Assembly (NCBI GenBank): GCA_030407085.1
Contig: CM059587.1
Span: 102,605,001-102,669,000 of the forward strand
Direction: 5' to 3'
Origin: Trichopria drosophilae
Lineage: Eukaryota > Arthropoda > Insecta > Hymenoptera > Diapriidae
DNA: 64,000 nucleotides
Of this stretch, positions 1 to 64,000 are shown piece by piece. The translations under genes and the position numbers were made by a program. The notes beneath the pieces are model-generated. The model saw only the letters and a program-made list of their open reading frames with translations. It made no database searches and was not told the origin of the DNA. Numbering within the stretch: the first letter of the stretch is position 1; every line of letters starts with the position of its first letter.

Positions 1-69
1 GGTTACATATCGAACAATTTTTCTTTTGTAACCGAAGGCAGTTTTCTTGATGTTAGCTACAAGATTTAG

Positions 70-189
70 GGTCGGTTATTGACAGAACGCCTGCGGTCAC
101 TCTTAGAACAAGGGGTTCGATCATACCCAATTGAGGATTTGCCTTTCACTATGAGAGAGCATTTGAAGCACTTCTCGTACCGGAAGTGA
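70..189 (+). CDS. Probable terminal coding exon of an unrecognised host gene (partial)
   Basis: An open frame runs from position 70 to a TGA at 187-189 and encodes about 39 residues, including ERLRSLLEQGVRSYPIEDLP and then FTMREHLKHFSYRK. The composition (charged, leucine-patterned, GC-richer codons) is unlike the AT-rich noise around it. Candidate splice acceptors are the AG at 68-69, just after an in-frame TAG, and the AG at 84-85 (gttattgacag). The frame is closed upstream of 70, so the rest of the gene must lie in exons beyond the window edge. The I-x2-LP-F...L-x2-F-x-Y ending loosely recalls the second half of a SOCS box, but the spacing is off by two residues and I do not assign it. A short spliced non-coding segment or chance ORF remains possible. 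Confidence 0.35.
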   Translation, partial: GRLLTERLRSLLEQGVRSYPIEDLPFTMREHLKHFSYRK

Positions 190-1000
190 ATTTTGACTAT
201 GACATGAAAGAGGGTTTAGGAATCTTTTGTTTCAGCTCTATAGTAGATTACCTTCATTTAGAATTTTCGACACGACTGCTTATTCTGCAAATAAGTCACT
301 CTTTTTACTTACTAAGAATTTGTTACTTACTAAGTTGCTACTGGGGCCTACGAAAATATTTAATAGTTAGAAAGGGATAACATAAAATTTAACTTTGTAC
401 TTAATTAGTAAATGAATGTACATAGTTCGATTATATTTATTATACAGTACTTACAGTGATATTTATATACGAATTTTTCTTTGTTTCCAGAATTACGAGG
501 ACTTTCTTCCACATGAATTCTAATGTACGAAAAAATGAAACTTGCTGTATATAGAAGATTGAAGAGGTGTGGATATTTGCCATCATCGTTTTTCATAAAT
601 GATTCCGCATATTTGTAAGCGTCGATCGTACTCTTAATGTATAGCTTAATTTTTCATATTCCGTTATTATTTGCCAGGTTCTTGTAGAGCTTTTAGAAGG
701 CGGGTTTTACGACGTACTAATGTAAATATGTACATAGTGTACAAACGTCGAATAGGCGGGCTTAGCTGAGATTAAAATCGTAAACGTATATGTATAATTG
801 TCTAACTAGCGAGCGATTACATAAACATTTATGCAAATTATGGCTTTTTTATGTCAATATTTCAGAAATCTTAGTTTAATATTGAATTTTATATTTTAAA
901 ATATTAGTTTTTCTATTGAATTGTAGATACGATTATCTTCGAATCACCGTAAATTCTATGATTTTGTAATGATTTTAATAAAATAATCTGTTTTTACTTT
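190..1000 (+). other. Possible 3' UTR with polyadenylation signal, no gene
   Basis: This AT-rich stretch follows the stop at 187-189. A canonical AATAAA lies at 977-982 and could end the transcript of the exon above. Short open frames at 186-380 (+) and 405-596 (-) have no recognisable content. The link between exon and signal is inference. Confidence 0.25.
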
Positions 1001-1763
1001 TACCGAACATGTATGATGCTTTTTTGAAAGAAAATTTAAATTTTTGTGAAACAAAGTGTTCGATTTATTTCCACATAAAGAAATATTTACTGAATTAGAA
1101 ATATATTTTTAGGAGCAGCAAAAATATAACAATTTAATGTTTGTTTACGTCATCAAAGTAAGTTGAATTTTATTTGTCATAGGTAAGTACTATTTAATCT
1201 ATTTATTATGCAGAAATCAAATCATAAAAAATTACGATTTAAAGGTAACTCTTATTACAATTATTTAATATTAAAGGCAAAGAAGTTTTTCACGGCTTTA
1301 CATTTCATATTATTTGTTCTGTCTATATTTAAAAGTTTTATAATCCATGCCGCACGTTTGTATCCCATGTAATTTTGTATCCTCACATTTTTCTACAAAT
1401 ATGTTAAAAATTTACTTCAATCAATCGAATTCAGACAACTTTACTGAAGACAAATATTTTCTATATTAACTATAAAGGAAATTGTGAAAAATAAATGCAA
1501 ATAAATTATAATAGAATCGCTGTTTTTTTAATAAAAATTTTAAATTTGAAGTTTATATCAAGTTTCAAATAATAACTATATTAAGTAAATTTCGGCTTGG
1601 CAACTTTCCCAGTAGGAATATTCATTAGACTTTTCGTCTGAGCTTCAGATATTTTCCTTTCGGTAACTCTCAGCACTTTTCGAGTCGGCATTTTTCTAAA
1701 TGAACACCTTTAGTGCCACCCGATAAGATTTTCTTAATTTAAATATTAAAGAGTCGTTTTACA
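1001..1763. other. AT-rich intergenic DNA, nothing recognised
   Basis: I see no coding pattern, RNA gene or ordered repeat. The sequence is rich in A and T runs, typical of the background of this window. Confidence 0.5.
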
Positions 1764-1930
1764 TACACTACCGGCCAAAAGTTTGTGATCGCTATCAATT
1801 TTCGAGTCCTTAAAAAAATGTGTCGGATCTCCGAATCCCTTGAAGATTCGGGATTAAATTCATAGAACATGTTTGAAATACAGAAATAAAGCTTTCGACT
1901 GGTGAGCTTTATTGAATACATTATATTTTA
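1764..1930 (+). mobile_element. Tc1/mariner-like terminal inverted repeat, solo relic
   Basis: A TA dinucleotide at 1764-1765 is followed by CACTACCGGCCAAAAGTTTG, which matches the classic start of many Tc1-family transposons (CAGT/CACT-ACCG-xx-CAAAAGTTT). No matching inverted end and no DD34E/D transposase frame is visible in the following kilobases. It is therefore probably a truncated or decayed copy. The inner boundary at about 1930 is arbitrary. The match is to remembered consensus ends, not to a database hit. Confidence 0.45.
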
Positions 1931-2690
1931 TTAGTTGTAGTCTTTTTAAAAAGTTGAATTATGTAACTTTTTTCTTCTCATATTCAATTCTGATAAAATG
2001 TTTAATAAATTGTTGTGGATATTGACAATTTTTTGTTAAATATACTATTATTCAAATTTAAAATCATTTCCGCAATATTGTTTTAACCTTTAAATGTGTG
2101 GCGGGGTCCTCAGACTTTTTTCAATGACATATTTTTAAATATTCCCTCCAGAAAGTAGTTTCACGGTTCCTTCTGAGTACAGTTCACGATTTTAAATATT
2201 TCTTTGCATACTTATTCATCGCAGCAATTGTTTAGAAAGTTTCAAAGTTGAAGTTAGGTTCAAAGAATCTCCGTCTGTCTAGTTTTCATTTTTAAATTTT
2301 GGTATATTTGCTGTCGATCATTTGTGATATTCTACTTAGTTTGAAGCTAAATAATAAATAATTAATCTACTGCCATAAAAAGGAAGGTGTTTATAATTAT
2401 TATTATTATAAAGAACGAACTTTTTAAACACAATTTAAAAGACTTTTATGTAACAGGAAAACACTATTAACATATTTTTTATTTTTTTTAAACATTTAAA
2501 TGGTCAAGGTTCACCAATAAATATAAGCATGTGATGTGAAAATGGCATTAAATGTACAATAAAATTAATGAAGAACGCTTCGAGCCCATTTCTACAATTC
2601 ATTGTTATCTTAATGCCTAAGCTTTTTTGTATGATGTAACCATTGTATAAATGTGAACATAAAGCTAAATAGGCAATTTTCAAGTAGCTT
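1931..2690. other. AT-rich intergenic DNA, nothing recognised
   Basis: No coding, RNA or repeat structure stands out apart from short A/T tracts. Confidence 0.5.
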
Positions 2691-2698
2691 CTCTCTAA

Positions 2699-2950
2699 TT
2701 AATTATCCCGAACGAGCAATTCGTTTCCCAAAACTTCGATCAAGTGTCCTAAAGCCCTAAGTTGGCAACGTCACGAGATTTCTATCTGGGATACTTCCAA
2801 GCACTTTCGTACCATTTGTTCCGATACTTTTAACAATGTACTCGGAACGTTGATTAGATACAGTTCTAATTGAATAGCTTCTCCGACCAAGCTTATCAGA
2901 AATGTACTTGAAATTCTATGAGCTTTAAATGGATGCGATAGCACCCAATA
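2699..2950 (-). pseudogene. Exon-like peptide island with one in-frame stop, unrecognised
   Basis: One minus-strand frame stays open from 2950 down to a TAA at 2699-2701, broken once by TGA (complement of 2771-2773). It reads as convincing protein: LISLVGEAIQLELYLINVPS, then a charged helix-like run (LLKVSEQMVRKCLEV), and after the stop RCQLRALGHLIEVLGNELLV. Base composition is richer in G and C than the flanks. I do not recognise the family. It could be a decayed host exon or part of a transposable element. The single stop may equally mark an exon end. Codon-like composition is the only support. Confidence 0.25.
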
Positions 2951-4189
2951 TTAAGTAAAGAATGAAAACTTCAAGGCTTCTTTACTTCTTTGCTTATGAC
3001 CCATTATCACACCGTTGCACGCGAGAAAACTGTCTTAGAATAGACCTTAAACTCGAAATAATGGTTCTTTTCAATCTATTAATTTTGTTCAAACTTAAAA
3101 TGAAACATATTTGCTCATACTTAATATGAAGTCATTTTAAATCATTTAGCATTATTATTTTTATTGTAGTTTTGCTTCTTTTAGAAATATGTCTATTAAT
3201 TTATTACACGTATAAAAATAAACTAAACAATTCGGCTTATGCCCCACCAATGACGAATCGAATTTCACTGAAAGAAATATCTATTGTAAATTTCAAATAA
3301 ATGCTTCAAGTTTTTCTATCATAAAAGTACTGCGAACTTACAATAAAAGTTCTGAAAATTCAGTAAATAAGTAGTTGAAAGTATCTTGCAGTAACATATA
3401 ATTATCAATATTTTTAATTTAGATTCACAGTAAAATCATTGCATTTTTTACGTAAATAGAAAATCGTGAAAGATCGAAATAATATGCTCGGATTTTTCTG
3501 CAAACATAATTCATTTTCAGTCTTGAATATCTTTTTTGCATTTTTCATGACCACAATGGAAGAGCTTCGTCATTATTCTATGCAGGTGGTGATGCGAAAT
3601 ATAAGATTTCCACTCGACACAGATAAAGTTACAAAATTTGCATAAATACATAAGCACCTAAAATATCAAGTCGTATTGTTCGGTATATGTTGTTGGCTGA
3701 TATATGGTTATTAACCTATATTACGAACAAAACCTTCCTAATTGACTCACTAAGAGAGAGAATAAGAAAGAGAGAATTTTACCTCATTTTCCGGTCAAGA
3801 TTCCTTTTTACTTCTATTTTTTCTTAGAGAGATATTAATCTACATAAAAGATAGTTCCAGTCTTCTGGTATTTACTTAATTTTATCAAAATTTTAACAGC
3901 ACTCCTCGACATTCAGCAAAACCATAACCTAACATAAAATATATGACCAAAATTAATGCACAGGATTTTACTATCTGTAGATCGAAATGGATTGCACATT
4001 ACATAACTGGATATTTTTGGTTTCCTTTCTTCCAAGTGGATTATAATGATCTCTAAAAATGTTCATTGGCGTAAAAATACTTTTTCAATAATGTTTGAAA
4101 CTCTGGCCTGGGCAAATCTTGATGAAGACGATAGATAGGTATATACTACATATTCTTATGTAATTTTATTGTGGATGTAGTTGTGGACC
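2951..4189. other. AT-rich intergenic DNA, nothing recognised
   Basis: I see no supportable gene. There is a short purine-rich patch (agagagaga type) near 3750-3775. Confidence 0.5.
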
Positions 4190-5180
4190 TGGTAAGATTC
4201 CTCAAGTATTATTAAGAAACTGTATATTGACGTTGATAGACCTTATTTTTAGCCTTTTAAATAAGTCATTGCAATCTGGAATTTCATCACTCCAATTTTT
4301 AAGAATGGGAACAACGCGACGTTTCTAACTATGGAACATTCGTTTTAAAATGTACGATTCTGCAACTTTTCAATGAAATCATTACTGATAAATTCAGAAA
4401 TCATTTTCTATCAACATGGATTACTAATACTATCGACTCTCTGGAAAATGCTTTTCAGGTTGACTCAATTTATTTTGGTTTTGTCACAGCATTAGCCTCT
4501 GTAAAATACATGGTATTTAATGAGTAAACTCTGTAACTTGGAAGGAAATGTATCCAAGTGTTACATTCTGATTGGGATGGAACTTGGCATGTTTTTAGAG
4601 CTCACAAAAGTACGGGATATGTATTATTTTATATGTGCTTAAACGGAGGTTTAGAGTTTCAAACCACCCCTAATTGGATCTGTCTTTTTGAATATTTTAA
4701 AGCTGATCTCAGATTCGTAATCAGCGATCCAAAAACTTTTATTTTGTCAATCTAGATTACCCCAACGTTCATATCAATGAAATTAATGTAGATTTGACAT
4801 ATATGTTACGATTGATGCATATAGACAATTTTGATTTGTTATTCGAGTGCCAAATTTCTTTTTAGATACAAGTACAGTGAGTTACATTTCTATAACGTTA
4901 GTACACTAAAAGAAAGAATTGGCAGGACTGTCCAATTATAATTGGATAACGTGAATTTGGTCATATTATCTAGTTTAAATGCAGAATACACTATTATATC
5001 GCATTTGACCACTGCAGCCCTAGGAATTGGCTTATACTGCCAATTCGTTGGTCAAGTCAATTTGAAATTCGAGACGTCTCCCTCTCTTCATTTTCTACTG
5101 AACTGCAGTTTTCTGTTGTGCTTTTGTCCGCGATTTGACCCATTTTTGCCTGAAATGTCTAAAATTTTACGTTGATTACA
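4190..5180 (+). pseudogene. Decayed Jockey-type reverse transcriptase relic
   Basis: Broken frames on the plus strand retain the order of a Jockey-clade RT. Around 4255-4310 there is LFNKSLQSGI followed, after a frame change, by TPIFKNGN (family pattern LFxxSLxxGxFPxxWKxxxxxPIFKxGD). It continues as NYGTF, then LFNEIITDKF near 4365-4395, then AFQVDSIYFGFVTAL near 4450-4490, corresponding to the VDxIYxDFSKAFD core. The catalytic D of that core is lost (FGFVTAL). From 4560 on, segments up to the LGIGLYCQF-like stretch near 5020-5045 could be the RT C-terminal region, but this is weaker. Multiple stops and frameshifts make it non-functional. Its limits are approximate and it is independent of the RT split by the giant element further right. 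Confidence 0.5.
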
Positions 5181-7620
5181 CACTAATTTCTCAAGCAGAA
5201 AGAATTATTTGTAATTCTTGTAACACCCCATTCTCACTGTTTTCGAGGGTGCCCTATCGATTTCCGTTGTAAAATTGTAGGAAAAACAATTATTTATGAA
5301 AAAGTTTTGCAACTGTTTTTTTAGGTGAATTTTTTTCATTTGTCATGATTTTCTGTATCGAAACATGCAATTATCATTAAATCGCACGTAAAAGACGTGA
5401 TGGCGCATAAAAAGAATATACCTCTACTTTTATAAATAAATTTATTCATAATTGCTAATTATAATTGTTGTTAACGGAAGATGTTTTTGAGCTTTATGAA
5501 GATTGTTTACATGTTGACTGAATTCTTTTGAAGTTTATAATAATTTTGCGTCAAATCAAGTTTAGGAATCACTTTTTTAATTATACTTTGCAAAAACGTT
5601 GTAGAAATATTTTTTCTCCAATTTCTCACCGGAAATCAATAAAGGACACTTGAAAAATTTCATATATTTAAATAAGAAATTGGGATCAAATCAAATACGT
5701 TTTCATTTAAATTCAATTCAGAAATCGAAACTCGGTAGAGCACTGCAATTTGGTTAGCAAAGTAAATGACTCATTTACAAATCCCGCAAAAAATTGACAG
5801 TAGGCAATTCACATGGATTGTTCATCCAACTTAGTTCGACAATATATCCAACTACGTAGGAAAATAATCCAACGGACTTTGGGTATTTCCTTTATGGTTA
5901 TCATATACATAGTCTAATATCTAGAATCTCTTGAAAGAAGATTTTACATTCGATTTCTTTCCTCATGACCATTCGACTATATCAAGTTGAGTTCGACTAT
6001 ATCAAGACTATATCTGTTCGAAACCCCTCTCGTTGAAACTTTACATATATTTGATGACCTTATTTTGTTAGGAAAGATTTTGAACTGTGAAATTCTATCT
6101 ATTCTTTTAGTCCTTCGCAATATAAGTTATCCTATTTCAAAGTTAAGAACTTTAAGACGGTTTAACTACACATTGTTTTAATTCGATTATATTTAGGTTT
6201 ACACGTGACTGGAATAACATTTACGGAATGATTTCATTATGCTCGATTTAAATACATTATTTCGCAATTGTTGTAGAGTATTTCTATTAAGATACTACAA
6301 TTAGTTTAATAAATAGTTTATGTTTTTAAGTTAATAATCTTCCTTTAATAAATATGAAATATATGTTATTTTTTATTAGTGGTAATAACGACGGATATTT
6401 CTGTTCTCCTGCAGGGGCGATTTCGGTTATATTAAATCGTTCTACTAATTCGCTTCAGTACTCTACTTTTAAAACCCAGTAATGCCTCATATAAATAGGA
6501 TTTGATTAATAATTTAGTTGATTTTCTATTTTTATTGTTAAAGCAAATTAATAACTGACTTCTCGATATGTAAATACAATTATCTAACTGCTAAATATTC
6601 CGAGACTAAAAAGAATTAAAAATCATAATAAATCATTATATAAGTCCAAATAATTGAGTATAATTAAAAGAAACAATTTAGATTGTTTTTAATAAATAGG
6701 ACGTAACTTTAAGAAGTAAATAGAGTATAAGATATCAACCAAAAATTAATTATTATTAGTCAACTTTAATTAAAATACATTAGTAAAATTTGATAAATTA
6801 TGATGGAGTGTTTCTTTCATTATTAATCAAGAAATTACCAAATGAATTAGTAAAAACATGTGCTTTTTTCCAAAACGCAAATAGAAAAAGAAAACAGCGT
6901 GTATAGCTAATATGTGCTTTTTAATAAAGTATGTCACTGCTTTTAGAGTGATAGAATATGTTTAATGAGTAACCAGTTTATTAGTACCATCTATTGATTT
7001 TTTTACGGTAAACTTTAGAAATGAAAATTTAAACTATTAAAGATAAATATTGTTTTTCATTTTAGGCTATTCTAGTTTTTAATTGAGGTTAAAATTCTCC
7101 TACATAAGTTGCATCTTTACGTGATATTAAGTAGATGGCGCTGTTTTTAATCCTATAATGTATTTTGCTTTTTCCTTTTATTATTACATTTTTGAAGTTA
7201 CTGTTGGCTGTATAACATACGTTTATGGTTTTAAATCTCTTTATAATTTCTTAACAAATTTTTCTATGTTTGGAACCATAAAATATGACTTATTACTGTT
7301 GTCCATTTTCTATTTGTTTTTTTTTACGTTCGTATTACCGATTCCCCTTTTTATATATTTTTAATTGCACTTTCTTCGTTTTATCGGTTATTTAATTCGG
7401 AAGGATGGTAAAATAAGAATCCGATTTTTTATTAAATATCATCTATTTGCTTACGTTAAGACCTCTTGTTGGTTTTCTTCAGGACTAATAACAAGTAAGT
7501 TATAAGCATCTATTTGTACGGTATATTTCTTATTCAAATTATAATTCGTAGCCTTCTCTCAATTACGTTACAACAATGAAACCAATATTTAAAAGACAAA
7601 ACATTCGTTTAATCAAATAA
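5181..7620. other. AT-rich intergenic DNA; expected site of the receptor's missing 3' exon
   Basis: The minus-strand gustatory receptor ends at 7628 without its C-terminal TM7 exon, which should lie here. I looked for a TTYLVILLQF-like ending and found none that I could support. Small local direct repeats (ttcgactatatcaag, near 5972 and 5990) are the only structure noted. Confidence 0.4.
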
Positions 7621-7627
7621 TTAATTT

Positions 7628-8626
7628 TTATATTACCTCTCCTACAGTTTCAGTAACATATTTCGTGAATACAGTCATAATATATGAATCTATGACTATT
7701 CCAAGCACGGAATATGCATTGCACCCGGGTTCCACAAGTTTCTCAATAATGACTCTCGTTGTAAGGTAGAAACATCTGACAAGAATGCTTGTAAAGGTGA
7801 AGGTTGACCAGCACAACATCGGCACAGAATAAAAATTTGATAGATCTTGGGTTATTTGACATAGTAAGAAGTACCTTTCACGTAATTCGAAAAAGGGTGG
7901 TAATTTCGGATTACGATTGATCGATCTACTTCGATTTTTTGGTTCCAGTAACATCTTCAAAGATTTGTTCAATATCTTCAGAATGCAGAGAACCAGTTTC
8001 ATCACAATTAGGTATTGAAGAGCCGTCCACCATATGACTATTGTTGGAAATATTACAAAAGTTGCCATCACTCTTCCATTGCATACAAAAGCTCCGGCAA
8101 TAAAGACGATGGTAATGACGACATTCGTCCATATTGTAAATCTAACACTGGCACCTAATGAATCGTAACAATCGTTGTTTCTATTTTCCACATACTCGCT
8201 GTATTCGTATAGACTGCGTGTGATTTGAACGGCAAGTTTTTGTGATGCACAAAAACTTAATAAGATGATGATACTTAAGACAGCACGCGTTGCTACGAGA
8301 ATTGCACTAGTTAATCGACTAATGCATGATCCAACAGGTGTGTTTTCGAACGTGTACGGTGATCCTACAGCTATTATGGAAGCCATCCCGACGATTAAAA
8401 TGCCACTGTAGATTTTGCCGATCGATGATTGTTCAAAAACTAAATAATGAGCCTCGTGGCCGCTTTTTCTGATTGTGAACTTTTTGATTGAAAATGGCGC
8501 GAGGCCAAGAATTTTGAAAAAATGAAACATGACGTAAGTTTTGCTCCAGGTTGGATACAAACGGCTCATTTTGGCACGGATTGTATCTTCCTCCTGATAA
8601 TTAAATGAAATGGCCGAGATAATCAT
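7628..8626 (-). CDS. Gustatory receptor (7tm_7 family), 3' exon not found
   Basis: The frame encodes 332 residues of an insect chemoreceptor, a multi-pass membrane protein of sensory neurons thought to form a ligand-gated cation channel. The N-terminus has the family pattern YVMFHFFKILGLAPFSI. Hydrophobic segments follow near residues 75-90, 108-128, 165-185, 190-215, 270-290 and 300-320, giving about six TM helices. Full-length receptors run about 370-420 residues and end in a seventh TM with TYhhhhhQF. That ending is missing. A plausible donor (GAG|GTAATA) overlaps the last codons at 7629-7636, so the annotated TAA is probably intronic and a 3' exon is expected below 7600. The likelier start is Met20 (8569). 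An acceptor-like ttaattatcag just upstream means an additional 5' exon is also possible. The frame is uninterrupted. Orthology cannot be set by eye. Confidence 0.75.
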   Translation of the reverse strand: MIISAISFNYQEEDTIRAKMSRLYPTWSKTYVMFHFFKILGLAPFSIKKFTIRKSGHEAHYLVFEQSSIGKIYSGILIVGMASIIAVGSPYTFENTPVGSCISRLTSAILVATRAVLSIIILLSFCASQKLAVQITRSLYEYSEYVENRNNDCYDSLGASVRFTIWTNVVITIVFIAGAFVCNGRVMATFVIFPTIVIWWTALQYLIVMKLVLCILKILNKSLKMLLEPKNRSRSINRNPKLPPFFELRERYFLLCQITQDLSNFYSVPMLCWSTFTFTSILVRCFYLTTRVIIEKLVEPGCNAYSVLGIVIDSYIMTVFTKYVTETVGEVI

Positions 8627-9540
8627 TTAGAATGATTAGTTTTGATGTTTTATGGAATGAAGTGACAATGAGTAACATTTTTCACCTCCACATTTCGCCA
8701 AGAAAGAATTTTTTAAGAACTAGTTCCTCTCGATTCAATAATTTAGTATTGAAACATCTTTTTTGGAGACGGGAACACACATACAAATAAATCTTCACTG
8801 TTCACTTCACTGTTCTAAAGAATAAAAGCATTTTTTTTAATTACTAAACCCGAATCGATGAAAGATGGAAGTAATAATAAAATTCTTGAGCAAGCTTGAA
8901 TTAGTATCACTCCAGTTTCCTTATTTTGACTTTAATAATGAAATCACATTTTCATAATGGGATTACTTAAATTTCAGAATTCGGGTATTAAAATACAAGA
9001 GTCGTTTAATCGTCGCCAAACAATCGTAACGTTATGAAATCAACACTATGATTGGTGATGAGTCTATAAACCAGAAAAAATACACTCCTTGTTCCGCAGG
9101 GAAATGACACTAGTAATATACGTGCAACTATTTTCTTTAGTATATTACTGAAGTAAATATATTTTACAGTAGCAATTTCCTGTATGTCACGTTCATTTTG
9201 TAAAATACAAATCCATTATCAAGCATGTCCAGTGTCATATTTTCTATACCGTTTTTCGGCCATATAGGAAGAACCATTATCAGATAAATTACCGATATCG
9301 TCGATAAATCTTAGGATGCTCGAGGTTTGAAGAGGGTGGATACTTCAACTGACAGTTCTGCAATTCTTCATGCAAATTTTATGTAAATTGATTGTCTATA
9401 TTTCAGGTATCATGAGCAGTGAATAATATTCAAATTATGGGACTGTTATATATTTTTAAGCTCATTTTTCATCTACTCGTCAGCTTTTCGTAATCTATCA
9501 GTATTTCATTATTTTTGCACTCAGAGGAATTAAAGAAAAA
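8627..9540. other. AT-rich intergenic DNA upstream of the receptor
   Basis: It lies 5' of the receptor frame and would hold its promoter or first exon. No individual motif can be supported. Confidence 0.4.
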
Positions 9541-9635
9541 TATATCCTTTGGATATCCGACGTTGATCCAGAAAAAAATACCCAGATCGTCTCAGGATAT
9601 CTCGGATGTTTCTTTGGTATCCAAAGGATATAGAA
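9541..9635. repeat. Short inverted repeat (hairpin-forming)
   Basis: The arm TATCCTTTGGATATCC (from 9543) is matched in inverse by GGTATCCAAAGGATAT (9616-9631) across a loop of about 60 bases. The loop itself contains near-repeats of ggatatc. Each arm is close to a palindrome. The structure suits a small MITE or cruciform, but no target-site duplication is clear. Confidence 0.45.
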
Positions 9636-10199
9636 AATTTTCTGTTCTATAACCTCCACCCACATTACATGTCAATTATACATAAAATATTATTATTTAT
9701 TGAAAATAAAATTCTTAGAATAAGCATTATTATCGATTTGTTTGTTGTGATGTGGCATTTATATGGTTTGTTTACATTTATAGATATTTGTATCTCACTT
9801 TTCCCATAATTTTGTAATGAAGTATTAGTTTTATTTTCTGTAATAATAAGTTTCGTTTACCCTTTTGCAACTTTTCTTGCGACAATACCAGTATTTCTGA
9901 TGTTTGAAATTATTGTGTAGCAATGTCCCTCTAATTCGTGTTGAATGCGAAATAACAAACATCGGTACTTGTAAATACGTGTTGTTTTTATAGTGTTTCA
10001 CAATTTTTATAGGCAAATTTGTCAGACGTTTTTTAAAAGTTTTTATGCCAAAGTGTTTTTTGCAAAAGTTTTTTCCTCGGAGTTTTTTTTTACTATAATT
10101 TTGGAGTCTATGACCCGTTACATGAGCAGATATTGCCTGAATAACGTACGGATATGTAAAATTCTACTTTTTGAGTTCCGATTTGAATGGTAAGTAGAG
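9636..10199. other. AT-rich intergenic DNA, nothing recognised
   Basis: It is AT-rich sequence left of the retrotransposon. Open frames here are low-complexity and not convincing. Confidence 0.45.
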
Positions 10200-10835
10200 C
10201 AGACGTGTGTCTCTTTGCTCTGCATTTATTTTCGAATTTCACTGATTAACCCGTGCTTTTTGGGAGTTTGATTCGGCAGGAGGGTGTCCCCGGAGTGGCT
10301 CGGAGTGGATGCGCCGTGAATTGCTGATTTTCCGAGTCATAAATCCGGTATTTGTTAAGTTTTTGATTCTTCGTCAATCGCCGAAGTGACGGTTAAGGCG
10401 TGCTCTCTTCGCTCCGGTTTCTCTGGTATCGTCACGTGCCTGTAATCGAACTGGGAGCCAATCATCGGGCCTACAGCGGTGAACATTTGAAAGGAGTCCG
10501 AAAAGAGTATCTTTTATTTTCTGCATAGCCCGCTGCACTCGTCCTACTCTGCCTCGTTTCAACTGTCATCGTGTTAAGACGTCATAGCTCAAGTACAAAA
10601 CGCCTGAAAATTTCGCAGCGTTGTCCTGACAGTTATTTATTGTGAATTTCTGCGGGATTTTTCGGGCAGCTGTCACCGCCTGGCTGAGTTCTCCTGACAA
10701 TTCGGTGAGTCCGTTCTTTGTTTGTGTGCGGCCCAACACAGGCTCACCGCGCGGTATCTCGGTCGTACAGCGAGACCTCTCGCGCATGCGGCTTTTCGTG
10801 ACGTATGTATCTCTGTCCTCCGCTCATTCTCTTGA

Positions 10836-12013
10836 GTGAAACTAGGTGGCAGCATCTCTCGGGCGAGCGACTTTCGGCTCATGTCGCAAGACAGTCCGCC
10901 CACTGCCCAATTACGAGCACCGGACAGGCCTCCCAACTCTGATTGTGGTGTGATCGGGGAACCTGCCTCGTTGCAATTACGCCCAGCAATTTTAGTGGGG
11001 CGCCCTACTACTGCTTCGAAATGGTCAACCTACCGCACTGACAGCTGCAGTTCTCTTGAAGATTTTGGCTTTATTAAGAGAAAGCGCGATTCCGGGACTG
11101 AAGTGGGCGAGTCGAACCAATCTCCTGTTTTGAGACGCCGCAGGCTGTCGTCTCCAGACTTTTCCGAGTCCCCTGTTGCAGCGTCAGTTACATCTACGGT
11201 AGATATGTCAATTACGCAGGCCAACCTTGACCTACTACAAAAGTCGCTCTTAAGCGCAATCACCGACGCAATTTCGATAGCGACGAAGAGTATTACTGGT
11301 TCCCTGCAACCTGGAATAGAGCTCTGTGCTAGGGAAATCACGGACGTTAAAAATGCGGTTGGCGACTTACGGAATGATTTTTCCGCTCGCATTCAGACGC
11401 TCGAAGAAACAATCGAGGCGCAAGGAATTAAGATCGCAGCGCAGGATAGTTTAATCCAGAAGATGGCGCTCAAGTTGGAGGAACAGGAAAGATTTCGCAA
11501 GAAGAGAAACTTGATTCTATCTGGTTTTAGGACAGGTCCGCATCCGCTAAAGGAGGAAATCTTTAAATTTTTGGCCGCGAAGTTCCCTTTATCGTTGTCT
11601 CGGCGCGCCCGATACGCATGTCTCCTTTAATTTTGTTGGTTGAAATGTCTTCGGAGGAAGACAAATTCAAGATTTTGTCTTTAAAAAAGACAGCCCTTAA
11701 GAACTCCGACATATTTATTAATGCGGATCTCACTGACACGGAGCGATTCTTAGCGTTCAAGGTCAGAGAAGCTCGGCGCGCCGCTGCTGCTAAAGGCGTC
11801 GACTTCCGTGTAAAAGGCAACATGATTGCAGTTGACAACAGGTGGTTGAAATGGTCCGAGGCGGACCAAGACTTTACCGTAAGTTGTAGAGGCCCCCTCA
11901 GAAAGGAAACGATACCGGCGAGGTCCCGGACTTCAACCTCTGCGATTGATAATAACGCCACCGAATGTCGTAGGAATACTTCTTTGTCCGACTCATCGTC
12001 TCAAAATTTTTAA
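10836..12013 (+). pseudogene. Retrotransposon ORF1 (RNA-binding protein), frameshifted
   Basis: This would be a protein of about 390 residues that coats the element's RNA. The first part (10836-11630) has a basic, serine-rich N-terminus with KRKRDSG and RRRRLSS. A long coiled-coil-like heptad region follows at about 11205-11490, then RFRKKRNLILSGF, the usual entry to an RRM-like domain. The frame then shifts. The continuation lies in another frame (recognisable from about 11582, first Met at 11618) and carries the C-terminal domain of L1-type ORF1 proteins: KTALKNSDIFINADLT, then ERFLAFKVREAR and a final IAVDNRWLKW. The shift falls around 11570-11600 and is most simply a one-base indel inactivating this copy. 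A programmed shift is less likely but not excluded. No CCHC zinc knuckle is seen. Its TAA at 12011-12013 overlaps the ORF2 start. Confidence 0.75.
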
Positions 12014-15000
12014 TGTGCCCCCGTCATGCTGATATTATTGTTAACGCGGCATCCGCCAGCACTGCGAGAGGTCCACCTCAACAAGTCGCTTTAAGTCAAA
12101 CTCGTTCGCCGAATATTTTAAGAATTATTTTTTGGAATGCCCGAGGATTTTATAATATTAAAAATAACGTTTTTTGTTCGCCTTATAAAATAGTAAATTT
12201 CTCGGAAACGTGGTCGAGCCGTGAGACTGCCGAGGTAGATTTACCAACCGAGTATTCTGGAATCATCTCTCCTGCCTCTCGCCTCAGCAACTTTGGCCGC
12301 TACAGTGGCGGTCTGCTTTCTCTTATTCATTCAGATTTTACACACACCGTTCTCGAATCAACTCCTAACTGGATTTTTTTTCACATTAATACCTTGCCAA
12401 TTAATACAATAGTCGCCTCTTTCTATTTCACGCCTAACTCCGACCTCGTCTCTCACCTTTCATCCATACAAGAAACGATTGATTCTTTGAATGCTCGGTA
12501 CCCGGTTTGTATGTTTATTTTGGGCGGCGATTTCAATTGCCGGATTGGTTCGCTAGACCCCTTCGCAAATTTCCCTCAAATTTTTGAGCAATCGTCGGTT
12601 AGTATGGTCAGGAGTTCGCACGACGGGACTTGCACCAGCCGCGGTACCCTTCTGTCCGAGTTCATGTATGCTAATAATTTTGTTCTGATGAATGGTCGCT
12701 GCTCCAGTGACCTTCCTGCACATTACACCTTTCTCGGACAGAGGGGTTTCAGCGTGGTTGATCTCGTTTGGGTTTCGACCTCTCACTTAGCTTTTATTGC
12801 TGACCTCTCAATGGACATTGACCTTCACGGCTCCGACCATCTTCCGGTAATTTTATCGCTCTTTTTGCAGTCCGAGAGTTTACCTCGAGAATTAATTGCA
12901 GCTCCGGCAGAGCATCGTGTTAAGATAAAATACTTGGGGTCTCATGACGGGGCGCGTGATTTTTATAATTATTTAGGGCGGTCTTTACCTGCCTTCGAAT
13001 CGGGGCTGGCACTGCCTATCGATACTATTTATGAACGCTTTTCCGGTGCCGTTCGCGAAGCGGCGCTAGATGCCGGCATTCTTTCGAAAGTTTTTTGTAA
13101 ACCGCGTCAGTCTTTCTCGAACTCTAAGCTCTGGTTCGACGGGGAATGCACCTCTGCTAGAAGGGTTTTTCGTCGCGCTATGTATCAAATGAGGAAGAGT
13201 GCGTACAGTACAACCGCGACCCTTAACTTTAAATCTGCCAAAAAGGCGTACCTTGAGATTATTAGACAGAAAAAATCTCAATTCGCCGCCTCGATCTCGG
13301 ACAGGTTTGCGGCGACCCGTACTGCTGCGGATTTCTGGGGCGTCTGTCGTCAATTTCGGAAGGGGCCCGTCGCGGAGGCGAGGGTCTCAGGGCACGACTG
13401 GGACGCGCACTTCTCGGAGATTTTCCCTCGGGCAGTGTGCGCCCCGGAGACGTTTTATGGCACTTTCGACCCCGTCCTAGACGTCCCGATTACCCTACCT
13501 GAATTGCGAGATAGCGTAAGGGTGCTGAAGGCGGGTAAGGCAATCGGCCCTGATGAACTTCCCGCGGAATTGTTTAAATTATTCGACGAAGCTTGCCTGA
13601 TCCGCCTTCTCTATCTCTTTAATAGAATTTTTCGGGAGGAAGTTTTTCCTTTGTGCTGGGCTCGCGCTACGTTATTTGCACTGTTTAAGAAGGGATCGCG
13701 AGAGGACCCTTCGAACTATAGATTGATCGCAATTACAAACGCCATCGCTAAGATCTTCTCCCAGATTTTGCGTAATCGCCTGTCCGAGTGGGCCGGCGCC
13801 AGAGACTTGTTACCGGTGGAACAGGCCGGTTTTCGCGTTGGGAGGGGCACTGAGGACAATATTTTCTCGCTCCTAGCCACCATACAGATTTCGCTCAGGC
13901 GCCCGAAAGTAAAATTACTTTGTCTTTTCGTGGACTTTAAAAGAGCCTTTGACTCTGTCCGCCACAAACTTCTCTGGCGGAAGCTCCTGGGACTTGGTGT
14001 CAGCGCTAAGTTCGTAAGGGTTCTCTCCGCCCTCTACCGGACGGCTTTTGTGCGACTTCAATCAGGTGGCCCTGCCTTGCCCGAATTTAAGGTCACGAGA
14101 GGGGTGCTGCAGGGCGAAATCCTCAGCCCCCTCCTCTTTATATTATACATTTCCGACATCGTGGCGTTCTTCCGGGAGGGGGGTGCGCGTGGGGTGGACG
14201 TTTCGCTCACTCATGACCTTTTAATGCTTCTTTACGCTGACGATCTGTCTATCTTTGCTTACTCTCCGGCGGATCTGCGCAGGAAATTGCTTTTGCTCGC
14301 GGATTACTGCCAACAAAATCATCTCGCCGTTAACACGGGTAAGACAAAGATTGTTTGTTTTAAAAGGGCCGGTCGTTCAGACGCGAATTCCACCTCGTTC
14401 TGGTTTGAGGGTAGACAGATCGAAGTCGTGAGTAGCTATAGATATCTGGGGGTCCTATTCTCCTCCTCGGCATGCGGCCTCCAATCTGTGGAGGACGCCA
14501 CAGCCAAAACCAACGCGGCGATAGCTGCGGTTATACCGCTAATTGCTACTACCAAAATGGATACGTGGAGCGCTTTCTTCACTCTGTACAATGCGTTGAT
14601 ACTTTCGGTTTTTTTGTACGCGGCTCCGTTCTGGGCCTTGCGCTATCTGGACAGGCTGGAATCCGTGCAGGTTGCGTTTTTTAAAAGACTTTTCAACTTG
14701 CCGAGAAACACTCCGGCCTATCTGATTCGCTTAGAACTCGGTATACCGCCCATATCGGTAGAAATTTGTTCGAGAGCAATTAGGTGGGTGACAAAAACGC
14801 TCAGCCTGCCGGATTCCAGACTGCCCAAAATGTTACTTTTGCGGTTGAAGGATCTGGCAAATAACGCTTCAGCGGTAGATACCTTTAATTGGGCTCTGCA
14901 GTTAAAGGCAATTCTTGTTCATGCAGGAGCGGACGAGCTGTGGACTAATTTTAACGCCGATTTTTGGAAACAAACGGGTCCCTCTGTAATTGCGAAGTTT

Positions 15001-15450
15001 CGCGAGACCTGCAGGAGAGACGATTTGAGATCGTATTTTTGTTCGGAGTCCATTCAGATGCCTATCTTTCGTCTCCCCTCGGACTCTGCATACTCTCTGT
15101 ATCCTCCTCGTCTGCCCTTGCATTACCTAAAAGTGAGGATCCAGCTAAGGCTGGCGACTTTATACTCGCGATCTTTTGCGATTACTGATAAGCGCTACTT
15201 TTATAATCCGACGTTGACTTGTAGTCTTTGTAATTTAAACAAACAGGAAACGTTGTTGCACATCTTGTCGGAGTGCCCATTGTTAGCACAGACCAGGGCA
15301 GAATTTTTGTATAGGTTGAACCGGCGCCCATCGCATACATCCGACATATTGCGTTCCTTAATTTGCGCAAACGATGCCCAGTCAGCGTCCTTACTGTATA
15401 AATTTGTACTCGCCACTTTTCAGAGAAGGGCATTCCTTCTTGACGACTAA
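12013..15450 (+). CDS. Retrotransposon ORF2: APE endonuclease and reverse transcriptase
   Basis: This intact 1145-residue polyprotein carries out target-primed reverse transcription. The N-terminal apurinic-type endonuclease (about residues 35-290) shows FWNARG (Asn), ETW (Glu), GGDFN (Asp/Asn) and GSDHLPV (catalytic His). The reverse transcriptase (about residues 480-800) shows KAIGPDELPAELFK, NYRLIAITN, EQAGFRVGRGTEDN, LFVDFKRAFDSVRH, GVLQGEILSPLLF and the catalytic LLYADDLSIF. A C-terminal cysteine-histidine motif, CSLC-x9-H-x4-C (residues about 1075-1092), ends the protein, as in many LINEs. No RNase H domain is seen. The ATG at 12013 shares its A with the ORF1 stop (TAATG), so translation is probably by termination and reinitiation. 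Length and domain order are those of a complete ORF2. Clade assignment needs a tree. Confidence 0.95.
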   Translation: MCPRHADIIVNAASASTARGPPQQVALSQTRSPNILRIIFWNARGFYNIKNNVFCSPYKIVNFSETWSSRETAEVDLPTEYSGIISPASRLSNFGRYSGGLLSLIHSDFTHTVLESTPNWIFFHINTLPINTIVASFYFTPNSDLVSHLSSIQETIDSLNARYPVCMFILGGDFNCRIGSLDPFANFPQIFEQSSVSMVRSSHDGTCTSRGTLLSEFMYANNFVLMNGRCSSDLPAHYTFLGQRGFSVVDLVWVSTSHLAFIADLSMDIDLHGSDHLPVILSLFLQSESLPRELIAAPAEHRVKIKYLGSHDGARDFYNYLGRSLPAFESGLALPIDTIYERFSGAVREAALDAGILSKVFCKPRQSFSNSKLWFDGECTSARRVFRRAMYQMRKSAYSTTATLNFKSAKKAYLEIIRQKKSQFAASISDRFAATRTAADFWGVCRQFRKGPVAEARVSGHDWDAHFSEIFPRAVCAPETFYGTFDPVLDVPITLPELRDSVRVLKAGKAIGPDELPAELFKLFDEACLIRLLYLFNRIFREEVFPLCWARATLFALFKKGSREDPSNYRLIAITNAIAKIFSQILRNRLSEWAGARDLLPVEQAGFRVGRGTEDNIFSLLATIQISLRRPKVKLLCLFVDFKRAFDSVRHKLLWRKLLGLGVSAKFVRVLSALYRTAFVRLQSGGPALPEFKVTRGVLQGEILSPLLFILYISDIVAFFREGGARGVDVSLTHDLLMLLYADDLSIFAYSPADLRRKLLLLADYCQQNHLAVNTGKTKIVCFKRAGRSDANSTSFWFEGRQIEVVSSYRYLGVLFSSSACGLQSVEDATAKTNAAIAAVIPLIATTKMDTWSAFFTLYNALILSVFLYAAPFWALRYLDRLESVQVAFFKRLFNLPRNTPAYLIRLELGIPPISVEICSRAIRWVTKTLSLPDSRLPKMLLLRLKDLANNASAVDTFNWALQLKAILVHAGADELWTNFNADFWKQTGPSVIAKFRETCRRDDLRSYFCSESIQMPIFRLPSDSAYSLYPPRLPLHYLKVRIQLRLATLYSRSFAITDKRYFYNPTLTCSLCNLNKQETLLHILSECPLLAQTRAEFLYRLNRRPSHTSDILRSLICANDAQSASLLYKFVLATFQRRAFLLDD

Positions 15451-15700
15451 ATGTTCACTAAATGTTTACTTTAAATGTGCTTCGGCCTTTATGTTGATTT
15501 TTTCTTTGTCTTATAAGCAAGGGTTAGACACCGCGAAGGCGCTGCGCGACGCCTCTAAAAATTTTTGTTTTTTCAAGTTTCGTGTATTTTAGTGTACTCT
15601 CTGCGTTCTGTTTTTTCTCCACGTTATGTAACACTTCGGAACTCCTTCTCAATGGGTTTTTGTATCCCAATTTATGAGAATAAATACATACTATACTACT

Positions 15701-16287
15701 ACATATGTAATCGAATATTAATTGGACATCTTAGAGATATCTGGGATATTCTGGACGTATACGTGCCATTACCAGGATATGTGCGCAATCTTGAGAACTG
15801 TGTTATTCTGAAAGTTTACATTTTAAAATTATTTTTTGTTTATAATGACATTAATGAGGCTAAAAGTTCACGTCAACGTAGAAGAACGACATCTACAAAA
15901 TGTAATCTTTACAAATTGCAACAGTGTAATATTAATAATTATATATTGTTTCCAAGAAAAAATGGAATATATATGATTGTTTACATTTATTAATAAATGA
16001 TCCAATATTCCATAAATGGCATTGTTTCAGTAATGAAGACACTTACATGTGGCCAAGTTTTCCTGAATATTTGACTGGAATATTAATTTTGTGCGTGTAT
16101 TGATAGTACCCATTTATTAAAGTTAAATATACCAATTATGTTATTTGCTTAACTAACTATTTGAACAACATACTCAGTTAGTCCGTGAAGTTATATTAAT
16201 TATCGATTTTATTTAATTGACTAAACATAATGATCGTTTTATAAAATACAGGAATAGATATTTTTAGTGAAAAACAATTTTTATCTA
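15701..16287. other. AT-rich intergenic DNA, nothing recognised
   Basis: It lies right of the LINE. An open frame at 15565-15993 runs from the LINE 3' UTR into this DNA and looks like chance. Confidence 0.45.
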
Positions 16288-16361
16288 ATTATAAAGGATG
16301 GCTATATATAATCGGACTTGCTTAAAACCCGAACGTCGCGGGTTCGAATCCACCTTCTAAT
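16288..16361 (+). pseudogene. tRNA-like pseudogene or tRNA-derived fragment
   Basis: The stretch is 74 nt, standard tRNA length. Acceptor arms attataa (16288-16294) and ttctaat (16355-16361) pair at six of seven positions. The B box GGTTCGAATCC (16341-16351) is perfect. The T stem keeps only three of five pairs (GCGGG with CCACC). The anticodon stem is broken, with only the CCCGA side looking intact. The loop would read CTTAAAA. The A-box region (TGGCTATATATAATCGG) is degenerate. No CCA is encoded. It is best read as a decayed tRNA or the head of a tRNA-derived SINE. Amino-acid identity is not assignable. Confidence 0.4.
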
Positions 16362-17764
16362 CCGACTTTCTTTCAGCGATTTATTATTTTAAGTATAATA
16401 AATATATATAAATAAATACAATTATATATAATCGAGTAGTAATGTGTACAATTTCATAAAATTCTATAGACGAAACTTTTATCTATAAAACTTCAGTGTC
16501 AAAATACGAAATTATTGAAATACATGAAAACAATTTTGTATTTTCTGTCAATAACAATTTAAAAAACCTGACAATTTAAAAAAGTTTATCTGCTTATTCC
16601 TGAGTACATATTATCATATCATCTTGCAGCAAAATTTGTTTTACCCAAGACCCATTTAGGTAATGCATTCTTCCTGTGCATTCTCTCGCGATCCTATCTG
16701 TGTATTATCTTGTATGACTTTTCCATTCTAAAACCGCAGGACATCAAGGAAACACGAACATTTCATGAATACTGCATAATGCATTTTCCATACTTGAACG
16801 AGCGGACTGTGAAAAATCATACTTATTGTGTGAACTGAGAATATGAAAGTTTATCCAATATAAATATCAAAATCAATTTTTCATTTAATAAATAAAACAA
16901 CCCTTACTATGTTTTTTTGAAATTTTCTCTTAATTCTAGTTACTGATTAATGACGTTTTTTTCATGTAACAATAATTTAGTTTTTTTATTGTTTACTAAA
17001 ATGTTAAAAATCGCATACGAAACAGGTAAAATGACAAATTCTAACAAGAAGTTAATGTAAAATATTTACATAACCTAAATTGGCTAGAAAGAAACGTATA
17101 TAAAATATAAAAATTTCCAAAAAAGTTAATGTTATGTATATCACTATAAGAATTATATACAATTTCTTATAATTAGGTTTATTGAAGATCTTAATGCTTA
17201 ACCAATTTTTCCAAATTGTATTTCTGTGGTCACATTTTTTTGTTTATGACGAAAACAGGAACAATCATTAACTCATAATAACTTTTTAAATTAAGTATCA
17301 CAATTTTAAATAAAAAATGTCTAGTTAAAAACCAGGCAACCGCATTTTTACATTTTCTCGAGTTTAAAAAGAAATAGAATCACCTGGCTTTTCATACCGA
17401 CCACAGATTTTATGGAGGGAATCTAAAAAGAAATAATCTTTTTTTTTAGTGTGAAAGTATAGTATAAATGAATAAATACATTATGATGTATAATACCATT
17501 TTTAATTTAAGTAGGTAGACATAAATTATAAATATAAACATTTGATGGAAACTAGAATAAATTGATTCGAAAAGTATTTAATCTATAGAAACAGTAAACA
17601 TTCTTTGTACAAATTTTACAGAAATTGAATTACTTTGATAAACTTTACAAATCCTCTGCAATTTGTGTACAACAATTGTAATCATTTTGTGTAGAATCAC
17701 TTTTGGATAATATCGATTTGTTATAATTTGTATGAATCATTTTTTCATCAGAACAACGCCCCGA
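16362..17764. other. AT-rich intergenic DNA, nothing recognised
   Basis: No supportable feature was found. If the minus-strand exon at 17765-18031 is real, this is downstream of its gene. Confidence 0.45.
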
Positions 17765-18031
17765 ATTTCTAAAGCATTTATTAATGTAAAATTAAGTACA
17801 TTACAAAAGTGTATACATTTCAAACGTTTGAAGTATGTTCTGCTGAAGATATTTGACCACCAGCACTTGACATAAACCAAACACACGTTTGGTTTGATCA
17901 TGGCGTTCCTTGGCGTTTATCAAATGTATCACGATCCAACGCATGTACGAATGTGTCACGTCGCTCAACACCCCGACAGACCAGAACCGCATCTTGTGTG
18001 TTTCACGCCATGTAATGATCGTATATCTTAT
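17765..18031 (-). CDS. Candidate 3'-terminal exon of an unrecognised gene
   Basis: On the minus strand a near-perfect acceptor (tttctttgtgtattgtttcag, its AG the complement of 18032-18033) precedes an open frame of about 75 codons. The frame ends in TAA at about 17801-17803. A polyadenylation signal AATAAA follows within about 35 bases (complement of about 17779-17784). The peptide contains RFWSVGVLSDVTHSYMRWIV and later QVLVVKYLQQN. I do not recognise it. The segment is clearly richer in G and C than its flanks. A complicating point is that the plus strand is also open here, with MAFLGVYQMYHDPTHVRMCH on that strand, so the coding strand is uncertain. A spliced long non-coding RNA is an alternative. 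The order acceptor, open frame, stop, signal favours the minus strand. Confidence 0.4.
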
Positions 18032-18033
18032 CT

Positions 18034-18567
18034 GAAACAATACACAAAGAAATTACTTTAATGCATTTTACAACAAATCAATATATTAGAAACTCATCAT
18101 ATACAATTCTACAAACGAAAAATCTATATAGACCTATATAAATATGTATACCTTATTATAAATTTGTATACAGATATTTTACGCATATTTGATAACGAAT
18201 TTGAGGTTAGAGTTTTAAAATTTAAGATGGTGGATTCAATTTGGTATACCAAAATTCATAAAATGCTTAAAAACTACGGGCCTACTCTTTTAGAAAATTG
18301 GGACATTTGTATTTGACTCTTTATTCGATTTTGTCAGTTTTGTTTTTGAATGCTAATAAGTTAAATGGCTTATCACACAAGTAAAAAACCGATAAAACAG
18401 ACAAAGTATTATTATAATGTAGTTCGATACTGCGGTCAACGAAATAATTATTATTATCTCCTGTTAAACCTGAAATATTTTAAAAATTATATATATTATA
18501 ATATCACTTAAGACGAAATGAAACAAAGATTAGAAGGAACATTAAAATTTCCTATACAGCTCATAAA
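18034..18567. other. AT-rich DNA, possible intron of the preceding minus-strand gene
   Basis: No supportable feature was found. It would be the last intron of the candidate exon at 17765-18031. Confidence 0.35.
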
Positions 18568-18762
18568 CGGAAAGATAAAATAGTTGGACGTACCAACTAA
18601 AGAGTAGGATAAGACATATCCATCGTTTTTAGTCAATTTTACTGTCTAAATAGTGACCTCGACAAATTAAGTAGTCAATGTTACTATTTAAATAATAAAT
18701 CCAACTAAACGTAGTTATGCCAGTTCCTACTATTTACATAGTAAAGCTAGCTATTTTTCTTG
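18568..18762. mobile_element. MITE-like element, family A, copy 1
   Basis: The left end CGGAAAGATAAAATAGTTGG is inverted at the right end (AGCTATTTTTCTTG, about 18747-18762). The inside is rich in scattered AACTA/TAGTT motifs, giving a foldback character. The same end sequence recurs as the right end of the element at 29680-29845. No coding capacity is present. Superfamily is unknown. Confidence 0.5.
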
Positions 18763-18951
18763 AAATGTCTAGAATATACGTGCAAACACGATACTCAAGA
18801 ATGTAGCAGTAAATAATTCTACGACAAAATTCCTAACTATTTCAAATTTTCAAAATTAGTCAAATCATGATAATTTCCAACATTAACGATTCCAATTCAT
18901 AATATAATGCAATTACATTTTTATTTGAGAACATATAACTGGAACTTGTAA
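18763..18951. other. AT-rich spacer between two MITE-like elements
   Basis: There is nothing distinctive apart from its position between two foldback elements. Confidence 0.4.
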
Positions 18952-19153
18952 CCCAATGGGCACGAAGGACCCAAATGTTGCTGAAACGTTTTTAGAATGT
19001 TCCAGAAACGTTCCTAAAACGTTAAATGTCTGCAACATGGATGAAACGTTTATAAAACGTTCCGTAAAAGTTGCAGATATTTAACGTTTTAGAACGTTTC
19101 TGGCACGTTCTAAAAACGTTTTAGAAACATTCGGGACTTTCGTGCCCGTTGGG
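18952..19153. mobile_element. Palindromic MITE with AACGTT-rich interior
   Basis: The left end CCCAATGGGCACGAAGGACC is matched in inverse by the right end (CGTGCCCGTTGGG, ending 19153) with few mismatches. The pairing continues inward through paired AACGTTT/AAACGTT blocks, so that almost the whole 202 bp can fold into one hairpin. The repeated motif (GAACGTTyTAGAACGTT-like) occurs many times on both arms. No target-site duplication was recognised. It has no coding capacity. Confidence 0.7.
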
Positions 19154-20514
19154 CACGTAGGAGTAAAAAGCAGTCAAAATTATTCGTTAAATCTTTTCTC
19201 TATAATGAAAATATTCAGACATTTTGTTTAATTTTTAGTATAATGCGGTAGGGGTAGGTTGAAGATAAGTCAAGCAAGTAAGAATTATTAGCACAATTCG
19301 TAAAAATAAAAGAGATATTAATGCCGGAAACTAAAAATTTGGTTTCTTTTTGCCAGTTCAAATAAGTATCTCTTTATTCAAATATATTTTTGGTCCCCTG
19401 ATTTGAAAATCCTTTTTTGTTTTATACGTTAACCAAATTCCATTTATACATAAAATTATTTACGTCTAATATTAATGAAATGATTAATGATAAAAGTAAA
19501 ATACTGTAATATAGTTTAAGAGACTTTGTGCCATCATTTTTTTAAATAATAAAAAATGTTTGCGAATTTATTAAAATCCAACAACTTCCACGTGATACAT
19601 TCTGCACATTTCACGTCATGTTTGTTATGCACTCATGAATACATGCATTTGAATTTCGGACATTTAAGATTTATGAATATTGGTTATCGATACGTGTAGG
19701 AATAATTTCGGCTCGTCATATTTTTTAGATCGTGCCCATTCTCGTCGTGTGTTGACTGACATATTCATCAAAATTCGATCGAATTCTTATCTCACGTGTG
19801 AAGAACTCATATATCGAATACTAAATAAAATATTGGACAATGATGTGTATATAGGTGAAAATTTGGTACTTTTAACTTCTACGTATCCCCTTATATATAA
19901 TAAATATATTTATATAACATGCTTTGCCGTTTTTGCATTGCGTTCCTAAAAAAATCAACTTTTACTATTATAAGAAATGCAAAGTATAAAACATCCATCC
20001 ACATATGGTAATTAAAACAAATATTTGCGAATAGAAAACGAAAAACGATAACATTTCGTAAACAAACTGATTATGAAAGTATACGTGATTTCATTTTAAC
20101 AATTAATTACTTTGTTACCGAATCGCAAAATGTAACGAATGACACGCATCGAATGTCATGCGTTTGATCGTATCCACACGTTTGGATAATTTTGTTACAC
20201 ATGAATTAAACAAAAGGTTTCCAAACAGCAAGCAAGAATGCAGAAAATATTCACGAATCATTTATTTTTATATTACAATCATTTTGACAATTTAAATTAT
20301 TTCCAACCATTTGCAAATAACTTTGAATCATTCAGGCGAAATTCGGACTTCAGCAAAAAAGGTTGGAAAAAATTTAAATATTATTTGCATATTCGACCTT
20401 TTACAATCATATAAGACATGACTACATGTTATTTATTTATAAAGCATGTTCATGTTAAATAATGTTTGTAATTTATAGCTAAAATGTAACGCATTGCATA
20501 CATTTTGAATATTT
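19154..20514. other. AT-rich intergenic DNA, nothing recognised
   Basis: An open frame at 19680-19949 (+) has no recognisable domain and AT-driven composition. No RNA genes or ordered repeats were seen. Confidence 0.45.
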
Positions 20515-20700
20515 ATAAAACCCCGATTTTTATTTGAAAAATCAATGTTGATTAGGTATGTCAGAATTACCTCGTTTGTACTTATACAAATTTTCAAATT
20601 CATTATACGAATTTACTTATTTATGAGTGTAATATATTAAAACTGGTTACATTACTAATTCTTACACAAATGGAACTTCATAAATTTAATATAACTGTTG
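20515..20700 (+). repeat. Diverged direct duplication, unit 1
   Basis: The stretch from about 20537 (aaaatcaatgttgattaggt, then gtcagaatt...ctcgttt...attatacgaat...gagtgtaa) is repeated in the same order and orientation in unit 2, about 620 bp to the right. It carries substitutions and small indels. Both copies run on to a shared tail, aatttaatataactgt. Confidence 0.5.
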
Positions 20701-21119
20701 CTAGTGTTGGCGTGGTGTCTCGTTCGCTTTGCTCGCTCAGAAACTTCGACCCTGTGGAGCGTCGACTATTCCTTAATACTCGTTCGTTTACTAACAGCTT
20801 TCGGTTATATTATGCAATTATACCGATATTTAGGTGGTCCAAATATATTTAGAGAATGAGTGGCGCGTAGGAACATTTCCTATGTAACTTAGACAGGAAA
20901 GAAGGGGAGTGGAAAAGGGAGTTCCTTAAATGTGTAAAAAGTGAAAATTATTATTTTCAAAACTTCGACCCTCACCATATGTCAACCGAAATATTAATAG
21001 ATAATATTTTTAACACTCTGGGCGCGAAGCTCGATTTTGCGCCCTAGAGCGAAACCTTCGGGCATGGATTATCGAGCCTCACCTCTTTCATTTAAAAAAA
21101 TATCGTTTCAGTTGCTTCA
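20701..21119. other. Spacer between duplicated units, short GC-rich patch
   Basis: It contains a slightly GC-richer patch (20700-20765) and a short inverted pair gggcgcgaagctc / gcgccctag near 21018-21050. The phrase aaacttcgaccct occurs twice (about 20740 and 20960). No gene was recognised. Confidence 0.35.
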
Positions 21120-21390
21120 GTGTCGAAAAAGTATTAATACTTTATTACAAATTTCCTTTTTATCTTAAAAATCAATTTTGCTTAGGTGGGTCAGAATTGG
21201 TTCGTTTTTACCTATAAAAATTTTTAATTTATATTATAAGAATCGACTTCATTACGAGTGTCATAAATATCTGTATAAAGACTACAAATATTTCGATACA
21301 ATTAATTACAAAATTACAATAGTACACATTAATAATTCTGACATAAATAAACCTTAACATAAGTTTAATATAACTGTAATTTTAAAAAAT
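21120..21390 (+). repeat. Diverged direct duplication, unit 2
   Basis: This is the second copy of the 20515-20700 unit: aaaaatcaattttgcttagg, gtcagaattggttcg, attataagaatcgac, acgagtgtc, and aatataactgt near 21367-21378. It is about 75-80% alike by eye, with an insertion of about 100 bp near 21270. Confidence 0.5.
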
Positions 21391-22330
21391 TGTTTAGAAT
21401 CGCATAAATCTGTTCTTGTATCAGTTACAAATACATCAATTTATGGGAATTCATGCAATTTTCTACACAAATATATATTGAAGGAATTTCAGTCAGAATA
21501 GACATATGGTATTTTTTGCGGAATGTGCTTCATATTGGAACCTGCACGAGATCAATCATCTAGCGGTCCGCCTGTCTGCTACAGACATTTTTCTTGAAAA
21601 CGACGTGATGTAGCAATTGAAAATTTGGCACTATATTTCGTCCTTGTGACGGCATATTTTCCGATAGTAAGCTAATTATAGAACTTTCTGATAGTCTTTA
21701 ATAACAGTGATTGAACGCTCACAATGAATTTTCTATTTTCATGAACTTTCTTGTTTTTATATACTTTTAGCCTATGTATAATTTGTCTACGTCAAGTCCT
21801 TTAAATGTATATTATCTGTTAGGCAAACTATACTCGCTAAATTTATAGGAGTAAAAATTTCCTCTGCATGGAATGAATTTAAAATAAAGAATTTAGAGAG
21901 AATACTGTCGTTTTATTCTTATAATATCTAATTCTCAATTTTTTATCTACAATGGATCATTGATGAACCTATGATCTAACTCATACTTATCGAAATGATC
22001 TAGCTCTGGATTTCTAGGATGAAAACGGAGCAAGTCTTCATTGAAGAGCTTTCCCACTATAAAATATGAAATTCCTTCTCTCATTTAAAAAATTGAAGCT
22101 TACATTTACTCTTTATTTCAGTGTGGCTTCTTTTTTATTCTTTGAGTACCTTATCTTCTTCCTCACCTAATTCTGATTTTTTCTATTTTATATCTCCTTC
22201 ACCAATCATCTCCTTTTTTCCAGATATTCAAAAACATCCTTTTTTCCTCTTTATTAATTAATTCCTTAATACTTCTTAGCTCCTGTTGTATTTGTGCTTA
22301 TTATACCTTGATATCCTTAGCCATCCTTAC
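21391..22330. other. AT-rich DNA; right part may continue the RT relic
   Basis: The stretch 22130-22330 is pyrimidine-rich on the plus strand. On the minus strand it reads as a lysine/glutamate-rich broken frame (QQELRSIKELINKEEKRM). It could be the C-terminal part of the RT relic at 22560-23240, now separated by the MITE at 22334-22505. A partial relative of that MITE may lie near 22000-22050 (gaaaacggagcaagtcttca). Confidence 0.3.
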
Positions 22331-22333
22331 TCT

Positions 22334-22505
22334 CTAAATTTCTTGGAGTGAAAACTGAGCCACTCTTTTATGAAGAGTAAACATTTTACTATATGAAAAG
22401 TGACATTTCACTCCATCAAGAGTGAAAGAAAAAAAACTTGCTCCTAGAGGAGGGAAATTTCACTCTTCGTTAAAGAGTGGCTCAACTTTCACTGCAAGGA
22501 TTTAG
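22334..22505. mobile_element. Palindromic MITE, family C, copy 1
   Basis: The left end CTAAATTTCTTGGAGTGAAA pairs with the inverse of the right end (TTTCACTGCAAGGATTTAG). Inward, GAGCCACTCTTTTATGAAGAG pairs with the opposite arm, GAAAGTTGAGCCACTC on its reverse strand. The whole 170 bp folds as one imperfect hairpin. The same core (gagccac...gagtg, agtgaaaatt) is found at 58072-58293. It appears to sit inside a minus-strand RT relic. Confidence 0.65.
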
Positions 22506-22559
22506 AAAGTAATTCTTTTTAGTCCTTATGGATATATAATGCCTTACATAACCTCTTCA

Positions 22560-23240
22560 ATCCTTAGCTTCTACCTTACATCATCTTTCATTCCATCAAT
22601 ATCCTCATTTTTCATATTATCCCTCTTCTCCTTTCGATTACGTCATCCTGATGATTTTACTTTTTACTACCAGTATGTAATCTGGATTTAGCTATTTCCT
22701 AATATACTTCTTTCCTCATGGTCTCGTATATCTTAGTCTTCCTTCTTATTCTCCCACTAGTACGACATCATCTACATACTCAATCGATCACACCTTATCA
22801 GTTCCAATCTTTTCTCCTCTTTTCCCCTTTTGAACTCTTCCTGTATATCCGTCTGATGTACGTTAAAGAGAGTCTGGCTTAACGAGTATCGTTGCCTCGT
22901 TCCACTTTTCACCTAGAACTCCTTTGATATTATCTTTCCGAATGTCACCACATATCTCGTCTCCTCGTATATTTCTCTTACTCTGTAGAGCAAACCGTCA
23001 CTTATTCCACACTTTTCCATTTTCCTACAGCCTCTTCTTTACTGACTATAGCTTATCAAACCTTCTTCATGTCCCCACTATATTTTTTTAAATTTTAATA
23101 TTTAACGTCTTCTCCTTTTGTGACGCTGCACTCGTACATAACACCATTTATACCACCATGATTTTCTTTATCACTACTCTTTCGGGGAAACGTCCTTCTT
23201 CGTCATCTACTTCCGAATGCTGTCGAAATTTTCTAAATAA
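22560..23240 (-). pseudogene. Reverse transcriptase relic of a second non-LTR family
   Basis: Minus-strand broken frames read KCGISDGLLYRVREIYEETR, then VVTFGKIISKEF, then a QTLFNVHQTDIQEEFKRGK stretch (family pattern GVRQGCPLSPTLFNxxxADLEEE). A region that should hold YADD has decayed to SM*MMSY. This order is characteristic of an RT type common in ants and wasps, distinct from the Jockey-like relics elsewhere in the window. Many stops and frameshifts mark it as dead. The part above 23060 is weaker (FDKL-like). Limits are approximate. Confidence 0.55.
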
Positions 23241-26200
23241 CATAACAAAAATATAATTTATTAAACATAAAATTTGAACAATCTCATATATCGACTGTAT
23301 TTTTTCCAGTACTAAATACGTAAATATCTACGATCAGTGATTGAACGCCTTTAAAACTAAACAGTGATGTGAGGGTTTCTAATTTGTGGTTTAGAATTAG
23401 AAGATGGCCAATTAGAATCCTAACTCCGGAAGTTTACTTTCAAGAACAAATAAAGTGCCTCCAAACGTAATTGAATAAATTCGTTCAAACTTAGTATATA
23501 AAAATTTTTTGAAATAAACGATTGATAATAATTTGGCTAATTCCCTACAAAAATAAGAAATTTCAGCACAACATATGAAAAAATAAATTGTTTGGACTAT
23601 TGAATGATAATGCATCGTTTTACAGGTATTTATATATTGAAACTTTCTTTTAACGTGTTTAAACGGCGTTTTCATCGGTACCGATTACAAACTAAAACTC
23701 TACTTGGAGTTAATTTGTCTACACCCCGACAAGTTTCGGCTCTCGCTCAAGTTAAATTCGGCAATTTACCCGTTAGTTCGCGACAGTTTCACCAACCCTT
23801 ACTAGCGCTACGCTAATGTTTGCACTCATTCAAATCGTAAGACATGATTGAACATAAATATATTGACAAGTGCATTAGATATTGGATCGAAATATTTTAA
23901 TACTTTATTAATCTGCAAATTCAATAAAACATACGAAAACAGCGGTTTATATCCACCAAAAATAAAATTAGTAGATCCTTTAGTATGATGCAATCGGTTC
24001 CAACGCTTCTCCTTAAATTTGGAAATTACGAAAGTTATGAATCATGTCATCTATACGTTAAAACAAATTAAAAACTCTCCGAACAAGGGAGATTTATAAA
24101 GTTTATAAAAATCTTACGCATGCGAAATTAGCTAAGCAATACATTTTAAGTAATAAGTAGAAAGAGACGAAATTGGTCAGCCAGTACACAATTAAAAGGC
24201 GGTCTATGGTGGTTTGAAAGTTCGTAAAAAATATTGACATTACTATTTTGGTCTGAAACTATAGGTATTTTATGTTGCTCATAACTCAATAGAAATCAAT
24301 TTTTAAATCTTCTCTGCATATTATTTGATCAATTCAAAATTATAATTTAAAAAACACAAAGTTATATTAATATCATTTTTTAATCAATTTTTATACGCCA
24401 TTTTGCAATGACGATATCTATTTTTTGACTACATGCTCATATTCAGCGAACCCAGGAACGTCCAAGCACAATTTTTTAAGAGAAATTATTACGTCGAAAT
24501 GTGTTGACTTTAAATAGGTAATGTGACTGCTTATGACATTTTTGGGACCAATGTCATAATTTGAAATGGCCGTAGTAAGAAAAAATCCTAGGTGATCGAG
24601 TAAAAGCTTATTTTGAAGGCTAAGGGTAGTATCAAAAGATACAAACAGTAGGGAAACAGTAATGAAACAAAAAATTGTATCCTGTACGTAAGCTCAAAAA
24701 GATAAAAAAGCGTTTTTCGAGTACATAACCTCAAACATCTCAAAATCCTGATTTCGAATTCGCATTCTACGCAAAAAGTTACGTCGGAAATGATCCACAA
24801 CTTCCCAAAAACATCCTGCTTTTATTGACTTCATGCAATTTACAAAGATTACATGAAAATAAGATTGTAGATGATTCGTGATCAAAACAGGTAACGCGTT
24901 TTCGTTGACGTCAAGAGTTAACCGGTTTATAACTTTAAATTTCTTGCTGTTATGTTATGTTATGGCAGGAATAACTTAAATATAAATATTACGACATTTT
25001 GAATTTTGAGCCGTCTTGATTTTTATCCTCCCCTTTTTAATTTTAATATATGTAAGCACAAAGAATAATTAATAATATAAAATTGTACTTTATTTAGCAG
25101 GTACTTTTTATCAAGTTAGAACTGTTACTAATCATACGACCTAACATTTTTGCAGATGATGTTCAAATGCATATATAACAAAATTAGTGCAAATGAGGTA
25201 ATCTCGCAATTGAACAAAACTATAGTTGTAAATAAAAGTAGGTATTAATATAAATATTAGTTCTTTAAGATGTTCATTCCGAATTATAAGAAGTCCGGAA
25301 ACCATACTGAACATTATTTAAAATTATTTCTGCTTTGCTGGAATTCCAGTTGCATCAAAGATTCATGCAATATTTTATTTTACATATATCAGAATATTGT
25401 ACGAAAACCAATAACGGATATTTCCAGCCAATAATCACGTGAGAGTACACGCCGATTTCAGTAAAACTTGGGAAAGGTACAAAGTTCTTAAAAATAAGGA
25501 TGTAGGGTACATCAAAAAATGATATACGCGCGGTTTGAGATTACAATAGTTTGAATTTGTGATGTGAAAAAAAATGTAAAAAAACTTGAATAAATAATTT
25601 TAAAATTTTGTTCGTAATACAGATAGTTTATATATTTTTTAGACAAAAATTAATATTTGTGCTATAATTCATTTTCTTGACTATATTGGTCGCGTCGGAA
25701 AATGATAACACTTGTCAGAATTTAAAGATTTAAATTCTAAATTTCCAGAAAAACATAATTTTAGTTACCACAATTCATGAAAAGATTAGAAGTAACAGCT
25801 CACACCGTGCATTGTTCGCACTAGGTGTTGACTATCACTACTGAAACTGCTGCATTTTTATCTTATGAATTATTCGGCTCTTCCACAAGAATTTTTCATC
25901 TTTTCCATCTGAAAAAACTAATTTATTTTTCAGTTCTCATCATACTGTAACGTAATATGAGTTTCAGATGATTCATCTCGAGGGAAGAAATCACCTATAC
26001 TCGTAGGCATTTTCCTTTGTTCATTCGCCAATAAAACGGGTTCGTCGAAAAGTATCATCAACAAATCCTAACACCAAAATTCCTTGAATAAGACTCGAGA
26101 CTCAAGTACTTTCAAACTTTAGAATTCGCTGTGAAAAAGGTGAATGGGTCCGAATGTTAAACGCCTACCCATTCAAAGACATTTGCATAATACAGTTTTT

Positions 26201-26440
26201 CAAAAAGTAATCTTAACTTAAGTGACACACCGATACACTCCATACTCTACTCTCATTTAATCTAATTTTGCATTTGGACAATCAAATACATTTCCTTTCA
26301 TACACCTCGCCACTGCATAACTAAATACCCTTATATAAACGATACAATGCTTTTCCGAACGTTCTCGTGGCGTTGAAACCAAATCTGGCGCAGAATTATT
26401 CTATCATTATGAGATACCCTAACCTGAATGAGCAAAAAAA
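23241..26440. other. AT-rich intergenic DNA with a few odd patches
   Basis: A GC-richer open frame at 23604-23816 (+), with peptide TPRQVSALAQVKFGNLPV near its end, could be an exon or repeat fragment but has no recognised family. Around 24715-24760 the phrase acataacctcaaa...tctcaaaatcctga resembles the arms of the palindrome at 31098-31365. Nothing else is supportable. Confidence 0.35.
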
Positions 26441-27065
26441 TACCGTTTTTTAACATTTGCAGTATGTTTTTGTGTCGGAACAAAACTTTTGTTCGCCATT
26501 TGAAAAAAAGGAAAATCAAATGGCTGTTCCTCAGCTGTAAAATACGTTTTTAATCATTCCAATACGATTATTTCCATCGAGTTATCGAAGTTTTTGTCAA
26601 GGTATAAATATCATTTTTAAACACTTTGTAAATGTGTAATTGTTTGCAAATAATGAACAAAATGAGGCCGATCTTCTTGATCAGAAGTGTTCCATCGCGT
26701 CAAGATTTTGAGGTATACTACCTAACCCAAAAGTGCAAAAAAAGAAAATCATAGACGTACCTTAGCAAAAACTTAAATCTTAAAACAATAAATCTAGGAA
26801 AAACTCGGAATTACTAAAAGAGCACTTTAAAGCTCATGAATAGCAAATTAATCTGCATTTTGCCAAATTTCGAACGAAAATTTTGTTCCGACACGGAAAC
26901 TTAATGAAAACGGGCAAAAACGGTGAATTCTGAACTTTTAGGTTATCTCAAAAACTTGATGTGATAGATCAATTATGCCGACCGATTTGAATAATCAGGC
27001 AAAAAGTATAGTTCTGTATCCGACTATGGAGATGGGCCTCATTTTGTTGGCCTGTGTAATTTATT
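26441..27065. repeat. Compound foldback repeat
   Basis: Two nested inverted pairs are seen. The arm at about 26445-26515 (containing gtgtcggaacaaaacttttg) is the inverse of about 26868-26935 (ttttgttccgacacgg), roughly 65 bp with mismatches. A second pair is gaacaaaatgaggccgatc (about 26653-26671) with gatgggcctcattttgttgg (about 27032-27051). The pairs are interleaved rather than concentric. The word gcgtcaagattttgagg at about 26698-26714 resembles the arm of the 31.1-kb palindrome. This is probably a decayed nonautonomous element or two overlapping ones. Confidence 0.5.
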
Positions 27066-29679
27066 AACAATGAAAATACACTACAAACAATATATCAAGA
27101 GACGGATTTAACTGCTGTTGGTAAATAAACCAGAATTTTGTTTAACAAACTGTATTTTAGTTGGATCAATCCTATTCATGTCGTTAATTTCACAATTTTC
27201 AAGTTAGTAATTAGTATGGTTCAAATCACACAATTATCTAAGCATTTTACAAATTTAGTTAAATTAGCTTGTTGTTGAAATGCAATTGAGAAACTATGCC
27301 ACGTAATTTAAATGTAGATAAAATTACTGCAATTACTTTTTATTATAAATAATTATATGTTTTTTATAAAGTAAGCTGTGTTACTATTATTATTCTTTTT
27401 ACATATGACCCGAATTACGTATCAGATACGTATGTAAACAAACTTACTGTTTCCAGTTTTTTTAATACATCCTGACCTATCATTATTATCTTCATCATCA
27501 TTCATCGTCATCATTTATTATCAAAGTCTAATATTCTTGTTTGAACACTCCGACAATACCATTCGACATCATCATCATTAGGTATCAATATCGTTCTATA
27601 ACATCATTCATTATCATCAACAAGAACCTCATACATTATTTAACGATATCATTAATTATCACCACAATCCGAAAATTTAAAATTGATTCCAATTTACTTC
27701 ATTTGTTTAAAAAAATTTGCATTTCCGTCAGTGAACTATAAATAATAATAATTAATTAGTTACGCGAACCGTCAAAAAGCTTGAAAGCTGGTTTTATTTC
27801 TGCACACTGCAAAGTTTTCGATATTAATATTTTGCAATGACATTGTGAACTTTCATTCCGATACGATGAGACGATAAAAATAATATTTGTATATTTTTCA
27901 ATATAACTGGATAATTTATCGAAAGCTACATTCAAACAACTTTAACCTTCTGTTTGTATACATCGGTCTAAATTGCACACGTGCGTTCAACGCTTTGATG
28001 CGGTCGTTTTCACTCCTCGTAATTATAAACCGTCATCCCGAAGTGTACTAATTGGTTCAATAATTGCGGAAGCAGTATTCTCGTTTACAGGTATATCCTT
28101 GTCGCTTATATTGTGTATAGGTGAAACATTTTCTGCATATAAAGTGGATATACTCTATGCTTTAAGATACAAATATTTTTGTATACAATTGGAATTTGAA
28201 TTTTCTCTACGAAAATCATATACGGAAGGAATTCACGAAAATTATTGAAATGTTCTGAAGTTTAGGATATCAGAAAATTTTAACGATTATCACTCAATAT
28301 CTACAATAAATTGCTCAACTCTTTCTGAAAAGGAATTATCAAACGAAAAATTACAGAAATGTTAAAAAATGTTTGATTTATTAGAAACGTAGACCTGCCT
28401 TGTACGTCTACATTTAGATGTTAATGTTCAATGACTTATATGCGGAGTGCTATAATATATGAATTTCGTTGATTACGAAAATGTTACACCCGCACTTTAG
28501 CCATCTAACGTCTCGACTTACAAGTATGCCGCAAAGTCTTGCTGATGATTCCAGCGGGTACAGACCATGATGAAGCATCACAAAAAGAGATTCAATCTAT
28601 TTCCAATAGATAAAATCTCTTTCAATCGTCTGATGATAAAATAATTTTTCTAAATATACAGACTTCGGTCTATTAATTAAGGTTAATGCCATCAACGAGC
28701 ACCAAATCCAGTGACAAACGAGAACAAAAAATTAATTAATGGAACCGAAAATGTCCAAATAAAAAAGTTTCTTGATTTATTTAAAATATACACGGTTCGA
28801 AGTAACGGCAAAAAATATCATGCAATTTTAATTTAATTTTAAGAAACTTCTAAGCAGCTTTTCCCAATAAACTTAGATTATTCCAAAATTAATTTTCTCG
28901 TGTCATTCGTCATCATGCATATGTATTCTTCATTCAAATATTACTAATATATGGAATACTGACGGTTTCGCAAATATATTCTGAAATTTAATACACAAAA
29001 TCAGCTTATCTCGTTCCTATGCATGCTAAATGTTGTGCATGTACATCAGATGCATTCAAAATGAAAATTGAGTTTGAAACCTGTATGCAAATTCGATAGA
29101 AAGAGAAATCTCACTAACGTCTCTATTACTAGACTTTCTTTCTATAATCATTGTTGAAACTGGTCACTTCGACAATAATAGGTTTAATTCACAGTTTTCA
29201 AATGAGATTTTAAATTTCTTATACTTTATTTTACCTATCTTTTATGTTTAAACATGAATTCATAGATTGCGGTGTGTGATAAATTTTATAGATACCATAG
29301 AAGTATAATTAGTCAAATTAAAATTAATAATATTGTTTCATATTTCACGCGTATTAACAAATATACTTTATACTTTTCTATCCCTGTAATATTTATTGAA
29401 TATTATTTATATTACATCTTTCATTTTTAGTGAATTTTTCAACAAAAAGCTTTGAGTTGTTCTGTATATTTAGGAAGAAAAAGGTGTAATTACGATTAAG
29501 TTCTACTACTGTTTCAATGTAACTAACGTTTTTAAGATATATTGGAGCACTGATTTCACTGGGTCAAAAAAATGCTCGAAGTTTGTTTATTTAAAAATTT
29601 ATTACTTATATAATTACTATTAATATTTATTATTACTTTTCGAGTCACAATGAAACTAAAATCGACGGGATACAAAATA
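27066..29679. other. AT-rich intergenic DNA with a degenerate ATC-type microsatellite
   Basis: Between about 27478 and 27660 the plus strand is rich in atcatc, cattcat and similar triplets, a degenerate (ATC)n microsatellite. The open frame at 27541-27741 is a translation of it. An open frame at 27973-28248 (+) begins with GC-richer sequence and meets a possible donor (acag|gtatat near 28088-28093). It has no recognised family. The remainder holds nothing I can support. Confidence 0.35.
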
Positions 29680-29845
29680 TGTAATTCGAAGTAAAAACGT
29701 AGTTGTTCTTATCAAGAAAAGTAGTAAGAATGCCAACTATTCTAAAATGGTGACAGTAACTAGAAAAAGTAGTTTGCGCATGTTTACTATTTTTTGTAGT
29801 TGGAGCAACAACTACTTTCATTGTGCTAACTATTTTTTTCCGGTT
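29680..29845. mobile_element. MITE-like element, family A, copy 2
   Basis: The right end, read on the reverse strand, is CCGGAAAAAAATAGTTAGCA, matching the left end of the element at 18568 (CGGAAAGATAAAATAGTTGG). The interior carries the same kind of repeated phrase (aaagtagt, gtagttg, aactact). The left boundary is uncertain. No coding capacity is present. Confidence 0.45.
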
Positions 29846-31097
29846 AGCAAACTTCAGAAGAGAAATTTATGCAATTATCCAAACTCTGTATATATTTAGA
29901 AATATAGTGCATTCCTGGTTCTGATCTTATATATTGTTGTAACCGGCGAATGCCGGATCAATAATTGTTTTGAAGGTAACATGCACAATTTTATACATAA
30001 TTTATGATTTGCATCTATTCCTGTTCTTATAATTATTCTTTTGAAATTGGATTCGATTCTATATTTATTCACGTGTTTTATACTCACAAGTATTATTAGT
30101 TTTGTTGACTTCTTTACTAAACTGAAAAATTATTTTTGTTTCATTCATTTTTTAAGTAAAATTTCCAATTGTATGAGCAGTTTTTTGAAACGAATTTCGA
30201 ATGATTTCAAAGTGAGGGATTTAAAATATTTTGTAGATATGTCAAACTGTCAATTACCATGATTGGCACAATATCGTAGGAGACATATTAAATTAATAAA
30301 CCTACACGTAAACTTAACTAACGGTATAGAGAGAAATATTATTTAAATAGTGATTAGTTTTTATTTCTATTTCATGTTGAATTACCAAAAGTACAGTGTC
30401 GTAATGTAGTGTCAGCTCGGCGTTTACACTGAACTTCAGAAACATAATTCAGCTGTACATAATTCCTCGTTGATCACTTTCAAGGAAATTTCAGTATGAA
30501 GTCTAACAACATTTGTGTTAGTTATTCAGGTTGGATTTACTTCAATATAAATTAAACTTGACTTTCGATGTAAAGCCCTAAGAGTAATTGCAACATGAGT
30601 TACAGAAACTTTATAATAATCTTCTTCTCGAAAGGGAGACATCAGATAACGCAATCTTTCGGTTGTTTCAATTCTATATTGCTGTTTAACGTATTATACA
30701 AATTTAATATGTTTAGATAATTGGATAACTTTTTGTTTTAGCTTCTATAATATGATATTTATATTCGTTTACATAATTTCCTGTTTATTCGATTTAAGCA
30801 TTGAGATATTATTTCGTATAGATTTTGCAAAGCGAACTGCGATAAAGTATAAGCTTTAATGTTTTTTTTTATAACTTCCATTATTATATATCATATAAAA
30901 AGCTACGAACATTACCATGTTTAGATTTGTTATCAAAAGTTCATTATTATTGCTATAAAACTATCAGAAATATGATAGAAAGTCCGATCAAGTTTGTCAG
31001 TACACACCCATCGTTTCTAACGTGGCTTTTCGAAAATTAACTGAATTGTCGTACACATGAAGAACACAGTTCATCAAAGTTTGGTAGTTTATTAACT
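29846..31097. other. AT-rich intergenic DNA, nothing recognised
   Basis: Open frames at 29896-30087 (-) and 30041-30262 (+) overlap on opposite strands and have no recognisable content. Confidence 0.45.
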
Positions 31098-31365
31098 GTG
31101 GGCCGTTTGCAAAGTAATTTTGTGCCTAGGATACGAAACCAGGTTAGATTCTGCCCATCACGTCAGGATTTTGAGATAGTTAAGATTATATTACTAGAAA
31201 AATTAATTCTTTTGCTGTTTTGCAGTTATGTACAGAATGCGACAAATTTTTGTGACTTATTTACTATTTATTATTTACTATTTGCAGAAATTTCGGATAA
31301 TTTTGTGACATTCTGTACGTAACCTCAAAATCCTGACGTGATGGGCCCATTCTGACTATACACAT
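31098..31365. mobile_element. Palindromic MITE-like element
   Basis: The outer arm CCCATCACGTCAGGATTTTG (from 31154) is exactly inverted at 31326-31345 (CAAAATCCTGACGTGATGGG). An inner pair, gttatgtacagaatg (about 31224) and cattctgtacgtaac (about 31309-31323), lies concentrically inside it. The result is a hairpin P-Q-loop-Q'-P' of about 190 bp. The open frame 31098-31322 is a translation of this palindrome. Related words occur near 24720 and 26700. Confidence 0.6.
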
Positions 31366-32299
31366 AACATATACATTCTGCTTTTTTGTATTTTAAAAGT
31401 GAGTACGACTAACAAGAGTATTCCGATCTAAGGAGTGATTTTTTCTGAAACACCCCATTCTCTAAAATGTCTTAAAGAAAGGATTCGCGTGTCGATGTAG
31501 TAAGCAATGTTTTAGGAAGCACCAAACTGATTGTTCACTACAACGACAAAATTGACGAATATCATGAAAATATCTAAAATTTAGACCACTGAACTTTTCT
31601 GGATTACTGATTATGAATTGATTATCAAATACCGAAGATAATAATATTTAGCAAATACATATTTTTGATATCTTAAGCGGAATATTGCGTTATTATTTGG
31701 CGAAACACTCTATGTTTTCTGTTTTCATACTTTCCTCGTTAAGTTACCACTTGAGTTGAAAATACGTTATACTAAACAGCATCACGAATATAGGTTTCCG
31801 TTTAAAGTGCAGTGTTGGTATATGGATTGGAATAAAACTATACTTTATCGGCAAAGATAATATATACAGATATAGTATGAAGCTCTATGGATCGTTTCAT
31901 AAATAATAAAAGATTCCGAGTGCACTCGAAAGGCTCGTGAGCCACCTGTCTACTTAAAATACCACCCTCGATTCTATGCGCTGTAGATGGATTTTCCGGC
32001 TGACGTTAACTTAAATTGAGTTCGTCAAGAAATAAAGTTTCACTATATCCACCGACTGGTCTCTTTCACCTGTTATTTTCATATTTTACTCTCAGTCTAT
32101 TACATTCTTATCTCACTTCTATACGCGAGTTTAATTCTTTGTTGATAAAATAATGAACATTAAATCGGCATCATTTAAATGTGGGGTCTTACCTCTTTTT
32201 TGATACTAGGGCAACTTTCATGTATTCTGTAATATAAAAAACAATGCATAAATTAACTTATAAAAGAGAACTTTTCACTTAATAAGCTAACATGTAATA
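31366..32299. other. AT-rich intergenic DNA; may hold the 3' UTR of the following RT relic
   Basis: No coding pattern is visible. Since the RT relic to the right is on the minus strand, its 3' untranslated region should fall in the right part of this stretch. Confidence 0.35.
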
Positions 32300-33470
32300 C
32301 TGGTAGATAATTTCCGATACTATTCATTTAAAACAGTACAAATTATTACAAGAGCGCGCAGTAACATCGAGATTGTTCCATAGATGTCTAAGGCGATGAG
32401 TAGGAGAGTAAAATATATAATTATTCCTACATACAGATTCACATATCATTCTTTGCGATCTTGTAGCATACGATGTATCTCTAAAAGGAAAAAGTGGGTA
32501 TAAGTTTGATTCTGCACAGATATTTAAGATGCGATATATTAGTAGCATATCATGATAATTATGGATAGATTTAATTGTGAGGAATTTAAGTTCAACATAG
32601 ATCTTATGAAAACTGTGATCGAAACGCGACATTGGATGATTGGATTTGGATGCCAAATACCTGAGCGCTGTCCGCTGAACTCACTCCAATTGTTCTAAAA
32701 CTAGTATACGAATGAGATATGCGATTGAGTGTACATCTTTAAAATCTTTTGTGGCGCTCTGAACAAATCCAAGCATCTTCCCGGGTTTTGTCCGAACATG
32801 ATTTAAATGAGATAGAAAAGTGAGATTTTCACGTATAATGACACCAAGGTCCGAATGCATTAATATTCTTCAAATCGGTTCTTCAACCAATATATAAGCA
32901 TATTCAAATTCCCCCACACGTTGAGTAAACGACAAAATTTTGCACTTCATGATGTTTAAATTTAGACAATTTCCTAGACCATTCTGCAATAGCATTCAAG
33001 TCCCTCTGGAGGTTCAAACCATAAATTGGTGAACGAATATGTTCAAATAGCTTTATGTCATCTGCATACATCAAAATTGAAGAGAATTGCACAGACTCAA
33101 CAATGTCGTTGATGAAAACATTGAAGAGAATTCGACCCAGATCGGAACCCTGAGGTACTCCCGTAGGAACAGCGCATAGTTAAGATCTTGTATTTTTTAA
33201 TCTCACACAATGCGTACACCCAGTCAGGTTAGGCAAGACTTGTCCCATGTCATAATTGTGCCCGAAAACCTCATACGATTTAACTTGCTCAAAAGCAAAT
33301 CGTGGTTGATGTTATCGAATGCCTTCGAAAAGTCCAAGTGGATGTTATCAACTTGATTAATTAACGTTATTGATTGTGGATTGATTTTCACAAAATCCAT
33401 GTTGATTTTTGGTAATAAAAATCGTTAAAACGTTGTTTAATTTAGCAGCCATAATAGACTCAAAAAGTTT
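32300..33470 (-). pseudogene. Jockey-like reverse transcriptase pseudogene, 3' half
   Basis: Reading from 33470 downward, the minus strand gives KLFESIMAAKL, QHGFCENQST, VDNIHLDFSKAFDNINHDLL, then AVPTGVPQGSDLG, LFNVFINDIVESVQFSSILM and the catalytic YADDIKLF (about 33040-33075). It ends with a C-terminal segment at 32324-32656 containing YHDMLLIYRILNIC and SPTHRLRHLWNN, typical of Jockey-clade proteins. Several frameshifts and stops separate these blocks, so it is dead. Its 5' continuation is not adjacent. The frame breaks off at the 8-bp duplication 33463-33470 and resumes at 52179, on the far side of the 18.7-kb element. Confidence 0.85.
33463..33470. repeat. Target-site duplication, left copy
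   Basis: AAAAGTTT directly abuts the left end of the giant element and is repeated exactly at 52179-52186. On the minus strand it is codon sequence of the interrupted RT (…QKLFE…). Confidence 0.9.
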
Positions 33471-33960
33471 ATATGACAGAAGTTCACAACGATTAAAATT
33501 TTAAACGGTCGGATCTAACGTGTCTCGGCGATACCAACTTAAAATCCAAAAGTCACTATAAAATATTGAGCAAATAAACGTGGAATTAATGAATTTTGAT
33601 GTTCAGAAACATATTTAAAAAACGAAAAATATATAATAGAACAATATTGAAAATAATGCTGACCTAAAATAAGTAAAATATCAACGAAAAGTGATATAAA
33701 CCGAACATAACCCGATCCTGTCAAAAGTAAATATATGACGATGGTAAGATCGCATCCATGTAAATTTTCCGCGACGAAATATCGCCTGTAGCAAATTTTC
33801 CGAGTTATTTTTTACCGTTTATTGATATGGATAACAATAGTTCAATCCCCAGGATACCATACGAGCAGATACAGCTGGGAGAGGTTCTTAAAAAAGGAGC
33901 AAAACCGAAATTGCAAAAAATCCAAAAGCCGGTTCTAGCACATTTTCCGAGTTGTTTTTT
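33471..33960 (+). repeat. Left terminal inverted repeat arm
   Basis: This is about 490 bp matching the reverse complement of 51690-52178 with about ten mismatches. The inner half already contains degenerate monomer relatives. The phrase ctgtagcaaattttccgagt at about 33786-33805 and ggttctagcacattttccga near 33931 are both versions of the satellite's gtagaattttttccgagttg. A 61-codon open frame (33539-33724, -) mirrors one in the right arm only because the arms are alike. Confidence 0.88.
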
Positions 33961-36900
33961 TTCGTTTTTCGGGTTCGATTGCATTCCTTGAATACACCGG
34001 AAGTCCTACCAGCAATAAAAAATGGGAGAGGTGCATAGAATAGGAGCCAGAGCGATTTTACGGAAAATCAAAAATCGGCTGTAGAATTTTTTCCGAGTTG
34101 TTTTTTTCGATTTTCAGGGATCATTACATTCCGCTAGTAAACCGGAAGTCCTACCAGCAACAAAAAATGGGAGAGCCGCATAGAATAGGAGCCAGAGCAA
34201 TTTTACGGAAAATCGAAAATCGGCTGTAGAATTTTTTCCGAGTTGTTTTTTTTTCGATTTTCAGGGACCATTACATTCCTTTAATAAACCGGAAGTCCTA
34301 CCAGCAGCAAAAAATGGGAGAGCCGCATAGAATAGGAGCTAGAGCGATTTTACGGAAAATCGTAAATCAGCTGTAGAATTTTTCCCGAGTTGTTTTTTTT
34401 CGATGTTCAGGGTCCATTACATTCTGTTAGTAAACCGGAAGTCCTAGCAGCAGCAAAAAATAGGAGAGCCGCATAGAATAGGAGCCAGAGCGATTTTACG
34501 GAAAATCGAAAATCGGCTGTAGAATTTTTTCCGAGTTGTTTTTTTTCGATTTTCAGGGACCATTACATTCCGCTAGTAAACCGGAAGTCCTACCAGCAGC
34601 AAAAAATGGGAGAGCCGCATAGAATAGGAGCCAGAGCGATTTTACGGAAAATCGAAAATCGGCTGTAGAATTTTTTCCGAGTTGTTTTTTTTCGATTTTC
34701 AGGGACCATTACATTCCTTTAATAAACCGGAAGTCCTACCAGCAGCAAAAAATGGGAGAGCCGCATAGAATAGGAGCTAGAGCGATTTTACGGAAAATCG
34801 AAAATCGGCTGTAGAATTTTTTCCGAGTTGTTTTTTTTCGATTTTCAGGGACCATTACATTCCTTTAATAAACCGGAAGTCCTACCAGCAGCAAAAAATG
34901 GGAGAGCCGCATAGACTAGGAGCTAGAGCGATTTTACGGAAAATCGAAAATCGGCTGTAGAATTTTTTCCGAGTTGTTTTTTTCGATTTTCAGGGACCAT
35001 TACATTCCTTTAATAAACCGGAAGTCCTACCAGCAGCAAAAAATGGGAGAGCCGCATAGAATAGGAGCCAGAGCGATTTTACGGAAAATCGAAAATCGGC
35101 TGTAGAATTTTTTCCGAGTTGTTTTTTTCGATTTTCAGGGATCATTACATTCCTTTAATAAACCGGAAGTCCTACCAGCAGCAAAAAATGGGAGAGCCGC
35201 ATAGAATAGGAGCCAGAGCGATTTAACGGAAAATCGAAAATCGGCTGTAGAATTTTTTCCGAGTTGTTTTTTTTCGATTTTCAGGGACCATTACATTCCT
35301 TTAATAAACCGGAAGTCCTACCAGCAGCAAAAAATGGGAGAGCCGCATAGAATAGGAGCTAGAGCGATTTTACGGAAAATCGTAAATCAGCTGTAGAATT
35401 TTTTCCGAGTTGTTTTTTTTCGATGTTCAGGGACCATTACATTCCTTTAATAAACCGGAAGTCCTACCAGCAGCAAAAAATGGGAGAGCCGCATAGAATA
35501 GGAGCCAGAGCGATTTTACGGAAAATCGAAAATCGGCTGTAGAATTTTTTCCGAGTTGTTTTTTTTCGATTTTCAGGGACCATTACATTCCTTTAATAAA
35601 CCGGAAGTCCTACCAGCAGCAAAAAATGGGAGAGCCGCATAGAATAGGAGCCAGAGCGATTTAACGGAAAATCGAAAATCGGTTGTAGAATTTTTTCCGA
35701 GTTGTTTTTTTTCGATGTTCAGGGACCATTACATTCCTTTAATAAACCGGAAGTCCTACCAGCAACAAAAAATGGGAGAGCCGCAAAGAATAGGAGCTAG
35801 AGCGATTTTACGGAAAATCGTAAATCAGCTGTAGAATTTTTTCCGAGTTGTTTTTTTTCGTTGTTCTGAGTCCATTACATTCCTTTAATAAACCGGAAGT
35901 CCTACCAGCAACAAAAAATGGGAGAGCCGCATAGACTAGGAGCTAGAGCTAGAATTTTTTCCGAGTTGTTTTTTTTATATCTTCAGGGTCCATTACATTC
36001 CTTTAATAAACCGGAAGTCCTACCAGCAGCAAAAAATGGGAGAGGCGCATAGAATAGGAGCTAGAGCGATTTTACGGAAAATCGTAAATCAGCTGTAGAA
36101 TTTTTTCCGAGTTGTTTTTTTTCGATGTTCAGGGTCCATTACATTCTGTTAGTAAACCGGAAGTCCTACCAGCAGCAAAAAATGGGAGAGCCGCATAGAA
36201 TAGGAGCCAGAGCGATTTTACGGAAAATCGAAAATCGGCTGTAGAATTTTTTCCGAGTTGTTTTTTTTCGATTTTCAGGGACCATTACATTCCTTTAATA
36301 AACCGGAAGTCCTACCAGCAGCAAAAAATGGGAGAGGCGCATAGAATAGGAGCCAGAGCGATTTTACGGAAAATCGAAAATCGGCTGTAGAATTTTTTCC
36401 GAGTTGTTTTTTTTCGATTTTCAGGGACCATTACATTCCTTTAATAAACCGGAAGTCCTACCAGCAGCAAAAAATGGGAGAGCCGCATAGAATAGGAGCC
36501 AGAGCGATTTTACGGAAAATCGAAAATCGGCTGTAGAATTTTTTCCGAGTTGTTTTTTTCGATTTTCAGGGACCATTACATTCCTTTAATAAACCGGAAG
36601 TCCTACCAGCAGCAAAAAATGGGAGAGCCGCATAGAATAGGAGCCAGAGCGATTTTACGGAAAATCGAAAATCGGCTGTAGAATTTTTTCCGAGTTGTTT
36701 TTTTTCGATTTTCAGGGACCATTACATTCCTTTATTAAACCGGAAGTCCTACCAGCAGCAAAAAATGGGAGAGCCGCATAGAATAGGAGCCAGAGCGATT
36801 TTACGGAAAATCGAAAATCGGCTGTAGAATTTTTTCCGAGTTGTTTTTTTTCGATTTTCAGGGACCATTACATTCCTTTAATAAACCGGAAGTCCTACCA

Positions 36901-39900
36901 GCAGCAAAAAATGGGAGAGCCGCATAGAATAGGAGCCAGAGCGATTTTACGGAAAATCGAAAATCGGCTGTAGAATTTTTTCCGAGTTGTTTTTTTTCGA
37001 TTTTCAGGGTCCATTACATTCCTTTAATAAACCGGAAGTCCTACCAGCAGCAAAAAATGGGAGAGGTGCATAGAATAGGAGCCAGAGCGATTTTACGGAA
37101 AATCGAAAATCGGCTGTAGAATTTTTTCCGAGTTGTTTTTTTTCGATTTTCAGGGTCCATTACATTCCTTTAATAAACCGGAAGTCCTACCAGCAGCAAA
37201 AAATGGGAGAGCCGCATAGAATAGGAGCCAGAGCGATTTTACGGAAAATCGAAAATCGGCTGTAGAATTTTTTCCGAGTTGTTTTTTTTCGATTTTCAGG
37301 GTCCATTACATTCCTTTAATAAACCGGAAGTCCTACCAGCAGCAAAAAATGGGAGAGCCGCATAGAATAGGAGCCAGAGCGATTTTACGGAAAATCGAAA
37401 ATCGGCTGTAGAATTTTTTCCGAGTTGTTTTTTTTCGATTTTCAGGGACCATTACATTCCTTTAATAAACCGGAAGTCCTACCAGCAGCAAAAAATGGGA
37501 GAGGCGCATAGAATAGGAGCCAGAGCTATTTTACGGAAAATCGAAAATCGGCTGTAGAATTTTTTCCGAGTTGTTTTTTTTCGATTTTCAGGGACCATTA
37601 CATTCCTTTAATAAACCGGAAGTCCTACCAGCAGCAAAAAATGGGAGAGCCGCATAGAATAGGAGCCAGAGCGATTTTACGGAAAATCGAAAATAGGCTG
37701 TAGAATTTTTTCCGAGTTGTTTTTTTTCGATTTTCAGGGACCATTACATTCCTTTAATAAACCGGAAGTCCTACCAGCAGCAAAAAATGGGAGAGCCGCA
37801 TAGAATAGGAGCCAGAGCGATTTTACGGAAAATCGAAAATAGGCTGTAGAATTTTTTCCGAGTTGTTTTTTTTCGATTTTCAGGGACCATTACATTCCTT
37901 TAATAAACCGGAAGTCCTACCAGCAGCAAAAAATGGGAGAGCCGCATAGAATAGGAGCCAGAGCGATTTTACGGAAAATCGAAAATCGGCTGTAGAATTT
38001 TTTCCGAGTTGTTTTTTTTCGATTTTCAGGGACCATTACATTCCTTTAATAAACCGGAAGTCCTACCAGCAGCAAAAAATGGGAGAGCCGCATAGAATAG
38101 GAGCCAGAGCGATTTTACGGAAAATCGAAAATCGGTTGTAGAATTTTTTCCGAGTTGTTTTTTTTCGATTTTCAGGGACCATTACATTCCTTTAATAAAC
38201 CGGAAGTCCTACCAGCAGCAAAAAATGGGAGAGCCGCATAGAATAGGAGCCAGAGCGATTTTACGGAAAATCGAAAATCGGTTGTAGAATTTTTTCCGAG
38301 TTGTTTTTTTTCGATGTTCAGGGCCCATTACATTCCTCTAATAAACCGGAAGTCCTACCAGCAGCAAAAAATGGGAGAGGCGCATAGAATAGGAGCCAGA
38401 GCGATTTTACGGAAAATCGAAAATCGGCTGTAGAATTTTTTCCGAGTTGTTTTTTTTCGATGTTCAGGGACCATTACATTCCTTTAATAAACCGGAAGTC
38501 CTACCAGCAGCAAAAAATGGGAGAGGCGCATAGAATAGGAGCCAGAGCGATTTTACGGAAAATCGAAAATCGGCTGTAGAATTTTTTCCGAGTTGTTTTT
38601 TTTCGATTTTCAGGGACCATTACATTCCTTTAATAAACCGGAAGTCCTACCAGCAGCAAAAAATGGGAGAGCCGCATAGAATAGGAGCCAGAGCGATTTT
38701 ACGGAAAATCGAAAATCGGCTGTAGAATTTTTTCCGAGTTGTTTTTTTTCGATTTTCAGGGACCATTACATTCCTTTAATAAACCGGAAGTCCTACCAGC
38801 AGCAAAAAATGGGAGAGCCGCATAGAATAGGAGCCAGAGCGATTTTACGGAAAATCGAAAATCGGCTGTAGAATTTTTTCCGAGTTGTTTTTTTTCGATT
38901 TTCAGGGACCATTACATTCCTTTAATAAACCGGAAGTCCTACCAGCAGCAAAAAATGGGAGAGCCGCATAGAATAGGAGCCAGAGCGATTTAACGGAAAA
39001 TCGAAAATCGGCTGTAGAATTTTTTCCGAGTTGTTTTTTTTCGATTTTCAGGGACCATTACATTCCTTTAATAAACCGGAAGTCCTACCAGCAGCAAAAA
39101 ATGGGAGAGCCGCATAGAATAGGAGCCAGAGCGATTTTACGGAAAATCGAAAATCGGCTGTAGAATTTTTTCCGAGTTGTTTTTTTTCGATGTTCAGGGA
39201 CCATTACATTCCTTTAATAAACCGGAAGTCCTACCAGCAGCAAAAAATGGGAGAGGCGCATAGAATAGGAGCCAGAGCGATTTTACGGAAAATCGAAAAT
39301 CGGCTGTAGAATTTTTTCCGAGTTGTTTTTTTTCGATGTTCAGGGACCATTACATTCCTTTAATAAACCGGAAGTCCTACCAGCAGCAAAAAATGGGAGA
39401 GCCGCATAGAATAGGAGCCAGAGCGATTTTACGGAAAATCGAAAATCGGCTGTAGAATTTTTTCCGAGTTGTTTTTTTTCGATTTTCAGGGACCATTACA
39501 TTCCTTTAATAAACCGGAAGTCCTGCCAGCAGCAAAAAATGGGAGAGGCGCATAGAATAGGAGCCAGAGCGATTTTACGGAAAATCGAAAATCGGCTGTA
39601 GAATTTTTTCCGAGTTGTTTTTTTTCGATTTTCAGGGACCATTACATTCCTTTAATAAACCGGAAGTCCTACCAGCAGCAAAAAATGGGAGAGGCGCATA
39701 GAATAGGAGCCAGAGCGATTTAACGGAAAATAGAAAATCGGCTGTAGAATTTTTTCCGAGTTGTTTTTTTTCGATTTTCAGGGACCATTACATTCCTTTA
39801 ATAAACCGGAAGTCCTACCAGCAGCAAAAAATGGGAGAGGCGCATAGAATAGGAGCTAGAGCGATTTAACGGAAAATCGAAAATCAGCTGTAGAATTTTT

Positions 39901-42900
39901 TCCGAGTTGTTTTTTTTCGATTTTCAGGGACCATTACATTCCTTTAATAAACCGGAAGTCCTACCAGCAGCAAAAAATGGGAGAGCCGCATAGAATAGGA
40001 GCCAGAGCTATTTTACGGAAAATCGAAAATCGGCTGTAGAATTTTTTCCGAGTTGTTTTTTTCGATTTTCAGGGACCATTACATTCCTTTAATAAACCGG
40101 AAGTCCTGCCAGCAGCAAAAAATGGGAGAGGCGCATAGAATAGGAGCCAGAGCTATTTTACGGAAAATCGAAAATCGGTTGTAGAATTTTTTCCGAGTTG
40201 TTTTTTTTCGATTTTCAGGGACCATTACATTCCTTTAATAAACCGGAAGTCCTGCCAGCAGCAAAAAATGGGAGAGGCGCATAGAATAGGAGCCAGAGCT
40301 ATTTTACGGAAAATCGAAAATCGGCTGTAGAATTTTTTCCGAGTTGTTTTTTTCGATTTTCAGGGACCATTACATTCCTTTAATAAACCGGAAGTCCTAC
40401 CAGCAGCAAAAAATGGGAGAGGCGCATAGAATAGGAGCCAGAGCGATTTTACGGAAAATCGAAAATCGGCTGTAGAATTTTTTCCGAGTTGTTTTTTTTC
40501 GATTTTCAGGGACCATTACATTCCTTTAATAAACCGGAAGTCCTACCAGCAGCAAAAAATGGGAGAGGCGCATAGAATAGGAGCCAGAGCGATTTTACGG
40601 AAAATCGAAAATCGGCTGTAGAATTTTTTCCGAGTTGTTTTTTTTCGATTTTCAGGGACCATTACATTCCTTTAATAAACCGGAAGTCCTACCAGCAGCA
40701 AAAAATGGGAGAGCCGCATAGAATAGGAGCCAGAGCGATTTTACGGAAAATCGAAAATAGGCTGTAGAATTTTTTCCGAGTTGTTTTTTTTCGATGTTCA
40801 GGGACCATTACATTCCTTTAATAAACCGGAAGTCCTGCCAGCAGCAAAAAATGGGAGAGGCGCATAGAATAGGAGCCAGAGCTATTTTACGGAAAATCGA
40901 AAATCGGCTGTAGAATTTTTTCCGAGTTGTTTTTTTTCGATTTTCAGGGACCATTACATTCCTTTAATAAACCGGAAGTCCTACCAGCAGCAAAAAATGG
41001 GAGAGCCGCATAGAATAGGAGCCAGAGCGATTTAACGGAAAATCGAAAATCGGCTGTAGAATTTTTTCCGAGTTGTTTTTTTTCGATTTTCAGGGACCAT
41101 TACATTCCTTTAATAAACCGGAAGTCCTACCAGCAGCAAAAAATGGGAGAGCCGCATAGAATAGGAGCCAGAGCGATTTTACGGAAAATCGAAAATCGGC
41201 TGTAGAATTTTTTCCGAGTTGTTTTTTTTCGATTTTCAGGGACCATTACATTCCTTTAATAAACCGGAAGTCCTACCAGCAGCAAAAAATGGGAGAGCCG
41301 CATAGAATAGGAGCCAGAGCGATTTTACGGAAAATCGAAAATCGGTTGTAGAATTTTTTCCGAGTTGTTTTTTTTCGATGTTCAGGGACCATTACATTCC
41401 TTTAATAAACCGGAAGTCCTACCAGCAGCAAAAAATGGGAGAGGCGCATAGAATAGGAGCCAGAGCTATTTTACGGAAAATCGAAAATCGGCTGTAGAAT
41501 TTTTTCCGAGTTGTTTTTTTTCGATGTTCATGGACCATTACATTCCTTTAATAAACCGGAAGTCCTACCAGCAGCAAAAAATGGGAGAGGCGCATAGAAT
41601 AGGAGCCAGAGCGATTTTACGGAAAATCGAAAATCGGCTGTAGAATTTTTTCCGAGTTGTTTTTTTTCGATGTTCAGGGACCATTACATTCCTTTAATAA
41701 ACCGGAAGTCCTACCAGCAGCAAAAAATGGGAGAGCCGCATAGAATAGGAGCCAGAGCGATTTTACGGAAAATCGAAAATCGGCTGTAGAATTTTTTCCG
41801 AGTTGTTTTTTTCGATTTTCAGGGACCATTATATTCCTTTAATAAACCGGAAGTCCTACCAGCACCAAAAAATGGGAGAGGCGCATAGAATAGGAGCCAG
41901 AGCGATTTTACGGAAAATCGAAAATCGGCTGTAGAATTTTTTCCGAGTTGTTTTTTTTCGATTTTCAGGGACCATTATATTCCTTTAATAAACCGGAAGT
42001 CCTACCAGCAGCAAAAAATGGGAGAGCCGCATAGAATAGGAGCCAGAGCGATTTTACGGAAAATCGAAAATCGGCTGTAGAATTTTTTCCGAGTTGTTTT
42101 TTTTCGATTTTCAGGGACCATTACATTCCTTTAATAAACCGGAAGTCCTACCAGCAGCAAAAAATGGGAGAGCCGCATAGAATAGGAGCCAGAGCGATTT
42201 TACGGAAAATCGAAAATCGGCTGTAGAATTTTTTCCGAGTTGTTTTTTTTCGATTTTCAGGGACCATTACATTCCTTTAATAAACCGGAAGTCCTACCAG
42301 CAGCAAAAAATGGGAGAGCCGCATAGAATAGGAGCCAGAGCGATTTTACGGAAAATCGAAAATCGGCTGTAGAATTTTTTCCGAGTTGTTTTTTTTCGAT
42401 GTTCAGGGACCATTACATTCCTTTAATAAACCGGAAGTCCTACCAGCAGCAAAAAATGGGAGAGGCGCATAGAATAGGAGCCAGAGCGATTTTACGGAAA
42501 ATCGAAAATCGGCTGTAGAATTTTTTCCGAGTTGTTTTTTTTCGATGTTCAGGGACCATTACATTCCTTTAATAAACCGGAAGTCCTACCAGCAGCAAAA
42601 AATGGGAGAGCCGCATAGACTAGGAGCTAGAGCGATTTTACGGAAAATCGAAAATCGGCTGACGAATTTTTTCCGAGTTGTTTTTTTTCGTTTTTCAGGG
42701 ACCATTACATTCTGTTAGTAAACCGGAAGTCCTACCAGCAGCAAAAAATGGGAGAGCCGCATAGAATAGGAGCCAGAGCGATTTAACGGAAAATCGAAAA
42801 TCGGCTGTAGAATTTTTTCCGAGTTGTTTTTTTTTCGATTTTCAGGGACCATTACATTCCTTTAATAAACCGGAAGTCCTACCAGCAGCAAAAAATGGGA

Positions 42901-45900
42901 GAGGCGCATAGAATAGGAGCCAGAGCGATTTAACGGAAAATCGAAAATCGGCTGTAGAATTTTTTCCGAGTTGTTTTTTTTCGATGTTCAGGGACCATTA
43001 CATTCCTTTAATAAACCGGAAGTCCTACCAGCAGCAAAAAATGGGAGAGGCGCATAGAATAGGAGCCAGAGCGATTTTACGGAAAATCGAAAATCGGCTG
43101 TAGAATTTTTTCCGAGTTGTTTTTTTTCGATTTTCAGGGACCATTACATTCCTTTAATAAACCGGAAGTCCTACCAGCAGCAAAAAATGGGAGAGCCGCA
43201 TAGAATAGGAGCCAGAGCGATTTTACGGAAAATCGAAAATCGGTTGTAGAATTTTTTCCGAGTTGTTTTTTTTCGATGTTCAGGGACCATTACATTCCTT
43301 TAATAAACCGGAAGTCCTACCAGCAGCAAAAAATGGGAGAGCCGCATAGAATAGGAGCCAGAGCGATTTTACGGAAAATCGTAAATCGGCTGTAGAATTT
43401 TTTCCGAGTTGTTTTTTTTCGATGTTCAGGAACCATTACATTCCTTTAATAAACCGGAAGTCCTACCAGCAGCAAAAAATGGGAGAGCCGCATAGAATAG
43501 GAGCCAGAGCGATTTTACGGAAAATCGAAAATCGGCTGTAGAATTTTTTCCGAGTTGTTTTTTTTCGATTTTCAGGGACCATTACATTCCTTTAATAAAC
43601 CGGAAGTCCTGCTAGCAGCAAAAAATGGGAGAGGCGCATAGAATAGGAGCCAGAGCTATTTTACGAAAAATCGTAAATCAGCTGTAGAATTTTTTCCGAG
43701 TTGGTTTTTTTCGGTTTTCAGGGACCCTTACATTTCGTTAGTAAACCGGAAGTCCTACCAGTAGTAAAAAATGGAAGAGCCGCATAGAATAGGAGCCAGA
43801 GCGATTTTACGGAAAATCGAAAATCGGCTGTAGAATTTTTTCCGAGTTGTTTTTTTTCGTTGTTCAGGGTCCATTACATTCTTTTAATAAACCGGAAGTC
43901 CTACCAGCAGCAAAAAATGGGAGAGGCGCATAGAATAGGAGCCAGAGCGATTTTACGGAAAATCGGAAATCGGCTGTTGAATTTTTTCCGAGTTGTTTTT
44001 TTTCGATGTTCAGGGACAACTACATTCCCTAGTAAACCGGAAGTCCTACCAGCAACAAAAAATGGGAGAGCCGCATAGAATTTTTTCCGGGTTGTTTTTT
44101 TTTCATTGTTCAGGGTCCATTACATTCCTTCAATAATCCGGAAGTCCTGCCAGCAGCAAAAAATGGGAGAGATTCACAGAATAGGAGCCAGAGCGATTTT
44201 ACGGAAAATCGTAAATCAGCTGTAGAATTTTTTCCGAGTTGTTTTTTTTCGATGTTCAGGGTCCATTACATTCCGGTAGCAAACCGGAAGACCTACCGGC
44301 AGCAAAAAATGGGAGAGGCGCATAGAATAGGAGCCAGAGCTATTTTACGGAAAATCGAAAATCGGCTGTAGAATTTTTTCCGAGTTGTTTTTTTTCGATG
44401 TTCAGGGTCCATTACATTCCTTTAATAAACCGGAAGTCCTACCAGCAGCAAAAAATGGGAGAGGCGCATAGAATAGGAGCCAGAGCGATTTTACGGAAAA
44501 TCGAAAATCGGCTGTAGAATTTTTTCCGAGTTGTTTTTTTTCGATTTTCAGGGACCATTACATTCCTTTAATAAACCGGAAGTCCTACCAGCAGCAAAAA
44601 ATGGGAGAGCCGCATAGAATAGGAGCCAGAGCGATTTTACGGAAAATCGAAAATAGGCTGTAGAATTTTTTCCGAGTTGTTTTTTTTCGATTTTCAGGGA
44701 CCATTACATTCCTTTAATAAACCGGAAGTCCTACCAGCAGCAAAAAATGGGAGAGCCGCATAGAATAGGAGCCAGAGCGATTTAACGGAAAATCGAAAAT
44801 CGGCTGTAGAATTTTTTCCGAGTTGTTTTTTTTCGATTTTCAGGGACCATTACATTCCTTTAATAAACCGGAAGTCCTACCAGCAGCAAAAAATGGGAGA
44901 GCCGCATAGAATAGGAGCCAGAGCGATTTTACGGAAAATCGAAAATCGGCTGTAGAATTTTTTCCGAGTTGTTTTTTTTCGATTTTCAGGGACCATTACA
45001 TTCCTTTAATAAACCGGAAGTCCTACCAGCAGCAAAAAATGGGAGAGCCGCATAGAATAGGAGCCAGAGCGATTTTACGGAAAATCGAAAATCGGCTGTA
45101 GAATTTTTTCCGAGTTGTTTTTTTTCGATGTTCAGGGACCATTACATTCCGCTAGTAAACCGGAAGTCCTACCAGCAACAAAAAATGGGAGAGCCGCATA
45201 GAATAGGAGCCAGAGCGATTTTACGGAAAATCGAAAATCGGCTGTAGAATTTTTTCCGAGTTGTTTTTTTTCGATTTTCAGGGTCCATTACATTCCTTTA
45301 ATAAACCGAAAGTCCTACCAGCAGCAAAAAAAGGGAGAGCCGCATAGAATAGGAGCCAGAGCGATTTTACGGAAAATCGATAATCGGCTGTAGAATTTTT
45401 TCCGAGTTGTTTTTTTTCGATTTTCAGGGACCATTACATTCCTTTATTAAACCGGAAGTCCTACCAGCAGCAAAAAATGGGAGAGCCGCATAGAATAGGA
45501 GCCAGAGCGATTTTACGGAAAATCGATAATCGGCTGTAGAATTTTCTCCGAGTTGGTTTTTTTCGATGTTCAGGGACCATTACATTCCGCTAGTAAACCG
45601 GAAGTCCTACCAGCAACAAAAAATAGGAGAGCCGCATAGAATAGGAGCCAGAGCGATTTTACGGAAAATCGAAAATCGGCTGTAGAATTTTTTCCGAGTT
45701 GTTTTTTTACGATTTTCAGGGACCATTACATTCCGCTAGTGAACCGGAGGTCCCAGCAACCTACAAAAATGGGAGAGCCGCATAGAATAGGATCTAGAGC
45801 GATTTTACGGAAAATCGATAATCGGCTGTAGAATTTTTTCCGAGTTGTTTTTTTTCGATTTTCAGGGACCATTACATTCCTTTATTAAACCGGAAGTCCT

Positions 45901-48900
45901 ACCAGCAACAAAAAATGGGAGAGCCGCATAGAATAGGAGCCAGAGCGATTTTACGGAAAATCGAAAATCGGCTGTAGAATTTTTTCCGAGTTGTTTTTTT
46001 TCGATTTTCAGGGTCCATTACATTCCTTTAATAAACCGAAAGTCCTACCAGCAGCAAAAAAAGGGAGAGCCGCATAGAATAGGAGCCAGAGCGATTTTAC
46101 GGAAAATCGATAATCGGCTGTAGAATTTTTTCCGAGTTGTTTTTTTTCGATTTTCAGGGACCATTACATTCCTTTATTAAACCGGAAGTCCTACCAGCAG
46201 CAAAACATGGGAGAGGCGCATAGAATAGGAGCCAGAGCGATTTTACGGAAAATCAAAAATCGGCTGTAGAATTTTTTCCGAGTTGTTTTTTTTCGATGTT
46301 CAGGGACCATTACATTCCGCTAGTAAACCGGAAGTCCTACCAGCAACAAAAAATGGGAGAGCCGCATAGAATAGGAGCCAGAGCGATTTTACGGAAAATC
46401 GAAAATCGGCTGTAGAATTTTTTCCGAGTTGTTTTTTTTCGATTTTCAGGGACCATTACATTCCTTTAATAAACCGGAAGTCCTACCAGCAGCAAAAAAT
46501 GGGAGAGCCGCATAGACTAGGAGCTAGAGCGATTTTACGGAAAATCGAAAATCGGCTGTAGAATTTTTTCCGAGTTGTTTTTTTTCGATTTTCAGGGTCC
46601 ATTACATTCCTTTAATAAACCGGAAGTCCTACCAGCAGCAAAACATGGGAGAGGCGCATAGAATAGGAGCCAGAGAGATTTTACGGAAAATCAAAAATCG
46701 GCTGTAGAATTTTTTCCGAGTTGTTTTTTTTCGATGTTCAGGGACCATTACATTCCGCTAGTAAACTGGAAGTCCTACCAGCAACAAAAAATGGGAGAGC
46801 CGCCTAGAATAGGAGCCAGATCGATTTTACGGAACATCGAAATTCGGCTGTAGAATTTTTTCCGAGTTGTTTTTTTTCGATTTTCAGGGTCCATTACATT
46901 CCTTCAATAAACCGAAAGTCCTACCAGCAGCAAAAAAAGGGAGAGCCGCATAGAATAGGAGCCAGAGCGATTTTACGGAAAATCGATAATCGGCTGTAGA
47001 ATTTTTTCCGAGTTGTTTTTTTTCGGAGCTCAGGGTCCATTACATTCCTTTAATAAACCGAAAGTCCTACCAGCAGCAAAAAAAGGGAGAGCCGCATAGA
47101 ATAGGAGCCAGAGCGATTTTACGGAAAATCGAAAATCGGCTGTAGAATTTTTTCCGAGTTGTTTTTTTTCGATTTACAGGGTCCATTACATTCCTTTAAT
47201 AAACCGAAAGTCCTACCAGCAGCAAAAAAAGGGAGAGCCGCATAGAATAGGAGCCAGAGCGATTTTACGGAAAATCGATAATCGGCTGTAGAATTTTTTC
47301 CGAGTTGTTTTTTTTCGATTTTCAGGGACCATTACATTCCTTTATTAAACCGGAAGTCCTACCAGCGGCAAAAAATGGGAGAGCCGCATAGAATAGGAGC
47401 CAGAGCGATTTTACGGAAAATCGATAATCGGCTGTAGAATTTTTTCCGAGTTGTTTTTTTCGATTTTCAGGGACCATTACATTCCTTTAATAAACCGGAA
47501 GTCCTACCAGCAGCGAAAAATGGGAGAGCCGCATAGACTAGGAGCTAGAGCGATTTTACGGAAAATCGTAAATCAGATGTAGAATTTTTTCCGAGTTGTT
47601 TTTTTTCGATTTTCAGGGTCCATTACATTCCTTTAATAAACCGGAAGTCCTACCAGCAGCAAAAAATGGGAGAGCCGCATAGAATAGGAGCCAGAGCTAT
47701 TTTACGGAAAATCGAAAATCGGCTGTAGAATTTTTTCCCAGTTGTTTTTTTCGATTTTCAGGGACCATTATATTCCTTTAATAAACCGGAAGTCCTACCA
47801 GCAGCAAAAAATGGGAGAGCCGCATAGACTAGGAGCTAGAGCGATTTTACGGAAAATCGTAAATCAGCTGTAGAATTTTTTCCGAGTTGTTTTTTTTCGA
47901 TGTTCATGGACCATTACATTCCTTTAATAAACCGGAAGTCCTACCAGCAGCAGAAAATGGGAGAGCCGCATAGAATAGGAGCCAGAGCGATTTTACGGAA
48001 AATCGAAAATCGGCTGTAGAATTTTTTCCGAGTTGTTTTTTTCGATTTTCAGGGACCATTACATTCCTTTAATAAACCGGAAGTACTACCAGCAGCAAAA
48101 AATGGGAGAGCCGCATAGAATAGGAGCCAGAGCGATTTTACGGAAAATCGAAAATCGGTTGTCTATTTTTTTCTGAGTTGTTTTTTTTTCGATTTTCAGG
48201 GTCCATTACATTCCTTTAATAAACCGGAAGTCCTACCAGCAGCAAAAAATGGGAGAGGCGCATAGAATAGGAGCCAGAGCGATTTTACGGAAAATCAAAA
48301 ATCGGCTGTAGAATTTTCTCCGAGTTGTTTTTTTTCGATTTTCAGGGTCCATTACATTCCTTTAATAAACCGAAAGTCCTACCAGCAGCAAAAAAAGGGA
48401 GAGCCGCATAGAATAGGAGCCAGAGCGATTTTACGGAAAATCGATAATCGGCTGTAGAATTTTTTCCGAGTTGTTTTTTTTTCGATTTTCAGGGACCATT
48501 ACATTCCTTTATTAAACCGGAAGTCCTACCAGCAGCAAAAAATGGGAGAGCCGCATAGAATAGGAGCCAGAGCGATTTTACGGAAAATCGATAATCGGCT
48601 GTAGAATTTTCTCCGAGTTGGTTTTTTTCGATGTTCAGGGACCATTACATTCCCCTAGTAAACCGGAAGTCCTACCAGCAACAAAAAATAGGAGAGCCGC
48701 ATAGAATAGGAGCCAGAGCGATTTTACGGAAAATCGAAAATCGGCTGTAGAATTTTTTCCGAGTTGTTTTTTTACGATTTTCAGGGTCCATTACATTCCG
48801 CTAGTAAACCGGAAGTCCTACCAGCAGCAAAAAAAGGGAGAGCCGCATAGAATAGGAGCCAGAGCGATTTTACGGAAAATCGATAATCGGCTGTAGAATT

Positions 48901-51337
48901 TTTTCCGAGTTGTTTTTTTTTCGATTTTCAGGGACCATTACATTCCTTTATTAAACCGGAAGTCCTACCAGCAACAAAACATGGGAGAGGCGCATAGAAT
49001 AGGAGCCAGAGCGATTTTACGGAAAATCAAAAATCGGCTGTAGAATTTTTTCCGAGTTGTTTTTTTTCGATTTTCAGGGACCATTACATTCCTTTATTAA
49101 ACCGGAAGTCCTACCAGCGGCAAAAAATGGGAGAGCCGCATAGAATAGGAGCCAGAGCGATTTTACGGAAAATCGATAATCGGCTGTAGAATTTTTTCCG
49201 AGTTGTTTTTTTCGATTTTCAGGGACCATTACATTCCTTTAATAAACCGGAAGTCCTACCAGCAGCGAAAAATGGGAGAGCCGCATAGACTAGGAGCTAG
49301 AGCGATTTTACGGAAAATCGAAAATCGGCTGTAGAATTTTTTCCGAGTTGTTTTTTTTCGATTTTCAGGGTCCATTACATTCCTTTAATAAACCGGAAGT
49401 CCTACCAGCAGCAAAAAATGGGAGAGCCGCATAGAATAGGAGCCAGAGCGATTTTACGGAAAATCAAAAATCGGCTGTAGAATTTTTTCCGAGTTGTTTT
49501 TTTTCGATGTTCAGGGACCATTACATTCCGCTAGTAAACTGGAAGTCCTACCAGCAACAAAAAATGGGAGAGCCGCATAGAATAGGAGCCAGATCGATTT
49601 TACGGAAAATCGAAAATCGGCTGTAGAATTTTTTCCGAGTTGTTTTTTTTCGATTTTCAGGGTCCATTACATTCCTTTAATAAACCGAAAGTCCTACCAG
49701 CAGCAAAAAAAGGGAGAGCCGCATAGAATAGGAGCCAGAGCGATTTTACGGAAAATCGATAATCGGCTGTAGAATTTTTTCCGAGTTGTTTTTTTTCGAT
49801 TTTCAGGGACCATTACATTCCTTTATTAAACCGGAAGTCCTACCAGCAGCAAAAAATGGGAGAGCCGCATAGAATAGGAGCCAGAGCGATTTTACGGAAA
49901 ATCGATAATCGGCTGTAGAATTTTTTCCGAGTTGTTTTTTTTCGATTTTCAGGGACCATTACATTCCTTTAATAAACCGGAAGTCCTACCAGCAGCAAAA
50001 AAAGGGAGAGGTGCATAGAATAGGAGCCAGAGCGATTTTACGGAAAATCGAAAATCGGCTGTAGAATTTTTTCCGAGTTGTTTTTTTTTCGATTTTCAGG
50101 GTCCATTACATTCCTTTAATAAACCGCAAGTCCTACCAGCAGCAAAAAATGGGAGAACCGCATAGAATAGGAGCCAGAGCGATTTTACGGAAAATCGATA
50201 ATCGGCTGTAGAATTTTTTCCGAGTTGTTTTTTTCGATTTTCAGGGACCATTACATTCCTTTAATAAACCGGAAGTCCTACCAGCAGCGAAAAATGGGAG
50301 AACCGCATAGACTAGGAGCTAGAGCGATTTTACGGAAAATCGAAAATCGGCTGTAGAATTTTTTCCGAGTTGTTTTTATTCGATTTTCAGGGTCCATTAC
50401 ATTCCTTTAATAAACCGGAAGTCCTACCAGCAGCAAAAAATGGGAGAGGCGCATAGAATAGGAGCCAGAGCGATTTTACGGAAAATCAAAAATCGGCTGT
50501 AGAATTTTTTCCGAGTTGTTTTTTTTCGATGTTCAGGGACCATTACATTCCGCTAGTAAACCGGAAGTCCTAACAGCAACAAAAAATGGGAGAGGCGCAT
50601 AGAATAGGAGCCAGAGCGATTTTACGGAAAATCGAAAATCGGCTGTAGAATTTTTTCCGAGTTGTTTTTTTTCGATTTTCAGGGACCACTACATTCCTTT
50701 AATAAACCGGAAGTCCTACCAGCAGCAAAAAATGGGAGAGCCGCATAGACTAGGAGCTAGAGCGATTTTACGGAAAATCGTAAATCAGCTGTAGAATTTT
50801 TTCCGAGTTGTTTTTTTTCGTTGTTCAGGGTCCATTACATTCCTTTAATAAACCGGAAGTCCTACCAGCAGCAAAAAATGGGAGAGCCGCATAGAATAGG
50901 AGCCAGAGCGATTTTACGGAAAATCGAAAATCGGTTGTAGAATTTTTTCCGAGTTGTTTTTTTTCGATGTTCAGGGACAATTACATTCCGCTAGTAAACC
51001 GGAAGTCCTACCAGCAACAAAAAATGGGAGAGCCGCATAGAATTTTTTCCGAGTTGTTTTTTTTTCGATTTTTAGGGTCCATTACATTCCTTTAATAAAC
51101 CGGAAGTCCTACCAGCAGCAAAAAATGGGAGAGCCGCATAGAATAGGAGCCAGAGCGATTTTACGGAAAATCGAAAATCGGCTGTAGAATTTTTTCCGAG
51201 TTGTTTTTTTTCGATTTTCAGGGTCCATTACATTCCTTTAATAAACCGGAAGTCCTACCAGCAGCAAAAAATGGGAGAGCCGCATAGACTAGGAGCTAGA
51301 GCGATTTTACGGAAAATCGTAAATCAGCTGTAGAATT
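33961..51337 (+). repeat. 146-bp satellite array, about 118 tandem copies
   Basis: A reference monomer is 34727-34872, starting CCGGAAGTCCTACCAGCAGC. It contains a near-palindrome CGATTTTAC-GGAAAATCG, a T8 tract and an A6 tract. Spacing between successive CCGG marks is 146 bp, with 144-145 where the T tract is shorter. The first mark is at 33997 and the last forward mark at 51246. Copies in 36100-43600 are nearly identical, while those at both edges are more varied, as expected from unequal exchange. From about 45100 to 50600 several monomer subtypes alternate: GCTAGTAAAC, CGATAATCGG, TTTATTAAAC and CCGAAAGTCC types. Shortened monomers occur near 35945, 44079 and 51040. Frames found inside (for example 43860-44078) are translations of the repeat. 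Confidence 0.97.
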
Positions 51338-51690
51338 CTTTGCTGCTGGTAGGACTTCCGGTTTATTAAAGGAATGTAATGGACCCTGAACATCGAAAAA
51401 AACCAACTCGGAGAAAATTCTACAGCCGATTTTCGATTTTCCGTAAAATCGCTCTGGCTCCTATTCTATGCGGCTCTCCCATTTTTTGCTGCTGGTAGGA
51501 CTTCCGGTTTATTAAAGGAATGTAATGGTCCCTGAACATCGAAAAAAACAACTCGGAAAAAATTCTACAGCCGATTTTTGATTTTCCGTAAAATCGCTCT
51601 GGCTCCTATTCAATGCGCCTCTCCCATTTTTTATTGCTGGTAGGACTTCCGGTGTATTCAAGGAACGCAATCGAACCCGAAAAACGAAAA
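51338..51690 (-). repeat. Inverted satellite copies forming the right inner arm
   Basis: At about 51337 the repeat flips orientation with no spacer (…gtagaatt|ctttgctgctgg…). Two full monomers and a partial one follow in reverse, with gctggtaggacttccgg at about 51342, 51490 and 51636. The outermost copy matches the first left-arm copy (agcaataaaaaatggg on its reverse strand). The array is therefore strongly asymmetric, about 118 forward copies to two reverse. Confidence 0.93.
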
Positions 51691-52178
51691 AAAACAACTC
51701 GGAATATGTGCTAGAACCGGCTTTTCGATTTTTTGCAATTTCGGTTTTGCTCCTTTTTTAAGAACCTCTCCCAGCTGTATCTTCTCGTATGGTATCCTGG
51801 GGATTGAACTATTTTTATCCATATCAATAAACGGTAAAAAATAACTCGGAAAATTTGCTAGAGGCGATATTTCGTCGTGGAAAATTTACATGGATGCGAT
51901 CTTACCATCGTCATATATTTACTTTTGACAGGATCGGGTTATGTTTGGTTTAAATCACTTTTCGTTGATATTTTACTTATTTTAGGTCAGCATTATTTTC
52001 AATATTGTTCTATTATATATTTTTCGTTATTTAAATATGTTTCTGAACATCAAAATTCATTAATTCCACGTTTATTTGCTCAATATTTAATAGTGACTTT
52101 TGGATTTTAAGTTGGTATCGCCGAGACACGTTAGATCCGACCGTTTAAAATTTTAATCGTTGTGAACTTCTGTCATAT
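51691..52178 (-). repeat. Right terminal inverted repeat arm
   Basis: Reverse complement partner of 33471-33960, ending with CTGTCATAT at 52178 next to the duplicated AAAAGTTT. The 77-codon open frame 51877-52110 lies entirely in the arm, and its left-arm counterpart on the other strand is nearly identical at the DNA level too. Confidence 0.88.
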
Positions 52179-52186
52179 AAAAGTTT
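52179..52186. repeat. Target-site duplication, right copy
   Basis: AAAAGTTT follows the last base of the right arm, identical to 33463-33470. The flanks (actca on the left, ttgattg on the right) join into an uninterrupted RT codon series when one copy and the element are ignored. Confidence 0.9.
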
Positions 52187-52690
52187 TTGATTGTAACTAA
52201 TTACTGCTAATGACCGATAATGTTCCAACTATGATCTCCGTTCTTAAAAGTAGGCGTAATAAAAGATTTTTCCCATTTTGAAGGAAAGAGATAATTAATT
52301 CCGCAAATAATGTATAGGGTTCAACAGAGATGTCACACAATTTTTCATGGGATCAGATGATATACCATCCGAACCCGAACTGTAAGATGATTTTACACTT
52401 CCAATCGCGTTTTCCAACGCATTAAAGGATATTTTAAAAACATCAATTAATTTAATGGAATCAAAATGTTTTAGTTTTGTTTATTTTATCACAAAAATTG
52501 TATAGGGCTATATAATCAAGTACTTATTAGGTTGCACACTTCCTCAGTTTCAAACAGTGAAATTGATTCACTGATGACAACAGTGACTGGTTCTTTTTCT
52601 CCGATAATATCTTGGCCATCTATATGTATAAATCATAAGAACCGAATTCCTCAAATCTAATTTCTAACCCCAGAAATCTTTGCTGTAATG
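52179..52690 (-). pseudogene. Jockey-like reverse transcriptase pseudogene, 5' half
   Basis: Read from 52690 down to 52179, the minus strand gives DVFKISFNALENAIGSVKSS, YSSGSDGISSDPMKNC, SLLNPIHYLRN, a frameshifted LSLSFKMGK segment and HYRSLAVISYNQKL. These are the N-terminal RT blocks (SSxGxDGIs, xFxxGxxPxxWK, NYRPIAxxSxxxKLFE) that precede the part preserved at 32300-33470. Above 52600 a FWG-like junction suggests the linker behind an endonuclease domain, but no endonuclease is recognisable. Stops and frameshifts throughout mark it as dead. Confidence 0.75.
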
Positions 52691-52794
52691 ATAAATAAAA
52701 ATATTTGTTTGAAAAATACTACTCGCACACTTTCAGTAAGCTAATAATTTTTATTGAAACACTTATCTTATTTAAACAAAAATTAAATCGATGT

Positions 52795-53002
52795 AACGTA
52801 CTACCTATAAAAACGCAAAATGATTCCGAATATATATCGTTAGTCACTACACGGTTAAATGATCCAGAATTTAACGTACAATTTTATATATATATATTAA
52901 ACGTACAAATATATATATATATATTCGGTATCATTTTGCATTTTTATAGGTAGTACGTTAAATTCTGGATCATTTGACCGTGTATATGACTAACGATATA
53001 TA
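52795..53002. repeat. Interleaved inverted repeats A-B-A'-B'
   Basis: Segment A (52795-52836, acgtactacctataaaaacg...) is inverted at about 52912-52960. Segment B (about 52831-52878, cgttagtcactacacggtta...) is inverted at about 52953-53002. The order is A, B, A', B', not the concentric A-B-B'-A' of a normal hairpin. The junctions overlap in shared ATATAT and GTACGTTA words. There is no coding capacity. Confidence 0.75.
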
Positions 53003-56000
53003 ATATGTCACTGGTAAAATAGTGAACTAAGATACAAGTTTCACTGTATCCTTAGTTAAAAAGAATATTAATATGTTCATTTCGCTGTGTGAAATATGTT
53101 GTAATCCACTGATCAGCTGTGATTATTCATTCACTGTTTCAAACAGTAAAATATTCGCTGTTTCAAATTGAGAAAGCATGAATAAAATACATGGCCTTCA
53201 GAACAATGTAATATCTAATAGGACCAGAGCCTCAGGCTCCATTTGCTGATGATTTCAGATTAATTGCAACTATACTTTTGAATTATTCTACATTATAAAT
53301 CATTTCAACGAATTTCCAAAAATAAAACCATTCTGAAAATAATTTTTATTATAGAAATGTATGAAAATTACATAGCATCTGCTTCGAATTTACTATACAG
53401 AAAAGAATCTTTTCTAAATCCCTACGCAATTACTCAAGTAGAATCTGCCGAGTGTAAACTTCTGGCAACATTTGCTGAATTGTAGAGCTTTGCAGTACCT
53501 CAACCGCGCACGGAATTGTTTCGACTCCTTCAAATCTACTACAATATTATTCAGTTTGTTGTGAGTTCATCACATTTAAAAAAATGGCTGGAACAAAATA
53601 TGTGCTAAACGTTTACAACGTTACTTTCATGATAGGGGTTAGAATAAATGTTGCAGTATTGTTATTTTTATTAACTTTTTAAACTTGTTTTAGATTTCGA
53701 TATTGATGTAGTGCCATAACTACTTGTTTATCAATGTTAAAAATGACTGCATAAACTTATTTGCAATATTTTTTAAAATGATACCACTTATAAAATTATA
53801 CAATGTAGGAATGTGATTTGAAAAAATATGAACGATGATTCGAACGATGATTCGACTCTCGATGATCAACTCGCGAACTACAAACTGTACTAGAAATTCA
53901 TGCATACATTTTACACATAATATATAAATAATTTTCTGTTATTAAAATATTCATATTGCCAACACGGTACGATCATTATTTAATCTCGAAATTTGAATAA
54001 TGTAAAAGTACTAATTTATTACTAAACTAAAATATTCGATTCTACTTTTAAATTTGTAGAATTCCGTTAATAAATTTGTAGTTTTTTAGTAGGTTTTAAC
54101 TAGTAAAAAAAGAGCCGATTGATCGGCCCAACTGTTCATTTTAGATTTAGATTTAGGGATTATATTTGATCGTTGAAAATGTTCCGATTCTTATTTAAAG
54201 TTTTAGTCAAATTTCTATTACAAAATACGGATTTTTATAATCAACTACTAATTTATTAATAAAATAGGACTTATCTAAAAGCAGGATCTAAAAGCAAGAA
54301 CAGGAAGCAGAATCAATTACTTTAGTAGGTTTTAGAATTAGTGTAGTGAATAGTATATTGTTATTATTTATTAGTAAAAATGATTACTAACTGAATTAGG
54401 GGCTACTTTTAGTTTTTTAATTAGTAGGTTTTATCTAATTCAGATTTAGAGAGTAGATTGTGGTATACGATATATTGGTACAAATTAGTACATGAGTCTT
54501 CGATTGAACTATATCATACAGATGCCATAAATCTGCGTGTTTTCTTTTCCAGCTTATCAATTTTCTATTTATTAATAGGTTCAGTATCAGTTTTAAAAAA
54601 GTATACTAAAAAATTGTTTATATAGTTCAGTTATTTCATCATTTATTTAAATTGCATATTACAAATCATACTTGCAGAATTTTGTAAAATAAAAATATTA
54701 CTACCTGATCAATGCTGAAACAAATTTCCTCTCGTGTTCTTACAATCGATCGATGCCAATGCGATTCGCAAATATAAAAAATCGTACAATTCCCTTTATT
54801 TGCGATTTTACAGATCGTTAATCTCTCTACAAACTGAATGCGTATCCACGGAAATATATTCGCAATAAGCTGCATCACTTTCGTATTCATGAAAATTCCA
54901 TATTTGTCCCACTTGTTGCAGGAGCAATTATTTAAAGTATAAACTCAATTTATAAATACTACAACACCAAGTATGTATTTGAAATTTATTTCGCTGCAAA
55001 AAAAAATCTGCTTTTGTAAATATGTACAGATTATTAAACCGATCTATGATTATACTTTTACAACGTTTAAAATCCTTGTACATGGAGATTCTTCATAAAT
55101 TCCGCGTGCCTTAAATTAAGTTTTTTTTTAATTCGTTCTTTCTTACCGGCCACTAAAAGTTCTTACGTACAAAAGACTCTTTTACCGTAACACAAGATTT
55201 AGGAGAGCTTTTGAACCAGAGATGGGACAATTGAACAAATGAGTCCGAGTAATTCGAATACGTGTCTGTGGTGGTTATTCTCGGGGGTTGATTGTTTTAT
55301 AGGGCCTGGTGAGTAATTGAAATTATCGAGTCTCGCACAACGAGGTACACAATATCAACCTTTATTTGAATTTAGCAGTTACTCCACTAAAAACAATACA
55401 TTCGGTTATATCATTATAGAAACGTATATGATTAGTGAATAGAGTGGTGAAATTAAAAAATTTGGCACTTTGACGGTTTAAAAATAATGTAAAGAAGTGT
55501 TCAGAGTAAGTTCCTGCATTTTTTTTCGTTTAGTATACATCTGAAATAGTTGAATATAAATAGTGGCCCAAATCGGAAATTGTTTTTTGATTTACTTTTT
55601 AACAATTTTTATTTAAAAAAAGTATATATTTCAATCAGTTCAATAACATTTATAGCATACATTTTCTTTAGACGGAATTTGCTTAAAATTTGGTACTGAG
55701 AGACTTAAATATTCATGTTTAATCCAATGTTGGAAATATGGAAATGAACCATGGTTTGCCCAAATGTAGTTTGGCTAAATTCGATCTTTTTTTAAACCGA
55801 ACAATAATAACACAGACCTATGATATTTCACTTTTATTCGTAGAATGAGCGAGGGTGCTTCTCGAAGATTTTCACCACAGGATTTGAAAAAAGTAGTTAA
55901 TGGAATCAATTTACAAAAGTAAAATAAAAAAAGGAATTACAAAAAATAGTTGAATTAACTGTTTCGGTAGAGGACTAGACCATAACAATGATGTTACGTT

Positions 56001-58071
56001 CCTCTTTCCCATACTTAAGTGGCCAATACGTCACATAACCTCAAATGTACCCGAGTTTCGAACTTGATAAGCATTTTAAATATTCCTGAGTAATAAAATA
56101 TGTGTAGTAACATTTATTTAACCAGAATAATATCTCGGTATAGTGGAAATAGCTTTGTATGGTATAACTCACAATCTTTGAAATTGTAAAAGTCACATGC
56201 AATCAACAAGATTTCACGCGACTTTTGTTTAAAGGCGGAAATACTTTTCTATTTAACGCTTTTATAGTGCTTGAAACTATAGTTTTACCTCACTGTATTT
56301 GAGTTTCTTATTATTCTGCTTACTTGGATGTTTTTGAGATTGTTTTGTTTTAGTTAGTTAATTATGAAACTAAAGTCAAGATTCCAAATCTCGGATAAAA
56401 ATTTGAAGAGTATTCTTTAACATTCCTCGTTATCGTTTTTTTATTTTTTTTTTGCACATTTATCTGATTTCTCATATTTTAAATGTTCAATTTTAACATT
56501 CACTTACTTGATTCTTAACTAGTGACCGCATCAAGGACCTTAAGAACTTCTATGTAAGATAAATATTAGAGAATATATTAAAATATTAGTTCGCAGAACT
56601 TTGAAATGCAGAAAAATGGATGAATTTGCATATTTTCTCGTAATTTTGGAGCTATCGTTTTAAATTCTGGAAATATATCATCACAATTAGATTCAAATAA
56701 TTATAAACTGGACATTTTCGCAATTCCATGTAAATCTACCAACTTTTTATCACTCATTAACAGTTAGCACACTAACTTTACAGCTCGTCGTTAATAGGTA
56801 ACAAGTTAACTATAGTGTAAAGATTTATTGTATTTTTTTTCAGTGTAATATTTTTTGACAATTTTGTTAAAAAAAAACTGTAATAAGCATGCCTCCAGGT
56901 AATGGTCGTACCATCCAGTGTCGTTTCGTTTAATCTGCAAATAACATCCTATACTTATTAAATATGTATTTTTACAATAGAATTATTGGTCATTTTTTCA
57001 ATGCACTGTGGGGTTTTATCGAAACATATTAAATCGATAAACAAAAAGCTCTCCAAACAATGTAATTTTTTAACTACGTTGTCAATTACGATTTGCAAGC
57101 ATTTACCTATACGCATACAAAGGAATCGATTTGGAAAAAGGACATTTTCACGCATCATTAGCAAAACTAAAAATTTGTCACTTACGTAATTGAAAACGTC
57201 ATTCATTGATTAAATGCCGTGTAACGTTGTTAACCCGCAGCGGTTCGCAGACCGATGCATCAATTGCTATTTCAATTTGACACAATTCGTATTTCGTAAA
57301 TACGTGCGTTGAATGGGATGTTCGTTACGCTTGTTTAGGTAGTTAGTATCCGAAATACCTTCGTCGCTATAGATAAACTTGCAAAAAGTACTATCAATCC
57401 ATCGGAAGTGAAGTATGCAAATATTTTACAAATTATTTAATTGTTTTAAAACGATAAAGAAAATTATTTTGAAATTTCGACGTTAATTTCATAATCAGAA
57501 TTTTGATGCATTTAGAAACTCCGTGATGGCTAATCCGAGTGAGCGATCCTCTTCAACGGCAATATGCATCGTACTTATCGGGCGTCGAGGTACTAGCCTG
57601 CGGTAGAGATTGAGGGTATAGGTTTAATGATAGTGGGTCTACCTTTGCGGCTAAGTGCTTTCCGTTTTTTTTCAAGGACTGCACTGGCTTATCGCCAGCA
57701 CAAAACAAGAAAACGGTTTTACTATTAATTTATAATTGATTTCTCATTTTCAGCCAGGTGTGCTGTACCATTTTTAAATAAGAATTCACGTTAAATGATG
57801 AATCCAAAAGGTCGAAGTTAAAAAGTTTTTGATTCAATGTATTTTGCAAATTTGTATTAAAATATTTAATTTACTTGAAAATCAGCATATGCCTGAACAA
57901 CTATACCTAACTTAAATTTACATCTATGAGTGGAAGTGTATATTAACTAGTTAACAAATATTCACAAGATATGAGACAAGTGTTCCTCTGTAGATATTGG
58001 ATAGTCTTGGGATATTCATAAGTAACACTAACATACTATAAAAATCCAGATTATCTTAATTTACGTGAAAA
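53003..58071. other. AT-rich intergenic DNA with one GC-richer island
   Basis: The patch at about 57530-57700 is clearly richer in G and C. On its minus strand a frame reads KKNGKHLAAKVDPLSLNLYP, and a shorter plus-strand frame starts MANPSERSSST. Neither is recognised. A good acceptor (tttctcattttcag, about 57741-57754, +) follows it. At 56958-57206 both strands are open, which looks like chance. The remainder is plain AT-rich DNA. Confidence 0.35.
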
Positions 58072-58293
58072 TCCACTCTTAATACACTGAAATTTGAGCC
58101 ACGGTATTGAAAGAGTGAATTTTCACTCTTTAGGAGTGAATTTGCACGCTTTGAGAACGGGGTTGCACTACAGAGAAAACGAGTTATCATTCCATGCTGA
58201 GTCACATTTCACTCGTAAACAGTGAAAATTAATTCTTTCAATATCGAGTGTCTCAATTTTCACTTTACCAACAGTGAATTCTTACTCAGTGGA
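58072..58293. mobile_element. Palindromic MITE, family C, copy 2
   Basis: The left arm (ccactcttaatacactgaaa, ttgagccacggtattgaaag, agtgaattttcactc) is matched in inverse by the right arm (agtgaaaattaattctttca, atatcgagtgtctcaatttt, then cagtgaattcttactcagtg). The loop is the only unpaired part. It shares the gagccac...aagagtg and agtgaaaatt core with the element at 22334-22505, about 36 kb away. Confidence 0.6.
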
Positions 58294-58363
58294 GTTTATA
58301 AAGTCGTACGTTATGTTGTTAAATTAAACGTATTGTAATAATTATAAAGAGAGTTTTATCGGC

Positions 58364-58900
58364 GATAATAATAATAATAATAATCGTCTTTATTGGCAAT
58401 ACAAAATATAAACACAAAATTATACAAAAGAAAATGACGATACAGTAATGCCAAAAGACGAGCCACTGCTCCACAGAGTTGCTGTACTGACATTTTTTTT
58501 AAATAATAATATATATACTTCTAATGTACATTTATTACAACGAACATTCTCAAGTAAAAATTGCAAAATATTGCATTAAAGATGCGTTCTCCACCTTTTT
58601 TTTCTTTAGAAAGACCTACTTGTAGTTCATTAAAAAAATAATTTTGTTGACCCAAGTACGATCACTACAATGTAACTCATTTGCATATTTGAAATCTGGA
58701 AGCGGGAAATATATTTGATATATAGTTTCATTCTCGTGATGTGATTGCACATTTGTTGACACTACAGATGAAGGAATTACTTTCCCTAGATACTAAAAAT
58801 TACAGCAATCACTCAAAGTGAAAAATCCGGTCGCTGAATTTTCCGGAAGGTGCTTTTGATATTGTAGGGAAAAATTTATTTTTAATACATGATATGCATT
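58364..58900 (-). mobile_element. 3' end of a non-LTR retrotransposon with (ATT)n tail
   Basis: On the minus strand the sequence ...tattgccaataaagacg runs into a perfect ATT triplet tail (58364-58384 on the plus strand as AAT repeats). A polyadenylation-like AATAAA followed by a triplet-repeat tail is the normal 3' end of I/Jockey-type LINEs. Further inside, a short frame near 58640-58740 reads QIYFPLPDFKYANELHCSD, possibly the end of ORF2. The 5' limit is not defined. Confidence 0.45.
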
Positions 58901-61900
58901 AAAAATATTTAATGTCACAATTGGTAGTAAATTTTCTAATGCAGTATGCGATTTATCATATTTTACTCCCCAAATTCGTTTAATTAAATTAGTTATATAA
59001 TCATTGCTCTATTTTCTTAGATAATATTTCTCAGTCAATTTGAATTATCCACGTTTTAGATTAAACTTTGAATTAGATATTTTGAAAAGTTTTAAATGCC
59101 ATAAACTGCCTTTAATGAATTCAAAGTAGTCTTAGAGAGTTTGATAAAATGGGTGAATCCTAAGAGACTTCTTTGGAAACTCCATTATTACCAGTTCACG
59201 GATTAGTGCTAACTTCCAATTAATTTTATTAATTTTTTAAACTAAGTAGCGTGATCTCGAAGATAATCGCCTGATTTCGCTAATCTAATCTGCAAAAGTC
59301 CGCTGCAATTTTCATCAAAAACTTGATAGCGATATTAAATACTTAAGAAATTTCATCCGTCATCTCGTTGGGGAGAGATATTTGAGAAAACAAAGGGATG
59401 CTTGCGCCTCTATTTATCCACTTATTTCGATCTGCGTAGTTTAGCTTCTATTTATGGCTTTGAAATTTATAAATAAATTGAGCCATTTAATTAGTGTACA
59501 ACAAACACATTCCTATCATTTTTCAAAACTTGAAAATAATTTTATAAATAAAAGATATTTTTTAAACCATTATTAATCTATTAACTATAATATAAAAAGT
59601 TTAACTGATAAATTTATACTACAAATATAATGTACAAAACTTTCAAAATTATAGATGGTATGCATTGTTTTACAGGTATGTTACTGCACATGTACTTCAA
59701 TATTCATGTCAAAATATTTCAATGCTGAGCTTATCATATATTTATAAACAAAAACAAAACCTTTGATGCAATCACATACAAATAAGGTTTCGAGAATTCA
59801 TGACAAATATATTTCTAAGAAGCGATAAACATTATGTAGTAATATAATGTAATAATAAATGTGAAGTCAACAGTAAATATCTAAAAATAGAATTAAATTC
59901 TGAATTCCAAATACATCTGAAAAGAGCCTGAGTACTAACCCATTTCAGAGCCTTTTACGATCTATTTAAATAAAAAATTCTCACAATTTTACTCTTCCAG
60001 TGTTTCCAATTACTAACATCATTTTTAATTTTAGTTGTTATAAGTATCTTTAAATTTATACATCAAAATCTTCGAAAAAAAAATAAAATACACGATGTTG
60101 GTGATGTGTAATTTCAGCAGATGCCATGTAACAGCAATATTTATTATTAATACAGTACTAACTCTACTTACTAATCACATGTATTGTCGCAAAAGTAACG
60201 CTAGTTTAATTATTTTATTAACTGTTTAAAATTAAATTTATAATTATTAGATAAAAGTTACTCGGTAAGAGGGTTCTTTTACTAAAATAATATTGAAAAT
60301 ATTACTTTAATATTGTAAATATTATTTTAAATTGTCGAGTTGTTCACATCATCCACTAAATGTGAAAAAAAGCGTAAATTAATCGTTGTGTATTATTATA
60401 GCAAACAGAATTCTTGATTTCTTCGCTTGCATGTAAATAACTTGACCACTAACAGGTTATATATCCCTCTAGCAATAATATAGAGAACTAAATGCCTATT
60501 ATCGACAAAATACACATTTCTCTATGTGGACTCTATTGCCTTATTACATTCACATAAATGTATAGTTGTGAATGTATTTTACTAATTACAAAATTCACAG
60601 TATTCAACATTATTATATATTTAATTTGTACTATAAAATATTGTATTTCACTCGACATACCTACAGTATCAAACACTATTTTTTTCTCTGAGTGCAGTCT
60701 GAATAAATTGCCGCTATATTTTTTATTCAATCAAAGAAGGAAAAAACAATTCAGACAGTTTTACAGAGTTTAGTACTCAAGAATTCGAGAATTTAGTAAT
60801 TAAAACCATAAATAAGAAATATATATGTATATACTGAAAATATTGACAAATGTTGAGGTAAGTAAATGTTGAATTTTCAAATTTTGAGTTTGGAAATGTT
60901 GACTTAGAATGCTGAAATCGCAAATGTCAAAACTTATGTTTATCATAAATGATCTAAAATATCTCTACACCACCTTCAACTATTTGTCCTTTTGAAAAGA
61001 TTGGAATGCTGTTTGTAACGTTACCAGAAGGATCTTTTAGAAGAGCCGCAAAAGACATAACGTGTTATGCTACATCTTTTCAAATATTCATAAAAAATCT
61101 TATGAAGGGCTTATGATTCCGTCAGAGAGCTTTTGAAAGCTTTTATTTAGAAACCATAGCGCAAAAATTTTCGAATTGAATGCACTGTTATTTTTGACAG
61201 ACTCCTAATAGACCTTTCAACGTCGATTGTTTTTGTTTTTAATACCACAGAGTAGACATTTCAAGATAAAAGTTATTAGAATTTACAAAGGAAAACACAT
61301 GCAAAAGAGAATACAAAATAACTGGAATAGCTTAGGTGAAAAAAGTCAACAAGTCATTTTCTGCGGGAGAAAAATAAAATCAAAAGAAAATTCTTTATTT
61401 ACAGTTAATATACTTAAACCTTAACAATTTCGTGCTTTATAGTGTTTAGACAGAAAAATGTGTTAAAGTTTTAAATCAGCCGTTATTTATATAAATCATG
61501 TCGTAGATATTGTCCTGGTATATATCGGTATATCCAAATAATTTTGTAAATAATGGGAGAGTAAATTAAAATAATCGTCACTGTAATGCCAGTGCACGAA
61601 GCATAAGTATAATATTAAAAGATTTTATAAGGACTGGAAAAATGTGCTTTAGAATTGAAAAGAATAGAAAAACACTCCAACCAATTTTTCGTATTGTAAA
61701 ATACTTTAACATAACCTTTCGCATTCGGTTATCCAATTATCCTTATTCGCAGGGCAGTGTCAGCCTGCCCATTAAAAAAATATTTAATTGATATGTGAAA
61801 TATGTTATACATATGTGAATTTGCTATTTATTACTTCAATTTGTTTGGGTTATAAATAAATAAATAATGTTCATTGAACAATTTAAATTTGGCGGGTTTA

Positions 61901-62589
61901 TGACCACCAGTAGCGATGGATGTTAATTGCATTCAATAAATATTTTAAGGTGGTCGAAATATATTCAAACGCACCAGGTCGAAATCATTTCTATTTCCGA
62001 ACAGCGGACTTTTTTCGAATTTTCAATGAAAAAAGTTAAAAATGTTAATTTTGGATGTTAAATATATGAAAAATCAGTAGAAACCGAAAAAGTGTGAAAA
62101 ATTCAGAAAAACTACGTTTTTTTCGGCATATTTTTGTACTGATTATCCGTTACAGTGGTTCAAATTGTCTGAAAAATGTTAACAAGAAACTTCTGGTTCT
62201 TTCAACCAGAGAAATAATAGAAGTCTATTTATTACTATTTTCTGGTCAACGTAACCAGTTTTTTTTTAATATTTTAACGATAAATTTGAGTCAACAGAAA
62301 TGCGATTTGACAATAAAATGACGGAAGACAAAAATAAATACTTAAAAAAAGTTTTTTAAATATTCCTGCAAAACACTATTGAAAGTTGCAATTTTTACAA
62401 AATTTTCTCAGCGCCATTCGAAAGAGCGTCCTTCAAAAAGGCAAATTCATGTTATCTGGATTAATTTTTTCCGTTTCATATGAGAAATAAACTCTGAAGT
62501 CGAGGTAACATTTCAGTGCGTCTAGGGGTTAATGGATTAAATTTTCTACTTGTAATGGTGGTTCTTTATAATGATCGCTATTTATTATT
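58901..62589. other. AT-rich intergenic DNA, nothing recognised
   Basis: Open frames in this stretch (for example 60533-60773 on both strands, 61227-61424, 62094-62321) are AT-driven and have no domain I recognise. No RNA genes or ordered repeats were seen. Confidence 0.4.
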
Positions 62590-62860
62590 TTATCTGCTTT
62601 TCAAAAATAATTTATAACGCTTCAATAAACCGACAATAACCCTGTGGTCGACGGGACGCGCAATCGCTAAATCAAGATAAGCATCCTGGATTGGGATACA
62701 AAGTTGGAAAGAGACTGGTAAAAAAACGAGCTTTGCCCCCGCTGCGGAATAGATAGGAGGTAGGAAGACAGTTTCTTTACCACCATAGGGTAGCCTCCGA
62801 TGATAAAGTAGTACGTTGACTGTATAGGTCTGGATTTTTCGCAGTTTTCCAGACCCTCGT
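62590..62860 (-). other. GC-richer repeat-like segment beside the microsatellite
   Basis: An open minus-strand frame reads HRRLPYGGKETVFLPPIYSA, then LVFLPVSFQLCIPIQDAYLD, and stops at 62590. The composition stands out from its surroundings. I think it is a transposable-element or repeat fragment rather than a host exon, because it fuses straight into the pentamer repeat. No family is assigned. Confidence 0.3.
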
Positions 62861-63070
62861 GCCTTGTCTTGTCTTCTCTCGTCTTGTTTCGCCTGGTATT
62901 GTCTTATCTTGTCTCGTCTGGTATTGTCTCGTACGGTCTTGTCTTGTCTTGTATTGTCTGGTCTTGTCTTGTCTTGTCTGGTCTTGTCTTGTCTTGTCTG
63001 GTCTGGTCTGGTCTTGTCTTGTCTTGTCTTGTCTTGTCTTGTCTTGTCTGGTTTGGTCTTGTCTTGTCTT
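62861..63070 (+). repeat. GTCTT/GTCTG pentanucleotide microsatellite
   Basis: About 42 consecutive five-base units run here, mostly GTCTT with GTCTG and other variants. They are least regular at the left end (62861-62930) and most regular at 62935-63065. Because the unit is five bases and lacks stops in all phases, every frame stays open. This produces spurious frames on both strands. Confidence 0.95.
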
Positions 63071-63204
63071 ATAGTCAAAATAGACGTAAACCAGCGCTTA
63101 AGTGCAGCAATTTTTGTTAGGCTCTTTTTTTTATTGATGATATAGTTAGATAGATGTAAAAGACAAATTATATTCATATTTTAATAATTTTAAAACTTAT
63201 GGAA
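63071..63204. other. Short AT-rich spacer
   Basis: It lies between the microsatellite and the retrotransposon relic and has no feature. Confidence 0.4.
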
Positions 63205-63590
63205 AGTTCCCATATGGCCCTCATAAAGGTCACACATGCGCCCATAATGGGATTCCAAAACTCAAGGGAATAGATGGCAACGAAACAGCTGACCAAAACA
63301 CAAAAACTCTTCAAATTCCCTGTCTGATCCTTCAATTACAATCCCTTTCACGGACATGACAGAGCACTTTAAAGCGGATGCATACAAAAATACAGTAGTA
63401 CAACTCACGCTAGACAGTCAAACCAAGGGAATTCATTACTTCTCACACTACTACAATGAAAAAAAAACGTGGTTCGCAAATACTCAACTCCCAGGAAGAA
63501 TCATTTTGCTAATAAACAGGTGTAGATCCGGGCATTACAACTTAGCGTCATCACTATTTAAAATTTATCTCAACCACATACTATGACAAT
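63205..63590 (+). pseudogene. Non-LTR retrotransposon relic: RNase H end and ORF2 C-terminus
   Basis: In one plus-strand frame near 63237-63300 the sequence reads AHNGIPKLKGIDGNETADQN, the end of a LINE-encoded RNase H (family pattern HxGIxGNExADxxAK, with the last catalytic Asp in NETAD). A shifted frame then continues at 63356-63586 with QTKGIHYFSHYYNEKKTWFA, then PGRIILLINRCRSGHYNLAS and SLFKIYL. This matches the usual tail of RNase H-bearing LINEs of the I/R1/Loa type (xxINRLRxGHxxLNxxL). The upstream RT is missing and a frameshift separates the parts. Confidence 0.6.
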
Positions 63591-64000
63591 GTTCTAAGTA
63601 TAACAATCAACGAATAGAATTTCTTGTAAAACTACGAGGGTTCGGATTTCAGTTCCCCCTCACATCCGAAACTGTACTTTCCTCACCCACACCAAGAACC
63701 TGTGACACAGTGAACTCCTATTTTGTTAGATGCTAGCTAACTATTTAACTAGCGTTACCAAATAACTATGTACACTCACATTAATAGGTATCTCTTATAT
63801 ATATGTACCAGTACTACAAATTCTCATGTTATCTTAAATTTTATGAAAATGTCAGTTATGCTGTTATTCGATTCGACAATCAATATTTTTCGTTAATCAT
63901 GTACACTAGATGTCTTTTTTGTGATCTAGTAATCTGAATATAGTGAAATGCACTTACGAATATAATAAGCAAGAAATACAGATTGCGCTCTCCAATACTA
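63591..64000. other. AT-rich DNA to the window end
   Basis: The first part (to about 63720) may be the continuation of the retrotransposon relic's tail (cctcacccacaccaagaacc). Nothing else is supportable. Confidence 0.35.

Follow-up and report, generated by a model that had tools for sequence, protein, structure and literature searches.

A 146-bp satellite array enclosed in a foldback transposon, and its sister copies in the genome of Trichopria drosophilae

How does a long satellite array come to lie between the two ends of a transposon? The origin of satellite arrays is an old question, and resolved borders and short siblings are usually missing. We analyzed an 18.7-kb element at positions 33471-52178 of a 64,000-nucleotide stretch of Trichopria drosophilae DNA (the window), whose family offers both: young insertions with 12, 14, and about 120 units are available, together with a further young copy (C5) with 174 in the parts read. 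Since borders and short siblings are both present, the rate and direction of growth and its dependence on chromosomal place could be measured using a single long-read genome together with its relatives. The short and longer sister copies suggest how a satellite array arises inside a transposon, and the family also yields a transposase candidate for mobilization. The features of the locus are as follows.

32969-33470, minus strand: target, downstream part of a match to a decayed non-LTR reverse transcriptase (coordinates approximate)
33463-33470, no strand: left 8-bp target-site duplication AAAAGTTT (all-against-all flank test)
33471-33705, plus strand: outer part of the left arm, without monomer similarity, with the exact terminus ATATGACAGAAGTTCACAACGATTA (terminus, arm alignment, genome 25-mer matches)
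33664-33693, minus strand: codons HFSLIFYLF plus stop in the left arm, homologous to the last codons of the frame in relic L048 (arm alignment with L048)
33706-33945, plus strand: decayed monomer sequence of the left arm, about 1.7 units (alignment score against shuffled maximum)
33936-51330, plus strand: forward array, 120 matches to the 146-bp monomer, some truncated (BLAST; matches from 33943)
51331-51345, no strand: central head-to-head junction TAGAATTCTTTGCTG, of which the TTCTTTGCTGCTGG part is also in the old copy L022
51335-51704, minus strand: three inverted monomer matches in the right arm, the unexpanded side (BLAST)
51705-51943, minus strand: decayed monomers in the right arm (arm alignment)
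51944-52178, minus strand: outer part of the right arm with the exact terminus (termini, arm alignment)
51956-51985, plus strand: the same C-terminal codons in the right arm (arm alignment with L048)
52179-52186, no strand: right 8-bp target-site duplication AAAAGTTT (all-against-all flank test)
52187-52226, minus strand: target, upstream portion of the match to the decayed reverse transcriptase (13 residues, approximate coordinates)

The preliminary description had reported a foldback element with exact inverted ends, an exact 8-bp duplication, and both borders resolved, all of which we confirmed. The inverted termini (ATATGACAG...CTGTCATAT) lie exactly at 33471 and 52178, the element ends read ATATGACAGAA, and AAAAGTTT is present on both sides. 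In the window, the terminal 37 bp occur in two places only (up to 3 mismatches), both of them element ends, and 100 shuffles gave no occurrence. When the flanks of nine copies were compared all against all, none of the 72 mismatched left/right pairs reached 7 of 8 identical positions; therefore, chance is no explanation for the duplication. Moreover, the element sits within a decayed reverse transcriptase. The flanks, joined with one copy of the duplication, matched RVT_1 (E 1.5e-12, residues 55-234 of the joined piece), and this match crosses the junction at residues 67/68. By contrast, the intact reverse transcriptase of the window gave no alignment across the junction.

Using a 146-bp consensus, we obtained 123 BLAST matches in the window, 120 forward and 3 inverted, some monomers being truncated; the earlier count had been about 118. 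The forward monomers have a mean pairwise identity of 95.7% and form a long, homogenized, head-to-tail, noncoding array, as in satellite DNA. Its most uniform block lies at about 36242-42660. Units at 36825-42660 differ on average by 0.75 to 1.4% from the consensus and those in the rest of the array by about 2 to 4%, and divergent units are also found away from the array edges (9.6% at 44076, 11.0% at 45683). The breaks in truncated monomers fall at the repeated motif TAGAAT, which is the pattern expected from slippage or unequal exchange. A higher-order repeat was rejected, identity being flat at lags of 1 to 15 (95.8 to 96.1%), and the period of 438 given by TRF equals three monomers. None of the seven stop-to-stop frames of at least 130 amino acids in the window falls inside the element. 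A comparison of the chemoreceptor frame with 1365 candidates gave no match at E 0.001. No hammerhead or other RNA reached the gathering score in the window, the one match in 33471-36000 (E 5) being at chance level.

Aligned along 846 bp of the left arm, the two arms show 25 substitutions and a single 1-bp gap. Their outer parts differ at 9 of 465 positions (1.9%), and the inner, monomer-bearing parts at 16 of 381 (4.2%). Thus, the likeness of about 98% stated previously holds for the outer part, but the alike arms extend well beyond the 490 bp or so that had been given. Arm positions of about 237-475 aligned to the monomer with a score of 59.5, the highest score among 100 base shuffles being 26, indicating that the decayed monomers noted earlier are real. 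They occupy the same place in both arms.

In one relic, L048, an arm is joined to a broken, frameshifted transposase-like gene. Protein homology extends to 8 bp or less from the arm, and the frame ends ISLIFYLF stop. Since the last transposase-like codons and the stop lie in the arm of L048, the arms are probably the 3' end of that transposase-bearing transposon, made up of the terminal repeat, an untranslated part, the stop codon, and the last codons. This tie comes from a single relic whose left end is outside the sequence read, and the joining may be a coincidental fusion. The C-terminal codons persist in other arms no more than homology predicts and so provide no separate test of the link. 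The transposase-like protein group, which is marked by the motifs DFSEN, TDGAKQHYKN, and AEWHFHATAHGKGxCDGxGA, is also represented by relatives in wasps and in ants; no family was found for it in Pfam, NCBIfam, or PDB sequences. As to the autonomous relative that the preliminary description proposed to look for, the analysis found a broken transposase-like relic joined to one arm.

In the 936-Mb genome, the element of the window is one of a dispersed family. A genome-wide search with the 25-mer terminus returned 38 matches (up to 3 mismatches; control, 0); the genome-wide counts bearing on satellite abundance are lower bounds. Exact 8-bp duplications flank six of the 10 copies with both ends read, the window included, and those of the other five copies are different sequences. 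One more copy, C2:23.27, reaches 7 of 8 only when its decayed end is read by hand with a shift (2 of 8 by script). Two of the 10, C1:129.8 and C6:81.2, have no duplication, and in L038 it is absent by eye. The possibility envisaged earlier, that the arms are never accompanied by 8-bp duplications, thus does not apply. The proposed search for other copies found them, short sister copies included, with unit numbers varying between copies. The related young copies L010 and L011 have 14 and 12 unit matches, C5 is an element of about 45 kb that was partly read, the old copy L022 has 9 matches, and the ancient copy L043 contains only weak monomer-like traces. Exact duplications are carried by the three young insertions read whole and by C5.

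Several candidates were set aside. The 25-mer variants ATATGACAGACGTTCACCAA (3 of 38) lie inside a coding frame common to three loci, copia-like by eye. L040 and L042 hold just 48 bp of the element end, with other material beyond. The inner 414-bp array of L009 is a different satellite, running up to a C-rich tract. In L014/L033, the left arm is followed by about 17.5 kb without a partner arm, and the one frame tested there had no Pfam family.

We then compared the arrays across copies. Forward and inverted unit matches number 120 and 3 in the window, 5 and 9 in L010, 0 and 12 in L011, and 1 and 27 in L020. The array accordingly occupies mostly the left arm in the window, whereas L011 and L020 carry it in the right arm and the longest copy in both. 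The central TTCTTTGCTGCTGG is common to the window and the short L022, and one of the 119 near-full monomers of the window has its variant GCAAAGAA, suggesting that the centre is older than the array. Two of the nine forward/reverse junctions seen have this same centre; L010, L012, L015, L020, L023, L025, and C5 differ. Identity is 95.9% within the window and 95.8% between the window and C5 forward units, and the young arrays draw on one pool of monomer variants. Therefore, the young arrays did not each arise from one monomer; some of the amplification may be older than the insertions, or different loci may exchange array sequence. The window array had no unit order in common with any of 10 other array parts, of which 7 are young; among the other arrays, two pairs exceeded their 12 shuffles, L013/C5 forward (30.8 versus 29.5) and L013/C5 inverted (12.4 versus 12.3). 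All 81 units of C6:59.0 and 18 of 20 in L020 are nearest to their own locus, and these old loci look to have amplified on their own.

Very probably, the element is a nonautonomous foldback copy whose arms are the 3' end of a transposase element and whose array grew from its own units after insertion. Given the ends, the duplication, the family, the variable unit numbers in either arm, and the arm joined to a transposase-like frame, we infer the following course. In an old copy, two such 3' ends would have come to lie head to head around a few 146-bp units. This copy would then have been mobilized by a trans-acting transposase, with 8-bp duplications as the result. Its units, by unequal exchange or replication slippage, would have multiplied after insertion until one or both arms became a satellite array, leaving 120 unit matches in the left arm and 3 in the right arm of the window. 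Also in favour of this course are the uniform block, the breaks at TAGAAT, and the unshared unit order of the window array; the shared variant pool, the divergent units away from the array edges, the two copies that have no duplication, and the missing alignment with the intact reverse transcriptase speak against it. The earlier suggestion that the array grew from the transposon's own inner repeats is supported by the decayed monomers in both arms and by the short sisters; the centre common with one old copy agrees with it, but seven of the nine junctions differ. It is to be amended in that growth lies mainly in one arm of this copy and that the young arrays draw on a common variant pool.

Alternatively, a master element might have jumped with a long array already in place, the short copies being contractions. 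Such an ancestral array would account for young loci sharing monomer variants nearly equally between and within loci and for long arrays standing in young (window, C5) and old (C6:59.0, L024) copies. However, the unit order of the window array was not found elsewhere, C6:59.0 and L020 look self-amplified, and other old copies are short (L022) or retain weak unit traces (L043), and we consider this origin quite unlikely. It is also conceivable, although very unlikely in our judgment, that the satellite came first and was captured by the transposon, or that the transposon inserted around parts of it, making the borders products of recombination. Monomer arrays do occur on the unplaced contigs C373, C319, and C234, known from monomer matches rather than from array ends. 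Conversely, the window and most of the other copies read have decayed monomers adjoining the outer arm, and monomer-like traces persist within the ancient L043. C149 and C375 also have an arm, but both contigs were located via their arms and so are no independent evidence against capture.

That the assembler made the length or symmetry of the array seems to us highly improbable. C-rich, filler-like tracts of about 500 bp touch other copies (L009/L029, L027/L047), with an irregular one at L015, and the copy at C1:129.8 has flanks that are inverted copies of each other. The window, however, is free of such tracts, its longest exact internal repeat (440 bp) is short for long reads, and it agrees with five other copies, whose exact duplications differ in sequence. 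Returning to growth from the element's own units, a bolder extension, which we regard as rather unlikely, concerns the parent. It would be a DNA transposon with a transposase group outside the described superfamilies, its 3' end serving as a long-lived satellite incubator (ancient copies plus a young burst). Short foldbacks would jump, and the first arm to slip would then lengthen into an array of tens of kilobases, making the parent the source of all 146-bp satellite in the genome.

As to class, the long inverted arms with internal tandem repeats, the lack of coding capacity, and the several dispersed copies with target-site duplications are those of a foldback element. The superfamily, like the mechanism of amplification, is inferred. 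hAT elements have a CAG-type terminal repeat. Their 8-bp duplication is found here, the termini read ATATGACAG, and no hAT domain was matched in the L048 frame. The 8 bp also fall within the 8 to 10 bp on which the part of the Tetris report used here bases a Mutator (MULE) assignment (PMC4079207). A MULE link was rejected, as there was no scored match to the transposase (PF10551) near the ends (150 of 399 candidates scored, 144 of them on C1 to C6, compared with 33 termini; nearest, 36.6 kb) and the L048 frame had no Pfam match. In the P superfamily, Galileo duplications are 7 bp with the consensus GTANTAC, according to the part of the source consulted (PMC4168063), and the 8-bp duplications here lack this consensus. 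No THAP-type Pfam family was found in L048, L041, and five relatives, most of which are partial.

FB/NOF foldbacks of Drosophila melanogaster likewise have long arms with internal tandem repeats, but their units and duplication length are likely to differ from those here. By analogy, the element appears to work like Tetris of Drosophila virilis and to be a variant of an already known kind, a likeness that rests on the published description and not on sequence. Among the papers listed by word searches of the open-access literature for insect foldback satellites, Tetris was the only close case recognized; PMC10783647 has 0 mentions of Tetris, and words for the motif ATATGACAG and Sola1 gave nothing useful. 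As described in the portion of the report drawn on (PMC4079207), Tetris is also a nonautonomous foldback with a unique flanking domain outside and tandem repeats inside its arms, with comparable duplications of 8 to 10 bp. Complete copies there have short arrays and long homogeneous arrays lie elsewhere, as here, and one allelic change in unit number came about by duplication of one unit (PMC4079207). Three Tetris copies are structurally complete, arrays reach 66 copies, and 39 of 69 contigs hold repeats only (PMC4079207). In contrast to that description, the unit here is 146 bp rather than about 220 bp, 120 unit matches are bounded on both sides by exact ends and flanked by an exact duplication, and in L048 a transposase-like relic is attached to an arm, whereas no transposase copy was found for Tetris (PMC4079207). 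In Tetris, 37 bp are common to the unit and the flanking domain (PMC4079207), whereas similarity between outer arm and unit is not above that of shuffled sequence here (22% and 28% of 300 shuffles scored equally high). Galileo of D. willistoni, in the part of its report used, also has very long arms and direct tandem repeats of about 140 bp, with one copy of 9 kb; its duplications are 7 bp, rarely 8 bp, its duplication consensus GTATTAC is absent here, and its repeat regions hold about 2 to 9 units (PMC4168063). Satellite-like growth inside nonautonomous elements is likewise described, in the section consulted, for tandem-repeat MITEs and Helitron/Helentron arrays. The elements concerned belong to Tc1/mariner, to other MITEs, or to the rolling-circle type, whereas the element here is a foldback with 8-bp duplications (PMC12628747).

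The preliminary description had recognized a block bounded by exact inverted termini and an exact 8-bp duplication, and both features were borne out. Its arms had been put at about 490 bp and 98% alike; the outer 465 bp indeed differ at only 9 positions, but the alignable arms reach 846 bp, in which 25 substitutions and a single 1-bp gap occur, 16 differing positions falling in the inner 381 bp. The array is tandem as proposed, but the 146-bp monomers, previously counted as about 118, amount to 120 forward and 3 inverted unit matches. The features, in window positions, are as follows.

33471-52178: foldback element, exact inverted ends, AAAAGTTT on each side
Left arm, outermost ~235 bp: no similarity to the unit
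Left arm, next ~240 bp inward: decayed units
Left arm, after the decayed units, ending at 51330: array, 120 forward unit matches
Between 51330 and 51335: head-to-head junction of the forward array and the inverted units
51335-51704: inverted units of the right arm, 3 unit matches

These counts indicate that the right arm retains the short state, whereas the left arm carries the array. The forward units have a mean identity of 95.7%, and no higher-order period was seen among them. The most uniform block (~36242-42660) averages 0.75-1.4% from the consensus. The first unit (11.0%) and the outermost inverted unit (10.2%) are among the most divergent in the window, and interior units are also strongly divergent (9.6% at 44076, 11.0% at 45683). 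In two truncated units the break falls at a recurrence of TAGAAT, a motif of the unit itself, which is what slippage or misaligned exchange would be expected to produce.

The genome comprises 936 Mb in 509 contigs, and the window is located on contig C6 at 102.6 Mb. Searching this genome with 490 bp of the arm revealed a family of dispersed copies, with at least 61 matches (40 of 145 candidates scored). A genome-wide scan for the first 25 bp of the element, tolerating as many as 3 mismatches, gave 38 sites, of which at least 3 are something other than element ends; the reversed control gave 0. Ten copies, window included, had both ends read, and six of them carry an exact 8-bp duplication. Thus, the possibility that other arm copies are never flanked by such duplications is contradicted by five copies besides that of the window. 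None of 72 mismatched flank pairs, used as a control, attained 7/8. Copies are named by contig and Mb.

Duplications flanking the ten copies
Window: AAAAGTTT, exact 8 bp
C2:167.5: TTGTTTTC, exact 8 bp
C2:129.7: CTATTTTT, exact 8 bp
C5:54.5: ATGATTTG, exact 8 bp
C4:119.0: TTATTTTA, exact 8 bp
C4:91.3: TTTAAAGA, exact 8 bp
C2:204.2: 7/8
C1:129.8: 2/8; flanks mutually inverted (670 bp, 99%)
C2:23.3: 2/8 scripted; 7/8 by eye, allowing for a decayed right end
C6:81.2: none seen by eye

The 38.7-kb copy with inverted outer flanks (C1:129810031-129848731; pieces L015 and L016), beyond which unit matches of both orientations continue to 129.887 Mb, is either a large palindrome or a misassembly. C-rich tracts of ~500 bp that mark the end of an array or a switch (L015 2401-2824, L027 3917-4414, L029 4866-5361) probably reflect gap filling during assembly or artefacts of base calling. 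A different array, built of ~30 copies of a 414-bp unit and showing a stronger period at 1262 bp, spans L009 2168-10000 and L029 1-4866 (C6:58595167-58607865); it starts ~130 bp past an arm that holds five units of 146 bp, and stops at a regular 500-bp C15A tract resembling gap filler. We also noted a 918-bp element (L039, C2:191258445-191259362) whose ends read ATCTGACAGAAGTTTGCAAC and whose arms match at 91% over 149 bp; it may represent a related terminal-repeat family. A further find was an ancient foldback relative (L043 274-1640, C3:112772073) with an outer arm 74% identical and unit-like traces around GCGATTTTTCGAAAAATA.

The comparison of unit number between copies, proposed earlier together with a search for short forms, revealed both short and long sisters.

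Unit matches (forward/inverted) and left-right arm difference
L010 (2.9 kb): 5/9, total 14; 0.86%
L011 (2.5 kb): 0/12, total 12; 1.41%
Window: 120/3, total 123; 1.94%
C5 copy: 174 in the parts read; 2.82%
L020: 1/27, total 28; 3.24%
L022 (old copy): 4/5, total 9; 1.18%

The C5 copy extends over 54468724-54523093, of which ~9.3 kb is inserted material that follows base 39 of its left terminus, leaving an element of ~45 kb. Its unit matches were counted in three pieces (61 in L018, 27+26 in L044, 60 in L019), and the stretches between these are known only from matches of both orientations. A tree of 27 arms leaves 14 of its 24 inner branches open, but 20 of its rows form a supported young group (100/99) that includes L010, L011, L020, C5 and the window; L022, C2:204, C1:144, C6:59 and C1:165 fall outside it. 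Unit number thus varies by a factor of about ten or more among fairly close relatives, and which of the two arms is expanded is not constant between copies. A larger arm difference accompanies a longer array in L010, L011, the window and C5, but L020 breaks this trend. Long arrays are also present in old copies (C6:59.0, L024).

The observation is confirmed and largely explained: the inner repeats of a foldback transposon turned into a satellite array, most likely in place. Growth of the array from the transposon's own inner repeats, as first suggested, is supported by the decayed units in the arms and by the relatives with few units. The central junction reads GAATTCTTTGCTGCTGG in the window and CGTTCTTTGCTGCTGG in the old L022. 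Of 697 units from all loci, just two carry the variant GCAAAGAA, one in L023 and the other among the 119 near-full units of the window. The simplest reading of these sequences is that both junctions would descend from one centre, in which case the foldback would predate the window's array. Counting against such descent, all seven other junctions seen (L010, L012, L015, L020, L023, L025 and C5) differ from this centre; that of L015 sits at a C-rich tract.

Growth from a single unit is argued against by the young loci, whose units are nearly as alike between as within loci (95.9% within the window, 95.8% from the window to C5 forward units, 94.8% to L013). Older loci group by their own units, the nearest neighbour lying within the locus for 81/81 units of C6:59.0, 18/20 of L020 and 26/31 of L024. 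No unit order shared with the window array was found among 10 other array parts (12 shuffles each); two pairs of non-window arrays were slightly above their shuffles (12 each). For the growth in place that we favor, we propose that the jumping form would carry a small set of unit variants, which would be amplified and shuffled later, at each insertion place. Units may also be exchanged between loci.

A transposase-bearing relative with the same termini had been suggested as a target; a relic frame is joined to an arm in L048, but no intact transposase was found between these ends in the fetched loci and the window. In L048 (C1:90.68 Mb), a right-end arm with an exact terminus (94% identical over 222 bp) directly adjoins a broken protein-coding frame, whose protein is 37% identical over 99 residues to the frame of L041. 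The latter has 22 database relatives, including hypothetical proteins of the wasp Eretmocerus hayati and of the ants Trachymyrmex septentrionalis and Camponotus floridanus. A two-frame match of L048 to one relative, P0009 (E 5e-25), ends 8 bp ahead of the arm start, at residue 246 of 270 in P0009. The protein group shares the motifs DFSEN, TDGAKQHYKN and AEWHFHATAHGKG-CDG-GA, and its acidic residues suggest a DDE enzyme. Searches of Pfam, NCBIfam and PDB sequences assigned no family to the group; a chromo-like stretch appeared in the relative P0022 alone, below the cut-off. A check of the window and all fetched loci placed this protein in L041 and L048 alone.

The last codons of the L048 frame (ISLIFYLF and stop) are situated inside the arm, and are kept in 7 of 8 arms tested (both window arms, C4:91.3, C1:144.5, C2:204.2 and two old relatives, L043 with one change and L049); the C6:59.0 arm gave no row in this comparison. 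Such conservation is what homology of the arms would produce, and the script found the place through its own letters, so the retained codons do not constitute an independent test. Most simply, the arms would represent the 3' end of a transposase-bearing transposon; alternatively, the arm-gene joint in L048 may be a chance fusion. L041 itself has a terminus similar to the element's ~3.1 kb from its coding frame, a pairing that is only suggestive, as L041 was picked by eye among 153 matches and the reversed control gave 91. MULE transposase frames are abundant in the genome (at least 150, with 150 of 399 candidates scored), several having 400 or more residues without stops; the closest to an element end, among 144 compared, lies 36.6 kb away.

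A foldback transposon with a satellite array has a precedent in Tetris of Drosophila virilis. In that element each arm has a unique domain on the outside and tandem repeats on the inside, and duplications measure 8-10 bp; arrays are short where the copy is complete, and reach lengths of up to 66 units elsewhere (PMC4079207). Our family follows the same plan. What it contributes beyond Tetris is a long array within a complete, exactly duplicated element, the existence of close relatives that hold few units, and an arm fused to a transposase-like relic. Galileo arms can contain ~140-bp tandem repeats, but the duplication consensus differs from our duplications (PMC4168063). Interest remains through the short-to-long copy series and the transposase lead.

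On the minus strand, the flanks of the window element translate as a decayed non-LTR reverse transcriptase. When the flanks were joined with one duplication copy, frame and homology continued over the junction (RVT_1, E 1.5e-12, residues 55-234 of the joined piece), which falls between residues 67 and 68. Because the right flank contributes 13 residues of the match, the evidence from that flank is genuine but brief. Using tblastn with the window's own intact reverse transcriptase, we obtained no alignment spanning the element junction. Elsewhere in the window, 10836-15450 holds long non-LTR retrotransposon coding frames, one of 1158 aa matching endonuclease and reverse transcriptase. A 332-aa frame at 7628-8626 (minus strand) matches the 7tm_7 chemosensory receptor family, and a protein search with it returned no relative; the presence of this receptor frame suggests an insect source. 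Finally, 62863-63070 comprises ~42 units of the pentamer CTTGT.
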